Below the pieces are notes generated by a model that was given only the letters and a program-made list of their open reading frames with translations, made no database searches and was not told the origin of the DNA. The translations under genes were made by a program, and so were the position numbers. From NCBI RefSeq assembly GCF_002976435.1, contig NZ_PUGF01000016.1, positions 1-64,000 of the forward strand: a DNA stretch of 64,000 bases. The letters are read 5' to 3'. This stretch comes from Solimicrobium silvestre. GTDB taxonomy: Bacteria; Pseudomonadota; Gammaproteobacteria; Burkholderiales; Burkholderiaceae_D. This document shows, one piece after another, positions 1 to 64,000 of the stretch (position 1 is its first letter; every line of letters begins with the position of its first letter).

Positions 1-128
1 GGTGTATTTAATGTATTTTACTGTCGCCAGAAGATTCTTAAAATCGACTTGCGCGCTGCAACTAATTCGGCTTAAATGTGTTACCCATGTCTGGATACAC
101 CCGTTACCTATGTCCCACGTCTAAACAC

Positions 129-292
129 GTCGCCAAAAAAGGTAGGCCAAAAAAGGCGACCACGCTATTTCGGAAACCCCGGTTTTTCTAAGAAAAAAAG
201 GGAAAAGTTCGAAACTCGCTGCGCTCAGACAGCGAACCTTTCTGATCCTTTTTTCCTTAGAAAAACCGGCCGAACTAGAAGTGGGGGTAGGT
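129..292. repeat. Dispersed nested-palindrome repeat, copy 1
   Basis: About 165 bp that recur almost unchanged at 55709-55873. The core is a long interrupted palindrome: the arm at 179-192 (CCGGTTTTTCTAAG) pairs perfectly with 256-269 and pairing continues, with one mismatch, to about 23 bp. Inside it a second palindrome has GTTCG/CGAAC ends and a GCTG-rich tip. A + strand reading frame (76-339) runs through it and the same peptide is read from the second copy, but the similarity is explained by the DNA repeat, so I do not call a gene. I see nothing else in 1-369. Confidence 0.75.
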
Positions 293-369
293 CAAAAGCA
301 ACTGCAACGGCAACAACCAAACATACAAGTTTCAGCTAGCTCGGTGCATTACTCAGTCAATAAATCATA

Positions 370-786
370 CTATTGCGGGCAAGAACGCACTTGGGTTTGT
401 AAGCCATTTTGAATTTCATCAACGCCATCGGTTCTGGCTACTGTCGGTGAATACACGCAATAACTACCATTGGGATTCGTTACTTTGGTTACGCGTTGTG
501 AGGTGCCTACTCCAATTTCTACTTCGCCTGACACCTTCACCTTCTTTTCTGCTTGCGTAAACGTATTCGTGAAGGCGTTCTCACCGGCTGATAACGTATC
601 CTTTTTTATCAGGTACACCGGCTGTTCCTGGCTTATTTCCTTGCTTACTTTGTCTGTGTCGAGATTAAGCGGTGCAGTTTGCTGTGTTGGCATCGTTGAC
701 TCTGCGACTTGAGCGCTTGCAAAAGGGCTCAGCAGCGACGCTGCCAGAAAGAATAATTTAAAATTAGAGATGGAGCTTGGGTTCAT
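370..786 (-). CDS. Small secreted protein of unknown function, paralogue of its upstream neighbour
   Basis: I do not recognise a family. The protein (138 aa) has a clear Sec signal peptide ending near SPFASAQ and is otherwise hydrophilic. It is a paralogue of the gene immediately upstream (813-1250). Both share an APLNLDT block followed by KEIS, a central block (TLSAGENAFTNTF here, TLSAAPNKFTESF there) and a C-terminal block with YCVYSP, RTDG and a terminal RSCP. The two cysteines in the C-terminal block are conserved, so one disulfide is possible. I chose the Met at 786 because it directly precedes the signal peptide and avoids overlap with the upstream gene; a longer start at 831 is possible. 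Last gene of a minus-strand run starting near 3859. Confidence 0.7.
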   Translation of the reverse strand: MNPSSISNFKLFFLAASLLSPFASAQVAESTMPTQQTAPLNLDTDKVSKEISQEQPVYLIKKDTLSAGENAFTNTFTQAEKKVKVSGEVEIGVGTSQRVTKVTNPNGSYCVYSPTVARTDGVDEIQNGLQTQVRSCPQ

Positions 787-812
787 TTTTTGAAACCGAT
801 TAAAAACTAATG

Positions 813-1250
813 TTAAAAGTAATGTGGGCAACTACGGAACTGAGTCGGCATACCGGTTTGAATTGGATCTATTCCATCTGTTCTTCCCTGGGACGGTGAA
901 TACACGCAATATTCGTCACCCCAAACGGGAATGACTTTGTCCACTCGATCAGTCGTACCCTGCTCATGAATTTCTTCCACAGTTGGCGGACCTCTGCGTA
1001 CCACCGCAGCTTTGGAAAAACTTTCAGTAAATTTATTTGGGGCAGCTGAGAGAGTTTCAGTGTGTTTCTCTACGTGCTCATCATGCTCATCATGACTTAT
1101 CTCTTTAGCGATTTGGGCGGTATCAAGATTCAGCGGTGCCAAATCTTGAGCCGTCTTTGTTTGCGCATAAGCTTGCTGACTCGGCAGCACGAAAAATAGC
1201 AGCGCGGTTAAAGGAAATAACGCTATAGGATTAATGCTAATTTTTTTCAT
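813..1250 (-). CDS. Small secreted protein of unknown function, first of a tandem pair
   Basis: 145 aa with an N-terminal signal peptide (positive MKK, hydrophobic stretch, cleavage near QAYAQ). It shares three blocks with the protein at 370-786, including the C-terminal YCVYSP...RTDGID...RSCP segment with two cysteines. It differs by a His/Asp/Glu-rich insert around residues 52-63 (HDEHDEHVEKH) that could bind metal, which is my inference only. It starts 28 bp downstream of the GspE-like gene, so it is probably cotranscribed with it. The duplication suggests a lineage-specific family. No function can be assigned. Confidence 0.7.
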   Translation of the reverse strand: MKKISINPIALFPLTALLFFVLPSQQAYAQTKTAQDLAPLNLDTAQIAKEISHDEHDEHVEKHTETLSAAPNKFTESFSKAAVVRRGPPTVEEIHEQGTTDRVDKVIPVWGDEYCVYSPSQGRTDGIDPIQTGMPTQFRSCPHYF

Positions 1251-1278
1251 TCTTCGTTACAGCCATCAGTAAGTTAAA

Positions 1279-3048
1279 TTAAGTCAGCGTAGAGGTTACT
1301 TTCAATACTTCATCACAACTAGTCAATCCTTCAATAATTTTATAAGCCCCGGCTATGCGTAACGGTTTCATGCCATCTTTAATGCTTTGTACACGCAGGG
1401 CATTTAAGTCGGTTTCAGGGCGAATTAATTTGGTAAAGGCTTGGCTGACGGTGATTAGTTCATATAAACCGGTGCGGCCCCGGTAACCGGTTTGGCGGCA
1501 TTCCGGGCAACCTACTGGCCGGTATATTTTATCTGGCTTCGGTATATTCCAATGCTCTGACAAAGTCATCCAGATTGGTTCTGGTAGATCTGCATCTTGT
1601 GTTTTGCAGACTGGGCATAACGTCCGCACCAGGCGTTGTGCCAAAATGCCGACTAGCGTGGCTTCCAGCAAATAATACGGAACACCTAATTCGAGCAAGC
1701 GCATCACAGCCGAAGGTGCGTCGTTGGTATGCAAGGTGGAAAATACCAAGTGACCGGTTAAGGCTGCTTGAATCGCCATTTCAGCGGTGGCTAAATCGCG
1801 AATTTCACCGACCATAATAATGTCTGGATCTTGCCGCATTAAGGCACGTACACCGTCCGCAAATGAAAGATCAATTCCGTGTTGTACCTGCATTTGATTA
1901 AATGACGGCTCGACCATTTCAATCGGATCTTCTACTGAGCAGACGTTAACTTCAGAAGTCGCCAGGGCTTTTAAGGTCGTGTATAACGTCGTGGTTTTTC
2001 CTGAACCGGTCGGGCCGGTGACTAAAATAATACCGTGCGGTTTTTCTGTAAGCTGTTTCCAGCGCAGCGCATCTTCAGTAGGGAAGCCGAGTTCCGGCAA
2101 GGTTTTAACGACGACTTCAGGATCAAATATCCGCATCACCATTTTTTCACCAAACGCAGTTGGTAAGGTGGAAAGCCGTAATTCGATTTCTTGCCCAGCA
2201 TTGGTACGGGTTTTAATCCGGCCATCTTGCGGACGTCGTTTTTCAATCACGTCCATGCGGCCTAGCAATTTAATTCGCGCTGTCATGGCGATCATTACGG
2301 TAACGGGCACTTGATATACCTGATGCAAAACACCGTCGATCCGGAACCTGATCGCTGCCATGCTACGTTTTGGCTCTAAATGGATATCCGATGCGCGCTG
2401 CTCGAACGCATATTGCCACAGCCAGTCGACAATATTGACGATGTGCTGATCATTGGAATCAAGCTGTTTATTCGAGTTACCGAGTTCAACCAATTGTTCA
2501 AAATTATTGCGTAATGCAACGTCTTGCCCTTTGGTTTTGCTGGCGTTTTTAATCGACTTCGCCAGCGCAAAAAATTGTGCGATGTATTGTGAAATTTCGA
2601 GCGGATTCGCCAGCACAAGTTTTAATTCACGGCGCGTAACTTTGGCAATTTCATCATGCCATTCGGTATTGCCCGGCTCGCAAGTGGCAATGGTGACGCT
2701 GGTTGCGGTGATTTCAACCGGTAAAATATTAAAACGCGCTGCATAAACAGCGGACATCACATCGGCGACTTTGGTGAAATCAACCTTCAGCGGATCAATC
2801 CGGTAAAACGGCAGCTTGACCCGTTTGGCTAGCCATTCAGTCAGCCAGTCAAGATTTAAATGGGTGCCCGGCGAGGTGATAGCAGTGAGTTTGCATTGCG
2901 CTAAAGCGGTGAGCGGGTGCATGCTCATCGGCGCATTTTTTAAGATTGCCTGCGCTAAGGGATATTGCGCTCTCGCCGTTTCTTTGGTGAGAATGCCATC
3001 ATGGATCAGCCAATTTAAAATGTGTTGTAAGTCGAGATGTTTAGTCAT
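1279..3048 (-). CDS. GspE/PilB-type secretion or pilus assembly ATPase, orphan
   Basis: A hexameric motor ATPase of the type II secretion/type IV pilus family. The N-terminal ~150 residues resemble the T2SSE N domain. The Walker A GPTGSGKTTT lies near residue 343, followed by the Asp box, the Walker B region (DPDIIMVGEIRD) and the His box (GHLVFSTLHTNDAP). A zinc-type tetracysteine unit is formed by CPVC and CPEC about 38 residues apart, typical of GspE/PilB. No other secretion or pilus gene lies in the window, so it is an orphan copy here and its partner machine cannot be named. Start: the Met at 3048 leaves a 7-bp gap to the upstream gene, while the Met at 3084 would overlap it. It sits between a spermidine-synthase-like gene and two small secreted proteins. 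Confidence 0.88.
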   Translation of the reverse strand: MTKHLDLQHILNWLIHDGILTKETARAQYPLAQAILKNAPMSMHPLTALAQCKLTAITSPGTHLNLDWLTEWLAKRVKLPFYRIDPLKVDFTKVADVMSAVYAARFNILPVEITATSVTIATCEPGNTEWHDEIAKVTRRELKLVLANPLEISQYIAQFFALAKSIKNASKTKGQDVALRNNFEQLVELGNSNKQLDSNDQHIVNIVDWLWQYAFEQRASDIHLEPKRSMAAIRFRIDGVLHQVYQVPVTVMIAMTARIKLLGRMDVIEKRRPQDGRIKTRTNAGQEIELRLSTLPTAFGEKMVMRIFDPEVVVKTLPELGFPTEDALRWKQLTEKPHGIILVTGPTGSGKTTTLYTTLKALATSEVNVCSVEDPIEMVEPSFNQMQVQHGIDLSFADGVRALMRQDPDIIMVGEIRDLATAEMAIQAALTGHLVFSTLHTNDAPSAVMRLLELGVPYYLLEATLVGILAQRLVRTLCPVCKTQDADLPEPIWMTLSEHWNIPKPDKIYRPVGCPECRQTGYRGRTGLYELITVSQAFTKLIRPETDLNALRVQSIKDGMKPLRIAGAYKIIEGLTSCDEVLKVTSTLT

Positions 3049-3055
3049 GTCGGTC

Positions 3056-3859
3056 TTAATTCTGCATCGCAAGTTGAATGCCATTTACCCATGATTTTGC
3101 GGGTAGCTTGGTGCTGAGTTTAATTTGTGCAGCGCGTTCATGGAGTGCTGCAAAGTCGAACTTTACTTTAGTATTGAACGCAATCGCAATCACATTACCA
3201 TCATGCACTTCCGGCAGGCAAATCACTTGGTCGAATACGAATTTCATGGCCTTAATATTTTTAAGGTAACTCGGATGGTCGCCAAATAAATTAACCGTCA
3301 TGATGCCATCCGGTTTTAAACAATCGGAACAGGCTTGGTAAAACTCGGCGCTGTCTAAAACTGGTCCGCGCGCGGTCGCGTCATATACATCAACTTGTAA
3401 AACATCGAGCGTGCCGTAACGGCTAGTTTCATTGACAAATTCTTCACCGTCCATTTCCAGTACCTGCAAGCGGGCGTCGTTGTCCGGTAATTTGAACATG
3501 GTTTGGCAAATAGAAATAACCGATGGGTTTAGTTCAATTGCGGTGACCTGTGCATGTGGAAACTGACGGTAGCAAAATTTGGTGAGTGAGGCGGTGCCTA
3601 AACCCAGTTGTGCTATCTGTTGCGGTTTTTCGATAAACAACATCCAGGCCATCATTTGTTGTGCATATTCCAGTTCCAGCCAATCTGGTTTTCTTAAGCG
3701 CATCGCACCTTGTACCCATTCCGTTCCAAAATGCAGGTAACGACAGCCATCCATTTCTGACAGCGTTACAGGGGCGTACTTTACTTTGCGTTTTGGTGAG
3801 TTATTAACACCTGATTTTGTGTTGGCTTGCGCTTCGATGGATTTTCGTTTTATCAGCAT
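3056..3859 (-). CDS. Spermidine synthase-like SAM-fold protein
   Basis: 267 aa with a class I methyltransferase/spermidine synthase fold. A glycine motif (LGLGTASLTKFCY, near residue 85) is followed by a VTAIELNP acidic-loop motif, a DVLQVDVYD strand and a LKPDGIMTVNLFG strand. Family knowledge: SpeE-like proteins of this size often lack the polyamine-binding residues and have unknown substrates, so I do not assign spermidine synthesis. First gene of the minus-strand run with the GspE-like ATPase; the next gene starts 7 bp downstream. Alternative: a methyltransferase that modifies a protein or small molecule. Confidence 0.75.
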   Translation of the reverse strand: MLIKRKSIEAQANTKSGVNNSPKRKVKYAPVTLSEMDGCRYLHFGTEWVQGAMRLRKPDWLELEYAQQMMAWMLFIEKPQQIAQLGLGTASLTKFCYRQFPHAQVTAIELNPSVISICQTMFKLPDNDARLQVLEMDGEEFVNETSRYGTLDVLQVDVYDATARGPVLDSAEFYQACSDCLKPDGIMTVNLFGDHPSYLKNIKAMKFVFDQVICLPEVHDGNVIAIAFNTKVKFDFAALHERAAQIKLSTKLPAKSWVNGIQLAMQN

Positions 3860-3975
3860 AATGATTGTAAGGTGTTATCAGTTTCGTAAATAGTAGTGTA
3901 GCCAGTTGCGACTATTTATAATTAAGTGCAAACTTACTGGCATTAAAAATAGTTAACAAATTTTAGGAGGATGAT

Positions 3976-4419
3976 ATGGAGGAAGTCAGTAAAAAGCCAG
4001 TAGAGATTTTAATTGAGCAATATTCAGAGAGCCACCAGAACCCTATCAATGAGTTAATTCATTTTATTTGCGTGCCAGCCATTATGTGGACTTTTTTGGG
4101 TCTGTTTTGGTCATTGCATCCCCTGTTGGCGGTAGCAGTCACTGTGCTTGCTCTAGTTTATTACTTCACGCTTTCACCGCGGCTGTGTTTTGGAATGTTA
4201 ATCATGAGCCTTTTGATGCTTGGTTTGCTGTATGCATTGCCTGGAAGTTGGGTCTTGCCCTTATCAATTATCGTGTTTGTGCTGGCTTGGATAGGTCAAT
4301 TTATTGGGCATTATCTAGAAGGTAAAAAGCCGTCGTTCTTTGAGGATGTGCGATTTTTGTTGATTGGCCCCTTATTTGTGTTGGGATTTTTATATCGAAA
4401 ATGCCATTTCGCGTTGTAA
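3976..4419 (+). CDS. Mpo1-like (DUF962) membrane protein
   Basis: 147 aa, mostly membrane: about four hydrophobic segments. The N-terminal SHQNPINELIHFICVP block and the C-terminal GHYLEGKKPSFFED block carry the conserved His and acidic residues of the DUF962 family. The yeast member Mpo1 is an Fe(II)-dependent dioxygenase that alpha-oxidises 2-hydroxy fatty acids. The histidines in HQNP, HF and GHYLEG fit a metal site, but bacterial substrates are unknown. A strong ribosome binding site (TAGGAGG) lies 5-6 bp before the ATG. It diverges from the SpeE-like gene and looks monocistronic. Confidence 0.8.
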   Translation: MEEVSKKPVEILIEQYSESHQNPINELIHFICVPAIMWTFLGLFWSLHPLLAVAVTVLALVYYFTLSPRLCFGMLIMSLLMLGLLYALPGSWVLPLSIIVFVLAWIGQFIGHYLEGKKPSFFEDVRFLLIGPLFVLGFLYRKCHFAL

Positions 4420-4521
4420 ATTGTTACAATTATGGATGCTAGTGAAACATCCTGACTCTTGTTTGCTTGAGTCAGTGGCTACACAATAGTTGGTATGTGT
4501 AAGATTCTTATGGAGAAACAA

Positions 4522-4980
4522 ATGAAGAAAGTTTTATTATTAATAAGTGTGTTGAGTATCGCTGCTTTAACCGGTTGTGCGGTTACACCAAATTCTGCCA
4601 ATGTATATCAATCTCGCCAGACTATGGGTGAACAAAGTGTGCGTATGGGCGTAGTTGAGTCGATTCGTAATGTGATGATTGACCACGGTCAGTCTGGTGT
4701 TGGTACCTTAGGTGGCGCGGCGCTCGGTGGTATTGCTGCAGGTAGCAGCATCGGTCAAGGTAACGGAGCAGTGGCGGCAGGCATTGCCGGCGCGATTGTT
4801 GGTGGTTTGGTTGGTCAACATGTAGAGCAAAACATGAATACTAAACCTGGTTTGGAAATCACCGTTAAATTGGACAATGGTAATTTAACCGCCATCGTGC
4901 AAGATGCTGACGAGCAATTTAATGTGGGTGATCGGGTACGTTTATTATCAGGCGGACGTACTACACGTGTAACGCATTGA
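4522..4980 (+). CDS. Outer membrane lipoprotein with glycine-zipper domain (SlyB/Pcp type)
   Basis: The lipobox LTGC follows a short MKKVLLL signal, so the mature protein begins with a lipidated Cys. The middle is a glycine zipper (GTLGGAALGGIAAGSSIGQG...AGAIVGGLVGQ), the Rick_17kDa/SlyB signature, followed by a ~45-residue beta-rich tail. Known family members sit in the outer membrane and are linked to envelope stress. I chose the Met at 4522 because GGAG lies at an ideal distance; two earlier Mets (4495, 4510) would put extra residues before the signal peptide. Followed by a bidirectional terminator shared with htpG. Confidence 0.85.
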   Translation: MKKVLLLISVLSIAALTGCAVTPNSANVYQSRQTMGEQSVRMGVVESIRNVMIDHGQSGVGTLGGAALGGIAAGSSIGQGNGAVAAGIAGAIVGGLVGQHVEQNMNTKPGLEITVKLDNGNLTAIVQDADEQFNVGDRVRLLSGGRTTRVTH

Positions 4981-5026
4981 GTTTTAACGTAAAGAATAAG
5001 TAGTAACCCAGCAGTAATTCAGAAAC

Positions 5027-5065
5027 AAAAAAGCGCGCATTTTAACGATGCGCGCTTTTTTGTTT
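5027..5065. terminator. Bidirectional rho-independent terminator
   Basis: An 8-bp stem GCGCGCAT/ATGCGCGC (5033-5040 and 5048-5055) is flanked by an A-run on the left and a T-run on the right. It lies between the convergent lipoprotein and htpG genes and can serve both. Confidence 0.85.
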
Positions 5066-5076
5066 TAATGACTGAA

Positions 5077-6984
5077 TTATTTACCAGCCATGCCCAACAA
5101 CATTTCATTCAAGCGTTTTACATAAGCGCTTGGGTCATTCAAATTACCGCCTTCTGCCAACATCGCCTGATCAAACAAAATATGCGCCCAATCGTCAAAC
5201 TTGGCGGTTTCATATTTCAAACGCTGTACTAAGGGATGATCCGGGTTGATTTCCAAAATCGGTTTTGAGTCTGGTGCAGCTTGTCCGGCTGCTTTTAACA
5301 TACGCGCCAGATTACCGGATAATTCATTTTCATCAGCGACCAAACAAGCTGGTGAATCGGTTAAACGGAACGTTACGCGCACGTCTTTGGCTTTGCCTTC
5401 TAACGCTGTTTTCATCTTGCCGACTAAGTCAACATAGTCAGTTTGAGTTTGTTCGTGCTGTTTTTTCTCGGCTTCGTCTTCCAGTGAACCTAAATCCAGG
5501 CTACCTTTAGCCACTGATGTTAATTCCTTGCCTTCAAAATCAGCCAGGAAGGACAACATCCATTCATCCACGCGGTCAGTCAACAGCAATACTTCTACGC
5601 CCTTTTTGCGGAAAATTTCCAGATGCGGACTATTCTTAGCCGCTGCAAAACTTTCTGCCGTCACGTAATAAATCTTGTCCTGGCCTTCTTTGGCACGGGC
5701 TAAATAGTCAGCGAATGATACGGTTTGCGCTTCGCTGTCATTATGAGTTGAAGAGAAGCGCAGTAATTTGGCAACGCGATCTTTGTTACCGGCATCTTCG
5801 CCAGTGCCTTCTTTTAATACCTGACCAAACTCATTCCAGAAAGTCTGGTATTGGTCTTTTTTCTCTTGCTCGTCGGCGTTAGCCAATTCTTCCAGCATGC
5901 CTAAAACACGTTTGGTAGAACCTTCGCGGATGAACTTGATGTCACGCGATTCTTGCAGAATTTCACGTGACACATTCAACGGCAAATCAGCTGAATCAAT
6001 CACACCTTTTACAAAACGCAGGTACACCGGCATTAATTGTTCAGCGTCGTCCATGATGAATACGCGTTTTACGTACAGCTTAATGCCGCCGCGTTTGTTG
6101 CGATCCCATAAATCAAACGGTGCGCGTGCTGGAATGTAGAGCAACTGCGTATATTCGCTGCGACCTTCAACGCGGTTATGGGTATATGTCAGCGGAGCCT
6201 GGAAGTCATGTGAAACGTGTTTGTAGAATTCGTCATACTGTTCCTGCGTGATCTCGGATTTGCTCCGTGCCCACAATGCGCTGGCCTGGTTGACGGTTTC
6301 AAATTCATCTTTGATTACCTGTTCTTTTTTCTCTTCATCCCATTCTTCTTTCTGCATCAAAATCGGCAGAGAGATATGGTCGGAATAAGTACGGATAACC
6401 GATTTTAATTTCCATGATGACAAAAATTCTTCTTCGCCTTCACGCAAATGCAAGGTGATGTCAGTACCACGGCTGGTTTTTTCAATATCTTCAATGCTGA
6501 AGTCACCAGCGCCAGCAGATTCCCAGCGTACGGCTTCAGTGCTTCCGGCGCGACGGGTTTCAACGGTAATCTTATCGGCGACGATAAAGCCGGAATAAAA
6601 GCCGACGCCGAACTGACCAATCATGGCTGCGTCTTTTTGTTGATCGCCAGATAACTTGCCGAAAAATTCTTTGGTACCGGACTTAGCAATCGTACCCAGA
6701 TGCGTAATTGCGTCGTCGCGACTCATGCCGATACCATTGTCGGAAATGGTAATGGTGCGGGCTTCTTTGTTGAAGGTGACTTTGATGCGTAAATCAGAAT
6801 CGTTTTCAAACAGGCTGGCGTTATTCATTGCTTCAAAACGCAGCTTATCGGCAGCATCGGATGCGTTAGAAATCAATTCACGGAGGAAAATTTCTTTGTT
6901 TGAATATAACGAATGAATCATTAATTGCAAAAGTTGGGTTACTTCTGCCTGAAACCCGAGGGTTTGCTTTTCGTGACCAGCCAT
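5077..6984 (-). CDS. htpG: Molecular chaperone HtpG (bacterial Hsp90)
   Basis: 635 aa, the usual length for HtpG. The N-terminal GHKL ATPase has [15 protein letters not shown] (helix with the catalytic Glu/Asn region), DNGIGM near residue 88 and GQFGVGFYS near 127, the lid and nucleotide contacts. Middle and C-terminal dimerisation domains follow without gaps. It is a cytosolic ATP-dependent chaperone that remodels client proteins with DnaK. It starts [15 protein letters not shown], matching the family start. A sigma-32-type promoter lies about 85-110 bp upstream (7067-7094). Monocistronic. Confidence 0.98.
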
Positions 6985-7066
6985 GGTTGTCCTTTTATAA
7001 AGTTGGAGGGGCTTGCGCTAAGTGATGCGATCGTAAATGAATCGCGGCGCAAGTTCAGTGTGCATG

Positions 7067-7094
7067 AAATGAGGCTGAAAAAAACTATTTCAAG
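7067..7094 (-). promoter_or_regulatory. Sigma-32 (RpoH) heat-shock promoter of htpG
   Basis: Read on the minus strand, CTTGAAA (-35, 7094-7088) is followed after 13 bp by CCTCATTT (-10, 7074-7067). The RpoH consensus is CTTGAAA with a 13-15 bp spacer and CCCCATNT. Transcription would start near 7060, giving a ~75-nt leader for htpG, a known RpoH target. Confidence 0.75.
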
Positions 7095-7208
7095 GGGACA
7101 AGGCTTAAAACACGCAGCATGCGGTTTATTGCTTACTAGCTAAATACAGGGTTTAGACTAGGCATACAGTATACTTACTTCTTTTTTTGCAATGATCAGG
7201 ACACTAAT

Positions 7209-7553
7209 ATGAGCACTTTACCTCCATGCCCCCAATGTAATTCTGAATTTACCTACGAAGATGGCGGTCAGTATGTTTGCCCAGAATGTGCCCATGAATG
7301 GAGCGCTCAAGCGGCTGCTGCTACGGCTGACGAAGGGAAGAGAGTTTATCGTGATTCCGCCGGTAACGAATTGCAAGACGGCGATACCGTATCGGTGATT
7401 AAAGATTTGAAATTAAAAGGCTCCGGTGGTGTTGTCAAAATGGGCACCAAGGTTAAAAATATTCGTCTGGTTGATAGCGACCATGACATCGATTGCAAAA
7501 TCGACGGTTTTGGCGCGATGAGCCTGAAAACGGAGTTTGTTAAGAAAGTGTGA
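7209..7553 (+). CDS. yjdM: YjdM/PhnA family zinc-ribbon protein
   Basis: 114 aa, the usual size. An N-terminal zinc ribbon has CPQC and CPEC near residues 8-11 and 25-28. The rest is the PhnA domain ([23 protein letters not shown], then [11 protein letters not shown] and [12 protein letters not shown]). The family was named after the phn phosphonate region of E. coli, but its role is not established and it is usually cytosolic and widespread. It is divergent from htpG and 80 bp upstream of sanA. Confidence 0.93.
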
Positions 7554-7633
7554 TGTTGGCAAAATTGAGTTTGAACACTTGAGTCCAAATTCAGTATTAC
7601 TACCCCCGTCTAATCCTATCCTATCTGGTCCCC

Positions 7634-8311
7634 ATGATGACAAAACGCTTTATCTGCTGGTGCGTGGTTGGCTCAATTGGCTTATTAATCAGCTGTGCGA
7701 TGTTGATCATTGTGCTGGCCGATTGGCGGATTAGCGATGTGGCTAAGAATAAAATCGTAGCGCAGGCGGAACAGGTAGTTGATCAAGACGTGGTGCTAGT
7801 ACTCGGCACCTCCCCGCAGATTGGGTCGAAGCCAAATTATTTTTACGTTGAACGGATACGCGCCGTTGTTCAGCTCTGGCAACTTGGAAAAGTGCGAGCG
7901 GTGCTGGTAAGTGGCGACAACTCCACCCCGCACTACAATGAGCCAGACCGGATGAAGCGTGATTTGGTTGCTGCCGGAATTCCGCCAGAATTCATCACTT
8001 GTGACTATGCTGGTTTGCGTACCTATGACTCCATCGCTCGCGCTGGAAAAATCTTTGGCCTTAAGCGCGTTGTTATCGTTTCGCAACGTGAGCATTTGGA
8101 ACGTGCTTTGTATTTAGCCTCAGCCATGCACCTGGATGCTACCGGTTTAGCTGCTGCCGATGCGCCAAACTGGTGGCAAGTGCGTCAGCAAGTACGTGAA
8201 GCCTTAGCGCGGGTTAAGGCGATGTTGGATATCGCCGTAGAACTGCCGCCCAAACATCTTGGTTTGCCTATAGTTGTGCCGCTGGCACCGAAGCTGGCAA
8301 CATCAATCTGA
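7634..8311 (+). CDS. sanA: SanA-like DUF218 membrane protein
   Basis: 225 aa: one N-terminal transmembrane helix (residues ~5-28), then a periplasmic DUF218 domain with VLVLGTSPQIG, VLVSGDNS, an ERMKRDLVAAGIP-like motif and TYDSIARA. E. coli SanA affects envelope permeability and vancomycin resistance at high temperature; the biochemical role is unknown. It ends 7 bp before the convergent large penicillin-binding protein gene. This may be a coincidence of packing or may reflect a shared role in the cell wall. Confidence 0.85.
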   Translation: MMTKRFICWCVVGSIGLLISCAMLIIVLADWRISDVAKNKIVAQAEQVVDQDVVLVLGTSPQIGSKPNYFYVERIRAVVQLWQLGKVRAVLVSGDNSTPHYNEPDRMKRDLVAAGIPPEFITCDYAGLRTYDSIARAGKIFGLKRVVIVSQREHLERALYLASAMHLDATGLAAADAPNWWQVRQQVREALARVKAMLDIAVELPPKHLGLPIVVPLAPKLATSI

Positions 8312-8317
8312 CGATTT

Positions 8318-11300
8318 TTACGGCGAAATTCGCGGAGAGAACTGCGCGAGCTGCATTAACGTCGGCAAACATAAATCAATATGTAAGCCAGCTAGAATCT
8401 CCCACTGTACGTCTGGATTATCTGCCGATTTGTGATTAGGCCAGTTCGCACCGATTTGCGTGACGGATGCTGGGCAGGCCAGCTCTGTTGCAAGTATCGA
8501 TTTGAAGTTAACTGACGTAGGTGTAGTTGCAAGTTCGGCTTTTTGTTTCCCCTGTTGTAGTGCCGTATTGAGATAACGTAGTTCATTCGGAGATGGGCCA
8601 GCCGCAATTTCATTGAAGCGATGCATCAGAGTGGGGGCGAGTACTTTAAGTATTTGTACCGTCAGAGCGCTGGTGAATTTGTATTCCGCTGCCTTGGGCC
8701 CGGCCACATAAGCGACCACCGTGCCGAAATAGCGATCGCCAATATAGAACACAAAAGCACCAGAACGACTGACTACGCGTTCTGACACCAGACCGCCACC
8801 TTTGGCAAAAATCTTAAAACGGTTATCGCCAGTGCCGGTTTTTCCACCCACTGGAATTTGCGTGCCATCCGGTAGTGCGAAGACACCGGCCAACCGCTTG
8901 GCTGTGCCTAATTGCACGACTTCAGCCAATATCGGTTTGATTAGTGACGTGATCTCGGGCAGTAGCACCGGTTCACCGGCGGCCGGAGTACGGGTCAGCA
9001 CAGTTTCAAAAGGCGTGTTGACGGCAAAATGCACATTGTCGATACGCACAGTCGGCAAACGCACACCGTCGTTCATGATAATTCCCATTAATTCAGCCAG
9101 CGCATCCGGGCGGTCGGCCGAGGCACCGATGGCGGTGCCGTAAGAGGGTACCAGCGAATCAAACGGGTAGCCTAGCCGTTTCCAGGCCCTGTGAATTCCT
9201 TGAAAACCTTCCACTTCAAGTAACTGCTTAATGCGTTTGTCCTGCGCGTTTTTGTGTCGGGTTTTAAACAACCATTTATAGACTTCTTGCCGCTCAGTGC
9301 TGCTTGCTTCGACGGTTTGGCTGAAGGTAGCTTTAGGGTGTTGGCGCAAATAACCTGCTACCCATAATTCCAGCGGATGCACTCCTGCCAGGTAGCCACG
9401 GTCGGCCAGGCCGAAACGTTGCGGCGAATATTTGTCATAAAGTTTGGTCAGTTCATCGGCATCCAGATCAGCCGAATGTGAATAGGTATTCACAAATTTA
9501 GCAAATTGAGCTGGACTGGCGTCGGGGGCGATACTGCGAAAAATCACTGCCAGCCGTTTAGGTGTCGGGTGTATTCCCTGAGCCAGCGTTTCCTCTTCAT
9601 CCGGGTCGCTCATGCCATGATATTTACGATAGAACTGGGCAATAAAAACGCGCCCCTCGCGATCGGCAAAGCGTTTCAGGTATTCACCGCGTTGGGCGTC
9701 GTTGTCGTCATCGTCGCCAAGCAAATGTGCGCTGGAGCCGGGTACTTGGTACATGTAAAAATGCACAATATCGCGCATCAGACGCACATAGACTAAGTTG
9801 ACGGAATAGCGTAATCCTTCGCGAACGGTATAGGTGCGATCGTTCTCGTATTTTTCGAAATTTTCAAAGCTTTGCACCCCGCCGCCGGTGAAAAACTGTT
9901 CGCCAGGATTACCTGAATATTCGCGGTCGAGCGCTGCTTCCAGCATCGTTGGCAGGCTACGGTCAGTGGCGTCTACCAGATATTGCAGCGCCCAGTGTTT
10001 GATCGGATCATGCGGCGCTACGTTGACCTTTTTCAGTGCCTTGGGCTGAAGATCAACGTATAAGCGATGCAGATCGGCGACGATCTCCAGATAGGTAATT
10101 AAGGTACGTAGTTTGGCGGTAGAACCGAGGTCGAGTTTGACGCCTTTATTGATGTCAAAGGGCTGATCAAAGTTATCGGTTTGCACCCGTACCCGGTTAC
10201 CGCCCGGGGTGCGTTCAAATAGCGTAAAACTATAGGTTACGCCATGTGGATCGCCATGCTGTAGTAACTGGAAGTCGATTAAGCCTGCTTTTTTTGCATA
10301 GGCCGGATCACGTAGTTTGCGCAACTCGGTCGTCACTTGTTGCTGCAATTGCGCGTCCAGTGCGCTATCGACAGTTATATCCAATCGATCCAGGTCGTAC
10401 AAACGCGGCACACCTAACAGCGTTGCCAGATTCAGTCGTACGGCATTCACCCCCTTACGTTCGGGTGGTGCAGGCGGCGGCCGGACGTGCTCTTTTTGCT
10501 GTTTGAGCGACTGTGCCAGTGCTGCGTCACGCAAAGCTGGTGTGATCACCTCGGCGCTGGCCATTAGACGTAAATAAGAATCGGTGAGTGCTTCCAGCTC
10601 GTCAATTCTAGCCAAATAATAGGATGGGCTGCGTTGTGAAATGAACAGGCTTAACACTTCTTTATAAGCCAGCGCGCGCGCCGCTAGCGGTGCGGATGAA
10701 TTGCTTGCGAGCAGAAGATTAATTTCTTTAAAGTCGCGCCCATACCAAGCCCACAAGCCGTCGCCAATGCCGTTGATTTCGCCAAAGCCTGCTCGTGCGC
10801 TGAGTGGCACGGTGTTGACATAATCAACGACCAGTTGCCGCCGTACCTGCGTGGTGTCTTCCCCGTTCAGGTAGGCACGCACCGAAGCGGAGTACATCTG
10901 TCGCATTTTTTCCATAGGCGAGGCGGTGCGGCCTTCCGGTGAATGTCGGTATTTTTCGATCTGGGTTGCCAAGGTACTACCGCCGGGTGATTCGTAACCG
11001 GGTTTAAGAAAGTACACGGTACGATCCCACGCAGCATGCGCAAACCGCCCCCATTCCACTGCCGGGTTACGTAGCGGCTGGCTTGGGTCAAGCAGGGTGT
11101 GGTTCTCAATGTACAGCAGCGAATTAGTTACCAAAGGCGGCAGTACGTTGAAATTGGAGTAGATGCGCTCAGGATAGCTCGTGGTATAAATTGGCGCGCC
11201 ATTGAAATCCAACACGCTAAGACCGGCCTGATCTTTTTCCGCATACGGCGCGTATAAACCTCGGTCGGCCATCTGGCTCATGCGTGGCGATAAACGTGCC

Positions 11301-11587
11301 TGTTCAACCACGGTGTAATCACGCAGCTTCAAGCGATCTAGATAGGATGGCAATTCTGTATAGCCCAGTCGCTGATCATAAGGACCAATTCCTGGATAGC
11401 GGATCGACGGGCTGGAACCGGGTTCAACATGAAAACTCAGTTGATGCCCCAAACGTGCCAGATACCAAGCCTGTAGCCGCGACGTGTGTAGTTCGTACGC
11501 AACAATACTGATGATCACCAATAGCAAGATTGCAACCGGTTTGATGAATTTAGCAGACAGGACGGACCGTAAACGTTCTCTGAGCAT
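8318..11587 (-). CDS. Large bifunctional (class A) penicillin-binding protein
   Basis: 1089 aa, longer than typical class A PBPs (~750-850). One N-terminal transmembrane helix (residues ~17-35). A GT51 glycosyltransferase domain follows with an ENHTLL motif near 160 (the usual form is EDRRF, the Glu is kept), GGSTLATQ near 200 and a VDYVNTVPLS block. The transpeptidase domain has STAK near 489 (active Ser), SVN near 595 and KTG near 914 (GGKTGTG). The ~320 residues between SVN and KTG are longer than usual and contain an acidic GDDDDND patch, so an extra subdomain is likely. It would build and cross-link peptidoglycan in the periplasm. Convergent with sanA, no partner gene upstream. Confidence 0.88.
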   Translation of the reverse strand: MLRERLRSVLSAKFIKPVAILLLVIISIVAYELHTSRLQAWYLARLGHQLSFHVEPGSSPSIRYPGIGPYDQRLGYTELPSYLDRLKLRDYTVVEQARLSPRMSQMADRGLYAPYAEKDQAGLSVLDFNGAPIYTTSYPERIYSNFNVLPPLVTNSLLYIENHTLLDPSQPLRNPAVEWGRFAHAAWDRTVYFLKPGYESPGGSTLATQIEKYRHSPEGRTASPMEKMRQMYSASVRAYLNGEDTTQVRRQLVVDYVNTVPLSARAGFGEINGIGDGLWAWYGRDFKEINLLLASNSSAPLAARALAYKEVLSLFISQRSPSYYLARIDELEALTDSYLRLMASAEVITPALRDAALAQSLKQQKEHVRPPPAPPERKGVNAVRLNLATLLGVPRLYDLDRLDITVDSALDAQLQQQVTTELRKLRDPAYAKKAGLIDFQLLQHGDPHGVTYSFTLFERTPGGNRVRVQTDNFDQPFDINKGVKLDLGSTAKLRTLITYLEIVADLHRLYVDLQPKALKKVNVAPHDPIKHWALQYLVDATDRSLPTMLEAALDREYSGNPGEQFFTGGGVQSFENFEKYENDRTYTVREGLRYSVNLVYVRLMRDIVHFYMYQVPGSSAHLLGDDDDNDAQRGEYLKRFADREGRVFIAQFYRKYHGMSDPDEEETLAQGIHPTPKRLAVIFRSIAPDASPAQFAKFVNTYSHSADLDADELTKLYDKYSPQRFGLADRGYLAGVHPLELWVAGYLRQHPKATFSQTVEASSTERQEVYKWLFKTRHKNAQDKRIKQLLEVEGFQGIHRAWKRLGYPFDSLVPSYGTAIGASADRPDALAELMGIIMNDGVRLPTVRIDNVHFAVNTPFETVLTRTPAAGEPVLLPEITSLIKPILAEVVQLGTAKRLAGVFALPDGTQIPVGGKTGTGDNRFKIFAKGGGLVSERVVSRSGAFVFYIGDRYFGTVVAYVAGPKAAEYKFTSALTVQILKVLAPTLMHRFNEIAAGPSPNELRYLNTALQQGKQKAELATTPTSVNFKSILATELACPASVTQIGANWPNHKSADNPDVQWEILAGLHIDLCLPTLMQLAQFSPRISP

Positions 11588-11989
11588 GGTGGCACCAAGT
11601 CAATCTGAACCAATGGGAATGAGCATGTATTCAGGATAGACAAGGGAAGGGCGAATATCTATGCAGACTGAAATAAATTCATGCTGCCAGCGAAATTATT
11701 TAATGAGGAATGCCAGTTTTATATACCAGAGCGTATAAGTAATTAAATTGATCTATAGGTAAATAATTACATTGATGACTTTATATACTGTCAAAAAAAG
11801 TAATTTTTATCGAGCTAAGAGTCATTAGTTACGTTAAATTTTTTCAAAAAATAGAGGGGTATATGAATTGGCTTGTTTTTCACTGAGAAACACACGCGTT
11901 GTAAAGGGCAGCTGGCATGCGCAGGAGTAACCAATGGACACTCCTGCGCCTGTCATACCCTATTCGTGTTAATCCTCCTATCAACGTTC
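11588..11989. other. Intergenic region without a gene
   Basis: AT-rich leader of the penicillin-binding protein gene and downstream region of msrA. The only structure I see is a ~88-bp stretch from about 11786 that can be aligned without gaps to about 31870 (see findings). No hairpin terminator for msrA is obvious. Confidence 0.6.
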
Positions 11990-12697
11990 CTATGTACTCG
12001 CACTGTTGTTCACCAGCACCGGTTGTCCGCGGTAATAATCCGGGAAAATATGTTTCAGGTTATTTATTTTCGGTAAATCGTTGTAGACAATATAAGGATA
12101 TGTGGGGTTATGAATCAGAAAATCTTGATGGTAATCTTCGGCCGGATAAAAACCTTCAGATGCGCTGACAGCCGTGACGATGTCATGTTGATAGGCATGC
12201 GATTTAATTAATTGCGTGATGTAAGTCTGCGCCACTTTTTTCTGCGCTTCATCGGTATAGAAAATAGCAGAACGATATTGTGTTCCGCTGTCCGGGCCTT
12301 GACGGTTTAGCTGTGTCGGGTCGTGTGCTACCGAAAAGAAAATATGCAGCAATTCACCGTAAGAAATTTCTGCCGGATCGAAGGTGATTTGTACTGATTC
12401 GGCATGCCCAGTGCGCCCCGAGCTGACTGTATCGTATTGTGCAGTGGCCTTGCTGCCACCGGCATAACCGGACACTGCTTTGCGCACACCGCGCACATGT
12501 TCAAACACTCCTTGTACGCCCCAGAAACAGCCACCAGCAAATACCGCCGTTTGCAGTGGTCCCTTCGTCTTCGGGCTGTCAAACTCGGGAGCGGCGATGA
12601 CAGTCGGGGCTTCCGCTGCGTTGCAGGCTACCGCTGTCAGGCAAAAAAGCAGCGCGATGACGCTGCGGGAAGTTAGTAGCGAGTTTGGAAATTTCAT
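11990..12697 (-). CDS. msrA: Secreted peptide-methionine (S)-S-oxide reductase
   Basis: Reduces the S epimer of methionine sulfoxide in proteins. The catalytic GCFWGVQ motif (family GCFWG) lies at residues ~57-62 and is followed by VRKAVSGYAGG, HAESVQITFDP, the FFSVAHDPTQLNRQG core and QYRSAIFY. The N-terminus is a signal peptide with a weak lipobox-like VAC, so the enzyme acts outside the cytoplasm, as a soluble or possibly lipid-anchored protein. A good ribosome binding site (AGGAG) precedes the start. It lies 33 bp downstream of msrB in an operon dipZ-msrB-msrA. Confidence 0.95.
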   Translation of the reverse strand: MKFPNSLLTSRSVIALLFCLTAVACNAAEAPTVIAAPEFDSPKTKGPLQTAVFAGGCFWGVQGVFEHVRGVRKAVSGYAGGSKATAQYDTVSSGRTGHAESVQITFDPAEISYGELLHIFFSVAHDPTQLNRQGPDSGTQYRSAIFYTDEAQKKVAQTYITQLIKSHAYQHDIVTAVSASEGFYPAEDYHQDFLIHNPTYPYIVYNDLPKINNLKHIFPDYYRGQPVLVNNSAST

Positions 12698-12730
12698 GTC
12701 GGACTCCTGAATTAGATAAGTTAAATAACT

Positions 12731-13342
12731 TTAGGCTCTGGCCGCAAAAACCAGCGCTACTGAGTTCATGCAATACCGCAAGCCGGTTGGTTCCGGACCA
12801 TCGTCGAATACATGGCCGAGATGCGCATCGCATAACCGGCATGAAATGGCATCACGCTGCATGCCTAAAGTGGTGTCGGTATTTTTGATCACATTGACGG
12901 CAGAAATCGTCTGCCAAAAACTGGGCCAACCGGTTCCTGATTCAAATTTTGTTTTTGAATCAAATAACGCTGTGTCGCAACAAATGCAGTGATAAATGCC
13001 GTCTGCATGATTGTTCCAATACTTGCCGCTGTATGGGCGCTCGGTTCCCTCATGACGTGTTACTTGGTAGGCAGCAACCGGCAAAAGCTTGGCCCATTCC
13101 GCGTCACTTTTGACCAGCTTGGGTAAGCGCACTACGCCGGTACTTTTTCCTGCTGCAGAAAAATTTTCAATCGCGACCAGAGAAGTTTGGGGCGGCGCCG
13201 AGAGTGCCGCTGCTATCGCTCTTGCGAGTGGCGCATTTGCTAGCAAAGCACCTATGCCAACCAACATAACGGCACGACGCGTGGGTGCAATCTGGTTAGC
13301 CGGTTTATCAGCCTGCTGTTGAGGTTTATGAATTGAGATCAT
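12731..13342 (-). CDS. msrB: Secreted (Tat-type) peptide-methionine (R)-S-oxide reductase
   Basis: Reduces the R epimer of methionine sulfoxide. The MsrB fold is complete: WNNHADGIYHCICC and CRLCDAHLGHVF supply the two CxxC zinc sites, SGTGWPSFW the substrate region and RYCMNS the catalytic Cys near the end. The N-terminus has a twin-arginine TRRAVM followed by a hydrophobic segment and an ARA cleavage site, suggesting Tat export of the folded zinc protein. It begins 9 bp after the stop of the DipZ gene and is followed by msrA. Confidence 0.95.
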   Translation of the reverse strand: MISIHKPQQQADKPANQIAPTRRAVMLVGIGALLANAPLARAIAAALSAPPQTSLVAIENFSAAGKSTGVVRLPKLVKSDAEWAKLLPVAAYQVTRHEGTERPYSGKYWNNHADGIYHCICCDTALFDSKTKFESGTGWPSFWQTISAVNVIKNTDTTLGMQRDAISCRLCDAHLGHVFDDGPEPTGLRYCMNSVALVFAARA

Positions 13343-13351
13343 CTTGCCCTC

Positions 13352-15169
13352 CTAACCGAACGTGAATGAGAATGCCTGAGCATCCTTGTCTAGAAACTCG
13401 ATAGAAAAAGTGTGTTCGCCAACCAGTTTTGACTGACGTATTAACTGATACAGGCGCTGTTCGTGGATCGTACCGTTACCGTCCGCATCAATATCGGTGC
13501 CATGATTCATCGCAGGCGCAGCTCTGTCCAGTAGCACACGGAAACGTACTTGCTTGCCATTCTTGCCGGGGCCTACCACCAGATGCAAATCGCGCGCTAA
13601 AAATCGAAATGCTATTTTCCCCGACGCCTGATTGAGTACTGCTTGTTCTTGTCCTACGGTCCAGTTTCCTGACAAACCCCATTGATTCAGCTTTAGCTCA
13701 GATGGCAATGTGTACGATTGAGGGCTATCCTGTTTGATGCCGTCGGGAGAGATAAAGTTTTTTGCGCGTGAATAACCGATATAAGTTTCTGGCGATTGAA
13801 TATGTTGTTCGTCAGAGGCAGCCTGAACACCAGTGGCCTGACTGTCAGTTGCCGGAGTTGACGCCGTCAGCGGTGGTAAATCGGTATAGCCAGCCTCGGT
13901 CAGTAACTGACGTATGGTCTGTTCCGATTCGGTGTAATTCCCTTCGCCAAAATGATGGCCGCGAATTTGTCCTTGCGCATCAACGAAATAGTGGGCTGGC
14001 CAATATTGATTATCAAATCCCTGCCAGATGGCGTAGTTGTTGTCGAGCGCAACCGGGTACTGAACGCCCAGATCCCTTACCGCGTGCTGCACATTATCTG
14101 CATCTTTTTCAAAGGCAAATTCGGGAGCGTGTACGCCGATTACCACCAAGCCATGATCCTTATATTTGTCGTACCAGGATTTCACATAAGGTAACGAGCG
14201 CAAGCAATTGATGCAGGAATAAGTCCAGAAATCCACCAATACCACTTTGCCGTGTAACGCTTCTGGCGTAAGTGGCGCCGAATTCAACCAGGAGGTCGCG
14301 CCATTCAGTTGAGGTAAGTTGCCTTCGATCGGTAGTTTTGGTGATTTTGCCTGATTCGACATCATCATTGAATTGTTGGCAGCCATTGCCCCCGTCATCG
14401 CTCCGCCCATGGCCATGCTGGTGTCCGCTTCCGGCGCTGGCGTATTTTGATGAATGCTATTGACTAGTGATTGCTCCAGACTGTTGGTGCTGGCAGTGGA
14501 TAAGCTGGTGAGTATGCTGTTATCCCAGCCGAACAGGATGGCGGTCACGGCACCTAATACGGCAATCCCCAAACCGCGACGTATCCATTCACCGGCGCCC
14601 AGGCTTTTTTTGAGTGCAAAAAACACGCGTCCGCCAACAAGAATTGCCAACGCCAGCGAAGTGGCTGCACCTGCAGCGTAGGCGAAAAGTAATAAAGTGG
14701 TCTGTGTGTTGGGGCCTGAGATAGCGGCACCAGTCAACACCAGTCCTAAAATTGGTCCGGCACAAGGCGCCCACAACAGACCCGTTGCAACGCCCAGCAC
14801 CAGCGAGCGTACTAGCCCGCCTGATGAGGCGGATGGTGTCGATGGTTGTAGCAAACGGTTACCGGCGGCGACAAACGGCTGTGATACCCAATCTGCCAAT
14901 CGTTTGGATAACAAGGTCAGCGCAAATAGCGTAAGTAATATCAGGGAGAAAATGCGGCCATATTGATTAATATGCACAGCCCATGCGCCACCGACTGCCG
15001 CTAACGTAGCAATGGCAGTGAAGCTGATTGCCATTCCGACTAGCATCGGCAGCCCACTTTTTAAGAATGGCTGTTCAGCACGAGAGAAAACAAACGGTAA
15101 CACCGGCAAAATACACGGGCTAAGGATGGTTAATACACCACCTAAAAACACCAGCAGCACTAAAATCAT
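13352..15169 (-). CDS. DipZ-like protein: CcdA/DsbD electron-transfer membrane domain fused to thioredoxin
   Basis: About 605 aa. The N-terminal half is a CcdA-type membrane domain with a Cys in LSPCILPVLP (residue ~19) and another in LLWAPCAGPILG, the pair that carries electrons across the membrane. After a Met/Asn-rich linker comes a TlpA-like thioredoxin domain with the active site CINC near residue 320, then a ~150-residue C-terminal beta domain typical of DipZ. It would take electrons from cytosolic thioredoxin and deliver them to extracytoplasmic partners. The gene order dipZ-msrB-msrA, with 9 and 33 bp gaps, makes the two secreted Msr enzymes the obvious clients. I use the Met at 15169 (TAGGTG before it) because the extra 16 residues from 15217 do not fit. 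Confidence 0.88.
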   Translation of the reverse strand: MILVLLVFLGGVLTILSPCILPVLPFVFSRAEQPFLKSGLPMLVGMAISFTAIATLAAVGGAWAVHINQYGRIFSLILLTLFALTLLSKRLADWVSQPFVAAGNRLLQPSTPSASSGGLVRSLVLGVATGLLWAPCAGPILGLVLTGAAISGPNTQTTLLLFAYAAGAATSLALAILVGGRVFFALKKSLGAGEWIRRGLGIAVLGAVTAILFGWDNSILTSLSTASTNSLEQSLVNSIHQNTPAPEADTSMAMGGAMTGAMAANNSMMMSNQAKSPKLPIEGNLPQLNGATSWLNSAPLTPEALHGKVVLVDFWTYSCINCLRSLPYVKSWYDKYKDHGLVVIGVHAPEFAFEKDADNVQHAVRDLGVQYPVALDNNYAIWQGFDNQYWPAHYFVDAQGQIRGHHFGEGNYTESEQTIRQLLTEAGYTDLPPLTASTPATDSQATGVQAASDEQHIQSPETYIGYSRAKNFISPDGIKQDSPQSYTLPSELKLNQWGLSGNWTVGQEQAVLNQASGKIAFRFLARDLHLVVGPGKNGKQVRFRVLLDRAAPAMNHGTDIDADGNGTIHEQRLYQLIRQSKLVGEHTFSIEFLDKDAQAFSFTFG

Positions 15170-15594
15170 ATCGGCACCTAAAATTGGAAAAATTGTAGAT
15201 TCACACTTGGGAAGCATTTCTTAACCATAGGTCGGATTAGCGATCAAAACCTTACAAGGCTGTAGAAGTATTTAAAACTTCACACGTGAAATGGGCTTAC
15301 GGTGTTTGGAATAAAGTGTTTTGTTTTTGTTAATGCAGTGCAGGCTGGAGGGGCGCAGGAAAAAGAGATGGGCGCCATCATTGATGAAATGCTGGATTGT
15401 GTAACAGATAACGCCATTAGGACGCTGGCTAAAGCTTTGCCGCTGAGGGCAATGTAGTGGAAGAGAGCCGTAAATGGCTCTCTAGGAAGTCAATCTGGAC
15501 CAATTCTAAAACGTGGATGATGTTATTTAAATGTCGCGCCCGACTTTAATGGCCGCTTCATCAACTAACATCATCCAGCTAATGCATCCCTTCG
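15170..15594. other. Intergenic region, possibly one very short gene
   Basis: Promoter region of the dipZ operon and downstream region of the S41 gene. A 51-codon frame with a GTG start at 15302-15457 (+ strand; it contains EKEMGAIIDEML and ends LPLRAM) has a protein-like composition, but I recognise no family and see no ribosome binding site. It could be a remnant. Confidence 0.3.
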
Positions 15595-17241
15595 TTAATC
15601 GAGCTGCTTGCGCAGTATCCGATTTTCCCGAGCCGGTGAGCGTTTTAAGATCGGCTCATTTTGCTTCAGTTGTTTCAGTATTGTGGCTGATGGAGCGGGG
15701 CAGGTGCCGGTGTTTCGATACTGCAATGCGGCAGCAAGTCTTGCTTCGGTCGGGTCACCCAACTGTTTGCTGAAGTCGTCGCCGATCGGGCAACCGGGTA
15801 AGTTGTTGGCGGTGCTGCCGGTGCCGCCGGGAATGAAGCCGTCTGCATAGGCACCGAATCCGAGGTTATTCACGCCTTCAAACTGGATCGCGAAATAGGT
15901 GGTGCTGCAATTGTCTTGCGGGAAAAAGCCGTAAGGTTTGCCGCAGGTGGTCGCGCCGATTTGGATAACTTTTACGCCGACGCCAAGCAATCCATTCATG
16001 ATCGCCTCGCTCGCCGAGCAGGTACCGGCTCCAGTTATTACATACACGGTGGATAACCCCAATTGCGGCAATGCTTGTCCTGCAGGGATCGAGGTCGAGA
16101 AACCTTGCGACACACTGAAAAACGGGACAGTTGTTTGTGCTGTAGTGAAGTTGAATGGATTTTTGTTGTTGTAGGTATCTTGCTCAAAGACGGTTCCTGA
16201 TGTGGCGGCCGGGCTGGCAATCATAAAGGCCATTTCGCTGGCGAGGTCCAGAAAGCCGCCGCCGTTGTAGCGAATATCCAGTACCAGATCGCTAATGCCT
16301 GCGCCGTTGTTTGCTGCCTTGAGCTGATTAACCGCTGCAATCAGTTCGCTCTCGGCAGTGGCAATTTGATCGTTGTAAAGAATGTAGCCAACTGAAGTAT
16401 TTGGGGCTGGCAAGGTGCCGACGTTCTGTACTGGCGTCAAAGTGATATTGGCCGCCGTCATGGTAATGGTGCGCGGCGTGCTGCTGCCCTGATCTAGAAT
16501 CTGGAAGGTATAGGAAGTACCCGCTACCGGAGAAAACAGACCTTCGTTCAGCGTCGCAAGATCAGTGCCGTTGGCGACATCCACCCCGTTGACCGTCAAG
16601 ATTTGCGCGCCCCGTTGCACGTTGTTTTGGGTCGCCGTAGTTCCTGGTGATGTGTATGCCACCAAAGCCTGTCTTGGCGGACTAGCAGAAAGAAGCGCAA
16701 CTTCAAAACCGAACCCTGCCTGATTACCTGCAGCGGATAAAGCCTGCCAAGCAGCTGTCGTGTAAGTAAAGTGAAATTGATCCTTGGGTTTGCCGGAAGC
16801 CGTGAATAGCGGCGTGCGCTGGCTGTTGAAATAAGCGTCAACTACATCGTAGTTACTGGCCAGGGTTTCAGTTGATTGGCCGTTGGTGGTCGGGTTGACG
16901 TAAGGCACGGTTGCATTGAGCACATAAGGGCTTGAGCTCACTACTGGCACTTCGTTATACCAGAGGTAGGTTTCATTGACGTACGACGCAATCCAGGCCA
17001 TTTCCGTGGTTAATGATCCCTGAACATCATTATATGGCTGACCGGTGACGGGATTGATGGTGCCAGCCGGACGCGGTACTGCACATTGTTCGGCAAGACT
17101 TGTCGATGGGGGGAAGCCTGTACTGCCCGAAGTCCCTGAACTCGTATTGCTGGAGCTGCCACCACCGCCGCCACCGCAGGCGGACAAAGTCGCAGCCAGC
17201 AGCATTGGAATAATTATTTTTTTCAATTTTTTTCCTATCAT
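15595..17241 (-). CDS. S41 family (tail-specific/CtpA-like) protease, lipoprotein
   Basis: 548 aa. A lipobox LSAC near residue 22 is followed by a Gly/Ser linker, so it is a lipid-anchored periplasmic or surface protein. A PDZ-like domain occupies roughly residues 165-265 (GFGFEVALLS, GAQILTVNGVDV). The S41 core has DLVLDIRYNGGGFLDLA and TCSASEAIMNGL near 410, which supplies the nucleophilic Ser, then KVIQIGATTCGKPYGF. Several cysteines (AGTC, TTC, DNC, GC) suggest disulfides. It lies alone, 150 bp downstream of the S9 peptidase gene on the same strand. Confidence 0.85.
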   Translation of the reverse strand: MIGKKLKKIIIPMLLAATLSACGGGGGGSSSNTSSGTSGSTGFPPSTSLAEQCAVPRPAGTINPVTGQPYNDVQGSLTTEMAWIASYVNETYLWYNEVPVVSSSPYVLNATVPYVNPTTNGQSTETLASNYDVVDAYFNSQRTPLFTASGKPKDQFHFTYTTAAWQALSAAGNQAGFGFEVALLSASPPRQALVAYTSPGTTATQNNVQRGAQILTVNGVDVANGTDLATLNEGLFSPVAGTSYTFQILDQGSSTPRTITMTAANITLTPVQNVGTLPAPNTSVGYILYNDQIATAESELIAAVNQLKAANNGAGISDLVLDIRYNGGGFLDLASEMAFMIASPAATSGTVFEQDTYNNKNPFNFTTAQTTVPFFSVSQGFSTSIPAGQALPQLGLSTVYVITGAGTCSASEAIMNGLLGVGVKVIQIGATTCGKPYGFFPQDNCSTTYFAIQFEGVNNLGFGAYADGFIPGGTGSTANNLPGCPIGDDFSKQLGDPTEARLAAALQYRNTGTCPAPSATILKQLKQNEPILKRSPARENRILRKQLD

Positions 17242-17394
17242 GTTTCGAGTAGCGGCTTTTTGTTAAGTCAGAAATTAAGCCAAACATCAGATTGGCCGAG
17301 CGTTCACAAATCGGGCACTTCTTGTGCATCGTAAAGTCGCCAAGAATACTCGGTTTGTGAACTCCCTACCGCGGTTGATTGCGTAAGGTTTTTT

Positions 17395-19974
17395 TTAAGG
17401 CGTTACCGCTACTGGTTTTGATGCGGCGTTTTTAACATCGGCGTTTTTCACATATTTATCGAACCAACGAATCATCTCGTAAATAAGCTGCTCATTCGAT
17501 TCCATCGCTGTATACCAATGCGGTTCATGCGGCAACATCACTAAGCGAGTTGTACCGCCGTTACCGCGAATCGCTTCGTAGAGTTTGCTCGCTTGCAAAG
17601 GTGTTGTGCCCGGATTGGCATCGTCCGCACCGTGCACAATCAGCAGCGGTGTTTTGAGTTTATCGGCATAGAAAAACGGCGACACTTTACGATAAACATC
17701 GCTGGCTTCCCAAACCGATCTTTGTTCACTCTGGAAACCGAACGGCGTGAGCGTCTTGTTGTAAGAACCGCTGGTAGCAACACCGGCTCGGAACAAATCC
17801 GAATGTGTCACCAGGTTGGCAGTCATTAACGCGCCATGACTGTGTCCGGTAACGCCGATTCTGTCCGGGTCGGCAACACCTAAGCGCACCGCTTCATTGA
17901 CTGCCGCTTTGGCATCCGCAACGAGTTGCTCCATATATGTGTCATAGGCCTTTTTAGGATCGCCGACGATAGGAAATGCCGCGTTGTCGATGATCGCGTA
18001 ACCCGCCAACAGCAACAGTTTGTATTGACGTAAGCGCGTGAAAGTTGCTTGCGAGCCGGTTACTTGCCCAGCCTTGGATGCATCGGCATAGTCAAGTGGA
18101 TAGGCGTACAAAATGGTAGGAACGCGCGTTCCGTCTTTGTAACCAGGTGGTGTGTACAAGGTAAAAGACAGATCAAGTCCATCGGCGCGTTTGTATTTAA
18201 CCAGGCGTTTTTTAATCTCTCTCACTTCAGGTGTTGGGTCTGGAATGTGAGTAATCGCAACGCTGGTAGATGCATACGCAGCTTCACCTTTTGGCGCAGT
18301 GATTGCTTTTCCCAGAGTTCGGGCAAACGCGTTCGGCGTATCCGTTATCGATTGACTCCAGGTTAAAAAAGTCTGCGTGTCTGATCCATTAAAGGACAAA
18401 AACCGTTCATAAGAAGTTTTGTCGCTGCGGAACAGGCGTTCTACTTTATGCGTTTTAAAATTGAATCGATCCAGGAATGGGCGATCTCCGTCTGGCGAAG
18501 CACCAGCGCCGGATAAGTAGATTGCATCACCATCTTGACGCATTACCCACGCACCGTTTGCCAGTTGGCGAGTTACCGGCATGCCAGGGTTTTCATATTT
18601 TTCATCGGTAGACATATCCCAGAACAGGCGCGGCTTGGCCGGTTTTTCATCCACGTTGATTGTAAAACTGCGTCTCCAGTGACGGTTGTTATCGTACTCC
18701 GTCAAAATTGCCAGGCTAGGCTGTTCGCTCCAGATGAATCCGACATAACGCTGTTCGGTGCGCGTGATTTCAACTGCCGGTGATGTAAACGGCGCTTTCA
18801 GCATCAGCACTTTATCGCGTGCCGGAACCTTGACGTTCCAGTCACCGCCGTCTAATGCTTCAGCCCAAATCAGTGAGGCAGGATCGGTAGCACGCCAGGA
18901 AAATGCGCGTGGACCAACTGGCACGCCGTGAATCGGCACGCGATCGGCGAGTGGATTTGATGCGATATGTTGCTTGCTTATTTGCTCGCTAGTAAGTGCT
19001 GACCAGACTTCAATTGTTTTTGGAAAGCGCTCATAAGTTGTTACGTAAGAATAAGGCTTTCTGATCGTGGAAACCAACAAGTGCTGTCCATCCGGTGCCA
19101 AATCGACTGTTTCATAATTACCCGGTTTACCGATTGGTGTAATGACTGAACTGCTGACATCAACCAAGGCAAGTTGTGAAGTGGCGTAGTAATCGAATAG
19201 GTCTTCATCATGCTTGTTGCCAAGCGTATCGCGGTTTTCGTACGTGCTGCTTTGTCCTTTTGAACCGTCAGTTTCCTGAATGCTCGGACCGCTAGGAATG
19301 AGTGGTTCAGGAGGTGGCGGCGGCATACCATCTGGGACGAGTTTGACCAAGAGTGTTTTTTGATCAGCCATCCATTGCAGTTCGTCGTTGAGCATGGGGT
19401 TGAGGCGTACGCCCGGAACGCGATGTACTGCACCAGTCATTCCATCACCAACCCAGAGCTCGACCGCCTCGGCTGCAATATTGATAAAGGCGAAGTGCTT
19501 CCCATCCGCCGCCCAAATCGGCACACCAGGGCATGCGCCTTCAGGAAGTGCTACAGGCGTTTGCTTGCCGTCTGCAATGCGCACCAGTTCGAAGCTACTG
19601 GCACAAGGAGTAATTCCATAACCGCCGGGAGTGTCGTGTTTGCTGTGATTTTTTGATTCGACACGCACACCGGCAAGGCGTAAGAAAGGAGTTGCCACGC
19701 GTGAAATGGATGGGTAATCCTGCATAGAAACCAGCAACATCATGTCTTGCGTCGGGCTGACACTGGCTGTCGGTGGTGAGGGCGCGTGCATCACATCTAA
19801 AATATTTTTTGGCGGCTGATTGTAGCCAGATAGTGCTGCTGACGCTGTTGCTGCATTTGGTTGAGCATCCATTGACGTAGCGATTGAACTCGCTGGGGCA
19901 AGCAAGAGCATGGATAAGCTCATTAGTACTGCACGGCTTTTGGGTAGTCGTTTAACTGACCAGACTGATTGCAT
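17395..19974 (-). CDS. S9 family (prolyl oligopeptidase/glutamyl endopeptidase-like) serine peptidase
   Basis: 859 aa with a signal peptide (LMSLSMLLLAPASSIA). The N-terminal ~550 residues form a repeated beta-propeller-like region that includes a WAADGKHFAFINI repeat. The C-terminal alpha/beta hydrolase has the nucleophile GHSHGA near 711, the acid HGADDAN near 782 and the base PHEPHWY near 818. The layout resembles the S9D glutamyl endopeptidase group, but specificity cannot be read from the sequence. Probably periplasmic. A strong AGGAGG site precedes the start. Followed by the S41 protease gene. Confidence 0.88.
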   Translation of the reverse strand: MQSVWSVKRLPKSRAVLMSLSMLLLAPASSIATSMDAQPNAATASAALSGYNQPPKNILDVMHAPSPPTASVSPTQDMMLLVSMQDYPSISRVATPFLRLAGVRVESKNHSKHDTPGGYGITPCASSFELVRIADGKQTPVALPEGACPGVPIWAADGKHFAFINIAAEAVELWVGDGMTGAVHRVPGVRLNPMLNDELQWMADQKTLLVKLVPDGMPPPPPEPLIPSGPSIQETDGSKGQSSTYENRDTLGNKHDEDLFDYYATSQLALVDVSSSVITPIGKPGNYETVDLAPDGQHLLVSTIRKPYSYVTTYERFPKTIEVWSALTSEQISKQHIASNPLADRVPIHGVPVGPRAFSWRATDPASLIWAEALDGGDWNVKVPARDKVLMLKAPFTSPAVEITRTEQRYVGFIWSEQPSLAILTEYDNNRHWRRSFTINVDEKPAKPRLFWDMSTDEKYENPGMPVTRQLANGAWVMRQDGDAIYLSGAGASPDGDRPFLDRFNFKTHKVERLFRSDKTSYERFLSFNGSDTQTFLTWSQSITDTPNAFARTLGKAITAPKGEAAYASTSVAITHIPDPTPEVREIKKRLVKYKRADGLDLSFTLYTPPGYKDGTRVPTILYAYPLDYADASKAGQVTGSQATFTRLRQYKLLLLAGYAIIDNAAFPIVGDPKKAYDTYMEQLVADAKAAVNEAVRLGVADPDRIGVTGHSHGALMTANLVTHSDLFRAGVATSGSYNKTLTPFGFQSEQRSVWEASDVYRKVSPFFYADKLKTPLLIVHGADDANPGTTPLQASKLYEAIRGNGGTTRLVMLPHEPHWYTAMESNEQLIYEMIRWFDKYVKNADVKNAASKPVAVTP

Positions 19975-20236
19975 AAAACCTCCTTTTTAATTTAGTACAT
20001 TACTCCCACACACATTAATCTGCTCACGATATTCTTTGCTTGTGAGCAAGCTTGAATTGTGTATCCTGCCATAAACTAACTGGCAATGCTATCTCGAATT
20101 CGACATGGGTTTGATAGTCCGTTTTAGGTGGCTAGCGGCTGTTACATCTGTCGCCACTTATGAAGATTTTGACAAACCAGCACCAGCAGAGGGATACTTC
20201 GGCTCTTGTTTGGATGCATCTCAAAGGAAAAGTAAC

Positions 20237-21352
20237 GTGGAATTATTAAAACTCGATTGCCTGGGGCAACCGCTAATATTGACTGGCTCAATGGCGGGTT
20301 GGCAGCAATTATTTTTGGGCAGTACCCTGGTTTCGCAACTGGCTGCTACGGCGGACACCGAAAACCGCCGCGTTCATGAATTTGAATTACAGACCGAATT
20401 GAAGCTGAACACCAACCCGGAACAGCCGGATTTAAGCAGATTGCGTTGCCGCTTGGAAAGCTCGTTGATCTGGCAACCATTTAATCTGGATTACCAGTTT
20501 TTCATCAACGATGAATTAGTCGCTCAAGGCCAGCGCAACACCAAAGATATTGAGCAACAAGTGCCAACCCAGACTGCCCAAGCCAGCAAGCCATTTAGTT
20601 TTATTGGTCTCGGTGCGTTATTGATGAAGTTATTAAAAAGCGCCAAGGTCGTTAAGGTGATCTTGGCTGGCGTTAGTCTGGCGGCTTATTCGTGGTTGTT
20701 TTCGTTTCAGTTTGCGGTGGCATTAATCACTTGCCTAGTGTTTCATGAGTACGGCCATATTCGTGCCATGCGCTATTTTGGAATGAAGACCAAAGGCATT
20801 TATCTAATCCCGTTTTTGGGTGGAGCAGCAGTCACTGAAGATAAAATCAATACGCGTTGGCAAAACGTAGCGATTTCTATGATGGGGCCGTGTTTTGGGC
20901 TGCTAATGTCGCTGGCCTGCATGGTGGCTTTTTGGTTTAGCGACAATATGTTCTTTGCCGGTTTGGCGGTATTTAATGCCATGTTTAATTTGTTCAACTT
21001 GCTGCCGGTGCTGCCGCTGGACGGTGGGCATATATTAAAGAGCATCAGCTTTTCCATGAATAACACTTTTGGTATTGTGCTGTGCATTCTCGGCGCGCTC
21101 ATCGGTGTGGTGCTGTGTTACACCTTTCACCTGACTTTGCTTGGCTTCTTTCTATTGATAGGTTGCCTTGATATTTTTATGGAATGGCGTACCCGCCACA
21201 ACAGCCATTTGCTGCCGTTAGATCGTTACGGACAGATATTTTCAGCAGTGTGGTATTGCGCTTTGGTGGCCAGCTTAATTGGGATAATTGTTTATTTCGC
21301 CGGTCATGGTGATGAGATGCTGACTATGCCTATGCATATTTTGAAAAGCTAA
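20237..21352 (+). CDS. M50 family membrane metalloprotease (site-2-protease-like)
   Basis: 371 aa from the GTG at 20237. A cytosolic N-terminal ~130 residues is followed by about six transmembrane segments. The zinc-binding HEYGH motif sits in the membrane near residue 169 (CLVFHEYGHIRAMRYFG) and the third ligand in LPVLPLDGGHIL near 260. These are the two signatures of intramembrane site-2 proteases, which cleave membrane-bound substrates. I prefer the GTG because AAAGG lies 8-9 bp before it and the family-like VELLKLDCLGQPL starts there; a longer ATG start at 20105 exists. No obvious substrate or sigma/anti-sigma pair is next to it. Confidence 0.8.
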   Translation: MELLKLDCLGQPLILTGSMAGWQQLFLGSTLVSQLAATADTENRRVHEFELQTELKLNTNPEQPDLSRLRCRLESSLIWQPFNLDYQFFINDELVAQGQRNTKDIEQQVPTQTAQASKPFSFIGLGALLMKLLKSAKVVKVILAGVSLAAYSWLFSFQFAVALITCLVFHEYGHIRAMRYFGMKTKGIYLIPFLGGAAVTEDKINTRWQNVAISMMGPCFGLLMSLACMVAFWFSDNMFFAGLAVFNAMFNLFNLLPVLPLDGGHILKSISFSMNNTFGIVLCILGALIGVVLCYTFHLTLLGFFLLIGCLDIFMEWRTRHNSHLLPLDRYGQIFSAVWYCALVASLIGIIVYFAGHGDEMLTMPMHILKS

Positions 21353-21381
21353 TTCAGGACAGGTCAGCTTAATCGAAAGAA

Positions 21382-21906
21382 TTATTCAGGTGGAAAGTGT
21401 AATTGAGAAAAAGCACGACCAGCCTGTATCGCTCGGCGTTCTATTTCGGCACTTGATGTTATCCAGTCTTTTTGCTCAAGAAACAGTAAAAAGGCGCGGG
21501 TACTCACCTTACGACAATTATCCGGTAGCAAAAAACTGGCACGGGCAATTTTATGATCTTCAAACAAAAATACACCGTTTTTTAGCGGCTTCGCTAAAGC
21601 AAAGCCGTTCATTACTTCCTGAATTGCCAATTCGCCCAAATTAGCCGTTTTCACTAAAGAGTTAATTTTCTCTTTCTGATAATGCGCAAAAGTCTTAGTT
21701 GGCAAGACGGATAATTGCTTGTCAACAACCCATTGCGCCAGCTTTTCACTAGTCGGCGTAACATTGCGGGTCACTTCATGCAACACCATATCCACCAACT
21801 GTACTGACCAACCCGGTAGCAACAATACATCCAGCGCATCAGCGTACGCCAACGTAATTAAGGGGCCGGCGTCGGGTAATAAAATAATATTGGTTGAAGC
21901 AGTCAT
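21382..21906 (-). CDS. PIN-domain-like toxin of a toxin-antitoxin pair
   Basis: 174 aa. The N-terminal LLPDAGPLITLAYADAL is the first acidic motif of PIN-type RNases. VDMVLHEVT supplies an acidic residue, NLGELAIQEVM a conserved Glu and FLFEDHKIARAS the later Asp. Family knowledge: such proteins cleave RNA and are held inactive by the partner protein. It begins 12 bp after the stop of the ribbon-helix-helix gene at 21919-22266, the standard antitoxin-toxin order. Assignment rests on motifs and context; activity is not shown. Confidence 0.7.
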   Translation of the reverse strand: MTASTNIILLPDAGPLITLAYADALDVLLLPGWSVQLVDMVLHEVTRNVTPTSEKLAQWVVDKQLSVLPTKTFAHYQKEKINSLVKTANLGELAIQEVMNGFALAKPLKNGVFLFEDHKIARASFLLPDNCRKVSTRAFLLFLEQKDWITSSAEIERRAIQAGRAFSQLHFPPE

Positions 21907-21918
21907 GGCCGGATCAGC

Positions 21919-22266
21919 TTAAGGAAGTAGTGTATGCAAATCATTGGCCATGCTTTGCGTTACCTCTTCCGGCAACCTCGGCATTGGCAAATGACTTTGC
22001 GCCATCAGCAAAAATAAGTCTTCTGCGCCAGTAATTCCCAACTGTGTCATCACCGCGACATCATCAATACGACCAAGAGAAAAATCCAACAAGGTTCTGA
22101 AATTTTGATTATTACCAGCTTCTGCCGCCTCAAACGTTTCGACCAGATAACGCAATTCGGCATTAAACAAAGCATTAATTGAGGTATCCGTCTTGGCAGC
22201 GATGATCTTTACACGTTTGAGTAAATCACGATCAACGGAACCGGTGAAATTGACTGTGGTTGCCAT
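21919..22266 (-). CDS. Ribbon-helix-helix antitoxin
   Basis: 115 aa from the Met at 22266, which has a strong AAGGAG site. The first ~50 residues (VNFTGSVDRDLLKRVKIIAAKTDTS, in two parts: a short strand and two helices) are an Arc/MetJ-type DNA-binding fold; the remainder would wrap the PIN toxin. Such proteins repress their own operon. A palindrome at 22290-22320 just upstream is a likely operator. A decayed second copy of this gene start and its promoter lies at 23975-24079. Confidence 0.7.
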   Translation of the reverse strand: MATTVNFTGSVDRDLLKRVKIIAAKTDTSINALFNAELRYLVETFEAAEAGNNQNFRTLLDFSLGRIDDVAVMTQLGITGAEDLFLLMAQSHLPMPRLPEEVTQSMANDLHTLLP

Positions 22267-22289
22267 GATGAGTCTCCTTTTGATTTTTA

Positions 22290-22320
22290 CACATAAATAA
22301 GTGTAGCACATGATTATGTG
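22290..22320. promoter_or_regulatory. Candidate operator of the toxin-antitoxin operon
   Basis: Inverted repeat CACATAA (22290-22296) and TTATGTG (22314-22320) with a small GTG-TAG-CAC palindrome between them, 24 bp upstream of the antitoxin start. Autoregulation through such sites is usual for ribbon-helix-helix antitoxins. The left arm is also kept in the decayed copy near 24070. Confidence 0.45.
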
Positions 22321-22425
22321 GTGCAATAAGGCTCTTCCTTGGTTAAATTTGATTGAGCCTCTTTTCACGTTTAAAGAACTGGCCTGGCGATAGTAGAGGT
22401 TTGAATATTTAGTGGCAATATCATT

Positions 22426-22977
22426 CTATTTTTCGTCAGGAACGATCGTACGTTTTCCTATCCACATACGCTGGAAAAGACCATTTTTCAACACGAAATG
22501 GTGATAGAGCGCTGCCACAACATGCCCGGTAATAAGAAGGGCCAATAACGTTGCAAGAATCGCATGGGCCTGGAACGTTGGGAGTACTGAGAAAGTGTCA
22601 GGCAGAGCGCCATTGGGCTGAAATGCGCCGCGAATCACGTAGCCGGTGGAAAACCCGGTGGCGATCATCAGGAACACGATCACATATAAACTTAAGTGCG
22701 TAATCGATGCAAGCCGATTGAGCCGAGGCGAACCACTTTCCGCCGGGGCCGGACGGGCACTTGTAGTGCGGATAATGACGCGCAGGATCATCAATACGAA
22801 CACGAACATGCCGCCCGCCATGTGCAACTTCAGGATGTCGAGTTTCTTCGGATCGATGTTCGGCATTTCTTCAAGCACGAAGAAGCCAACGCACATAAGG
22901 CCAATGATCATCAGCGCAATCAGCCAATGCAGCGCGACGAGTACCGGCTGGTATCGCGAAGCGATGGCGCGGCTCAT
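22426..22977 (-). CDS. Cytochrome b561 family membrane protein
   Basis: 183 aa with four transmembrane helices. Histidines in VALHWLIAL, LKLHMAGG, QAHAILA and GHVVAALYHH match the haem ligands of the diheme cytochrome b561 (YodB/CybB) family, which passes electrons from quinol or superoxide across the inner membrane. The start at 22977 overlaps the stop of the SRPBCC gene in an ATGA, so translation is coupled. Last gene of an ArsR-SRPBCC-b561 operon. Electron donor and acceptor unknown. Confidence 0.85.
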   Translation of the reverse strand: MSRAIASRYQPVLVALHWLIALMIIGLMCVGFFVLEEMPNIDPKKLDILKLHMAGGMFVFVLMILRVIIRTTSARPAPAESGSPRLNRLASITHLSLYVIVFLMIATGFSTGYVIRGAFQPNGALPDTFSVLPTFQAHAILATLLALLITGHVVAALYHHFVLKNGLFQRMWIGKRTIVPDEK

Positions 22978-23381
22978 GACAGTCCCCCAACCACGCGATC
23001 GAGCGCGGCGAAGAATTTTTGCCACCCGTATTTTGCACCCTCGTAGGCCTGTTGCTGGTCTGGCCTGAAACCCGACTGTTCCATGCGCAGATGGGTCCCC
23101 GTACTAGTAGGAGTGAGAGTCCAAGTGACAACACTCTTGAGACCAAGGGCTTCCCATGCGTAGGACAGCGCTTTGTTTGGTTCGACCGCGAGAACGTGGC
23201 AGTGTACGACACCCCAGTCTGCGCGAAGATCGAAACGGTGGCCCACGATCGGCTGGAAGTCGTTCTTCATCAGCCATTCTTCAATGAGCGGGCCTTGTGT
23301 GAGAGCACGCCAGATTTTTTCGAGAGGATGCGGCATTTCCCTCTCAACAATCAACGTTTTGGTTTCATCGGTTTGCATCAT
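22974..23381 (-). CDS. SRPBCC (AHSA1-type) domain protein
   Basis: 135 aa, a START-like helix-grip fold: VEREMPHPLEKIWRALT at the N-terminus, EEWLMKNDF, then strands ending HLRMEQSGF and a long C-terminal helix (GWQKFFAALDRVV). Such proteins bind hydrophobic ligands; together with an ArsR regulator they are a common two-gene module whose ligand is usually unknown. Overlaps the ArsR gene upstream and the b561 gene downstream by about 4 bp each, indicating a tightly coupled operon. Confidence 0.87.
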   Translation of the reverse strand: MMQTDETKTLIVEREMPHPLEKIWRALTQGPLIEEWLMKNDFQPIVGHRFDLRADWGVVHCHVLAVEPNKALSYAWEALGLKSVVTWTLTPTSTGTHLRMEQSGFRPDQQQAYEGAKYGWQKFFAALDRVVGGLS

Positions 23382-23701
23382 TGATCCATCCTTTTTAATA
23401 AGTCTTCCAAACGGTCAAATTGGTTATCCCAGAAGGTCGAGTAAAAATTGATCCAGTTAATCAGTGGCGCCAGTGCCTTCGGCTCGGCGCTGTAATAGGT
23501 CTCACGACCTGCACGTCTGCCGCGAACCAAACCAGCTTGATTGAGCGCGGCAAGGTGTTTCGAAATCGCAGGTTGTGATACTCCAGATGGATCCGTTAAG
23601 GCATGAACAGTCATTTCGCCGTCTCTGCTCAAGCGCTCAAAAATGGCACGCCGGGTTGGATCAGACAAAATTTTCAGAACGGCTGTTGGTTCGGCGTGCA
23701 T
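23378..23701 (-). CDS. ArsR family transcriptional regulator
   Basis: 107 aa winged helix-turn-helix: LKILSDPTRRAIFERL, recognition helix SQPAISKHLAALNQAGLV and wing RRAGRETYYS. No metal-binding CxC motif in helix 3, so it probably does not sense arsenite. The FYSTFWDNQFDRLEDLL tail matches the ArsR group that accompanies SRPBCC proteins. First gene of a three-gene overlapping operon and its probable autoregulator. Confidence 0.9.
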   Translation of the reverse strand: MHAEPTAVLKILSDPTRRAIFERLSRDGEMTVHALTDPSGVSQPAISKHLAALNQAGLVRGRRAGRETYYSAEPKALAPLINWINFYSTFWDNQFDRLEDLLKRMDQ

Positions 23702-24349
23702 TGCTAATCCTCATCTAGGTAAACTTTGTTTCGATTTTCATGAAACTGCTGGTTGTAATGAAGCATAGCCAACTGGTTATGAATAATCAAGGAATATTTT
23801 CCGCACGTTTTGAACTCAATTTAATCGATTTTCGTTACTTTTTTGTTGGTGCGACAAGGAAGAATTTAACGCCTTTTTACGATTTCGCCGCGATGCATTT
23901 AGACCTGTGGAGCTCTAATTGTTGCGTCAACTGCTCATTCCAATTCGCGTAAAGTTTTAATGCTAAATACCTAGCTCGGCAGCGATGATCTTACAAGCTT
24001 GAGTAATTTACGAACAACGAAATCTTGAAATTGATTGTGGTTTTCATGATGATTCTCATTTTGATTTTTACACATAAAGAGAGAGTTGCCAGTTGAAATA
24101 TATTTCATTTTATTAACATAATTGATAGAATGGAAATAGCGCAGTAGGTGAGCGATTTACTAGCTCAGTGCATTGTGAATGACAAAATTGGCACAGTGCG
24201 GACATGCGAGCGTCTTCTCAGTAACGGTCGCTCATTCAAAATTGATGGAGCACTCAAATGGGCGATAGTCTTCCACGCTTTGCAACATCTATTACTCCAG
24301 ATTCATGCAAATATCGCTGCATTAATCATAACCAACTCAGAAAAATTAT
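23702..24349. other. Intergenic region with a decayed antitoxin copy
   Basis: Apart from the antitoxin remnant at 23975-24079 I see no supported gene. Two + strand frames (23740-23952 and 24148-24369) lack ribosome binding sites and family resemblance. The region upstream of 23972 should hold the ArsR operon promoter. Confidence 0.6.
23975..24047 (-). pseudogene. Decayed duplicate of the antitoxin gene start
   Basis: Minus-strand sequence from 24079 to 23975 aligns to 22297-22192, covering the promoter left arm, leader and the first ~25 codons of the antitoxin gene. It begins MKTTINF against MATTVNF in the intact gene, then a one-base deletion shifts the frame and it stops after 18 codons; a second indel follows near AAGATC. 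The remainder of the gene and the toxin are absent. Same orientation as the intact copy, 1.8 kb away. Confidence 0.75.
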
Positions 24350-24721
24350 ATGATCTCCAAAATTACTAACGCAGTTGCAATTTGCGGCATTCTCATGTTG
24401 TCCGCCTGCTCAACTCAGGGAACTTTCGTAATTCCAGAGGGAAGTAAACTCTACCTGGGAGGACGCCCTGAACCAGTTAAAGTTGAACCTGATGGGACAG
24501 TAGATACTTATGCATTTGGATGGGAATCCATGGGCGTACCACCGAACAAAGGCATTCAATATCGTTTGGAAGAAGATGGTAAAACAACGCAAGAGGGGCG
24601 TCTGCGTCCAGTTTTGCGGGTGAAGGCAATTTTCCTACCGCCCATTTTTGGAATTCTTGCGGTGCCAACTGGTCTAAACCCTAACATTACCTACAATCTT
24701 GTTACAGGTAAGCAAGAGTAA
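24350..24721 (+). CDS. Small lipoprotein of unknown function
   Basis: 123 aa. Signal peptide with lipobox LSAC near residue 20, so the mature protein is lipid-anchored. The remainder contains a VIPEGSKLYLGGRPEPVKV strand region and a hydrophobic IFLPPIFGILAVP segment near the end. I recognise no family. No strong ribosome binding site. It is probably a stand-alone gene. Confidence 0.6.
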   Translation: MISKITNAVAICGILMLSACSTQGTFVIPEGSKLYLGGRPEPVKVEPDGTVDTYAFGWESMGVPPNKGIQYRLEEDGKTTQEGRLRPVLRVKAIFLPPIFGILAVPTGLNPNITYNLVTGKQE

Positions 24722-24901
24722 ATGACGTATTAGGTTATAGAATAATCGCCTCCTAAATAGTATTCAGCTAGGTTCGTTGAATCCTTTTTAGAGGTGAAAG
24801 ACCACATTCGCCGTACGAACTTGACGGTCAGATAGCATATACAATTTATTTAGATTATAAAAACACCCAATTAACAAAATCGGACCTGTCAGGGAAACAG
24901 T

Positions 24902-25459
24902 ATGACTATCCAAACAAAAGTAACGCTCAATTCCTGGCTAATAATCGGCGTTTTTCTTTCCCTATTGACCAGTTCGCTGCAAGCCTTTGGTGATTCAACT
25001 ATTCAGAAATGCAAAAGATCCGACGGCTCCATATTTTACCAACAAGATGTTTGTCCGCCCGGCACCAATAGCAGCACCTTTGCTGTAAATTCAGACCAAT
25101 CGGACAGTCTGACACTGTACGCCAACAGCGGCCATCAATACAGCACCACGTTAACTATTAATGGTGTTACGGTGCCGGGTTTCATTGATACCGGCGCAAC
25201 CTTTGTGGTTGTATCACTGGAAACTGCGATCAAGATGCATTTGGCGGGCGAAGGTTTTAGAGCGCAATATATGCAAACTGCAAATGGCGTAATCAGATCG
25301 GCGAATAAGACGATTCCGGTGATTAAGGTTGGAAAATTTGAACTGTATAACGTTGAAATTTCTATCGTTGCCAATGCGCCGACCCTGATCGGCATGAGTG
25401 CGCTGAGTCAGCTTAAATTTTCCAATGAAAATGGCAATATGACCTTAAGTAAGCGTTAA
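24902..25459 (+). CDS. Secreted retropepsin-like aspartic protease with DUF4124 domain
   Basis: 185 aa. A signal peptide (to ~residue 30, ending QAFGDS) is followed by a DUF4124-like segment (KCKRSDGSIFYQQDVCPPGT, two Cys). A clan AA retropepsin domain follows, with the catalytic motif FIDTGATFVVVS near residue 97 and the second half IGMSALSQL. Bacterial single-lobe retropepsins act as dimers. Periplasmic proteolysis is inferred; the substrate is unknown. Monocistronic. Confidence 0.82.
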   Translation: MTIQTKVTLNSWLIIGVFLSLLTSSLQAFGDSTIQKCKRSDGSIFYQQDVCPPGTNSSTFAVNSDQSDSLTLYANSGHQYSTTLTINGVTVPGFIDTGATFVVVSLETAIKMHLAGEGFRAQYMQTANGVIRSANKTIPVIKVGKFELYNVEISIVANAPTLIGMSALSQLKFSNENGNMTLSKR

Positions 25460-26330
25460 ATTGGCAACTATATTTTTAACGTAAATATGTTGAGTTACAT
25501 CTCACAGAAGTAAATTTTTTTAAAAACTAATGTGCGCAGCCATTTAATTTTTGAGCGACTGGAGGCGGCACGAAAATTTTATTCACTCTACTCACTAAAA
25601 AACGACAATCCGTAAAAATTGAGAATAATCGTCATATCAACAACCTAGATTCATCAGGCCATTAAATTCGTTCTAATGCGAACCCCGCACCTTAATTTCC
25701 TCCTTCAAAAAACGCCACACCAGCGGATCAGTCATTGCGGCAACATTAATTCGCATCCGCGTAGATGGTTGCTGGTTCGGTGAAAACATGCTTCCCGGTG
25801 ACAGTAAAATTCCTTGTTCTAATGCCGCCTCGGCCAGCGCGTTGGTGTCGCAGCTGGCGACGATAAATAGGTAATTTAGTTGACGAATTTTTCGATAAAT
25901 TAGCTCAAATACTTGTATTTTGGAGAAGATAATTTTGACGATTATCTTAATAAACTATCAAACGGATATGACTAAGCCATGACAATTGTGGTGCAAATTC
26001 TAGATTTTTTAATAAACTGACAAAATAATTGACTATTAATTATCCGTGATAGTAGTGTCTGCCTTGCTAAAGGATTGGGCGCTCTTATCGCAATGGCTAG
26101 CTGATGCCGTATCTCGTTGGGACAGGATTTCCCTGATTTCCCCTTAGCACAACCTCAAATGTATTACCGAAGAAAGCATCCTTTTGGATCTAACGCGTGG
26201 CAGCGCCTTGAGCCGCTCGTGATGATGTGGAGGATGCTTAACGCCTTAACGAAAGTCGTTTGAGTAGTTGTTACAGGTCGACGTTCGTCTAAGAAATTTA
26301 CTACCACTTAGTTAAATTCACGGAGAAAAA
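25460..26330. other. Intergenic region between retropepsin and S53 genes
   Basis: Holds a 3'-terminal fragment of a MocR-type gene (25673-25866) that duplicates the end of the intact gene at 29270. The part from 25870 to 26330 is AT-rich up to about 26050, then more G+C-rich; it must contain the S53 promoter but I cannot pick one with confidence. Confidence 0.6.
25673..25866 (-). pseudogene. 3'-terminal fragment of a MocR-type regulator gene
   Basis: Encodes in frame the last ~60 residues of a MocR aminotransferase domain, from CDTNALAEAALEQG through MTDPLVWRFLKEE to a stop. By my alignment 164 of 185 bases match the intact gene end at 29270-29461, yet only about two residues differ; most changes are silent. 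The upstream 85% of the gene is missing. The fragment therefore came from a functional diverged allele rather than from a decayed local copy. Same orientation as the intact gene. Confidence 0.85.
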
Positions 26331-28448
26331 ATGTCACGAAATCAGGGAGTTTTAATCAAAATGCGCCCCTTGGCGTTTGTTATTGCGGCAACGTTTGCCG
26401 TCAGTGCACAAGCGGGCACGACGTCTACTTGGGTGCCGACGGCCACCAAGTCATATTTGAACACCCACCCGGCTCGGGCAAGTGCAATGGCTCAGCAGGT
26501 GATGGAATTGTCTGCCGGTGCACCTGTTCAAATTGCGGTGAGCCTGAAACTACGCAACAAGGGGGTGCTCAACGCACTGAGCGCCAGCATAGGGGCCGGT
26601 GGCAAGCAATATTTGACCCCAACGCAATTTGCGGCACAGTTTGGACCGACGCAAGCGCAGGCCAATGTGGTCGTTTCTTATTTGCAAGCGGCCGGTTTTC
26701 GAAATGTGACGGTCGCACCGAATCGCATGCTGGTGACCGCCGACGGTAATGCAGCGACGGTGAAGACCGCGTTTAATACCACGTTGATCAGTTATGCCAA
26801 GAACGGCAGGCAAGTTTATGTGAACGCTGGCGACGCGATGGTGCCGCAAGTTCTGGCCGATGTTGTGCTGGCAGTTCATGGTTTACAGACTGCCGATCTT
26901 TTGCTGCCCTTGACCCAGCGTGTATCAAGTAAGCTGCAGATGCAAGCCGTGGTAGCCGGTCATAATGGCACGGATTTTTCAACCATGTATGACGCCGACA
27001 GCTTGCCGGCTGCAACCAATATCTCGATTGCGATCATTGCACAGGGCGATATTTCACAATCGCTGATCGACTTGAATGCGTTCGCGTCGCAGAGCGGCTA
27101 CCCTGTAGTCAGCACACAGGAAGTCGACACCGGCACCAAAACCAGCGATACCACTGGCACCGATGAGTGGGATCTCGATAGTCAATCTGCTCTCGCCGCA
27201 GCCGGCGGCAGCGTTAAGAAGATGATTTTCTACGTAGCCCCCACCTTGGCTGATTCCGACCTCGCCATCGCATTTAACCGCGCCGTAACCGATAACCTTG
27301 CCAAAACGATTATCGTTGCGCTCGGCGAATGCGAATCGATAGCGCAAGCCAACGGCAGTATGGCAACCGAAGATCAGATCTTCCAACAAGCGATGGTCCA
27401 GGGGCAGGTATTTTCAGTCGGCGCAGGTGATGTCGGATCGCAAGAATGTCCTGCGCCGTCGACCGGTCAAAGTTATCCGGCGACCTCTCCCTATGTGATC
27501 GCCGTTGGTGGCACGACCCTGAATTCGACCGGTACCGTGTACGCCTCCGAGACCGTATGGAGCGGGTCCGGCGGTGGAGCGAGCATCATCGAGCCAGCTC
27601 AGTCGTGGCAAGTGAATGCTGGTGTGCTGACCGGTTCCAATCGCGGTGTGCCTGACATTTCCTTTGACGCCGATCCGAACAGCGGCTTCATGGTCATGAG
27701 CAGCGGTGTGCCGACGCTGATCGGTGGCACCAGCTTATCGGCCCCCTTATTTGCTGGCTTCTGGGCCCGAATTCAATCGGCGCATGGTAACGCAGTAGCT
27801 TTCCCTGCCTCGCTGTTTTACAGCAACAACGCGGCTGTTCTCGCGGTTTACCATGACGTAACAAGTGGCAGCAATGGCGCCGCCACCGCCAAGGCCGGCT
27901 GGGACTACGCATCGGGTTGGGGCAGTATGGACGTTGCTAAAGTGAATGCATTAATTAGTACCGCGCCACCACCACCACCACCACCACCGACTAGTATCAT
28001 CGTCAACGGCGGTTTTGAATCCGGTAGCACGGGTTGGAATGACGCAACCGGCGATATCGGAATATGGAGCAATGAACCCGCCTTTGCAGGTTCTTACGAC
28101 GCGTGGATGGGCGGTATTATCAATTCCAACGAAAATCTGTACCAGAAGATCACGATTCCGGCCGCGGCTAAATCAGCGAACCTGGCTTTCTACCTGCATA
28201 TCGACACGCAGGAAAGTGGTGCCAAGGCGTATGACATGCTCTATGTTCAGGTGAGAAATACGAGCGGTACTTTGTTACAGACCCTGGCTACCTTTAGTAA
28301 TGCGAATGCAGCGTCAGGATATCAATTGCACAGTTACGATCTGAGCGCCTACAAGGGTCAGGCAATCGAAATTTATTTTAATTCGACCAATGACCACGAG
28401 TATCCGACTTCCTTCGTGATCGATAACGTCAGCGTGACAGCCCAGTAA
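26331..28448 (+). CDS. Secreted S53 peptidase (sedolisin/kumamolisin) with C-terminal accessory domain
   Basis: 705 aa, exported by a signal peptide cut near SAQAG. Residues ~40-190 are the pro-kumamolisin activation domain (GGKQYLTPTQFAAQFGP, then TADGNAATVKTAFN). The S53 catalytic domain has the Glu/Asp pair in TDEWDLDSQS near 278-282 and the nucleophile in GGTSLSAPLFAGFW near 467. The calcium site region is AGWDYASGWGSMDV. After a run of eight prolines near 545 comes a ~155-residue beta-sandwich domain (IIVNGGFESGSTGW ... FVIDNVSVTAQ) that may bind a substrate or surface. Family members are acid-active endopeptidases. Ribosome site GGAG precedes the start. Base composition is visibly richer in G+C than its neighbours, and a MocR gene fragment lies upstream, so it was probably acquired. 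Confidence 0.93.
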   Translation: MSRNQGVLIKMRPLAFVIAATFAVSAQAGTTSTWVPTATKSYLNTHPARASAMAQQVMELSAGAPVQIAVSLKLRNKGVLNALSASIGAGGKQYLTPTQFAAQFGPTQAQANVVVSYLQAAGFRNVTVAPNRMLVTADGNAATVKTAFNTTLISYAKNGRQVYVNAGDAMVPQVLADVVLAVHGLQTADLLLPLTQRVSSKLQMQAVVAGHNGTDFSTMYDADSLPAATNISIAIIAQGDISQSLIDLNAFASQSGYPVVSTQEVDTGTKTSDTTGTDEWDLDSQSALAAAGGSVKKMIFYVAPTLADSDLAIAFNRAVTDNLAKTIIVALGECESIAQANGSMATEDQIFQQAMVQGQVFSVGAGDVGSQECPAPSTGQSYPATSPYVIAVGGTTLNSTGTVYASETVWSGSGGGASIIEPAQSWQVNAGVLTGSNRGVPDISFDADPNSGFMVMSSGVPTLIGGTSLSAPLFAGFWARIQSAHGNAVAFPASLFYSNNAAVLAVYHDVTSGSNGAATAKAGWDYASGWGSMDVAKVNALISTAPPPPPPPPTSIIVNGGFESGSTGWNDATGDIGIWSNEPAFAGSYDAWMGGIINSNENLYQKITIPAAAKSANLAFYLHIDTQESGAKAYDMLYVQVRNTSGTLLQTLATFSNANAASGYQLHSYDLSAYKGQAIEIYFNSTNDHEYPTSFVIDNVSVTAQ

Positions 28449-28491
28449 TCACACATCCCACATAATCGTAGATATTCTATGGAGAACCTAA

Positions 28492-28980
28492 ATGAATAAA
28501 ATTTTGATAGCTTTGTTTTTGATGTTGCAGTCCTTTTACGCGTTGGCTAGCGATCAAAGCGACTGCGCTGCCGGAGCGGGTGCATATATATCCGGAATCG
28601 TGGTCAGTGGCCCAGTCTTTCAGGCCGCATCGTCGACCTTGCAAGGTGTACAGTTGAGCCACACCCATGTGCAGCTCTTGTCTGACCAAGACGGCCAGAC
28701 TTATGACGTCGCGATCGACAACGTCTACGCGGTGGACTATGTTTTGAATGCCACCACCATTCCAAAGTCGCTCGCTGCAATTCACGTGAATGACCGTCTC
28801 TCGACGTGCGGAGCCTTATATACCAGCGGCGGCCTTGGCACCCATTGGGTGCACAATAATTGCAACGTTCCAGGGACCGCGGCTGCACCCAACGGCTTTA
28901 TCAAGAAGGCACCGACGCGGGGGCCTGTGTATGCCAACCTCGAACGTAGCATGACCTATTGCTATTTGTGGGGCGAATAA
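28492..28980 (+). CDS. Small secreted cysteine-containing protein next to the S53 protease
   Basis: 162 aa with a signal peptide (LIALFLMLQSFYALAS). Mature part contains four cysteines (residues ~25, 106, 124 and 158), which could form two disulfides. I recognise no family. It lies 43 bp downstream of the S53 gene with its own GGAG site and is followed by a hairpin at 29003-29031, so the two genes form a transcription unit. A secreted inhibitor, chaperone or co-factor of the protease is a reasonable guess, but nothing in the sequence proves it. Confidence 0.75.
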   Translation: MNKILIALFLMLQSFYALASDQSDCAAGAGAYISGIVVSGPVFQAASSTLQGVQLSHTHVQLLSDQDGQTYDVAIDNVYAVDYVLNATTIPKSLAAIHVNDRLSTCGALYTSGGLGTHWVHNNCNVPGTAAAPNGFIKKAPTRGPVYANLERSMTYCYLWGE

Positions 28981-29002
28981 ATCTGAAATGAGTTAGGCCC
29001 GA

Positions 29003-29031
29003 CACACCGATCGTCTGAGGCTATCGGTGTG
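29003..29031 (+). terminator. Hairpin after the S53 operon
   Basis: A perfect 9-bp stem CACACCGAT/ATCGGTGTG with an 11-base loop, 22 bp after the stop codon. No T-run follows, so it may be a weak or factor-dependent terminator. Confidence 0.5.
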
Positions 29032-29269
29032 GTGTAATAACAGAGGAAAAACGATTAGGGGCGTAAAAAACTGAATGCACAAAGTCGACATACTATAAAG
29101 CTCGACTGGGTTTTCAACCCAGTATCTATAAAAACAAATGCAAGTTTGAATTGCTGTTTCCAGGAACCCCGTTTGTCGCTTCAGGGCGTAGTCCGATTAC
29201 TTCCCACTGAAAAAAATGAAAATAATCGTCGGGTAATCTGGTTCGATTTATCGGGGTATTTATTTCGTT

Positions 29270-30694
29270 TTAATGCGAACTCCGCACCTTAATCTCCTCC
29301 TTCAAAAACCGCCAAACCAGTGGATCAGTCATCGCTGCGACATTAATCCGCATCCGCGTTGATGGCTGCTGATTCGGTGAAAACATGCTGCCGGGGGACA
29401 GTAAAATTCCTTGCTCTAATGCGGCCTCGGCCAGTGCGTTGGTATCGCAACCGGCGTCTACCCACAAAAACATACCAGCCGGGGTGAAAATGTCGACTTT
29501 GACGCCGATGTTTTCTAGCTGTTTGGCAGTGGAAAGCCTGACTGGATCTAGTTTGCTGCGCACCCGTTCTATGTATTTACGATAGTGACCTTCGGATAAA
29601 ATTTTATACACCACGCGCTCGCCGATTTCGGTGGTGGTTAAGGTCGATAACATTTTGCGATCGGATAAGCGACTGGCTAATTCGTGCGACGTTGCGATGA
29701 AGCCGACCCGCAAATTGGCAGCTAATAATTTGGAAAATCCGCCCAAATAAATCACTCGGTTTAATTGATCCAAGCTAGCAACCCGGGTCGCTGCCTGAAT
29801 GCTATTACCGGGATGTAAATCGCTGTAAATATCGTCTTCCACAATAATAAAATCATGCAGTTCAGCCGCTTTTAAAACCTGAAAGGCCTTGGCTGCCGAC
29901 ATCGATGTGGAGGTAGGATTGTGCAGAACCGAATTGGTGATATACAGCTTGGGTTTGTGCAGCGCTGCCATTTCACAAAGCGCGGCAATATCCGGGCCGT
30001 CTTGTTGGCGCGGGATGCCGATCACTTTTACGCCCAACACCGCGAACGAACCAAACATTAAAAACCACGCCGGGTCGTCGACTAAAATTGTGTCGCCTGG
30101 GTGAGCAAATTCACGCGCGACTAAATCCAGGGCTTGCGTCACGCCGGAAGTGGTGACGATTTGCTCGGGCGTGGCGGCAATTTCAAGTTCGGCCAAACGC
30201 AGTTGCAATTGTTGGCGCAGCGGATAAAACCCTTGTGGCGTGCCGTAATGCAGCAATAAATTTTGATTTAAACGGCTGACGGCGCGTAAGCCATTCGCGA
30301 CCAACTCACCGTCCAGCCAATCGTGTGGCAAAACGCCGGAACCGGGCATTTTATGGGGAGGCATTTGTCGGAACATATTGCGCACCAGCCACACCACATC
30401 CAGTTGTTGGGGATTAGTTGGCGCTTGCGGAGTAGCGGTGAGCGGTGCTCTTTCGCGTACAAAGAAACCCGAACCGCGCCGCGATTCTAAATAGCCGCGC
30501 GCCACTAATCGGTCATAAGCTTCCACCACCGTAAATCGGGAAACTTCGCAAGTCTCGGCATAACGCCGGATAGACGGCATACGTGCGCCGGTGCGTAATA
30601 ATTTATCGTCAATTTTGTTTTCGATAATTCGTACAATCTGATCGACTAAGGTGTCGGTGGAGTCGCGTACTAATGCTTGTGTTGGGCTGTTCAT
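29270..30694 (-). CDS. MocR/PdxR-type GntR regulator with aminotransferase-like domain
   Basis: 474 aa. An N-terminal GntR winged helix (residues ~10-80: RMPSIRRYAETCEVSRFTV, RGYLESRRGSGFFV) is fused to a fold-type I PLP domain with the cofactor Lys in GGFSKLLAANLRVGF near 320. MocR proteins use PLP or an amino acid adduct as signal and bind direct repeats. It diverges from the dehydratase gene at 30832; three copies of an 11-bp repeat lie between them (30709-30776). It probably controls that catabolic operon and itself. Its last 60 codons are duplicated at 25673-25866. Confidence 0.93.
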   Translation of the reverse strand: MNSPTQALVRDSTDTLVDQIVRIIENKIDDKLLRTGARMPSIRRYAETCEVSRFTVVEAYDRLVARGYLESRRGSGFFVRERAPLTATPQAPTNPQQLDVVWLVRNMFRQMPPHKMPGSGVLPHDWLDGELVANGLRAVSRLNQNLLLHYGTPQGFYPLRQQLQLRLAELEIAATPEQIVTTSGVTQALDLVAREFAHPGDTILVDDPAWFLMFGSFAVLGVKVIGIPRQQDGPDIAALCEMAALHKPKLYITNSVLHNPTSTSMSAAKAFQVLKAAELHDFIIVEDDIYSDLHPGNSIQAATRVASLDQLNRVIYLGGFSKLLAANLRVGFIATSHELASRLSDRKMLSTLTTTEIGERVVYKILSEGHYRKYIERVRSKLDPVRLSTAKQLENIGVKVDIFTPAGMFLWVDAGCDTNALAEAALEQGILLSPGSMFSPNQQPSTRMRINVAAMTDPLVWRFLKEEIKVRSSH

Positions 30695-30708
30695 GTTGGT
30701 TCCCCGAA

Positions 30709-30776
30709 ACTGTATTGCTCATTTTACCGTAACAGCGTAAGAATTAATTGAATAACTGTATCGGTACTGTATTGGT
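30709..30776. promoter_or_regulatory. Candidate MocR operator: three 11-bp direct repeats
   Basis: ACTGTATCGGT (30755-30765) is followed directly by ACTGTATTGGT (30766-30776), and a third copy ACTGTATTGCT lies at 30709-30719. The first-to-second spacing is 46 bp. They sit in the 137-bp space between the divergent regulator and dehydratase genes. Direct repeats are the known mode of binding for MocR proteins. Confidence 0.65.
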
Positions 30777-30831
30777 GTTGTCAATTAGGATGGCGGCTTA
30801 ATTCCACCATTCATTTTGGATTGATTCCTCC

Positions 30832-31830
30832 ATGTCACTACTCCCAAGCAAACAACAACTCGACGCAGCGGCGCAAATTGTCTATGCCGCCATGCCTGCT
30901 ACGCCGCAATATTCCTGGCCGTTAATTAATGAAGCGCTGGGCTGTGAGGTCTGGATTAAACATGAAAACCACACGCCAACGGGCGCGTTTAAAATGCGCG
31001 GCGGTTTGGTATATGTACATGAATTGGCGCAACGCGCTCCGACCGTGAAGCACCTTGTTTCTGCCACTCGCGGCAACCACGGTTTATCGGTTGGGTTTGC
31101 TGCACAACGTCACGGAATGACCGCGCACATTGTGGTTCCGCGTGGGAATAGTACGGAAAAAAATGCTGCTATGCGTGCCTTAGGTGTTGATTTGATTGAG
31201 TTTGGCGATGACTTTCAAGATTGCCGTGAACATGCAGCGCAATTAGCCAAGAAAAATGACTGGCATATGATTCCTTCTATGCACCCAGATTTATTGTCTG
31301 GCGTGGCGAGTTATTGGATGGAATTGTTTACTGCTCAACCTGATCTGGATATTATTTTTGTGCCGATCGGGCAAGGTTCGGGCATTTGCGCCGCAGCGGC
31401 GGCTAAGCAAGCGCTGGGTTTGAAAACAAAAATCGTAGGCGTGGTTTCGGCGCATGCTCTGGCTTACAAAAGTTCCTTTGAGGCCGGTTGTAAAATTGAA
31501 GCGCCAGTCTCGACTAAATTAGCCGACGGTCTGGCTTGCAGGATACCGGATGATGTGTCGCTGGAAATCATCATGAACACGGTTGATCGCATCGTGGCAG
31601 TGACTGACACCGAAGTAGCTGCTGCAATGAAGTTGTTGTTTGTTGCCACCCATAATGTGGCGGAAGGCGCGGGTGCTGCGGCCTTGGCTGCGGCGTTACA
31701 GTTTAAAGCTGGGTTGGCAGGTTTAAAAGTCGGCGTGCCGTTATGTGGTGGAAATGTGGATGCAAAGCAGTTTTCCATTATTATTGGTGCCTGGAATTAT
31801 GCTGAAAAAGATACCGAGGTATGTAGTTAG
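30832..31830 (+). CDS. PLP-dependent threonine/serine dehydratase-like protein
   Basis: 332 aa, fold-type II PLP enzyme. The cofactor Lys is in TGAFKMRGG near residue 54; SATRGNHGLSVGFAA is the substrate loop and VPIGQGSGICAAAA the phosphate-binding loop. No C-terminal ACT regulatory domain, so it resembles catabolic dehydratases rather than IlvA. Reaction in the family: an amino acid such as Ser, Thr or 3-hydroxyaspartate to a 2-oxoacid plus ammonia through an enamine. The ridA gene downstream fits, since RidA hydrolyses the enamine/imine. The exact substrate cannot be read. Confidence 0.85.
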   Translation: MSLLPSKQQLDAAAQIVYAAMPATPQYSWPLINEALGCEVWIKHENHTPTGAFKMRGGLVYVHELAQRAPTVKHLVSATRGNHGLSVGFAAQRHGMTAHIVVPRGNSTEKNAAMRALGVDLIEFGDDFQDCREHAAQLAKKNDWHMIPSMHPDLLSGVASYWMELFTAQPDLDIIFVPIGQGSGICAAAAAKQALGLKTKIVGVVSAHALAYKSSFEAGCKIEAPVSTKLADGLACRIPDDVSLEIIMNTVDRIVAVTDTEVAAAMKLLFVATHNVAEGAGAAALAAALQFKAGLAGLKVGVPLCGGNVDAKQFSIIIGAWNYAEKDTEVCS

Positions 31831-32196
31831 ATTTTTCGCTGGATTCATCAATTAACTTATTGCTAATTCAATATACTGTCGAAAAAACTACTTTTTGTTG
31901 ACGGGAAGCTCATTGGAATGGTTAAATTTTAGTGCTAAGGAAGGGGGCATATGATTTCCTCATAAATTAGCACTATTTTCAGCGTTTCCCGCCTGTTTTG
32001 TATCAATAGTTTGGAATCGCTAAATATTCTACGGTGAATTAAGCATATTACTGAAAAAATCCCACTTTTCTCAGGTTGCAATACAGAATTTGGGGGTATG
32101 AATCGGGCAGCTCGCGCCGTACAATACACGGTCTGCGCGCAATACATTTTAGCGTCTCCCTGAATTTACTCTAATCGTCACCTATTGGAACTCATC
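31831..32196. other. Intergenic region upstream of ridA
   Basis: No supported gene. About 88 bp from 31870 resemble the region near 11786. A -10-like TACAAT lies at 32120-32125, about 70 bp upstream of ridA, so ridA and the aminotransferase can be transcribed apart from the dehydratase. Confidence 0.55.
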
Positions 32197-32655
32197 ATGT
32201 CATTTTACGAAAAACTCGCCGAATTAAATATTGAATTACCGACAGTTGCCGCTCCCGTTGCTGCGTATGTAATGTATGCGCAAACTGGTAATACCGTGTT
32301 TTTGTCCGGTCATATCGCCAAAAAAGACGGCAAGCCATGGGTTGGTCAATTAGGTAAAAACATTACGACCGAAGAAGGTAAATTGGCAGCGCGTTCAGTG
32401 GCAATTGATTTGATGGCAACCTTGCAAGCAGCTTGCGGTGGCGATTTGAATCGCGTTAAACGCATCGTTAAATTAATGAGTTTAGTTAATTCCACACCTG
32501 ACTTTACCGAACAACATTTGGTCACTAACGGCGCCTCAGAATTGATTGCTGAAGTATTCGGTGAGCAAGGCAAGCATGCCCGTTCCGCATTTGGCGTAGC
32601 ACAAATCCCGATGGGTTCCTGTGTTGAAATTGAATTGATCGTTGAACTTGCCTAA
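32197..32655 (+). CDS. RidA family enamine/imine deaminase
   Basis: 152 aa from the Met at 32197 (MSFYEKLAELNIELP). The RidA fold is seen in NTVFLSGHIAKKDGKP, ITTEEGKLAARSVAIDLM, TPDFTEQHLVTNGASELI and KHARSAFGVAQIPMGSCVEIE, which holds the conserved Arg that contacts the substrate carboxylate. RidA hydrolyses reactive 2-aminoacrylate or related imines released by PLP dehydratases. The length and sequence match the YjgF/RidA subgroup of ~150 aa rather than the ~128 aa RidA type. Lies between a dehydratase and an aminotransferase. Confidence 0.9.
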   Translation: MSFYEKLAELNIELPTVAAPVAAYVMYAQTGNTVFLSGHIAKKDGKPWVGQLGKNITTEEGKLAARSVAIDLMATLQAACGGDLNRVKRIVKLMSLVNSTPDFTEQHLVTNGASELIAEVFGEQGKHARSAFGVAQIPMGSCVEIELIVELA

Positions 32656-32708
32656 GTAGCGCACAGTACATCGAACCAACACAAACAAAATAATTAAGGC
32701 GACACAGT

Positions 32709-33908
32709 ATGAAACTTGACAACCTCACTCCTATTGAATGGAAATTTTCTGAACGTGCTGAGCAATTACAAAGCTCGATGATTCGTGAAATTTTAAAAAT
32801 TACCCAACGCCCTGAAGTCATTTCATTTGCCGGTGGCTTGCCGTCACCGGAAACTTTTCCGGTAGAGCGCATGCGTGCGGCGTTTGACAAAGTGTTGTCA
32901 ACATCGGGTAAATCTGCTTTGCAATATGGCCCAACCGACGGCTACGCGCCATTGCGCGAATTCATCGCTAACTCCTTGTCGACCAACGGTGCAAAAATTT
33001 CGCCAGACCAGGTATTAATGGTGTCCGGTTCGCAGCAAGGCTTAGATTTATTAGGCAAAGTATTGTTGGATGAAGGCAGCAAAGCGTTGGTAGAAACACC
33101 GAGTTATTTAGGTGCGTTGCAAGCGTTCTCCGTGTACCGTCCTGAGTTTGTTTCCGTAGAGATGGATGAGCACGGTTTGCTGCCTTCCGCTGTTGCAGCT
33201 AAAGGCGAGGGCGCGCGTTTGTTGTACTCCCTGCCTAACTTCCAGAACCCGACCGGCCTGACTTTATCCACTGAGCGCCGTATTGAGCTGGTAGAAACTT
33301 GTGCTCGTATGCGTATTCCATTGTTGGAAGATGATCCGTATGGCGCGTTGTGCTACCGCGGCGAACCATTGCCAAAAATGCTGAACATGAATCCGGACGG
33401 CGTTATTTATATGGGCTCGTTCTCTAAAGTGCTCACACCGGGAATCCGTTTGGGTTATGTAGTGGCCCCACATAAGTTAATTCGCAAGTTGGAACAAGCC
33501 AAACAAGCGGCTGATTTACATACAGCGCAATTAACGCAAATGGTGGTGTATGAAGTGATTAAAGATGGCTTTCTGGATGAGCATATTCCAACCATTCGCA
33601 CTTTCTACTCCGGTCAATGCGACATCATGCTGGATGCGTTAAGCAAGCATTTCCCTGCTGGCGTAACTTGGACCAAGCCAGACGGCGGTATGTTTATCTG
33701 GGTGAAATTGCCACAGCATATCGACAGCATGGCGTTGTCAACAGAAGCTATCGCGCAAAACGTGGCGTTTGTTCCGGGCGTACCGTTTTATGCGGGTGTG
33801 CCAGAAACAAATACATTGCGTCTGAGCTTTGTGACGGTGTCGCCTGAGCGTATTTATGAGGGTATTGAGAAGTTGGGTAAATTGATTGCAAGTAAGTTGA
33901 GTAAATAA
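32709..33908 (+). CDS. PLP-dependent aminotransferase (class I/II, LysN/2-aminoadipate-like)
   Basis: 399 aa, fold-type I. Motifs: VISFAGGLPSPETFP, ALQYGPTDGYAPLRE, VSGSQQGLDLLGKVL, LPNFQNPTGLTLS (Asn contacting the cofactor) and GSFSKVLTPGIRLGYV near 240 (the Schiff-base Lys), ending with NTLRLSFVTVSPE (the carboxylate-binding Arg). The family includes 2-aminoadipate and aromatic/branched-chain aminotransferases that use 2-oxoglutarate; specificity is not clear. It follows ridA by 53 bp and ends at a strong terminator. Together with the MocR regulator the set looks like an amino acid catabolic unit. Confidence 0.92.
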   Translation: MKLDNLTPIEWKFSERAEQLQSSMIREILKITQRPEVISFAGGLPSPETFPVERMRAAFDKVLSTSGKSALQYGPTDGYAPLREFIANSLSTNGAKISPDQVLMVSGSQQGLDLLGKVLLDEGSKALVETPSYLGALQAFSVYRPEFVSVEMDEHGLLPSAVAAKGEGARLLYSLPNFQNPTGLTLSTERRIELVETCARMRIPLLEDDPYGALCYRGEPLPKMLNMNPDGVIYMGSFSKVLTPGIRLGYVVAPHKLIRKLEQAKQAADLHTAQLTQMVVYEVIKDGFLDEHIPTIRTFYSGQCDIMLDALSKHFPAGVTWTKPDGGMFIWVKLPQHIDSMALSTEAIAQNVAFVPGVPFYAGVPETNTLRLSFVTVSPERIYEGIEKLGKLIASKLSK

Positions 33909-33941
33909 GCTGAATAAGTCAGCTGTAATTTACTCTTACCC

Positions 33942-33985
33942 AAAAAAGCGGCCCGTTTCAGTGATTGAAACGGGCCGTTTTTTTA
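33942..33985 (+). terminator. Rho-independent terminator after the aminotransferase
   Basis: A perfect 12-bp stem CGGCCCGTTTCA/TGAAACGGGCCG (33949-33960 and 33966-33977) followed by seven T and preceded by A-runs; it can also serve the convergent DUF2867 gene. Confidence 0.9.
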
Positions 33986-33991
33986 TTTAAT

Positions 33992-34510
33992 TCAATGCAG
34001 TGTACGTGATTCGGATTGCAACAACATCGACGGCACAATACGCTTATGGAATGGCACGACAAAAAACAGATACACGTGACCTAGCAGATTATGCACATGC
34101 ACTACGGTGGAAACCGTGACGGCATTCGCTGTTCCATGCAGTGATTTGCAAACCGAAATTTTAGCTTCTAAATGCTTATCCGAATCCGTCAAGATGACTT
34201 CATCGTCAGTCATGGAATGGATAGTAAAAATCCCAACCCGGTCACCAACGCGATAACTTGTTGACGGTTTGCAGGATTGAACGTTGCCTAGAGGGCCTAG
34301 GTCTTTGAGACCAAACATGGGGGCTGCGCGGTTTCGTAACGCCATCAAAAAGCTGATCCAACTTGGTGTTTTGGCGATGACTTCTAAATATATTTCCAGA
34401 GCGGTACGCTTGCAGGGCGCTAAATTTAATTGAAACGCATCATAAAAATGGGCATTTTCAAGGTGCTGACTGATTTGACTATTTACGGGTACGGCGACCA
34501 TTTTAACCAT
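33992..34510 (-). CDS. DUF2867 family protein
   Basis: 172 aa. The pattern FYDAFQLNL, a Trp/Ser-rich helix (PSWISFLMALRN), YRVGDRVGIFTI, DDEVILTDSDKHLEAKISVC and a hydrophobic tail (LLGHVYLFFVVPFHKRIV) fits the DUF2867 family, which has no known function. The Met at 34510 has GAGGAA before it and is preferred over 34534. Monocistronic, convergent with the aminotransferase. Confidence 0.72.
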   Translation of the reverse strand: MVKMVAVPVNSQISQHLENAHFYDAFQLNLAPCKRTALEIYLEVIAKTPSWISFLMALRNRAAPMFGLKDLGPLGNVQSCKPSTSYRVGDRVGIFTIHSMTDDEVILTDSDKHLEAKISVCKSLHGTANAVTVSTVVHVHNLLGHVYLFFVVPFHKRIVPSMLLQSESRTLH

Positions 34511-34859
34511 GTTGCTTGTTCCTCGGTGGATCACTTGTTGGCGTTATTAACCATTTGGGTGAGATGCAGCAGGGTAAGCTGCCCAACTAAGAAAGCCGGC
34601 ATTAGGTATGCCGAACAACTAAAACGGTTGGTTCACGCCAAAAGCACTTAAATAGTTACGTAAGGAAACAGATTTAAGCATAGATTTTGGCGTGCTGCAC
34701 GTTTTTTATGCATATTGATTATCACTATTTGAATAGTGTTTTATTTGCATGAAGGTCTAAATATTACTTATAGTTATTTATCTCGCCAAATAAACAAAAA
34801 GGGCATCCACAAGGATGCCCTCTACAACAATTAAATTGTCGTTGAAACAAAAAACTAAC
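34511..34859. other. Intergenic region upstream of the DUF2867 gene
   Basis: No supported gene. It holds the DUF2867 promoter and, at its right end, the terminator of the DUF3443 gene (34795-34820). Confidence 0.6.
34795..34820 (-). terminator. Terminator of the DUF2844-DUF3443 operon
   Basis: Stem GGGCATCC/GGATGCCC (34801-34808 and 34813-34820) with a 4-base loop; on the minus strand it is followed by a T-run. It lies 40 bp past the DUF3443 stop. Confidence 0.8.
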
Positions 34860-36152
34860 TCACCAACCAAAATAAGGGCCGGTTCCTTTCTTGGTCGTAC
34901 TACCTTCTATCACGACATAAACGCTTTTTCCGTAGAAAAACGGCAGACCCCAATCAAAGGTGAGTCCCTGCGGCGTATCTGCTGCTGTGCCGCCCAAATT
35001 AATGTAAGCCGCATCGTTATTGTTGACCAACGTATTGGTGTTCGCGACGGCGAAATTGACCGTAGCGGCAGCCGTGCTGCCAGCAACTCCAGACAACGAG
35101 GCAGTTAATGACAGGGTACTGGCAGGGCAATAGAAATATTGCGTATTGCCGGTACATTCTGTAATTGGATTGCTGGCCGGCGCATTGAAGAACAAGCCGT
35201 TGGAGCCAGAATCAATGTAACTATTAAGGTAAGTTTGCCCCTCAAAGACCGTCGTGAAATTGCCGATATTGTTCAACAACAGAAGGTTGCTATTGGCACT
35301 GACATTATCGGCTTGAGTATCAATGCCAAAAGTAAGCGTTCCGGTCGCACTTACCGCGCCAGCTGCGGGAACCGTGTTCAATGTAAGGATGACGCCGTTA
35401 TTGTCAGTAGCAAATAAAGAGGTTGGATTTTGAACCTGATTAGCGACAGGCAGGCCGATATTGACGCAATTGGTTCCCGTCGTGGAACAGCTAAAATAGA
35501 CATTTTCGACATTGCTGGCTGATATACAAGCAGGGCCGCAATCTTGTAGCGCCAAGCCGACTCCCAACACGCCATTCGCTGCGAAAAGAGCGGGCGTATT
35601 TATATTGGTAGAGCTGCTGTTACTGCCACTACAAGCAGAGGTATCCGTAAACCCAGGGTCTGCCATAACTTGAATGGCGACGTTCTTGGCAGTTTCACCA
35701 CCAATTTGAATATTCGCAGATTTAATCGGCCCCCATGTATATCCCTGCACAAATGTCAGGCACTCCACAACTGGGTTCCCAGCTACTGTTTGCTGGGTAA
35801 GGTTGAGTGTAGATAGCGCGGCTGCGTTTGCTGGCTGGGCAAAAACACGCAAACCGGTTGAGCCGGTATCAACCAAAATATGGTCGATTGTCATGCAGGT
35901 AGTTGGGGCAGTTGGTGAGCATAACGTGACACTGACAAAGGGCTCATTCAGTGCGCCAAAAACGTTGCTATCGACACTAACCGCTACAGTATTTTGAGCC
36001 GGGGTCGGTGTTGTGCTCCCAGAACTAGAGCTGCTGGAACTAGAGCTACTGCTAGATCCTCCTCCACCGCAAGCGCTCATCAATAAAGCTAGCAATAGTG
36101 GCAATGCGATAGAAATGAGTCGATTTGATTTGATTGAAATAGAACGATTCAT
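34860..36152 (-). CDS. DUF3443 lipoprotein with two aspartic-protease-like motifs
   Basis: 430 aa. Lipobox MSAC followed by a poly-Ser linker, so it is lipid-anchored. The chain carries two related motifs, LVDTGSTGLRVF near residue 93 and YIDSGSNGLFFN near 316, exactly as in the two lobes of pepsin-type aspartic proteases. GVLGVGL, near the middle, and a final GLPFFYGKSVYVVIEG also fit that fold. DUF3443 itself has no assigned function. Several cysteines suggest disulfides. Paired with the DUF2844 gene 10 bp upstream, a combination seen in many Burkholderiales. Confidence 0.85.
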   Translation of the reverse strand: MNRSISIKSNRLISIALPLLLALLMSACGGGGSSSSSSSSSSSSGSTTPTPAQNTVAVSVDSNVFGALNEPFVSVTLCSPTAPTTCMTIDHILVDTGSTGLRVFAQPANAAALSTLNLTQQTVAGNPVVECLTFVQGYTWGPIKSANIQIGGETAKNVAIQVMADPGFTDTSACSGSNSSSTNINTPALFAANGVLGVGLALQDCGPACISASNVENVYFSCSTTGTNCVNIGLPVANQVQNPTSLFATDNNGVILTLNTVPAAGAVSATGTLTFGIDTQADNVSANSNLLLLNNIGNFTTVFEGQTYLNSYIDSGSNGLFFNAPASNPITECTGNTQYFYCPASTLSLTASLSGVAGSTAAATVNFAVANTNTLVNNNDAAYINLGGTAADTPQGLTFDWGLPFFYGKSVYVVIEGSTTKKGTGPYFGW

Positions 36153-36162
36153 GGCTAGCCTG

Positions 36163-36612
36163 TTATTTGATTTGATCTAAGTTAAAGCCGGGAGGTAATA
36201 ATTTCGGTAGATAGGCGAAGCCCGCAAATGAGCGCATTTGCCCGTGCGACTGCACGACTAAATCATCAGTGTGTATTGCTGCGCTGCGGCGATTAATAGC
36301 GAGCGAGGAGGGCTTACGATTGGCAAACTCATCAAAATGGTCGCCCAGCAGCACTTTTAAATTCGGCAAAGTAGGCCCTTGCCAAGTAACCGCTACCACC
36401 ACGCCATCGGCGTTGGCATATTCTTTAATCTGTGTGCCGGAAGGCATTTTTACCTGATACACATTCAAGGTCTGATCCGTGGCAACTATCGAGCTTTGTT
36501 CCTTAATTTGAACCGCTTCCTTGGCGACTGTGCCACCTAATTCGGCAAACGAGGGTGCAGCGCACACCATAAAAAGAAGCGCTAAGGGCATTCTAAATAA
36601 AAAGTTTCGCAT
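36163..36612 (-). CDS. DUF2844 secreted protein
   Basis: 149 aa with a signal peptide (to SFAELGG). Contains LNVYQVKMPSGTQIKEYANADG, VVAVTWQGPTLPNLKVLLG and a C-terminal QMRSFAGFAYLPKLLPPGF, the features of DUF2844. Function unknown. It precedes the DUF3443 gene by 10 bp; the conserved pairing suggests that the two act together in the periplasm. First gene of the two-gene operon. Confidence 0.85.
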   Translation of the reverse strand: MRNFLFRMPLALLFMVCAAPSFAELGGTVAKEAVQIKEQSSIVATDQTLNVYQVKMPSGTQIKEYANADGVVVAVTWQGPTLPNLKVLLGDHFDEFANRKPSSLAINRRSAAIHTDDLVVQSHGQMRSFAGFAYLPKLLPPGFNLDQIK

Positions 36613-36810
36613 GATGGATAGGTATGTTGGGTTGAGTTGAGCCGTAGCTGACTAAATTGGATTCTACTCTGCCTAAAACGAAGTGCGGTAACTTTATGTA
36701 AAGTAATATAGTTGAGCGACAAAACAGGTGCATTTATATACTCCACTGTTTTTTTAAATGTATGTCAGGGTGCTGTGAAATTAAAATCAGATATTTTTCA
36801 CTGAGAAAAA

Positions 36811-38784
36811 TCACTGAGTTGGGTAATCTTCATTTATTTCTTTTTCGGGCTTATGATCAAGTAAATTGGTGAATAATAATTTTAGAAATGCATCGGAAGG
36901 CATTGGTTTGGCAAAGAAATATCCTTGCCCAATGTCACAGCCGCGTGTGTGCAGCCAATGACTGGTTGGCTCATCTTCTATACCTTCTGCAACAACCACT
37001 AAACCGAAGTTGTGGGCAAGATCAACCGTGGATGAAACTATCGCCTGATCGCCTTTATTCTGTAATAATTTGCGCACAAAACTTTGATCAATTTTTAATT
37101 CATGAATAGGTAAGTTTTTAAGATAAGACAAGGAAGAATAGCCTGTTCCGAAGTCATCAATCGCCAGTCTGAATCCGGTTTCATGCAGACGTTGAATCAC
37201 TTCCAAAGCGCGTTCGGGGGAACTCATGAAACAACTTTCGGTGATTTCAAGGGTGATATTAAATGCCGCTAAGTTGTATTTTTTTAACGCAGTCATTAAC
37301 ACGTTAATCAGCTCAGGGTCTAATAAATTCAAGGCCGATAAATTGATAGACACATGTAATTCAAAGCCTTGTTTGCGCCATTCCGAACATTCGCGTACGC
37401 ACACATCCACTAACCAGGTTGTGAGCGGTCGTATCAGCCCGGATTCTTCTGCCACAGGAATGAATTCAAGCGGAGATATATAACCTTCCACCGGATCTTG
37501 CCAGCGCAATAGTGCTTCAGCCCCCACGATTAAGCCCGTTACCAAATCAATTTGCGGCTGATAATGTACTCGCAAATGTTGCTGCATTAAGGCTGCACGA
37601 AGTTTGCCGAATAAGAGGTGATGGCGTACAAAAGCCTGTTCTTGTTTAGAGTCGTATATCGACCATTGATTACCGTTTTTATGTGCTTGCAACATGGCTT
37701 GTTGCGCTTTATCTAGCAGCAATTGCGGGTCTTTGGCATGATCAGGGTAAATCGCCAGACCTAGCGTAAATTCGCAATAAATAACATAGCCCTGAATCTC
37801 GACTGAAATCTGACGCTCCGCAATAAAACGTTCTAAACCTTCATCGTTAAAGGAAGCCCGGTCAGTTGGGTAGGTCACTACAAATTCGTCGCGGTGCGTG
37901 TGTGCGAGCGTACCTTTTGCTTCAGTAAAACGGGCCAGGTATTCAACGACTTTGAGTATCAGTTGATCTGCTTTGGCAATACCTAAAATATTACTCATTT
38001 CAAGCATGCGTTCTAATCGTAAAATGCACACCACCAACACGCTGTCAGGGTTGCTCGTTTCGTCGATCTGTTGTTTGAGTATGTCCACCAACGTTACCTT
38101 GTTCGGTAATTTGGTGAGGCTGTCACGGCTGGCTAATAATTGTAATTGGTCGAGTAATTTTTGGGCGTCGGCGGTTTTAATGACGACTTGTTTTTGTAGC
38201 TGCTCTTCGAACCTGCTGCGAAGCTGATTAAACGCTGCCGCAATTAAGATATAGAACACCAGCGAAATAATAAACTGGGCGCTAACTACGGGGGAGTGAC
38301 GATAGAACACATGTTGTAACTGGCTGGTTCCAATAAAATAAGCCGTCACAATCCCAAGTAAAACCAGGCTATAGCGCCAGCCAAGATGTTGGCCTTTCAA
38401 AAAAAAGGCTAGAAATGGCGCGGTGTATACCCAAAAAAGTCCCGTGCCTTCTACCCCGCCAAAGGCGATGAGCCCCATGACAATGCACAGCATGGCAAGC
38501 AAAACTAAGGCCTCGGCAAAGCCAACAAAATCTGGGTTGCGGCCTAATATGGTAGCTGGCCCCATCAGAAAAATAACCGAACCTAATTCAATCAAACCAA
38601 GTAACGCCATGTTCGGTGTGAACAGGTTAAACAGTGCAAACACAAAGCCGAAAAAAAGACCGATAGTAGCCACAGCCGTGACATTTCGAATCCGTTTTTC
38701 AATAGCAATCTTATCTTCAATCTTAAATGCAAAAACATCGACTAAGATATGAAAGATATGACGTGCTTGGCTGGCAATGCTCAT
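36811..38784 (-). CDS. Membrane cyclic-di-GMP phosphodiesterase (degenerate GGDEF plus EAL)
   Basis: 657 aa. Residues ~30-205 hold about six transmembrane segments. A GGDEF domain follows (RDSLTKLPNKVTLV), but its signature is HRDEF near 302, lacking the GG, so cyclase activity is unlikely. The EAL domain is complete: AEALLRW near 423, then NLSALNLLD, EITESCF, DDFGTGYSSLSYL, KIDQSFV and AEGIED, the metal and catalytic residues. It would hydrolyse c-di-GMP, with the membrane part as possible sensor. It is 15 bp downstream of the NlpC/P60-like gene, so probably cotranscribed. Confidence 0.92.
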   Translation of the reverse strand: MSIASQARHIFHILVDVFAFKIEDKIAIEKRIRNVTAVATIGLFFGFVFALFNLFTPNMALLGLIELGSVIFLMGPATILGRNPDFVGFAEALVLLAMLCIVMGLIAFGGVEGTGLFWVYTAPFLAFFLKGQHLGWRYSLVLLGIVTAYFIGTSQLQHVFYRHSPVVSAQFIISLVFYILIAAAFNQLRSRFEEQLQKQVVIKTADAQKLLDQLQLLASRDSLTKLPNKVTLVDILKQQIDETSNPDSVLVVCILRLERMLEMSNILGIAKADQLILKVVEYLARFTEAKGTLAHTHRDEFVVTYPTDRASFNDEGLERFIAERQISVEIQGYVIYCEFTLGLAIYPDHAKDPQLLLDKAQQAMLQAHKNGNQWSIYDSKQEQAFVRHHLLFGKLRAALMQQHLRVHYQPQIDLVTGLIVGAEALLRWQDPVEGYISPLEFIPVAEESGLIRPLTTWLVDVCVRECSEWRKQGFELHVSINLSALNLLDPELINVLMTALKKYNLAAFNITLEITESCFMSSPERALEVIQRLHETGFRLAIDDFGTGYSSLSYLKNLPIHELKIDQSFVRKLLQNKGDQAIVSSTVDLAHNFGLVVVAEGIEDEPTSHWLHTRGCDIGQGYFFAKPMPSDAFLKLLFTNLLDHKPEKEINEDYPTQ

Positions 38785-38799
38785 GCTGCCCTTTCCGGT

Positions 38800-39942
38800 T
38801 CACGCGTTTTTTTTGCTGATTTCGTCTATCCAGATAACATCCAGATGCTGTGCTTTTGCTAGTCCGTAAAAATCATCCGGGGTCACAGTGCTGCGCCCCA
38901 TAATGCTCCAGTGACGGTTGAGTTTTCCTAGTGGGTAAAGGGCGTGTAATTGAGGAAATAGGCCCAAGGCATCGTGTGCGCTGCGAAAGCAGTAATAGAT
39001 GAGCTCCGCGCAACTGAAACGATCAAATTTATTCGTTTCTACGCATTCAAAATCGTAAGGCTCGCCAATCTTTTCTAATGCGGATAATTTAGCATTCTGA
39101 ATGACTTCATCATGGTTAATTGGCGCGCCTTTGCGTAGTTCGTCTTTTATTTTTTGGCTGGTCAACTCAGATGCAGAATGTTTGCGATGCCGCGGTTGTG
39201 GTAACTCTACTTTGTGCGTCATAGTCAGGTCGGGTTTAAGACGTAGCACCACCAAATAATCGCAACGGAACCAAGTCAATATATCTTCGGTATGCACGCC
39301 CATCGCCATCGAATGAATTATCATTTGCGGCCCTTCTTGAAAATATTTTTTATTATTTCGAAAATGCGCTGGCACGTTGGCGCGATCATTCTCATTCAGT
39401 GGTCCGGCATACATGGCTACGTGGGTAAACCAGCCGGGGTGATAACCGTTTTTGGAGCAAAGGGAAGAAAGCCGGATGAAGTCGCCATCCATATAGCCAT
39501 CGTAAGCGCGCAATAAAATATCCCCCGGTTGTATGCGACTCAAAATTTCACGCATATCTTGCGCGGTCAGGCGGTAACTCATGGGGTTTTCGACTAAATA
39601 ACCTGAGGGCAAACCAACCTTCGCCATCGGTCCGGGAGTCGTATTCCAGTACCAGCGCAATGTGGCAAACCACGACATAAAAGCACTTTGAAATGGATCT
39701 GAATCGTCCTTTGATTTTCTGAGTTGCACCAAAATGGGTATGACTAGCATCACTACGACGAACCCGCCCAACATGACTTGAATGCCCAGTTTGATCACGC
39801 TCACTGGCAATGGCAGATAAGAAGGGTAAAAAATACTGCCTGCGCCATACAAGATAAATATCGGAAGGAACAGGCAGCAAAACGAGTAAAAAAAGTAAAT
39901 GGGGCGGAGTAAAGCAAGTAGTGAGATCCAAAAAAATTTCAT
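38800..39942 (-). CDS. YiiX/YebB-like permuted NlpC/P60 hydrolase, membrane protein
   Basis: 380 aa with two N-terminal transmembrane segments (residues ~10-35 and 50-70). The catalytic part starts at IQPGDILLR; a His in WFTHVAMYAG near 171 comes before the Cys in RFSCAELIYYC near 311. The His-before-Cys order marks the circularly permuted NlpC/P60 (YiiX) group, which acts on lipids or peptidoglycan. First gene of a pair with the EAL phosphodiesterase. Confidence 0.8.
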   Translation of the reverse strand: MKFFWISLLALLRPIYFFYSFCCLFLPIFILYGAGSIFYPSYLPLPVSVIKLGIQVMLGGFVVVMLVIPILVQLRKSKDDSDPFQSAFMSWFATLRWYWNTTPGPMAKVGLPSGYLVENPMSYRLTAQDMREILSRIQPGDILLRAYDGYMDGDFIRLSSLCSKNGYHPGWFTHVAMYAGPLNENDRANVPAHFRNNKKYFQEGPQMIIHSMAMGVHTEDILTWFRCDYLVVLRLKPDLTMTHKVELPQPRHRKHSASELTSQKIKDELRKGAPINHDEVIQNAKLSALEKIGEPYDFECVETNKFDRFSCAELIYYCFRSAHDALGLFPQLHALYPLGKLNRHWSIMGRSTVTPDDFYGLAKAQHLDVIWIDEISKKNA

Positions 39943-40464
39943 TTTTTAAATTTCCCTCATGGTTGAGATTCGATGTTTCTTTGTGTTGCAGCGAGTAGTC
40001 GTTGCCAACAAATAGCTACGCCATTTTATGTGCCGCGCAACATTGTTGCTGGATGGATAGTTTGTTTTTACTCAGAAGATTATCAATCTCGGCGGCTATT
40101 TTTTCATGAAGGGTGAAACAGTCCGGCTGAAAATAAGAATAGGCACTGCAAAATTTGCCGATTCCCCCAACTAACTTTAGGTGATCACTGCTATTGACTC
40201 AAGATTTTTATGTGTTGAGTCGATAATATTTGGCAGAAAAGAAGTGTGTATGTTGGTAGCGATGGAATGTTTTAGCGAAAGCAAGGCTGCGGGTGGTTTT
40301 TAAATCAGTGTCATTGAAGCGATTCGACGAATATAGTCGTGGAAATTGCATTGCTGTATGACAATCAGTGTATAGGCGGAACGCTGATAAGTAGAAATTT
40401 CGGGTGTGGAACGCTAAAAACCAAAAAGGGTTACAAGCCTAAACTTGTAACCCCTAGGTATTTC
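39943..40464. other. Intergenic region, possible small gene or remnant
   Basis: Contains the tRNA terminator and the promoter of the NlpC/P60-like gene. On the minus strand a 60-codon open frame (40198 to the stop at 40016) has protein-like composition (FCSAYSYFQPDCFTLHEK, EIDNLLSKNK, CCAAHKMA) but no ATG, GTG or TTG at a sensible place, so it is either a gene remnant or chance. Confidence 0.35.
40421..40456 (-). terminator. Terminator of the tRNA-Arg gene
   Basis: A perfect 10-bp stem GGGTTACAAG/CTTGTAACCC (40428-40437 and 40444-40453); read on the minus strand it is followed by a T-run. It lies just past the tRNA 3' end. Confidence 0.85.
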
Positions 40465-40541
40465 TGGTGCGGCTGGCAGGAATCGAACCCACGACCCCTT
40501 GGTTCGTAGCCAAGTACTCTATCCAGCTGAGCTACAGCCGC
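40465..40541 (-). tRNA. tRNA-Arg (anticodon ACG)
   Basis: 77 nt including an encoded CCA. The acceptor GCGGCTG pairs with CAGCCGC, the D arm is AGCTCAGCTGGATAGAG, the anticodon stem CTTGG/CCAAG encloses CTACGAA with anticodon ACG (ICG after editing), and the T arm GTGGGTTCGATTCC is standard. Confidence 0.97.
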
Positions 40542-40739
40542 GAAAGACAGCATTGTATGTGGGTTGGCATCCTATGTCTAGTGTTTTAGTGAAATTAATG
40601 TCTTCTACTATAAAAAAGATCGGATGTTGTCGTTTAATAAGGTTTAAATAGCGTCGGCTGTATTGATTTGTTAAATAAATCAACACAAGCGTAAAGGCTT
40701 GTTATTATGCTGGCTCTTATTGTTTTTAACTTTGATGCC

Positions 40740-43343
40740 ATGTTTGATTTCTTCTTTAAAAAACGTTCTACTGCAAAGTCATCCGAAACAACCCAGCTGC
40801 TGACACAACAACAAGAACAAGCTGATGCCGTGGCAGCTAAATTTGCTGATAAGCAATCTGTCAAGCAATCGGAATTAGCTGCCGCCGCTAGTTTTGCAGG
40901 GCAAGAAAGTGCGGCCTTGGCTTTTATTTTGCAATCAGGTTATGCAGACGCGCGCTATCAGGCCGCCATGCACTTGCATAGCGCTGAAGCGTTAATGCAG
41001 GTAAGTCAGGCGATGCGCAACACAGATCGTCGGGTTAGTAAGTTGGCGCAAGAGAAATTAGCCGCGCTGCAAAATCAGCAGAAGATGACTTCGGCCGTGC
41101 AAGCTTGCTTAGCGCAAGGTCAGCAATTGCTGGAAAATACCCAGTTAATGGTGAATCAGGTGGCACTCTGGGATAAAGAGCGGCTTGCCTTGGGGGAGCA
41201 TGGTTTATCGTTATTGCCAATTAAAGTAACCTTGGACGAGCGCCTACAGGCGCAACTTGAATTACAAAGACAAACATTGCAAACCTCAAGCAGTTTGCGC
41301 GCTTTAGTTGAAACCGCGTTGCCGTTAGAGCAGTTGCAAGCGCAGTTGGCCGAATGCCTGCAGCAATGGCAAGCAATAGAAGTCAGTCCATTGCTAGCAA
41401 GTTTGCCTAAAAATCAATTCAACCAATTAAATGACGATGTAGCGTTGGCGCAATCGCATGTGCAGCAACTCACACAACTTACCCAACTTATTGCTGCACG
41501 TCATGAAGCGTTACAGGTTTGGCAAACTGCCGAGCAACTAGCGCTGGAAAACGTTCAGAAAGAGTGGAAGAAATTAGCGCTGACTGGTGCGGCTTTGAGT
41601 GATGAGCAACAAGAAGTGGTTCATCAACAAGAGCAGCAGTTAAAGCTGATATTCGCTCGTATCGCGCCAACTGCATCAGCATCTGTACATAAAACACATA
41701 CAAAAAAAATTGCAATAGAAGCCGGTGAAAATCAGGCCGTGCCAGCAATCGATATTAAATCGGTTTTGGTCGCGTTAGAGCAGGCACTGGAAGAAGGTAG
41801 CTTGCAGCAAGCACTTGATTTAGATAAAACGCTTCGTCAGGAAGTGCTGCCAGCCCGTGGCGAATTGGCTCAGCGTTTGCAGGTGTTGCGGGCCGAATTA
41901 AACCGTTTGTTAGATTGGGCTAAGTGGGGCGGCAATGTCTCCCGCGAAGAATTAATTAAGGTGGCAGATGGCTTGGTGGCGGAAGACGTGGCATTGACTG
42001 CGCCAGAGATCGCAAAACAAGTGGGTGGATTAAGAGCACGTTGGAAAGAATTGGACAGAACCAGCGGTACTGCAGCCAAATCGGTGTGGGAGCGGTTTGA
42101 CGAAGCGTGTGGTCGTGCTTATCAAATAGCCGACGCACACTTTAAACAGCAAGCGCAATTGCGACTCGATAATTTGACTCTGGCGCAAGCACAGTTGGCC
42201 GCTATCGATGTGGTTATTGCCGACTTGCAAAACCAGTTGCCGGACTGGAAAACGCAGCTAGCTTATATACAGAAGGTAAAGCTGGAATGGCGCAAAACTG
42301 GTTCTATAGACCGTAAATTGAAAGCGCGTTTAGAGTCTGAGTTTGAACAAAAAATACAGACGTTAAGTCAGCCGTTGATGGTCGCGCGTGAGGCTGCTAT
42401 CGGTGTGCGCCAGCAACTGATTCAGTCCGTGATAGACATTGCAGCGACTGATCGCGAAGCAGCTGATAAGGTGCAGCTTGCACAGCAGCGTTGGCAGCAA
42501 GAAGCGCTGAATTTGCCTTTAGAGCGCAAAGATGAGCAGGATTTATGGCGTCAGTTTCGAGCGGCTTGCGATGCGGTTTTTGCGCAGCGTAAAGCCAATG
42601 CAGATGAGCAAAAGCAGCGTCGAAATTTGGGTGTGGTAGCTAAGCAGGCTTGTTGTGAAGCTGTGGAGCAGTCCCTGGAAGCTAGCTTAAGTAGCGCAGA
42701 AATCATGGCGGTGTTACGCAAAGCTAAACAAGAATGGCGTGATTTATCTGTACAACATCGGCAAGCGGGTTTGGATGCACGTTTTGAAACTGCATTGAAT
42801 GCGTTGGAAACACGTCATTCTGAGTTGCTATTGAAGGATAAACAAGCCGAGCTGGTTCATTTGTACGCCAAAATTAAACTTTGTCAGCAAGTTGAAGCGG
42901 CAAATAATGCCGCAACCAAGTTGGTTGAGCCAGAAATAACGGAACAATCTGCAGCATGGCAAGCTGAGTGGAAATTATTAACGACCAGCAAAGCGCCTGC
43001 GGAATTAAATAAATTGCTGACACAGCGTTTTAACACTGCATTAGCCGTAATTAAGAATCAGCAAGTGGCTGATGCAGCGCAGGTTGCGGCTAACTTGGCG
43101 CAATTTGAAGAGCGCTTATTACGGGTGGAAATATTAAGAGGACTGCCAAGCCCGGCAGAATTAACTCAGCAACGTTTGCAATTGCAAGTGCGCGATTTGC
43201 AATCTGCGATGAAAAACCGCGATGCTACGGATGCTTATCTGAGTAATTTGTATGTACTGTGTGCGTTGCCAGTTAGCCTGAAAGCGCCGCATGAGCAACG
43301 CTTCCAGTTAGTGTTAACTGACTATTCGGGAATCAGTCGCTGA
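40740..43343 (+). CDS. DUF349 repeat coiled-coil protein
   Basis: 867 aa from the Met at 40740 (MFDFFFKKRS), the start seen in this family; an earlier Met at 40707 is less likely. It is highly charged, rich in Gln, Glu and Ala, almost wholly helical, with several DUF349-type repeats marked by WKELDR, LEWRKTGSI, LWRQFRAACDAVF and QEWRDLSVQHRQAG. A HEAT-like segment (AALAFILQSGYADARYQAAMHL) precedes them. Cytosolic, no signal peptide. Function unknown. The 3' end overlaps the convergent receiver gene by 11 bp. Confidence 0.85.
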   Translation: MFDFFFKKRSTAKSSETTQLLTQQQEQADAVAAKFADKQSVKQSELAAAASFAGQESAALAFILQSGYADARYQAAMHLHSAEALMQVSQAMRNTDRRVSKLAQEKLAALQNQQKMTSAVQACLAQGQQLLENTQLMVNQVALWDKERLALGEHGLSLLPIKVTLDERLQAQLELQRQTLQTSSSLRALVETALPLEQLQAQLAECLQQWQAIEVSPLLASLPKNQFNQLNDDVALAQSHVQQLTQLTQLIAARHEALQVWQTAEQLALENVQKEWKKLALTGAALSDEQQEVVHQQEQQLKLIFARIAPTASASVHKTHTKKIAIEAGENQAVPAIDIKSVLVALEQALEEGSLQQALDLDKTLRQEVLPARGELAQRLQVLRAELNRLLDWAKWGGNVSREELIKVADGLVAEDVALTAPEIAKQVGGLRARWKELDRTSGTAAKSVWERFDEACGRAYQIADAHFKQQAQLRLDNLTLAQAQLAAIDVVIADLQNQLPDWKTQLAYIQKVKLEWRKTGSIDRKLKARLESEFEQKIQTLSQPLMVAREAAIGVRQQLIQSVIDIAATDREAADKVQLAQQRWQQEALNLPLERKDEQDLWRQFRAACDAVFAQRKANADEQKQRRNLGVVAKQACCEAVEQSLEASLSSAEIMAVLRKAKQEWRDLSVQHRQAGLDARFETALNALETRHSELLLKDKQAELVHLYAKIKLCQQVEAANNAATKLVEPEITEQSAAWQAEWKLLTTSKAPAELNKLLTQRFNTALAVIKNQQVADAAQVAANLAQFEERLLRVEILRGLPSPAELTQQRLQLQVRDLQSAMKNRDATDAYLSNLYVLCALPVSLKAPHEQRFQLVLTDYSGISR

Positions 43344-43869
43344 TTTGATGGCTTGCTGGAGGAGGAATGATGAGTACCTCTTCCAGTACATCGATCAGTC
43401 CAGAACGCGTGATTTTGGATTTAATCGTGAAGGCATCAACGCTGGAACGGTACGATTCATGCGATGTATGAACCCCTCCCGGCTGGCCTGAGCGGATCAC
43501 AATACGTAAATCCTGGCGCTGTAACTCACCGCGTATCGTGTCTACTAAACATAATCCTGCGTCGATGGTTTCCATCACCACGTCCAATAAAATCACCGCA
43601 GTTTCAGGGTTGGCTAGCAGTACGTCACGCCCTTCGCGCGCAGAAAAAGCGTGCAAAAATTCGAGAGGACGACCTTGGATCATGACGCCGTTTAAAGCAA
43701 GAACGGTAGAATCATGGACGGTTTGATCATCATCCGTGACTAAAATTTGCCACGGTTTGATATCCCGCAAATCTATTTCATCTTCCTCATCATCCAAAAA
43801 ATTTATAAATTCATCATCTAACTGTGCTGATAAATGATGCTTTAGTGTTTTAGTTAACATTAGCGTCAT
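43333..43869 (-). CDS. Stand-alone response regulator receiver domain
   Basis: About 178 aa from the Met at 43869; other starts are possible, up to a GTG at 43947. After an acidic segment (DDEFINFLDDEEDEIDL) the receiver has ILVTDDDQTVHD (acidic pocket), VILLDVVMETIDAGL (phospho-acceptor Asp), RIVIRSGQPG and a Lys in FTIKSKI. The ETIDAGL and SGQPG wording resembles the receiver at the N-terminus of DUF3369/HD-GYP regulators, but no effector domain follows. No sensor kinase nearby. It may relay phosphate or act by protein contact. Confidence 0.78.
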   Translation of the reverse strand: MTLMLTKTLKHHLSAQLDDEFINFLDDEEDEIDLRDIKPWQILVTDDDQTVHDSTVLALNGVMIQGRPLEFLHAFSAREGRDVLLANPETAVILLDVVMETIDAGLCLVDTIRGELQRQDLRIVIRSGQPGGVHTSHESYRSSVDAFTIKSKITRSGLIDVLEEVLIIPPPASHQISD

Positions 43870-44328
43870 TGTTGAATTTAAAAGTGGTGCAGAGTAATCG
43901 GCTTTAAAAAGTGTTGTCGGGGAGTTTATTTTAGATGCTATATGCACAATTAAGTTGTCCGTGTAATAGGTGATTCTTATTTGAATATATTCCCTTGTCT
44001 TTTAATAATATACGAAACAAAAATTTTTATATAGGGGTTAGTACTTACTAAATTAGCGCAGTAAAGTTGCATAATCCTGTCTAATTCCGCAGTTATTATT
44101 TGCTTGTCGTTGTTTCACTAAGGCTGGACGCGCATAAGCGATAAACAGGCATTGAAATAGCATATGCAATGCGTACTTTTATCAGGCTTCACGGTTACAA
44201 AATCAGTTGAATATTCAACCAAAAAACAACTAAAAATCCAGCGTATTGGCGCCGTGCTGAGTTATTATATTGGTCTTACGTTAACGTAAACGTCAATTCC
44301 AGCATGGATTTATTTAAAAGGAAATGAA
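43870..44328. other. Intergenic region upstream of the SDR gene
   Basis: AT-rich, no supported gene. Holds the receiver gene promoter on the left and the LiuR-like operator at 44276-44296 on the right. Confidence 0.6.
44276..44296 (+). promoter_or_regulatory. LiuR-like operator upstream of the SDR gene
   Basis: TTAACGTAAACGTCAA (44281-44296) is a near-palindrome that differs by one base from the motif I recall for the MerR-type regulator LiuR in beta- and gammaproteobacteria (TTTACGTAAACGTCAA-like), and TTACG directly before it extends the ACGT pattern. It lies 32 bp before the start codon of a gene of the kind LiuR controls. Confidence 0.6.
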
Positions 44329-45087
44329 ATGCAAATTCAAGATAATGTATTTATCGTCACCGGCGGTGCGTCCGGTTTAGGCGCAGCCACAGCGCGCATG
44401 ATTACCGCTAACGGCGGAAAAGTAGTAATAGCTGACGTGCAAGCCGCCTTGGGCGAAAAATTAGCAGCTGAATTGAATGGCCGCTTTGTGCAATGCGACG
44501 TCACTTCCGAAGCAGATGGCTTGGCTGTGATAGCCGCCGCGACAGCATTCGGCACATTACGTGGTTTGATTAATTGCGCTGGCGTAGCACCGGCCATAAA
44601 AACAGTCGGTAAAGATGGCGCGCATCCGCTGGAAGCATTTCAACGCACCGTGAATATTAACTTGGTGGGTACATTTAATATGTGCCGCTTAGCTGCCGAG
44701 GCCATCTCAAAGACCGAATTAACTAGCCAAGGTGAGCGCGGCGTGTTGATTAATACGGCTTCTGTTGCTGCATTTGATGGACAAATGGGGCAAGCAGCTT
44801 ACGCTTCTTCTAAAGCGGCGGTAGTTGGTTTGACTTTGCCGATGGCGCGCGACTTAGCTCGCAATGCAATTCGTGTGATGACGATTGCGCCAGGTATTTT
44901 CGAAACACCGATGTTGTTAGGCATGCCGCAAGAAGTGCAAGACGCTTTAGGCCGCAGCGTACCGTTCCCTTCACGTTTAGGTAAGCCTGACGAATACGCG
45001 CAGTTGGCTAAGTCGATTATTGAAAACATGATGTTGAATGGTGAGTCTATCCGTTTGGATGGTTCGATTCGGATGCAACCTAAATAG
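44329..45087 (+). CDS. SDR family 3-hydroxyacyl-CoA dehydrogenase-like
   Basis: 252 aa, a classical short-chain dehydrogenase. NAD binding motif TGGASGLG at residues 11-18, ADV acidic loop at the end of strand 2, NCAGVAP, catalytic Ser in INTASVAAF and YASSK near 160, then PGIFETPML. Overall it resembles HSD17B10/3-hydroxyacyl-CoA dehydrogenase type 2, which oxidises 3-hydroxyacyl-CoA or 2-methyl-3-hydroxybutyryl-CoA in fatty acid and isoleucine breakdown. GGAAATG precedes the start. A LiuR-like operator supports this role. Ends at a strong terminator. Confidence 0.88.
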   Translation: MQIQDNVFIVTGGASGLGAATARMITANGGKVVIADVQAALGEKLAAELNGRFVQCDVTSEADGLAVIAAATAFGTLRGLINCAGVAPAIKTVGKDGAHPLEAFQRTVNINLVGTFNMCRLAAEAISKTELTSQGERGVLINTASVAAFDGQMGQAAYASSKAAVVGLTLPMARDLARNAIRVMTIAPGIFETPMLLGMPQEVQDALGRSVPFPSRLGKPDEYAQLAKSIIENMMLNGESIRLDGSIRMQPK

Positions 45088-45167
45088 TTGTTGTAATAAA
45101 CACATAGCAACAGTTGGGAATCAGAAAATATATTACCCATGACAATTTTCTGTAAGGGTAATAAACT

Positions 45168-45203
45168 AACGCAGGCTATCTTTGATAGTCTGCGTTTTTT
45201 TGT
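45168..45203 (+). terminator. Rho-independent terminator after the SDR gene
   Basis: Stem AACGCAGGCTATC/GATAGTCTGCGTT with a TTT loop and one mismatch, followed by a run of T. Confidence 0.88.
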
Positions 45204-45245
45204 GGGCACGGCTAATTTAATCGACTAACCCAACCATCCGAAGCT

Positions 45246-46427
45246 ATGACGGCTAATGCAAAAACAGGACTAATCTTATCCGGTGGTGGAGCGCGTGCCG
45301 CTTACCAGGTTGGTGTGTTGAGGGCGATTGCCAGTCTGCTAAAAGAGGCTGGTTGGCCAGCGCATCAAAACCCTTTTCCCATTATTTGCGGTACTTCAGC
45401 GGGAGCTATTAATGCCACGGCATTAGCTTGCAGTGCTGAAAATTTCGGCTTGGGCCTGCGCAGGTTGGAGCGTGTATGGGCCGGTATGGAAGCACATCAA
45501 ATTTACCGCGCCGACTCGTTAGCGATGATGCGCTCGGGCGCAAGATGGATATCTATTTTGTCCTTAGGTTGGATGCTGCGGCGCTGGATGAAGACGCCAC
45601 CGAGCTCATTACTTAATAATGACCCGCTCGCGGAATTGCTGACTAAAATGCTGGATTTTACTGGCTTGGATGCAAGCCTTGCATCGGGCTCGCTGCAGGC
45701 GCTGGCCATTACCGCGTCGTCGTATACCACCGGGATGCACCTCACTTTTTATCAAACCTTGGCAGAGATTGAGCCGTGGGTACGTTCGCAGCGCTTATCG
45801 CAACGTGATTTTATTAGTGTGCAACATTTACTGGCGTCCTCCGCTATCCCGTTTATTTTCCCTTCTATTCCATTAAATTGGAACGGCGACATGGAATATT
45901 GCGGCGACGGTTCCATGCGCCAGCTAGCTCCGATTTCACCGGCGATACATTTGGGCGCTGAAAAAATATTAATTATTGGGGCGGGGCGTATGTCTGAAAC
46001 CAGACGCGATATGCCCGAAGTAATTTCTTATCCCAGCATTGCCCAAATTGCCGGTCATGCCATGTCCAGTATTTTCTTGGATAGTCTAGCGGTTGATATT
46101 GAGCGGGTGACCCGTATCAATAGAACGCTTTCCATGCTGCCGGATGAATATAAGCAACAAACTGAATTGCGCCCAATTAAAATCCTGGTCATCTCGCCTT
46201 CCCAGCGGGTGGATGAAATTGCCACCCGTCATATTCACAGCCTGCCCAAACCGATCCGCGTTATGTTGGGTGGCATAGGCGCCACCGAGGCACGTGGCTC
46301 TGCTTTAGCTTCGTATTTATTGTTTGAATCTAGCTTTACCATTGAATTAATGGGGCTTGGCTATGCTGATACGATACGTATGAAGGACGAAGTACTGGCA
46401 TTTTTTGGTGATGGCCGCGTCCATTGA
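45246..46427 (+). CDS. Patatin-like phospholipase
   Basis: 393 aa. Oxyanion-hole motif GGGARAAY at residues ~12-19, nucleophile GTSAG near 50 and the acid in GDGSM near 221, the Ser-Asp dyad of patatins. Cytosolic or membrane-associated; hydrolyses acyl esters of phospholipids in the family. The N-terminus (MTANAKTGLILSGGG) matches. The RNase gene overlaps its 3' region only if a longer RNase start is used; from 46447 there is a 19-bp gap. Confidence 0.9.
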   Translation: MTANAKTGLILSGGGARAAYQVGVLRAIASLLKEAGWPAHQNPFPIICGTSAGAINATALACSAENFGLGLRRLERVWAGMEAHQIYRADSLAMMRSGARWISILSLGWMLRRWMKTPPSSLLNNDPLAELLTKMLDFTGLDASLASGSLQALAITASSYTTGMHLTFYQTLAEIEPWVRSQRLSQRDFISVQHLLASSAIPFIFPSIPLNWNGDMEYCGDGSMRQLAPISPAIHLGAEKILIIGAGRMSETRRDMPEVISYPSIAQIAGHAMSSIFLDSLAVDIERVTRINRTLSMLPDEYKQQTELRPIKILVISPSQRVDEIATRHIHSLPKPIRVMLGGIGATEARGSALASYLLFESSFTIELMGLGYADTIRMKDEVLAFFGDGRVH

Positions 46428-46446
46428 AAAGCTTTCGATACTCTTG

Positions 46447-46821
46447 ATGATGAACAATTTAAAAACTTGGCTTCTTGCGATAGCCTGCTCAGCTCTTTTT
46501 TGCCTGCCCTGCTTTGCGGAGGCGGACACCGGTTTGGCGCAGGTGCGTTTCGATCAGTTGCCAGTAAGTGCGCAGAAAACGTTAGGCTTAATTAAACAGA
46601 ATGGCCCTTTCCCTTTTGATAAAGATGGTGTAGTTTTTGGTAATTACGAAGGTATTTTGCCTAAACAAAAACGTGGTTATTATCATGAGTACACAGTACC
46701 AACGGCGGGCGCTAAAAATCGAGGTGCGCAGCGTATAGTGATGGGTGGAACTCTACAAAATTCACCTGATTTTTATTATACTAATGACCATTACGCCAGC
46801 TTTAAGCGTATTCAAGAGTGA
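46447..46821 (+). CDS. Secreted guanyl-specific RNase (barnase/RNase T1-Sa family)
   Basis: 125 aa from MMNNLKTW at 46447, with a signal peptide ending CFAEAD. The RNase core is complete: PVSAQKTLGLIKQNGPFPF, KDGVVFGNYEGILP, GYYHEYTVPT (catalytic Glu near 81), RGAQRIV (Arg) and TNDHYASFKRI (catalytic His near 114). Such enzymes cut RNA 3' of G after secretion. A barstar-like inhibitor gene follows 26 bp downstream and would protect the cytosol before export. Confidence 0.9.
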   Translation: MMNNLKTWLLAIACSALFCLPCFAEADTGLAQVRFDQLPVSAQKTLGLIKQNGPFPFDKDGVVFGNYEGILPKQKRGYYHEYTVPTAGAKNRGAQRIVMGGTLQNSPDFYYTNDHYASFKRIQE

Positions 46822-46847
46822 AGTAAAATTAGTTTTTAGGGGGAAAT

Positions 46848-47246
46848 GTGAATTTATTAAGCACAGTCAGAGTTAATAGTGTGCAATCGATACGTGCTTT
46901 CCGCGTGGTTGATTTACAGGCTGCGGCGGCAGAGTTGGGGCAGCATTTTTTGATCGCCAATTGTGCGCCAGCGACGACCAAGCAGCAAGTCTTAGCGGAG
47001 ATCGCGCAAGGCTTTTATTTCCCTGAACATTTCGGTGAAAATTTTGACGCGCTGTATGACTGTTTAACCAGCTTGGTACATAAGGCCGGAGCCCAGCCGG
47101 GTTTTGTGGTGGTGCTTGAGCAAATACCGAATACCCCGGAATTTGATAAGGAAGCGCGTGAAACTTTGCTGGATGTGTTTCGTGATGCGTCCGATTTTTG
47201 GGAGAAAAAGAAAGTGCCATTCAGGCTGTTTTACTACTATAAATAG
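46848..47246 (+). CDS. Barstar-like RNase inhibitor
   Basis: 132 aa, no signal peptide, so cytosolic. The barstar core is seen in a parallel strand (HFLIANCAP), helix (TTKQQVLAEIAQGFYFPEHF), GENFDALYDCLTSL, which has the acidic residues that block the RNase active site, and VVVLEQIPN. GTG start with AGGGGGA before it. It pairs with the RNase gene 26 bp upstream. The Asp of GENFDALYDCL is the contact residue expected from the known barnase-barstar complex. Confidence 0.9.
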   Translation: MNLLSTVRVNSVQSIRAFRVVDLQAAAAELGQHFLIANCAPATTKQQVLAEIAQGFYFPEHFGENFDALYDCLTSLVHKAGAQPGFVVVLEQIPNTPEFDKEARETLLDVFRDASDFWEKKKVPFRLFYYYK

Positions 47247-47257
47247 AGGATGAGTGT

Positions 47258-47284
47258 AGGGTGGGCACGGGTTTGTGCCCACGC
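47258..47284. repeat. Short hairpin repeat (GTGGGCAC type), copy 1
   Basis: GTGGGCAC (47261-47268) pairs with GTGCCCAC (47275-47282) around GGGTTT. The same hairpin, slightly longer, occurs at 61986-62009. It may act as a weak terminator of the RNase-inhibitor operon. Confidence 0.6.
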
Positions 47285-47346
47285 GTTACCTTCGATTAAA
47301 CCTATTCTTAATAAAAATCCATTGTTTTTCTACCGTTACGCGTGGA

Positions 47347-47409
47347 GTAGCAGGGATTTTGAGTGGCACGCCACTCACCTGCGAAACGGTCTGTGCATGC
47401 AGGCACAGA
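47347..47409 (-). repeat. 63-bp dispersed repeat, copy 1 (inverted relative to copy 2)
   Basis: Its reverse complement matches 52553-52615 at 54 of 63 positions by my alignment. Inside are two small palindromes, GTCTGTGC/GCACAGAC and AGTGGC/GCCACT, so it is probably a REP-type element. It lies between the barstar gene and purN. Confidence 0.75.
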
Positions 47410-47483
47410 CTCCATCCGTATAGGGGAAACAGGGAGCACGATGAAGCCGTGCCCACTCTACGATCTGAAAAGTGCATCATCCT

Positions 47484-47514
47484 TTGTTTAGAGTAAGTCC
47501 GAATGCTGTACAAT
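47484..47514 (+). promoter_or_regulatory. Promoter of purN, possibly giving a leaderless mRNA
   Basis: A -10 TACAAT at 47509-47514 and a weak -35 TTGTTT at 47484-47489. The expected start site, about 7 bases past the -10, falls at or beside the ATG at 47521, and no ribosome binding site is present. Confidence 0.5.
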
Positions 47515-47520
47515 ACCGCG

Positions 47521-48105
47521 ATGAAAAATATCGTTATTTTGATTTCAGGGCGCGGTAGCAATATGCAAGCCATTGTGGCGGCAGCACAAGCGCAAGAATG
47601 GCCGGCGCGGATTGCGGCAGTTATTAGTAATCGTGCCGACGCAGAAGGCTTGGAGTTTGCAGCACAACACGGCATTCCAACGGCTGTGGTGGTGAGTAAA
47701 AATTACCCGTCGCGTGCTGAGTTTGACACGGCGTTACAAACCCAAATAGAGCAATTTTCCCCTGATTTAGTCGTGCTGGCTGGTTTTCTGCGCATCTTGA
47801 CTAGCGAGTTTGTGCAGCATTACGCAGGTCGAATGATCAATATTCACCCTTCTTTGTTGCCAAATTTCACAGGTCTGCATACTCACCGTCAAGCGTTGCA
47901 AGCTGGCGCACTTGAACATGGTGCCACGGTGCATGTGGTAACTGCAGAGTTGGACCACGGTCCGATTCTTGATCAGGCACGCGTTCCGGTGTTGCCAGAC
48001 GATACCGAAGATAGCCTGGCTAGCCGTGTTTTAGCGCAAGAACATATTTTGTATCCGCGCGTCATACGCCAAATTTTAGACGGCAAATTGCGTTTGCAGA
48101 AGTGA
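47521..48105 (+). CDS. purN: Phosphoribosylglycinamide formyltransferase
   Basis: 194 aa. Transfers formyl from 10-formyl-THF to GAR in purine synthesis. Motifs: ILISGRGSNMQAIV, DLVVLAGFLRIL, the catalytic INIHPSLLPNFTGLHTH (family IHPSLLP with His) and the catalytic Asp in ELDHGPILDQ. The Met at 47521 (MKNIVIL) is the family start; a Met at 47503 would add six residues and overlap the -10. Downstream lies the RsmB-like gene, as in related betaproteobacteria. Confidence 0.95.
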   Translation: MKNIVILISGRGSNMQAIVAAAQAQEWPARIAAVISNRADAEGLEFAAQHGIPTAVVVSKNYPSRAEFDTALQTQIEQFSPDLVVLAGFLRILTSEFVQHYAGRMINIHPSLLPNFTGLHTHRQALQAGALEHGATVHVVTAELDHGPILDQARVPVLPDDTEDSLASRVLAQEHILYPRVIRQILDGKLRLQK

Positions 48106-48197
48106 ATTAAGTACCACCCCATCGACGCCCTAGCGTTGCAATCACCGAGTAAGCCGATTTAAGCCTATCTTACCCATTAAATAAAAGAAAGAATCCC

Positions 48198-49454
48198 ATG
48201 CGCTTACCTCCAGCCCTCATTGGCCATACAGAAGAAGTATTACGTGAAGTGTTACGCTTTACTGCTCCAGCCGACAGCACGTTGTCGCGTTATTTTCGTG
48301 ATCACACCCGTTTAGGCGCGCGTGAACGTGGCGTTATTGCCGAAAGTATTTACGGTTTGTTGCGTAATAAAGCGGTCTACACCAGCTTTTCCGAATCCGG
48401 TAGCGGCGCCTTGATCCGTCGTATGGCCTTACTGGCTTTAGCTGACGGCGTCGGCATTGATGCCTTAGGTGGGCTTACCGAGCTGGAAACCGAATGGTTG
48501 ACCCGCGTCATGGAAATTGACCGCAACCATTTGCCGCTCGAATTGCGCGTCAATTTACCGACATGGCTGTTTCAGAAATTAACCGAGCAATTAGGCGAAG
48601 AGGGCATGTTGGCTTTTACCAAGGCCACCAATGAGCCGGCACCTTTGGATTTGCGCGTCAACACTATCAAGGCGGAACGTGATGCTGTGCGCGCTGAACT
48701 GGCGTTAGCGCCAATTCAAGCCGAGCCAACCCCATTTGCGCCGGATGGCTTGCGGGTTCTTAAAAAACCTTCCTTGCAAAATCTACCCTTGTTTAAAAGC
48801 GGTGCGATTGAAGTGCAAGACGAAGGTAGTCAATTGTTGGCGCAAATTGTTGGCGCGAAACGCGGCGAAATGGTGGTTGATTTCTGCGCCGGCGCTGGTG
48901 GTAAAACCTTGGCGTTGGGTGCTGCGATGCGCAACACCGGCCGTTTATACGCGTTTGATATTTCTGAAAAACGCCTGGCCAAACTCAAGCCGCGGTTGGC
49001 GCGTAGCGGTTTGTCTAATGTGCATCCAGTTTTAATTGCCCATGAACGCGACGCTAAAATTAAACGTTTAGCAGGCAAAATCGACCGCGTGTTAGTTGAT
49101 GCTCCATGTAGCGGATTGGGAACCTTGCGCCGTAATCCCGACGTTAAATGGCGTCAGTTGCCAACAGCGATTGCTGAATTGAATGTCAAACAAGCTGCCA
49201 TTTTAGATAGTGCAGCACGCTTGGTTAAACCAGGTGGACGCTTGGTGTACGCGACCTGCAGTATTTTGAAGGAAGAAAATGAAGCGATTGCAGAGCAATT
49301 TTTAGCAACGCACGCTGAATTTGAATTGTTACCTATGCGCGATGTTTTGGTCGAGCAAAAAATTGTCTTGGAAATGGATAGCTACCTGAAATTATCTCCA
49401 GAGCAACATCAAACCGATGGTTTTTTTGCAGCAGCTTTTCAGCGTAAAAAATAA
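48198..49454 (+). CDS. RsmB/NOP2-family m5C RNA methyltransferase
   Basis: 418 aa. N-terminal helical NusB-like part (residues ~1-150), then a PUA-less Rossmann methyltransferase: DFCAGAGGKTLALGA (SAM site, near 232), LYAFDISEKRL, the catalytic VDAPCSGLGTLRRNPDVKW near 303 and the second Cys in YATCSILKEEN near 353. It methylates cytosine-5 of rRNA or tRNA. It resembles RsmB but is not next to fmt/def, so I do not give the symbol. Follows purN by 92 bp. Confidence 0.9.
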   Translation: MRLPPALIGHTEEVLREVLRFTAPADSTLSRYFRDHTRLGARERGVIAESIYGLLRNKAVYTSFSESGSGALIRRMALLALADGVGIDALGGLTELETEWLTRVMEIDRNHLPLELRVNLPTWLFQKLTEQLGEEGMLAFTKATNEPAPLDLRVNTIKAERDAVRAELALAPIQAEPTPFAPDGLRVLKKPSLQNLPLFKSGAIEVQDEGSQLLAQIVGAKRGEMVVDFCAGAGGKTLALGAAMRNTGRLYAFDISEKRLAKLKPRLARSGLSNVHPVLIAHERDAKIKRLAGKIDRVLVDAPCSGLGTLRRNPDVKWRQLPTAIAELNVKQAAILDSAARLVKPGGRLVYATCSILKEENEAIAEQFLATHAEFELLPMRDVLVEQKIVLEMDSYLKLSPEQHQTDGFFAAAFQRKK

Positions 49455-49490
49455 ATTAGTTTAAGCCCTACATGTTGTATCGCCCTCAAC

Positions 49491-49512
49491 GTCATTCCGC
49501 CTGCGCGAGGAT
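49491..49512. repeat. REP-like sequence, degenerate copy
   Basis: CATTCCGCCTGCGCGAGGATG is a degenerate form of the palindrome ATTCCCGCCTGCGCGGGAAT found intact at 60268-60297. Confidence 0.5.
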
Positions 49513-49591
49513 GAAGTTGAGGGGCACTACCAACAAACCTCTCCTGCCAGGCCAGGGAATTTCTATCAAAACACTCTCATCAAAACTTTAA

Positions 49592-50905
49592 ATGCTAATT
49601 AATCTTTTAAGCGATTTTTGGACTGATCTACATGAAACCCGCGTGTGGTGGCAAATCGCCGTCGTCACATTATGCGTATTGGCAAGCTATTTTATCTCAC
49701 GCTTGTTACGTAAGCGCTTTCCTATCGATGTGAGTTATTCACCGGCCGAAACGTTGGCCGCACAAGCATTTTCCCGTATTTTATTTCCGGCGATTTTGTG
49801 GGGATTTCTTTATTTGGGGAAACTCGTTTTATTGAAATGGCAGCACGTTTATTTGTTGTCATTGCTGATCCCGATTTTCGGTTCATTGGCTTTAATTCGT
49901 TTCGGTAATTACCTGTCGCGCCGAATTTTTGCGCGTAGCACTAACATCGGTAATGTTCACTTGTTGATTGAAAAAATATTTTCCTGGGGCGTTTGGATAG
50001 TTGCCATCCTTTATTACACTGGATCGTTGCAAGATGTCTTGAATTTCATGGACGCAACCACCATCTCCGTAGGACGTAACAAGCTTTCCTTCATGGAGAT
50101 TTTGCAGGCGGTGATTTCGGTTGTCGTGACTGTTTTACTGGCACTGTGGGCCAGTGCGGCATTGGATAAACAGTTAATGAAAGTAAATTCGATCCACACC
50201 TCATCGCGTTTGGTGCTGAGTAGATTGGGTCGTAGCTTGCTGATTGTTTTTGCGATATTGATTAGCCTGTCCCTGGTCGGCATTGATCTAACTGTGTTGT
50301 CGGTATTTGGTGGTGCGCTAGGTGTAGGGTTGGGATTGGGCTTGCAGAGAATTGCCAGCAATTATGTTTCCGGGTTCATTATTTTGTTAGATCGTAGTTT
50401 GGCGATTGATGACTTAATTACCGTTGATAAATATACCGGCAAAGTCAGCAAAATCAACACGCGCTATACCGTATTGAAAGGTTTGGATGGGGTTGAATCG
50501 GTAATTCCAAATGAAATGCTGGTTTCGTCGCCCGTGCAAAATTTTTCATTAACCGACCGGGCAGTGTGGATGAGCACGGACTTAACCGTAGCTTACAACA
50601 CCGATATTGAAGCATTGCTGCCGATGTTGGTTGCCGCAGCCAGCAGTGTAGAGCGCGTATCAAAAACGGCATCGCCATCCGCCAACCTGATTAATTTTGG
50701 ATTGAATGGCTTGGAATTACGGATCGGGTTTTGGATTAACGATCCTGAAAATGGAAAAATGGGCGTGTCGTCGCAGGTTAATCGTGCAATATGGAAGCTG
50801 TTGCAGGAGCAGAAGGTCGAAGTTCCTTATCCTCAGACTGAAATAAGAGTGCTGGATCGGGGGCAAAGCAGCCCTGGAAATACTTGCGCTGAGGAATTAA
50901 ACTGA
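49592..50905 (+). CDS. MscS-type mechanosensitive channel
   Basis: 437 aa with about five transmembrane segments. The pore helix is the Gly/Ala-rich VLSVFGGALGVGLGLGLQRI near residues 230-250, followed by the MscS beta domain (ISNYVSG-like ASNYVSGFIILLDRSLAIDD, KVSKINTRYTVL, IPNEMLVSSPVQNFS). Extra N-terminal helices make it longer than E. coli MscS (286 aa). It opens under membrane tension to relieve osmotic shock. Alone in its transcription unit. Confidence 0.93.
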   Translation: MLINLLSDFWTDLHETRVWWQIAVVTLCVLASYFISRLLRKRFPIDVSYSPAETLAAQAFSRILFPAILWGFLYLGKLVLLKWQHVYLLSLLIPIFGSLALIRFGNYLSRRIFARSTNIGNVHLLIEKIFSWGVWIVAILYYTGSLQDVLNFMDATTISVGRNKLSFMEILQAVISVVVTVLLALWASAALDKQLMKVNSIHTSSRLVLSRLGRSLLIVFAILISLSLVGIDLTVLSVFGGALGVGLGLGLQRIASNYVSGFIILLDRSLAIDDLITVDKYTGKVSKINTRYTVLKGLDGVESVIPNEMLVSSPVQNFSLTDRAVWMSTDLTVAYNTDIEALLPMLVAAASSVERVSKTASPSANLINFGLNGLELRIGFWINDPENGKMGVSSQVNRAIWKLLQEQKVEVPYPQTEIRVLDRGQSSPGNTCAEELN

Positions 50906-51098
50906 TAATATAGGTGAACAGTAAGAGCAGGTAATACTGCCTGCAATAAGTAGATAAATGCTAGTTGGGTCGTTTTGGCTCAGCATAAGTAAATTCGAGT
51001 ACAATACTGTCCAAGTAAAAAATAATAGTGGCGTAAAAAGTAGTTATTTAGCATCTCATAGAGCCACAGAGACATCTTTCAAACAGGAGTTGAATATT

Positions 51099-52301
51099 TT
51101 GAGTAATTTTATGACCGCAGCACTCGATTTTTTAGCCAATGGATTTACACGGGCATCAGGTTGGGAAGTATTTATTTTTACAATGATAGTGACGCACATT
51201 ACTATTGTTAGCGTTACTATTTTTTTGCATCGTTGCCAAGCGCATCGCGCCTTGGATTTGCATGCTCTCCCAAGTCATTTTTTCCGTTTTTGGCTCTGGT
51301 TGACGACTGGTCAAGTTACCAAAGAATGGGCTTCTATTCATCGCAAGCACCATGCTAAATGCGAAACAGAAGAAGATCCACATAGCCCGGTAACTCGCGG
51401 CATTAAAAAAGTATTCTGGCAAGGCGCTGAATTGTATCGCGCAGAATCCAAAAATAAAGAAACCATGACTAAATACGGTCACGGCACACCTGATGACTGG
51501 ATCGAACGTAATTTGTACACCCGCTTTAGCTGGCAGGGTGTGGCATTAATGTTGGTTATTAACATTATGCTGTTCGGCGTTATCGGCATTACGGTTTGGG
51601 CAGTACAAATGTTGTGGATACCTGTGAATGCAGCCGGCATCATTAATGGTATTGGTCACTATTGGGGTTATCGCAATTACGATTGCGCTGATGCCTCGAC
51701 CAATATTTTGCCAATCGGTATTTTAATTGGTGGTGAAGAGTTGCATAATAATCACCATACTTTTGGTACGTCAGCTAAATTCTCCTCAAAATGGTATGAG
51801 TTCGACATAGGCTGGTTCTATATTCGCATCATGCAAATGTGTGGTTTAGCTACCGTTAAAAAAGTAGCTCCAGAACCAAAATTGCTTGCGAAAAATACCG
51901 TGGTAGATCAAATGACGTTGCAATCAGTTATTGCAAACCGCTATGAAGTTATGGCGAAGTACACTAAATCACTGAAAAAAATGTGGCGCGTTGAGTTGGA
52001 ACATCTGCGTGACAAAGCCAAACTGGAAGACGCTTTCCTTGCTTCAAGCAAAAAATTATTGCAATGTGAGCCAGCTAAATTGCAGGCTGTGGATATGCAG
52101 CAATTAAAAGAATTGTTTGCTCACAGCAAAGCGTTAAAAACCATGCATGAAATGCGCGTTGAATTAAACGTGATTTGGGATCGTTCTAATGATACCCGCG
52201 AGCAATTAGTCCAGAAGTTACAAGACTGGTGCGCACGTGCAGAAGCATCCGGTATTCAGGCTTTAGAAGAATTCGCATTTAGATTGCGTCGTTACGCTTA
52301 A
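51099..52301 (+). CDS. Acyl-CoA/acyl-lipid fatty acid desaturase
   Basis: 401 aa from the TTG at 51099. The three histidine boxes of membrane desaturases are present: HRCQAH, HRKHH and HNNHH; about four transmembrane segments lie between them. A C-terminal helical ~130 residues is peculiar to this bacterial group. It would introduce a cis double bond (Delta9 type) with Fe2+ and oxygen. AGGAG at 51085-51089 sits 9 bp before the TTG, but 21 bp before the next ATG (51111), so the TTG is my choice. A -10-like TACAAT lies at 51000-51005. Confidence 0.9.
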   Translation: MSNFMTAALDFLANGFTRASGWEVFIFTMIVTHITIVSVTIFLHRCQAHRALDLHALPSHFFRFWLWLTTGQVTKEWASIHRKHHAKCETEEDPHSPVTRGIKKVFWQGAELYRAESKNKETMTKYGHGTPDDWIERNLYTRFSWQGVALMLVINIMLFGVIGITVWAVQMLWIPVNAAGIINGIGHYWGYRNYDCADASTNILPIGILIGGEELHNNHHTFGTSAKFSSKWYEFDIGWFYIRIMQMCGLATVKKVAPEPKLLAKNTVVDQMTLQSVIANRYEVMAKYTKSLKKMWRVELEHLRDKAKLEDAFLASSKKLLQCEPAKLQAVDMQQLKELFAHSKALKTMHEMRVELNVIWDRSNDTREQLVQKLQDWCARAEASGIQALEEFAFRLRRYA

Positions 52302-52322
52302 TTGCTGTAGTCGCTACGTACG

Positions 52323-52350
52323 GAAAAGCACCTTTCGGGGTGTTTTTTTT
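52323..52350 (+). terminator. Terminator after the desaturase gene
   Basis: Short stem CACC/GGTG within AAAAGCACCTTTCGGGGTG and a run of eight T. Confidence 0.7.
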
Positions 52351-52426
52351 ATTTGGTTGAATAGCGTGATATAAGCATTTTCTCCACTATCCAAATTTTC
52401 GTATAGCTTCTACGGGTTAAGCCCGA

Positions 52427-52450
52427 CACTCCCGCACAGGCGGGAGCTTA
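52427..52450. repeat. REP sequence
   Basis: CACTCCCGCACAGGCGGGAGC, near-palindromic and the same family as 60139-60172. It lies in the 426-bp gap 52302-52727, which otherwise holds the two terminators and the 63-bp repeat, no gene. Confidence 0.7.
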
Positions 52451-52552
52451 GTAATTAACGTGGAAACACATGAATCAACAATGTTTTTATGGAGTGCTAC
52501 GCTCGTAGTTGTTGAATTAGGCACTTTGTGCCTTATATCTCTAGAGACGAGA

Positions 52553-52615
52553 TCTGTGCTTACATGCTCAGACCGTTACACAGGTGGGCGGCATGCCACT
52601 CAAAATCCCTGCTCC
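52553..52615 (+). repeat. 63-bp dispersed repeat, copy 2
   Basis: Matches the reverse complement of 47347-47409 at 54 of 63 positions. It lies 5.1 kb away in opposite orientation, between the desaturase and rpmG genes. Confidence 0.75.
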
Positions 52616-52671
52616 ATCACTAGATTCCTGTCTGCCTGGAAATGACGTTGTTAGGAATTGTTGGCGCAACC

Positions 52672-52706
52672 ATAAAAAAACCGCATTAAAAAATGCGGTT
52701 TTTTAA
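52672..52706. terminator. Bidirectional terminator, serves rpmG
   Basis: Stem AACCGCATT/AATGCGGTT with an AAAA loop, A-run before and T-run after; about 22 bp past the rpmG stop on the minus strand. Confidence 0.85.
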
Positions 52707-52727
52707 AAGCCTAACTAAGCAAATCAA

Positions 52728-52895
52728 TTACTTGATCTTAGTTTCTTTGTAGATTACATGCTTACGTGCCTTGGGATCAAACTTCATGATCTCCATTTTT
52801 TCAGGCATGCTACGCTTGTTTTTTGATGTCGTATAGAAATGACCGGTACCTGCAGTCGATTCTAACTTAATTTTGTCACGCCCAGATTTAGCCAT
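52728..52895 (-). CDS. rpmG: 50S ribosomal protein L33
   Basis: 55 aa, read directly from the DNA: it starts [16 protein letters not shown], continues through [21 protein letters not shown] and ends [10 protein letters not shown]. It is the non-zinc form, without the CxxC pairs of paralogues. Follows rpmB by 26 bp, the usual rpmB-rpmG operon. Confidence 0.97.
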
Positions 52896-52921
52896 GATAT
52901 TTTCCTAAAAATAGTTACCGC

Positions 52922-53158
52922 TTAGACTTTTTCGCCACGGGCACGTAAATCACTCAATACAGCGTCGATACCGATCTTGTCGATGATACGTAAGCCAGCG
53001 TTTGATAAACGTAAAGAAACCCAACGATTTTCAGATTCCACGAAAAAACGACGATTTTGCAAGTTAGGCAAAAAACGACGTTTTGTTTTGTTATTTGCAT
53101 GGGAAACATTGTTGCCGACCATCGGCTTTTTCCCAGTGACTTGGCATACACGAGCCAT
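52922..53158 (-). CDS. rpmB: 50S ribosomal protein L28
   Basis: 78 aa starting [20 protein letters not shown], the family start, with [16 protein letters not shown] and the C-terminal [20 protein letters not shown]. Component of the large ribosomal subunit. Cotranscribed with rpmG. An AAGGAG site precedes the start. Confidence 0.98.
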
Positions 53159-53290
53159 GGCACACTCCTTAAAAGTTTTCCGAGATTGGAAAAAACGTGA
53201 GTATATCTAAAATCTGATGAAATATCAACGACTTGCTGAAATTAATTGTGTCTTTTAATTTTATATGATTTAACAATTTGAGATTAATTG

Positions 53291-53965
53291 TTAAATCATC
53301 CCATGTTCAGCAAATGAATAGGTTTTATTCCTTGCCACAATAAAATGATCGAGTACTTTCACCTCTACCAAGGCCAGGGCTTTCTTTAATTCGTCGGTTA
53401 GGGTGATATCGGCTTTACTTGGCTCGCACTGGCCGGAAGGGTGATTGTGCGCCAATATAACGGCGGCGGCATTGTGATGTAGCGCTCGTTTCAACACTTC
53501 GCGCGGGTAGACGCTGGCGTGCGATAAACTACCGCGAAATAATTCCTCGCTATGTATTAGCCGGTTTTTAACATCTAAAAATAGCACTGCAAAAGATTCA
53601 AATGGCTTGGAGCCGATTAATAGTTGCAAATAATTTTTAACCGCTTGAGGAGAGTTAAGGGTGACTCCTTCTTGTAAATCTTCTAGCAGAGCCCGTTTAG
53701 CCAATTCTAAAACCGCTTGCAATTGAGCAAATTTAGCGGGACCCAAGCCTTTAATTAGTGAAAAACTGTCTAAAGAAGCTGAAAATAGGCTATCTAATGA
53801 ACCAAAGTGCCCCAGCATATCGTTGCCTAATTCCACCGCGCTTTTGCCTTTAACGCCGACGCGCAAAAAAACAGCCAGTAATTCTGCGTTGGACAAGGCG
53901 CTAGGCCCATGTTTGATCAACCTTTCGCGTGGTCGTTGATCTTCTGGCCAATTACTAATAGACAT
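53291..53965 (-). CDS. radC: RadC family JAB/MPN-domain protein
   Basis: 224 aa, complete. N-terminal helix-hairpin-helix (LIKGLGPAKFAQLQA) followed by the MPN+ domain with ILAHNHPSGQCEPSKAD, the HxHx7D JAMM zinc motif. Historically linked to DNA repair, but its role is disputed. Position next to rpmB is conserved in proteobacteria. Confidence 0.95.
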   Translation of the reverse strand: MSISNWPEDQRPRERLIKHGPSALSNAELLAVFLRVGVKGKSAVELGNDMLGHFGSLDSLFSASLDSFSLIKGLGPAKFAQLQAVLELAKRALLEDLQEGVTLNSPQAVKNYLQLLIGSKPFESFAVLFLDVKNRLIHSEELFRGSLSHASVYPREVLKRALHHNAAAVILAHNHPSGQCEPSKADITLTDELKKALALVEVKVLDHFIVARNKTYSFAEHGMI

Positions 53966-54088
53966 GAATAGAAAATAAGCTCCATTAAAAAAAGGAAGTA
54001 AATTTATGCGGAGTAGTGTTTTTGAGAAATCGAAATCCGCTGTGCAAGGTACAATACTAGTTTACTTAAATCTGCTTGTGTGAATTTT

Positions 54089-54553
54089 ATGTCAACAATG
54101 TTAAATCCTGCGCCCGTAACGGTGACGCCATCATCTTATTTAACCTTGCACTACCGCCTTGCTGCCAAAAACGGCACTGAAATCATCAGTACCTTTAATG
54201 AAAATCCAGCCACATTGCAATTGGGCATGGGGCAATTGGCGCCCGCTTTGGAGCAGTGTTTAATCGGTTTGCCAGAAGGCATGCATCACACGTTTGAATT
54301 GCCGCCTGAGCAAGCTTACGGCCCGCGCAATCCTGATTTGATCCAGCATGTTTCGCGCGCAACCTTGCAAGAAAATTCTGCTTTGAATGAAGACTACGTG
54401 GTCGGTGATCTGGTTGAATTTGCCGCGCCTTCGGGCGGTAAATTTGCCGGTGTTTTGCGTAGTATTGATGAGCATTCAGGCTTGTTTGATTTTAATCATC
54501 CACTCGCGGGTCAAGATGTGATTTTTGAAGTGCGCATCATCGGAATTTTATAG
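54089..54553 (+). CDS. fkpB: FKBP-type peptidyl-prolyl isomerase (SlpA)
   Basis: 154 aa from the Met at 54089. FKBP fold with LHYRLAAKNGTEI, LGMGQLAPALEQCLIGLPEG and LPPEQAYGPRNPDLIQ; the IF (insert-in-flap) region NSALNEDYVVGDLVEF is the SlyD/SlpA-type chaperone flap. Catalyses proline isomerisation in the cytosol. Followed by ispH, the conserved fkpB-ispH pair. A -10-like TACAAT lies at 54050-54055; no strong ribosome site. Confidence 0.93.
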   Translation: MSTMLNPAPVTVTPSSYLTLHYRLAAKNGTEIISTFNENPATLQLGMGQLAPALEQCLIGLPEGMHHTFELPPEQAYGPRNPDLIQHVSRATLQENSALNEDYVVGDLVEFAAPSGGKFAGVLRSIDEHSGLFDFNHPLAGQDVIFEVRIIGIL

Positions 54554-54677
54554 TTAGGAGGACTTCCTCAAAACTGCTCCAGCGGCGTTGCACTATCCTT
54601 GCCGTACTAAAGTACTGTCTGCGTCGGTGCGCCTTACTGGATCAATTTTGCGAAAGCCCCAAAAATACAGGTAAAAA

Positions 54678-55601
54678 ATGGACAAAGAAATCCTATTAGC
54701 GCAACCAAGAGGCTTTTGTGCCGGTGTTGATCGTGCTATTGAAATTGTTGAGCGTGCATTAACTCAATTTGGCGCACCGATTTATGTGCGCCATGAAATT
54801 GTGCATAACGCGTATGTGGTGAACGATTTGCGTCAAAAAGGCGCGGTGTTTATCGAGGAATTGTCTGATGTTCCTAGTGGTAATACTGTGATTTTTTCTG
54901 CGCATGGCGTTTCTTTGGACGTGCGTAAAGAAGCTGAGCAGCGTGGGCTGAAAATATTTGATGCAACCTGTCCTTTGGTCACCAAAGTACACGTAGAGGT
55001 CACCAAAATGCGCCGCGAAGGTCGTGAAATTATCATGATCGGGCATCAGGGGCATCCAGAAGTAGAAGGTACGATGGGGCAGGCTGATGAAGGTATGTAT
55101 TTGGTTGAAACTTTGCAGGATGTAGCTGCATTGACGGTTACGTCGCCGGATATGCTGGCATATGTTTCGCAAACGACCTTGTCGGTTGACGATACTGCCG
55201 AGATTATTGCTGCGTTAAAGCAAAAATTCCCACTCATTACCGAGCCTAAAAAAACTGACATTTGTTACGCTACAACTAATCGGCAAGAAGCGGTTAAGTT
55301 TATGGCGCCGCAAGTGGATGCGGTGATTGTGGTTGGTAGTCCAAATAGTTCCAATTCCAATCGCTTGCGTGAAGTGGCTGAGAAAAAGGGCGCTGCTGCA
55401 TATATGGTGGATAACGCCAAGCAAATTGATCCGAACTGGCTTATTAATTGCACGCGTATTGGCGTTACTGCTGGAGCTTCTGCTCCGGAAGTGTTGGTGC
55501 AGGAAGTGATTGATGCATTGAAGGCGCTTGGTGCTAAGAGTGTGCGGGTGTTGGATGGGGTGCAGGAGAGTGTGGCGTTTCCTTTGCCTAAAGGGTTGTG
55601 A
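54678..55601 (+). CDS. ispH: 4-hydroxy-3-methylbut-2-enyl diphosphate reductase
   Basis: 307 aa. Last step of the MEP isoprenoid pathway: HMBPP to IPP and DMAPP. The three Cys that bind the iron-sulfur cluster are in [11 protein letters not shown] (residue 14), [10 protein letters not shown] (near 97) and DICYATTNR (near 196). [14 protein letters not shown] and [13 protein letters not shown] complete the family signature. The 124 bp before it carry a GC-rich intergenic sequence and not a clear promoter. Confidence 0.98.
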
Positions 55602-55708
55602 TTTACGGCATTAAACATGGTATTAAGTTTGCCTAAGTAACTAGCCAGCAGGATGAATTTACGGCCTGTTGGTCGGGGGTAGCCCGACAGCTACTCACTT
55701 TTTTTGTC

Positions 55709-55873
55709 TCGCCAAAAAAGAGTAAGCAAAAAAAGGCGACCACGCTATTTCGGAAACCCCGATTTTTCTAAGAAAAAAAGGGAAAAGTTCGAAACTCGCT
55801 GCGCTCAAACAACGAACCTTTCTGATCCTTTTTTCCTTAGAAAATCCGGCCGAACTAGAAGTGGAGGTAGGTC
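55709..55873. repeat. Dispersed nested-palindrome repeat, copy 2
   Basis: Nearly identical to 129-292. Outer arms lie at about 55759-55772 and 55836-55849 (two mismatches here against none in copy 1); the inner GTTCG/CGAAC palindrome is kept. A hexamer-like run (CAACTT repeats) follows at its right edge, where copy 1 has CAACTGCAACGGCAAC. Confidence 0.75.
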
Positions 55874-56127
55874 AAAATCAACTTCAACTTCAACTTCAAC
55901 AGCAAATTCAATAGAAACACCAGCATTAGTCCCCGCCCTAGCCCCAGTGCGCAAATCGCACATGCTACTCATCAGGGTTATTAATCCATTCTTCATTCCA
56001 CCACGAATTGTCCCATTGTGGAAACCACCTATCCCGTTCGTTAAACCCTTCTGATAGAGTTTCTTTTGCAAAAGTTGTTTTTCGGAAGATATTCTCTTGT
56101 GTTATCAAATTTGTTGCATTAATGAAT

Positions 56128-56155
56128 TTGTTGTCGAGAAAAATAACCGTATAAT
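56128..56155 (+). promoter_or_regulatory. Candidate sigma-70 promoter of livHMGF
   Basis: TTGTTG (56128-56133), 16-bp spacer, TATAAT (56150-56155). The leader to livH would be ~235 nt, long enough to hold regulation that I cannot identify. Confidence 0.5.
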
Positions 56156-56398
56156 CTCGCGAATGAGTTGATGTGGAACAACAGATCAGCTACTAAAAGA
56201 ATCTCAAAAGGTGATGAAACATAACAATAGAAAGTGCATTGCTTCAGCAGTGTCTTTTCTTCTCTACTGAATCATTCCCAAGCAAACTAATTCGGCACTC
56301 CATAGAAATATGCGTGCCGTTTTGAATATGGGCGCAGCAAATAGTGTCATTGCGCAAACAATGTGTGTTTTGCAGTACCAATCAAGAGAGAGAAAACA

Positions 56399-57328
56399 AT
56401 GGATACGTTTATCCAACAAATTATTAATGGATTAGTGCTCGGTAGCATGTATGCCTTAATTGCTCTGGGCTACACCATGGTATACGGCGTATTGAATTTG
56501 ATTAACTTTGCGCACGGCGACGTGCTGATGATCGGTGCCATGGTTGGGTTGAGCATCATCAGATTGTTAGACATTATTGCTCCGGGTTTACCGGGCATGG
56601 TGCAATTGCTGATTGCCATCGCTGGTGCGATTCCGATTTGTATGTTGGTCAACGTCATCATTGAACGGGTGGCTTACCGTCGTTTGCGAAATGCGCCGCG
56701 CCTTGCGCCGTTAATTACTGCAATCGGTGTTTCAATTTTGCTGCAAACCTTTTCCATGTTGATCTGGGGCCGTAGCCCAATTTCATTCCCGCAAGTGCTG
56801 TCTTCAAATCCGATTGAAATCGGCGGTGCCGTTATTTCGCCGACCCAAGCTACCTTATTAGTGATGGCGGCGATTGCGATGGGTTGCTTGGTTATTTTGG
56901 TAGAAAAAACCAAATTAGGTCGCGCCATGCGTGCCACGGCAGAAAATCCACGAGTTGCTGGTTTAATGGGAGTGGATACCAATAAAGTGATTATCGCCAC
57001 GTTTGCGATTGGTGCTGCATTAGCCGCGATTGCCGGTGTGATGTGGGGCGCAAACTATTCCTCTGCGCAATTTGCGATGGGTTTTGTACCAGGTTTGAAA
57101 GCTTTCTGCGCTGCGGTGTTAGGCGGTATCGGTAATATTTATGGCGCGATGGTGGGCGGAATTATCCTCGGCCTGATTGAAAGCTTTGGCGCTGGCTATA
57201 TTGGCGATCTGACCGGCGGTATGTTCGGTAGTAACTACCAGGATATTTTTGCTTTCATCGTATTAATTTTGGTTCTCACCGTGCGCCCATCTGGAATTAT
57301 GGGTGAACGTGTTGCTGACCGCGCTTAA
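56399..57328 (+). CDS. livH: Branched-chain amino acid ABC transporter permease LivH
   Basis: 309 aa with about eight transmembrane helices. Typical family text: IINGLVLGSMYALIALGYTMVYGVLNLINFAHGD, in parts, near the start, then RATAENPRVAGLMGVDTNKV, the EAA-like loop that contacts the ATPase. The start at 56399 has AGAGAG before it. First gene of a four-gene operon. Confidence 0.95.
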   Translation: MDTFIQQIINGLVLGSMYALIALGYTMVYGVLNLINFAHGDVLMIGAMVGLSIIRLLDIIAPGLPGMVQLLIAIAGAIPICMLVNVIIERVAYRRLRNAPRLAPLITAIGVSILLQTFSMLIWGRSPISFPQVLSSNPIEIGGAVISPTQATLLVMAAIAMGCLVILVEKTKLGRAMRATAENPRVAGLMGVDTNKVIIATFAIGAALAAIAGVMWGANYSSAQFAMGFVPGLKAFCAAVLGGIGNIYGAMVGGIILGLIESFGAGYIGDLTGGMFGSNYQDIFAFIVLILVLTVRPSGIMGERVADRA

Positions 57329-57337
57329 GGGGATGTG

Positions 57338-58549
57338 ATGTCAACAGTCTTTGATATTAAAGCAAATCCGAAACGCGCTTACAGCAGCTTTGCAATGCTG
57401 GCGGTCGTGTTAATCGCATTTCCCTTTATTGCCGCTAATTTTGGTAATTCCTGGGTACGGATTATTGATATGGCGCTGCTCTATATTATGCTGGCGCTGG
57501 GTTTAAATATTGTGGTGGGTTTTGCTGGTTTGTTGGATTTAGGTTACATCGCTTTTTATGCGATCGGTGCTTACATGACGGGCTTGCTGGCTTCGCCGCA
57601 ATTTGCCGCGGTATTGGAATCGTTTGTGAATACTTACCCACCAGTGGGTGAGTTTTTGATTTGGATTTGTGGCCCGGAGATTGTGCAAAACGGTATCCAT
57701 TTATCGGTCTGGTTGATTGTGCCGTTAGGCGCAGCGGTCGCGGCATTTTTTGGTGCTTTATTAGGTGCACCAACACTCAAATTGCGTGGCGATTATCTGG
57801 CGATTGTGACGTTGGGCTTCGGTGAAATTATTCGTATTTTTATGAATAACCTGAACGCGCCAGTCAATATTACCAATGGTCCGCAAGGGATTAACATGAT
57901 TGACCCTATCCGCATTTTCGGTGTTTCCTTGGCCGGTGAAGAAGGCTCCAAAGCCACGGTGTTTATCGGTCATTTTTCCATGCCTTCGGTTAATGCCTAC
58001 TACTTCCTGTTTTTACTCTTATGCATTGCCATCGTATTCATTACCGTGCGTTTGCAACATTCACGTTTAGGCCGCGCTTGGGTAGCTATTCGTGAAGATG
58101 AAATTGCGGCGAAAGCGATGGGAATTAATACCCGTAATATTAAATTGCTGGCATTTTCGATGGGCGCTTCCTTCGCTGGTGTGGCCGGTGCGATGTTTGC
58201 TGCATTCCAGGGTTTTGTGTCGCCTGAATCATTCTCTTTAAATGAATCGATTGCCGTGTTGGCGATGGTGGTGTTGGGCGGTATCGGTCATGTGCCTGGT
58301 GTGATTTTGGGCGGCGCATTGTTGGCTGCGTTGCCGGAAGTATTGCGTCATGTGGTGGAGCCGTTGCAGATGACGTTGTTTGGAACCGTGTTGGTCGAAG
58401 CCGAAGTAATGCGTCAGTTGTTATACGGTTTGGCGATGGTGGTAATTATGCTGTATCGCCCGGCTGGTTTATGGCCTTCGCCCAAGCATGAAGATCGGGT
58501 TCTTGATCTGCCTGATGATTCAACCGATCCAAGTAATGTTGCGGCATAA
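57338..58549 (+). CDS. livM: Branched-chain amino acid ABC transporter permease LivM
   Basis: 403 aa, longer than the ~300-aa minimal type. Contains GLNIVVGFAGLLDLGYIAFYAIGAYM, in parts, LKLRGDYLAIVTLGFGEI and RLGRAWVAIREDEIAAKAMGIN, the ATPase-contact loop. Lies 9 bp after livH with an AAGGGG site. A ~60-residue insert (residues ~85-125, EFLIWICGPEIVQNG) is found in betaproteobacterial LivM. Confidence 0.95.
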   Translation: MSTVFDIKANPKRAYSSFAMLAVVLIAFPFIAANFGNSWVRIIDMALLYIMLALGLNIVVGFAGLLDLGYIAFYAIGAYMTGLLASPQFAAVLESFVNTYPPVGEFLIWICGPEIVQNGIHLSVWLIVPLGAAVAAFFGALLGAPTLKLRGDYLAIVTLGFGEIIRIFMNNLNAPVNITNGPQGINMIDPIRIFGVSLAGEEGSKATVFIGHFSMPSVNAYYFLFLLLCIAIVFITVRLQHSRLGRAWVAIREDEIAAKAMGINTRNIKLLAFSMGASFAGVAGAMFAAFQGFVSPESFSLNESIAVLAMVVLGGIGHVPGVILGGALLAALPEVLRHVVEPLQMTLFGTVLVEAEVMRQLLYGLAMVVIMLYRPAGLWPSPKHEDRVLDLPDDSTDPSNVAA

Positions 58550-58558
58550 GGAGACAAC

Positions 58559-59329
58559 ATGAGTGAACAAATTATGCTCAATATTGAAGGTGTGAATAAG
58601 AGTTTTGGTGGTTTGCAAGCCTTATCCAACGTCAATATTCAAATTAAAAAAGGTCAAATTTACGGCCTGATAGGCCCGAACGGCGCTGGTAAAACTACCT
58701 TATTTAATGTGATTACCGGTTTATATCAACCCGATACCGGTAAGTTTGAACTTGCTGGCAAACGCTATTCGCCTTCTGCGCCGCATGAAGTGGCAAAAGT
58801 AGGGATTGCCCGTACGTTTCAAAACATCCGTTTATTTGGTGAAATGACAGCCTTGGAAAACGTCATGGTCGGGCGTCATGTACGTACCCATCAAGGCGTA
58901 TTCGGCGCAGTGTTTCAGCATGCGGCAGCGCGGCGCGAAGAGCGTGAAATTAAACAGCGCGCGCAGGAATTATTGGACTTTGTCGGCATCGGCCAATTCG
59001 CTGGGCGTACTTCTAAATTTTTATCCTACGGTGATCAACGTCGCCTGGAAATCGCCCGTGCTTTGGCAACCGATCCGCAATTGTTGGCGTTGGATGAGCC
59101 TGCGGCCGGGATGAATGCGACCGAAAAATTAGCCCTGCGTGAATTACTGGTCAAAATTAAAGCCGAAGGCAAAACCATTTTATTGATTGAGCACGACGTC
59201 AAATTAATGATGGGCTTGTGCGATCGCTTAACCGTATTGGATTACGGAAAACCAATTGCCGAAGGCTTGCCGTCCGAGATCCAGAAAAACCCTGCCGTGA
59301 TTGAGGCATATTTGGGAGGTGGTCACTAA
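58559..59329 (+). CDS. livG: Branched-chain amino acid ABC transporter ATPase LivG
   Basis: 256 aa. Walker A GPNGAGKTTLFN near residues 40-51, Q-loop FQNIRLFGEMTALENV, signature LSYGDQRRLEIARAL, Walker B LLALDEPAAGM and the switch His in LLIEHDVKL. The NCIAR-type VGIARTFQN is typical of LivG. Cytosolic partner of LivH/LivM. Its stop overlaps the livF start by one base (TAATG). Confidence 0.97.
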   Translation: MSEQIMLNIEGVNKSFGGLQALSNVNIQIKKGQIYGLIGPNGAGKTTLFNVITGLYQPDTGKFELAGKRYSPSAPHEVAKVGIARTFQNIRLFGEMTALENVMVGRHVRTHQGVFGAVFQHAAARREEREIKQRAQELLDFVGIGQFAGRTSKFLSYGDQRRLEIARALATDPQLLALDEPAAGMNATEKLALRELLVKIKAEGKTILLIEHDVKLMMGLCDRLTVLDYGKPIAEGLPSEIQKNPAVIEAYLGGGH

Positions 59330-60051
59330 TGACTGATTCCGTATTAAAAATTAGCGGCCTGAAAGTGGCATACGGCGGGATTAAAGCCGTCAAAGGTATT
59401 GATCTTGAAGTGAATCAAGGCGAATTAGTGACGTTAATCGGAGCTAATGGCGCCGGTAAAACCACCACCTTGAAAGCGATTACCGGCACTTTACCGTCCG
59501 GTAAAGTTGAGGGTGATATTGCGTATTTAGGAAAGAGTTTAACTGGTATTACCCCGTTTAAATTAATCCATCAACGTCTTGCTATGGTGCCTGAAGGGCG
59601 CGGCGTATTTACCCGCATGTCCATTCATGAAAATTTGATGATGGGCGCATTTATTCGTGAAGATAAAGCGGGCATTGAAGCTGATATTGAAAAATGGTTC
59701 AGCGTGTTTCCACGTTTAAAAGAACGTTCTGCGCAATTGGCCGGTACTTTATCTGGTGGCGAACAGCAAATGCTGGCGATGGCGCGGGCTTTAATGAGTC
59801 ATCCAAAATTGCTGCTGTTGGATGAGCCTTCGATGGGCTTGTCGCCGATTATGGTGGAAAAGATTTTTGAAGTGATACGTAATGTCTCCAAAGAAGGCGT
59901 CACGATTTTGCTGGTCGAACAAAACGCTAAATTAGCGTTGCAGGCGGCACACCGTGGTTATGTGATGGATTCCGGTTTGATTACGATTAGCGGCGAAGCC
60001 AAGGCCTTGTTGAATGACCCTAAAGTGCAGGCGGCTTATTTAGGTGAATAA
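59329..60051 (+). CDS. livF: Branched-chain amino acid ABC transporter ATPase LivF
   Basis: 240 aa. Walker A GANGAGKTTTLKAI, VPEGRGVFTRMSIHENLMMG (LivF-type Q-loop region), signature LSGGEQQMLAMARAL, Walker B LLLLDEPSMGL and LLVEQNAKLAL. Forms the ATPase pair with LivG. No substrate-binding protein gene follows. Confidence 0.97.
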   Translation: MTDSVLKISGLKVAYGGIKAVKGIDLEVNQGELVTLIGANGAGKTTTLKAITGTLPSGKVEGDIAYLGKSLTGITPFKLIHQRLAMVPEGRGVFTRMSIHENLMMGAFIREDKAGIEADIEKWFSVFPRLKERSAQLAGTLSGGEQQMLAMARALMSHPKLLLLDEPSMGLSPIMVEKIFEVIRNVSKEGVTILLVEQNAKLALQAAHRGYVMDSGLITISGEAKALLNDPKVQAAYLGE

Positions 60052-60138
60052 TTAAACTGTCATTTTTGCGTAGGTGAGAATTTTTGCCGATAAATTTTTA
60101 GATGCGCTACTTATTAATTAGCCGTATCTTTTAATATC

Positions 60139-60172
60139 GTCACTCCCGCGCAGGCGGGAGTCTAGGGGATGA
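60139..60172. repeat. REP sequence, left half of an inverted pair
   Basis: CACTCCCGCGCAGGCGGGAGTC, a near-perfect palindrome. With the inverted copy at 60268-60297 it forms a BIME-like pair in the 374-bp space after livF, which holds no gene. Confidence 0.75.
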
Positions 60173-60267
60173 CACGGAAAATCATTAAATAAGTAAATTT
60201 TTTTTGATACCTTGGTGATGGAATAAGTACCTGAATCTTAATTATTGTTGCAGGCACTCACGCGCCA

Positions 60268-60297
60268 CTGGATTCCCGCCTGCGCGGGAATAACGCT
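60268..60297. repeat. REP sequence, right half of an inverted pair
   Basis: GGATTCCCGCCTGCGCGGGAATAAC, the reverse-complement orientation of the copy at 60139-60172, 98 bp away. Confidence 0.75.
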
Positions 60298-60425
60298 AAT
60301 TGGGAAGCGGTTTATAAGTAAGCCCGTAGTGACTACTAGGGTATGTTGAAATTGGATTTGATGTTATTTCTGCGGGCTAATTTGACCCAAAACTGGCGTT
60401 TTTCGAACACTATGTGGATTTCATC

Positions 60426-61466
60426 ATGCGTAAAACGTTGATCGTAATCGCTTTAAGTTTTATTACTGCTCAAGCAGCCATAGCGGCTCAAGCTACGCCA
60501 TGGTGCACCGTTGATTCGGTACCCGACACTACCATTAAATCCCTACAAAAAGACGCAGATAAACGCAGCGCCGATCAATCACGCGCCATCGCTCGCGTGC
60601 ATACTGAAGGCACGCTGCCGCATCAAGGTATTTGGGATCAAAGTATCGAAGCCAAAAAAGATTTACCATTGATTCGTGAGCTTGCGCTCATTTGGCGTGT
60701 CAATCATGACCCTGCCGTTTTAACGCATTTAACGACACTGTTAGATGCTTGGGCCAGCATATACCAACCTAGCTTTAATCCCATCGACGAAACCGATTTT
60801 GATGCCATCATCGATGCGTATGCCATTACTGAGGTAGATTTACCTGCGACTACGCGCGATAAAGTAGCCGCCTTATTGCATCGCTGGGCAACCGGATATA
60901 TCGATCAAATGCTGCATAACGACAAGCCGGGCAAAGGTAAGTGGACCAATAACTGGCAGAGTCATCGCATTAAGTTAGCGACGCTTTCAGCTGTGGCGTT
61001 GGGCGATACGCGCCTAATTGACGCAGCGCGTTGGCAGTTTTTAAAACAGATAAATCAAAACCTGCATTCCAATGGACTAAGCATCGACTTTGAAGAACGC
61101 GACGCGTTGCATTACACCGTCTATGATCTGGAACCGTTAGTACGCGCCGCGATGGCGGCTCGTACGATAGGTCAGGATTGGCTGAATTTGCAAGCAGAAA
61201 ATGGTGCGTCGCTGGCCGCCGGTTTGAATTGGCTGTTGCCGTATGCACGTGGTGAACAGACGCATGAAGAGTATGTGCACACCACGGTTAAATTTGATCT
61301 GCAACGACGCGACGCTGGTGTGGCCGGATTTACCGGAATGTGGGAACCGAAAAGTAGTGGGCAGTTGTATTGGTTAGCCAGTACGTTGGATGCGCATTAT
61401 CTTCCGGTGGCACAGAGTTTAATCAATCAATCTGCCTGGATAGCTGCTTGCTGGCAGGCGCGTTAA
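60426..61466 (+). CDS. Alginate lyase-like (PL5-type) secreted protein
   Basis: 346 aa with a signal peptide (MRKTLIVIALSFITAQAAIA). The chain is mainly alpha-helical with Trp/Asn/His-rich motifs of alginate lyase-like (alpha/alpha)6 barrels: WTNNWQSHRIKLATLSAVAL near residue 175, DFEERDALHYTVYDLEPLV near 220 and LYWLASTLDAHY near 320. PL5 enzymes cleave alginate in the periplasm; whether alginate is the substrate here is unproven. Alone after the REP pair; a GNAT gene follows 20 bp downstream. Confidence 0.8.
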   Translation: MRKTLIVIALSFITAQAAIAAQATPWCTVDSVPDTTIKSLQKDADKRSADQSRAIARVHTEGTLPHQGIWDQSIEAKKDLPLIRELALIWRVNHDPAVLTHLTTLLDAWASIYQPSFNPIDETDFDAIIDAYAITEVDLPATTRDKVAALLHRWATGYIDQMLHNDKPGKGKWTNNWQSHRIKLATLSAVALGDTRLIDAARWQFLKQINQNLHSNGLSIDFEERDALHYTVYDLEPLVRAAMAARTIGQDWLNLQAENGASLAAGLNWLLPYARGEQTHEEYVHTTVKFDLQRRDAGVAGFTGMWEPKSSGQLYWLASTLDAHYLPVAQSLINQSAWIAACWQAR

Positions 61467-61485
61467 TTCAACCTAGAAATGGTGC

Positions 61486-61974
61486 ATGTTCATGTTTAAC
61501 ATTATCGAAGCAAATCTAGCTACTCCCGCACATGCAGCAGCATTGGTTGAGTTACTCAACCACTACGCAATGGATGCCATGGGCGGTGGTGAGCCGCTGT
61601 CGGATCAGGTCAAAAATACGTTGGCCGCAGAGTTACACAAAAGGCCAACTGCGCGCGTGGTGCTGGCGTTTGATGGTGAAATTCCGGCCGGGCTTATTAT
61701 CTGCTTTGAAGGCTTTTCTACTTTTGCCTGCAAACCTTTATTGAATCTTCACGACGTGGTCGTGCATCAATCGTATCGAGGCAAAGGCTTATTCAGACTG
61801 ATGTTGCAACAAGTGGAAAGCATTGCGCAGGAGCTTGGCTGTTGCAAGTTGACGATGGAAGTGCTGGAAGGGAATCATGTCGCATTAGTGGCTTACAAAG
61901 CGAACGGCTTTGCAGGATATGATTTAGTTGCTGGTATGGGGCAAGCGGTATTTTGGCAAAAGAAATTGTTTTGA
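61486..61974 (+). CDS. GNAT family N-acetyltransferase
   Basis: 162 aa. Acetyl-CoA-binding motif A is VVVHQSYRGKGLFRLMLQQVE, in two parts, at residues ~88-108, followed by CKLTMEVLEGNHVALVAYKANGF. It transfers an acyl group to an amine; target unknown. Two in-frame Mets (61486 and 61492) are both possible. Followed by a hairpin. Confidence 0.88.
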   Translation: MFMFNIIEANLATPAHAAALVELLNHYAMDAMGGGEPLSDQVKNTLAAELHKRPTARVVLAFDGEIPAGLIICFEGFSTFACKPLLNLHDVVVHQSYRGKGLFRLMLQQVESIAQELGCCKLTMEVLEGNHVALVAYKANGFAGYDLVAGMGQAVFWQKKLF

Positions 61975-61985
61975 TTAAATAAGTA

Positions 61986-62009
61986 GGTGGGCACAGTTTT
62001 GTGCCCACC
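61986..62009. repeat. Short hairpin repeat (GTGGGCAC type), copy 2
   Basis: GGTGGGCACA and TGTGCCCACC form a 10-bp stem with a GTTT loop. It lies 11 bp after the GNAT stop and 6 bp from the amt stop on the other strand, so it may terminate both. Same element as 47258-47284. Confidence 0.65.
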
Positions 62010-62015
62010 ACCAAG

Positions 62016-63251
62016 CTAAGAAATATAAGCTTCTTCGCCATGAAACGCATCATCCATATTGTCTTCGCTAGCCGGATCGACCCGCACAGGCGTGAACAGG
62101 TTAATTAGCCACAACATGCCATAGGTGAAGGAAAAAGCCCAAACGCCGGAGATAATAACGGCCGCTACCTGCATGAAGAAGAACGAGGTATTGCCGAGTA
62201 ATAACCCGTCAGCGCCATTCACATTCCACGCCTTGGCGGCAAATACACCCAGCAATATCGTCCCAACCATCCCGCCGATGCCATGTACGCCCCACACATC
62301 GAGCGCATCATCCCAGCCGAAGCGGTTCTTAAGTGCAACCGCATAGAAGCAAATCGCACCGGCACAAATACCAATCAGTGCAGCCGAGCTCAGCGACACA
62401 TAACCGGCAGCGGGCGTGATGGTCGCCAAGCCAGCAATACCGCCAGTTAACAAGCCGACGAACTTCGGTTTTTTGTGTTTGTACCACTCAATGAGCAACC
62501 AGGTAATAGCTGCAAAAGAAGCGGCGATATCGGTATTGAGGAAGGCAGACGCGGTGACCGAATCAACCCGCAGTTCAGAGCCAGCATTGAAGCCGTACCA
62601 GCCGAACCAGAGCAGTCCGGAGCCAAGCGCGATGAGCGGAACATTGTGCGGTTTTAATTCCACTTTCTGACGGCGGCCGACGTACAAAACCGACGCCAAG
62701 GCAGCAAAACCGGCAGTGTTGTGCACCACGATGCCGCCGGCATAATCAAGCACACCCCATTTGGCAAACAGGCCATCTGGGCTCCACACCATATGCACAA
62801 ACGGGAAATACACAAACACCAGCCAGCCAGTTAAAAACAGGAAATAGGCTTTGAACGTGACGCGATTGGCAAAAGCGCCGGTGATTAAAGCTGGCGTGAT
62901 GATGGCAAACATCATTTGATAAGCGACGTGTACGATCAGCGGAATACCTGCATCGTTGCCTTTGAACATGGTTTCTAAGGTAATTCCATGTAAGAACGCG
63001 TAGTAGGTCGGGTCGCCAATGATGCCGTTGATAGTTGGGCCGAAGCACATCGAGTAGCCGAAGGCAAACCACAAAACGGTGGTCCAGCATAGGGAGATAA
63101 AGCTTTGCATCATGATGGACAGAACATTTTTGTTGCCCACCAATCCACCGTAGAAGAAGGCTAACCCTGGCGTCATTAGCATGACCAGGCTTGAGCAGAG
63201 CAGCATGAAGCCGGTGTTTCCGACATTTAATGGAATAATTAACTGTGACAT
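62016..63251 (-). CDS. amtB: Ammonium transporter (Amt family)
   Basis: 411 aa with 11 predicted transmembrane helices. Conserved: GNTGFMLLCSSLVMLMTPGLAFFYGG near the start, in parts, the pore twin His in GGIVVHNTAGFAALAS and WGVHGIGGMVGTIL, and LLWFGWYGFNAGSEL. Imports ammonium through the inner membrane. Unlike many betaproteobacterial loci there is no glnK next to it. Start MSQLIIPLNVGN. Confidence 0.95.
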   Translation of the reverse strand: MSQLIIPLNVGNTGFMLLCSSLVMLMTPGLAFFYGGLVGNKNVLSIMMQSFISLCWTTVLWFAFGYSMCFGPTINGIIGDPTYYAFLHGITLETMFKGNDAGIPLIVHVAYQMMFAIITPALITGAFANRVTFKAYFLFLTGWLVFVYFPFVHMVWSPDGLFAKWGVLDYAGGIVVHNTAGFAALASVLYVGRRQKVELKPHNVPLIALGSGLLWFGWYGFNAGSELRVDSVTASAFLNTDIAASFAAITWLLIEWYKHKKPKFVGLLTGGIAGLATITPAAGYVSLSSAALIGICAGAICFYAVALKNRFGWDDALDVWGVHGIGGMVGTILLGVFAAKAWNVNGADGLLLGNTSFFFMQVAAVIISGVWAFSFTYGMLWLINLFTPVRVDPASEDNMDDAFHGEEAYIS

Positions 63252-63608
63252 GTGTTGTCTCTTTTCGTTATTGAGTGATCAAAACTTCGGGGTTGTACCC
63301 CATCCACTTCATTTTTCTAAACTCCAACCACATATTGGCGTCATCACTAATCGACGTCAGTTAAAACGGGGTGTTACCAGACTTTTTATGGCCTCCTTTA
63401 CGTTGACTATTGGATATTTCCGCATTGGAATATAGCAAATGTGGACTAAGCGGCATAGAACTATTGATAAAGGAGGGGACACAAAACGACAGACTATTTC
63501 ACAACAGCATGACTGAATCATTTCTGATAGAGTTGCAATATAGGAATTTATTGCTTGTCATTAAATTCTCGCTACAGCGTATTTTTAACTCTTCATCAAG
63601 GATCGTGT
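63252..63608. other. Intergenic region between amtB and the CocE-like gene
   Basis: Divergent promoter region. I looked for a sigma-54 -24/-12 element in front of amtB and found none convincing. No supported gene; the + strand frame starting at 63410 overlaps the next gene in another frame. Confidence 0.5.
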
Positions 63609-64000
63609 ATGACTCATTTCCTGTTGCGCTCAGCGATCAGCTTAGCCCTTATGACTCTCGCCAACGCAGCCTATGCAGATACAGCGCCAACACCGTTCTT
63701 GACGCCAGATATCCCACAGTCTTTTGTCGCACCAAAGCTTGGTTACAACTACGAAAAAAGAGTGGTGATGATACCGATGCGGGATGGCGTCAAGCTGTAC
63801 ACAGTGATTGTGGTTCCGAAAGGTGCCAAGAATGCGCCAATTTTGCTGACTCGCACGCCCTACAATGCTGCCAAGAAAGCTGCGCGTGAAGATAGCCCGA
63901 ACATGTTGGCCGCCATGCCGCCAAGTGATGATGTGTTTGTGGCCGGTGGCTATATTCGCGTGTTTCAAGATGTACGCGGCAAGCATGGCTCCGAAGGCGA
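63609..64000 (+). CDS. CocE/NonD family (S15-type) hydrolase, 5' part
   Basis: The first 130 residues of a gene that continues past the window. A signal peptide (MTHFLLRSAISLALMTLANA) is followed by VMIPMRDGVKLYTVIVVPKG and ILLTRTPYNA, then GYIRVFQDVRGKHGSEG at the end. These are the N-terminal motifs of the CocE/glutaryl-7-ACA acylase and alpha-amino acid ester hydrolase group. The family nucleophile (GxSYxG) lies beyond the window, so the class, not the substrate, is supported. Confidence 0.85.
   Translation, partial: MTHFLLRSAISLALMTLANAAYADTAPTPFLTPDIPQSFVAPKLGYNYEKRVVMIPMRDGVKLYTVIVVPKGAKNAPILLTRTPYNAAKKAAREDSPNMLAAMPPSDDVFVAGGYIRVFQDVRGKHGSEG

Follow-up and report, generated by a model that had tools for sequence, protein, structure and literature searches.

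The window, as the whole 64,000-nt stretch of DNA analysed here is called, carries the gene of a MocR-type regulator combining GntR and class I/II aminotransferase domains; beyond its 3′ end lie an S53 protease gene and a second ORF, a displaced copy of the mocR end, a gene for a clan AA (retropepsin-like) aspartic protease and, about 22 kb away, htpG (Table 1). As an earlier note on this DNA had proposed, the S53 gene and its partner are bracketed by direct repeats of the mocR 3′ end, in which 206 of 246 bases are identical (84%) without a gap. The dimensions given there are slightly altered by realignment: the repeat ends at 25859 rather than 25866 and extends 59 nt beyond the stop codon, further than was claimed; its coding part amounts to 59 codons plus the stop rather than 60 residues; and the similarity over 25673–25857, put at 164 of 185 identical bases, holds with a recount of 163. 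When compared by BLAST with the remaining window, the fragment matches the resident mocR end at E 3.7e-73 and everything else at E ≥ 0.58. Within its own genome, a query spanning 25600–26330 matches only itself and 29211–29456, so that no third copy of the tail is found at E ≤ 0.001.

Table 1. Features between htpG and mocR, in window positions.
Feature	Position	Strand	Basis or remark
htpG, follows mocR in many relatives	5077..6984	-	single copy in genome
htpG promoter, sigma-32-like, CTTGAAA...CCTCAT	7069..7094	-	retained; interval's left edge just outside it
Lineage-specific interval between htpG and mocR	7110..29210 (ends approximate)	.	
Clan AA (retropepsin-like) aspartic protease, left of the displaced tail	24902..25459	+	
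Displaced copy of the mocR end (last 59 codons 25676-25852, stop codon 25673-25675, 59 nt of 3′ flank)	25614..25859	-	repeat search, codon alignment, substitution counts
Putative non-homologous junction, end of mocR homology	25859..25860	.	repeat search, alignment
Serine-carboxyl protease of family S53 (sedolisin-type); activation domain, extra C-terminal region	26331..28448	+	
Small protein, 162 aa, no known family	28492..28980	+	N-terminus signal-peptide-like by eye
Counterpart of the displaced copy in intact mocR (3′ end, 3′ flank)	29211..29456	-	repeat search, ungapped comparison
Intact MocR-type regulator, 474 aa, GntR and class I/II aminotransferase domains	29270..30694	-	

The codons of the fragment differ from those of the resident gene by 18 silent changes and one replacement (Gly/Ser), with no indel, and the stop codons of the two tails differ as well (TAG/TAA). 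The corresponding distances, dS 0.63 against dN 0.007, supply the Ks/Ka-type comparison that the earlier note had called for and bear out its statement that nearly all changes are silent. Under neutral decay, such an 18:1 pattern has a probability of 9e-11 from the site counts, rising to 8e-8 with a silent fraction of 0.35. Similarity continues beyond the stop codon, where 41 of 59 nt of the 3′ flanks are identical; mismatches are spread throughout the repeat, whose longest identical run is 17 nt, and 26 of 30 bases agree at its truncated end. There, at 25859, mocR homology stops abruptly within the reading frame, the broken end pointing to the S53 side. A source elsewhere in the same genome could be discarded, since its next mocR-like gene is 39% identical at the protein level. 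In a tree of 58 codons, fragment and resident tail are sisters (support 0.916, 89% identity), and identity with the closest of 80 other loci is 74.7% for the fragment and 76.4% for the resident tail. These sequence comparisons identify the fragment as the end of a mocR allele that had diverged while functional and was cut off recently. Were the lone replacement due to decay, the neutral change accumulated after truncation would amount to at most about 3.5%, making the cut much younger than the split of the alleles; the displaced tail itself is probably without function.

The surroundings of mocR were compared on 80 contigs, the best-ranking ones among 232 confirmed relatives, including four congeners; the genus is here Sapientia (Oxalobacteraceae), and among named mocR genes that of Sapientia aquatica, of this family, comes nearest (93% protein identity). 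Within the fetched flank, htpG is met in 44 of the 80 loci, which are scorable, no htpG being found up to the end of the flank in the remaining 36. In 27 of these 44, the two genes adjoin (51–530 bp), and in 17 the gap is occupied by other genes (1.2–9.4 kb). Three of the four congeners have htpG directly after mocR, at distances of 135, 89 and 123 bp. In the fourth, a Sapientia metagenome-assembled genome (L068, 2177–4086), mocR is followed not by htpG but by 1.9 kb with genes for an exonuclease (RNase_T) and a DUF294 nucleotidyltransferase; the adjacency is thus not universal in the genus, and its presumed ancestral order is based on three congeners. No second mocR tail was detected in the relatives' loci, of which 78 could be searched and 68 reach at least 4 kb downstream. 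Self-searches yielded matches of 26–30 nt in three loci (two in L105, one each in L131 and L136), which are too short to be the tail of a gene. The empty site predicted by the earlier note, with mocR directly followed by the retropepsin side, is seen in none of the 80 loci; this does not refute the prediction, as the four congeners are too distant to show the state just before the event, most silent-site distances to them being saturated.

In a correction to the scope of the earlier note's reading, the S53 pair proves to be no lone insertion but the last 3.3 kb of the lineage-specific interval of about 22 kb. Besides the S53 pair, this interval holds phnA, a ydcF-like gene, a PBP gene, msrA/msrB, a dipZ-like gene, genes for S41, S9 and M50 proteases, toxin–antitoxin (TA), cytochrome b561, SRPBCC and ArsR genes, a lipoprotein-like ORF and the retropepsin gene. 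DNA-level matches in the congeners are found for phnA in four of four, and for the S41 protease and the retropepsin in three of four each, the retropepsin homologue sitting away from mocR in all three; besides these there are a partial match to the antitoxin gene in one congener (G004) and a few shorter matches. Ten stretches of 13–18 kb around the phnA, S41 and retropepsin homologues contain none of the other window genes searched for. Equally, none of the window's interval genes lies between mocR and htpG in the 17 filled loci (E ≤ 1e-8). The inserts were itemised for 12 of these 17, and the five insert proteins scanned for domains are a cysteinyl-tRNA synthetase, a GGDEF protein, a TonB receptor, an AcrB-type efflux pump and a YhcG-type nuclease; with such unrelated contents, the interval is a permissive spot rather than one conserved island. 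Among the 18 ORFs of the interval that were counted as genes, Pfam detects no recombinase, transposase or integrase domain, and no inverted repeat of at least 20 nt joins the two ends of the cassette, which argues against a composite transposon or IS-borne cassette. An RNA or tRNA gene as target was discarded too, the one tRNA gene, for tRNA-Arg at 40465–40541, being far away. A literature search on insertion hotspots gave nothing specific among the matches listed, and one on Sapientia aquatica found no paper.

At the left edge of the interval, the htpG promoter, a sigma-32-like pattern, has been kept (Table 1). In relatives this pattern starts 25 nt (L067) or 15 nt (L097) past the mocR stop codon or overlaps it (L069), and it is absent from the 3′ flanks of both mocR tails in the window. 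Since the two tails share a flank that lacks the promoter, the two alleles probably diverged when the site was already occupied; by this comparison, something had probably parted mocR from htpG in the common ancestor of both alleles.

Concerning the cargo, the S53 product combines an activation domain (PF09286, Pro-kumamolisin, E 1.4e-24) with a catalytic domain, residues 208–542 aligning to sedolisin (PDB 1nlu and 1ga1, E 1.8e-81), and thereby belongs to the S53 family. The alignment retains the EWDLD, SxGDxG-like and GGTS regions, which we take to be the sites of the Glu/Asp/Ser residues and of the oxyanion Asp, and the gene probably encodes an active, secreted acid protease. Unlike sedolisin, the protein has about 150 extra C-terminal residues, which match the C-termini of other large proteins in genomes of the family. 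Its own genome contains four other S53-type matches, one of them with an internal stop. For the 162-aa partner, searches of Pfam, NCBIfam and the PDB gave no match, and its family is scattered over 20 of 195 family genomes, the present one included; an S53 match lies near it at one of the 19 other loci (about 1.5 kb inspected on each side, less at contig ends), and a conserved S53–partner cassette was accordingly rejected. Apart from the mocR tails, the cassette has no close DNA match in Sapientia; three weak matches concern the S53 gene sequence: two, at 64 and 73%, lie in its own genome, and the third, 45 nt long, in a congener (G001). A role of the cassette in defence was dismissed: PADLOC has no match for the S53 protease or its partner, and among ten proteins scanned the retropepsin alone matched, weakly (PEPT_D, E 7e-4). 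The cassette is G+C-richer than the window, as had been noted (S53 54.6%, partner 53.2%, window 47.0%), but so are mocR (50.9%) and the fragment (53.2%), which makes G+C weak evidence for a foreign origin of the cassette.

With a fragment that derives from a functional, diverged allele, and with no second tail in the 78 searchable loci of relatives, the repeat is best accounted for by exchange with a sister lineage, in line with what the earlier note had suggested from the silent pattern. More precisely, we consider it somewhat likelier than an even chance that the locus combines two alleles of a single, already occupied insertion site, brought together in one such exchange. One lineage would have carried mocR, its 3′ flank and the S53 pair, and the other an allele, mocR′, with its own version of the flank followed by the retropepsin and further genes. 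DNA with one arrangement would have entered a cell with the other, pairing by homology on one side, either along mocR and its upstream genes or on the htpG side, and joining without homology on the other, inside mocR′ near 25859/25860. This would leave mocR intact and both cargoes in tandem, with the last 59 codons of mocR′ stranded between them. Such a course would be homology-facilitated illegitimate recombination (HFIR), a process put forward for gene 3′ ends displaced in T6SS and Rhs loci, and two of its marks are present: an orphan tail from a diverged, once-functional allele, as the 18:1 ratio and the dS and dN values indicate, and an apparent non-homologous joint on one side, where mocR homology breaks off inside the frame. 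The donor would be a sister lineage outside the compared genomes, as the two tails are sisters in the tree and no other locus exceeds 76.4% identity. As to polarity, mocR and the S53 pair may have come in, cutting a resident mocR′, or the left part with the mocR′ tail may have been the newcomer; neither parental arrangement was found in any genome, the four congeners being too distant for this purpose.

Several points speak against merged alleles: neither parental arrangement was found in any genome, htpG does not follow mocR in one congener (L068), and HFIR is rare where it has been measured, at 3e-10 per recipient in Escherichia coli conjugation, according to the available text of PMC3240628, and several orders of magnitude below homologous recombination in three transformable genera, according to that of PMC5361080. 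The silent pattern and the common 3′ flank would be explained equally well by tandem mocR genes, arising by duplication or as a xenologous copy and held under selection for long, of which a later deletion and the insertion of the S53 pair left the tail; a tandem duplication since lost could look alike. We regard this course as unlikely, though worth keeping in mind, because no lasting duplication appears in the 78 searchable loci (including the 68 with at least 4 kb downstream), and because it takes a separate truncation and insertion, whereas one junction suffices for the merging of alleles. The geometry of intact gene, cargo and truncated original tail, with the 3′ end of a gene as target, would also suit a site-specific element that brings a replacement tail in the manner of genomic islands, the fragment then being the displaced original. 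Such an element should have left an identical att core, given how recent the truncation is, but the longest identical run is 17 nt in a repeat 84% identical overall, and none of the 18 interval ORFs taken as genes has an integrase domain; site-specific integration, an integrase-borne island included, was therefore rejected as very improbable.

Hardly more probable is an assembly chimera, formed by a false join at 25859 between contigs of two related species, although the allele of a second species is exactly what a misjoin would be expected to leave and short-read assembly seems likely, six contigs beginning at the same offset of one repeat. Against it stand the single htpG, the one intact mocR of this type and a contamination of 0.6%. 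The junction is, moreover, flanked on both sides by copies of a 185-bp repeat (130–314 and 55709–55894) that are 94% alike, compared with 75–85% to other Sapientia copies, a weak argument in that some copies of the same genome are 78% alike and a donor could carry the repeat too.

Merged alleles would make the locus ordinary in kind: the type of mechanism is already known, and no new class of element is involved. In the T6SS clusters of Vibrio cholerae, displaced 3′ ends and orphan immunity genes are likewise attributed to an incoming module anchored by homology and joined illegitimately at its other end, the proposal being that the old 3′ end is pushed back when this module arrives (available text of PMC5361080), a scheme with which an incoming mocR and S53 pair would agree. 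Here, in contrast, the split gene encodes a MocR regulator rather than an effector, there is one clear displacement, and the tail has no likely function. HFIR has the same combination of one homologous and one non-homologous joint that is proposed for the window, and was shown by experiment (PMC3240628), whereas here the process is deduced from one product. Exchange also leaves direct chromosomal duplications in the merodiploids formed upon transformation of Streptococcus pneumoniae; these span about 100–900 kb and arise by unequal crossing-over between repeats (available text of PMC3784515), in contrast to the 246-nt diverged partial copy found here. The locus would be a legible fossil of one cross-species exchange, showing how far the alleles had diverged, where they were joined and a bound on the time since truncation. 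By its example, the stretch separating a gene end from a heat-shock promoter may be permissive enough to grow to 22 kb without an identifiable mobile element, which helps to explain how genes are gained at fixed chromosomal sites without a recombinase.

A second repeat lies in the TA region, where the 5′ end of the antitoxin gene (22192–22297) recurs at 23970–24078 over 106 bp, about 85% alike with two single-base gaps, with no further match in five Sapientia genomes. The duplicates bracket the ArsR, SRPBCC and cytochrome b561 genes. The likeness to the mocR repeat pointed out in the earlier note extends to the geometry, the broken end again facing the cargo; the common mechanism it envisaged is not established by a copy that is frameshifted and decayed, with two one-base indels, many replacements and an in-frame stop after 18 codons. 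This remnant may be either a degenerate paralogue or a scar of greater age. The broader idea that the mocR 3′ end serves sister Sapientia lineages as a recurrent docking site, where foreign cargo accumulates with no encoded recombinase and a gene tail is left behind each time, the antitoxin copy being an older scar of this process, we consider improbable.

Two dispersed repeats were observed besides. An intergenic element of about 130 bp (about 11722–11870 in the window), with the conserved blocks TATACTGTC, CATTAGATACGTTAAAT and GGGAGTATATGAA, has at least a dozen diverged copies in its own genome; its exact pattern occurs seven times there and in none of 18 other genomes, and at the end of eight copies stands a start codon, from which ORFs of 6–50 codons follow. 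The 185-bp repeat is present in dozens of copies in the genome, with weaker ones in two of the four congeners, and lies near the start of contigs C3, C15, C21, C23, C44 and C67 at an identical offset; it is perhaps tied to a mobile element.
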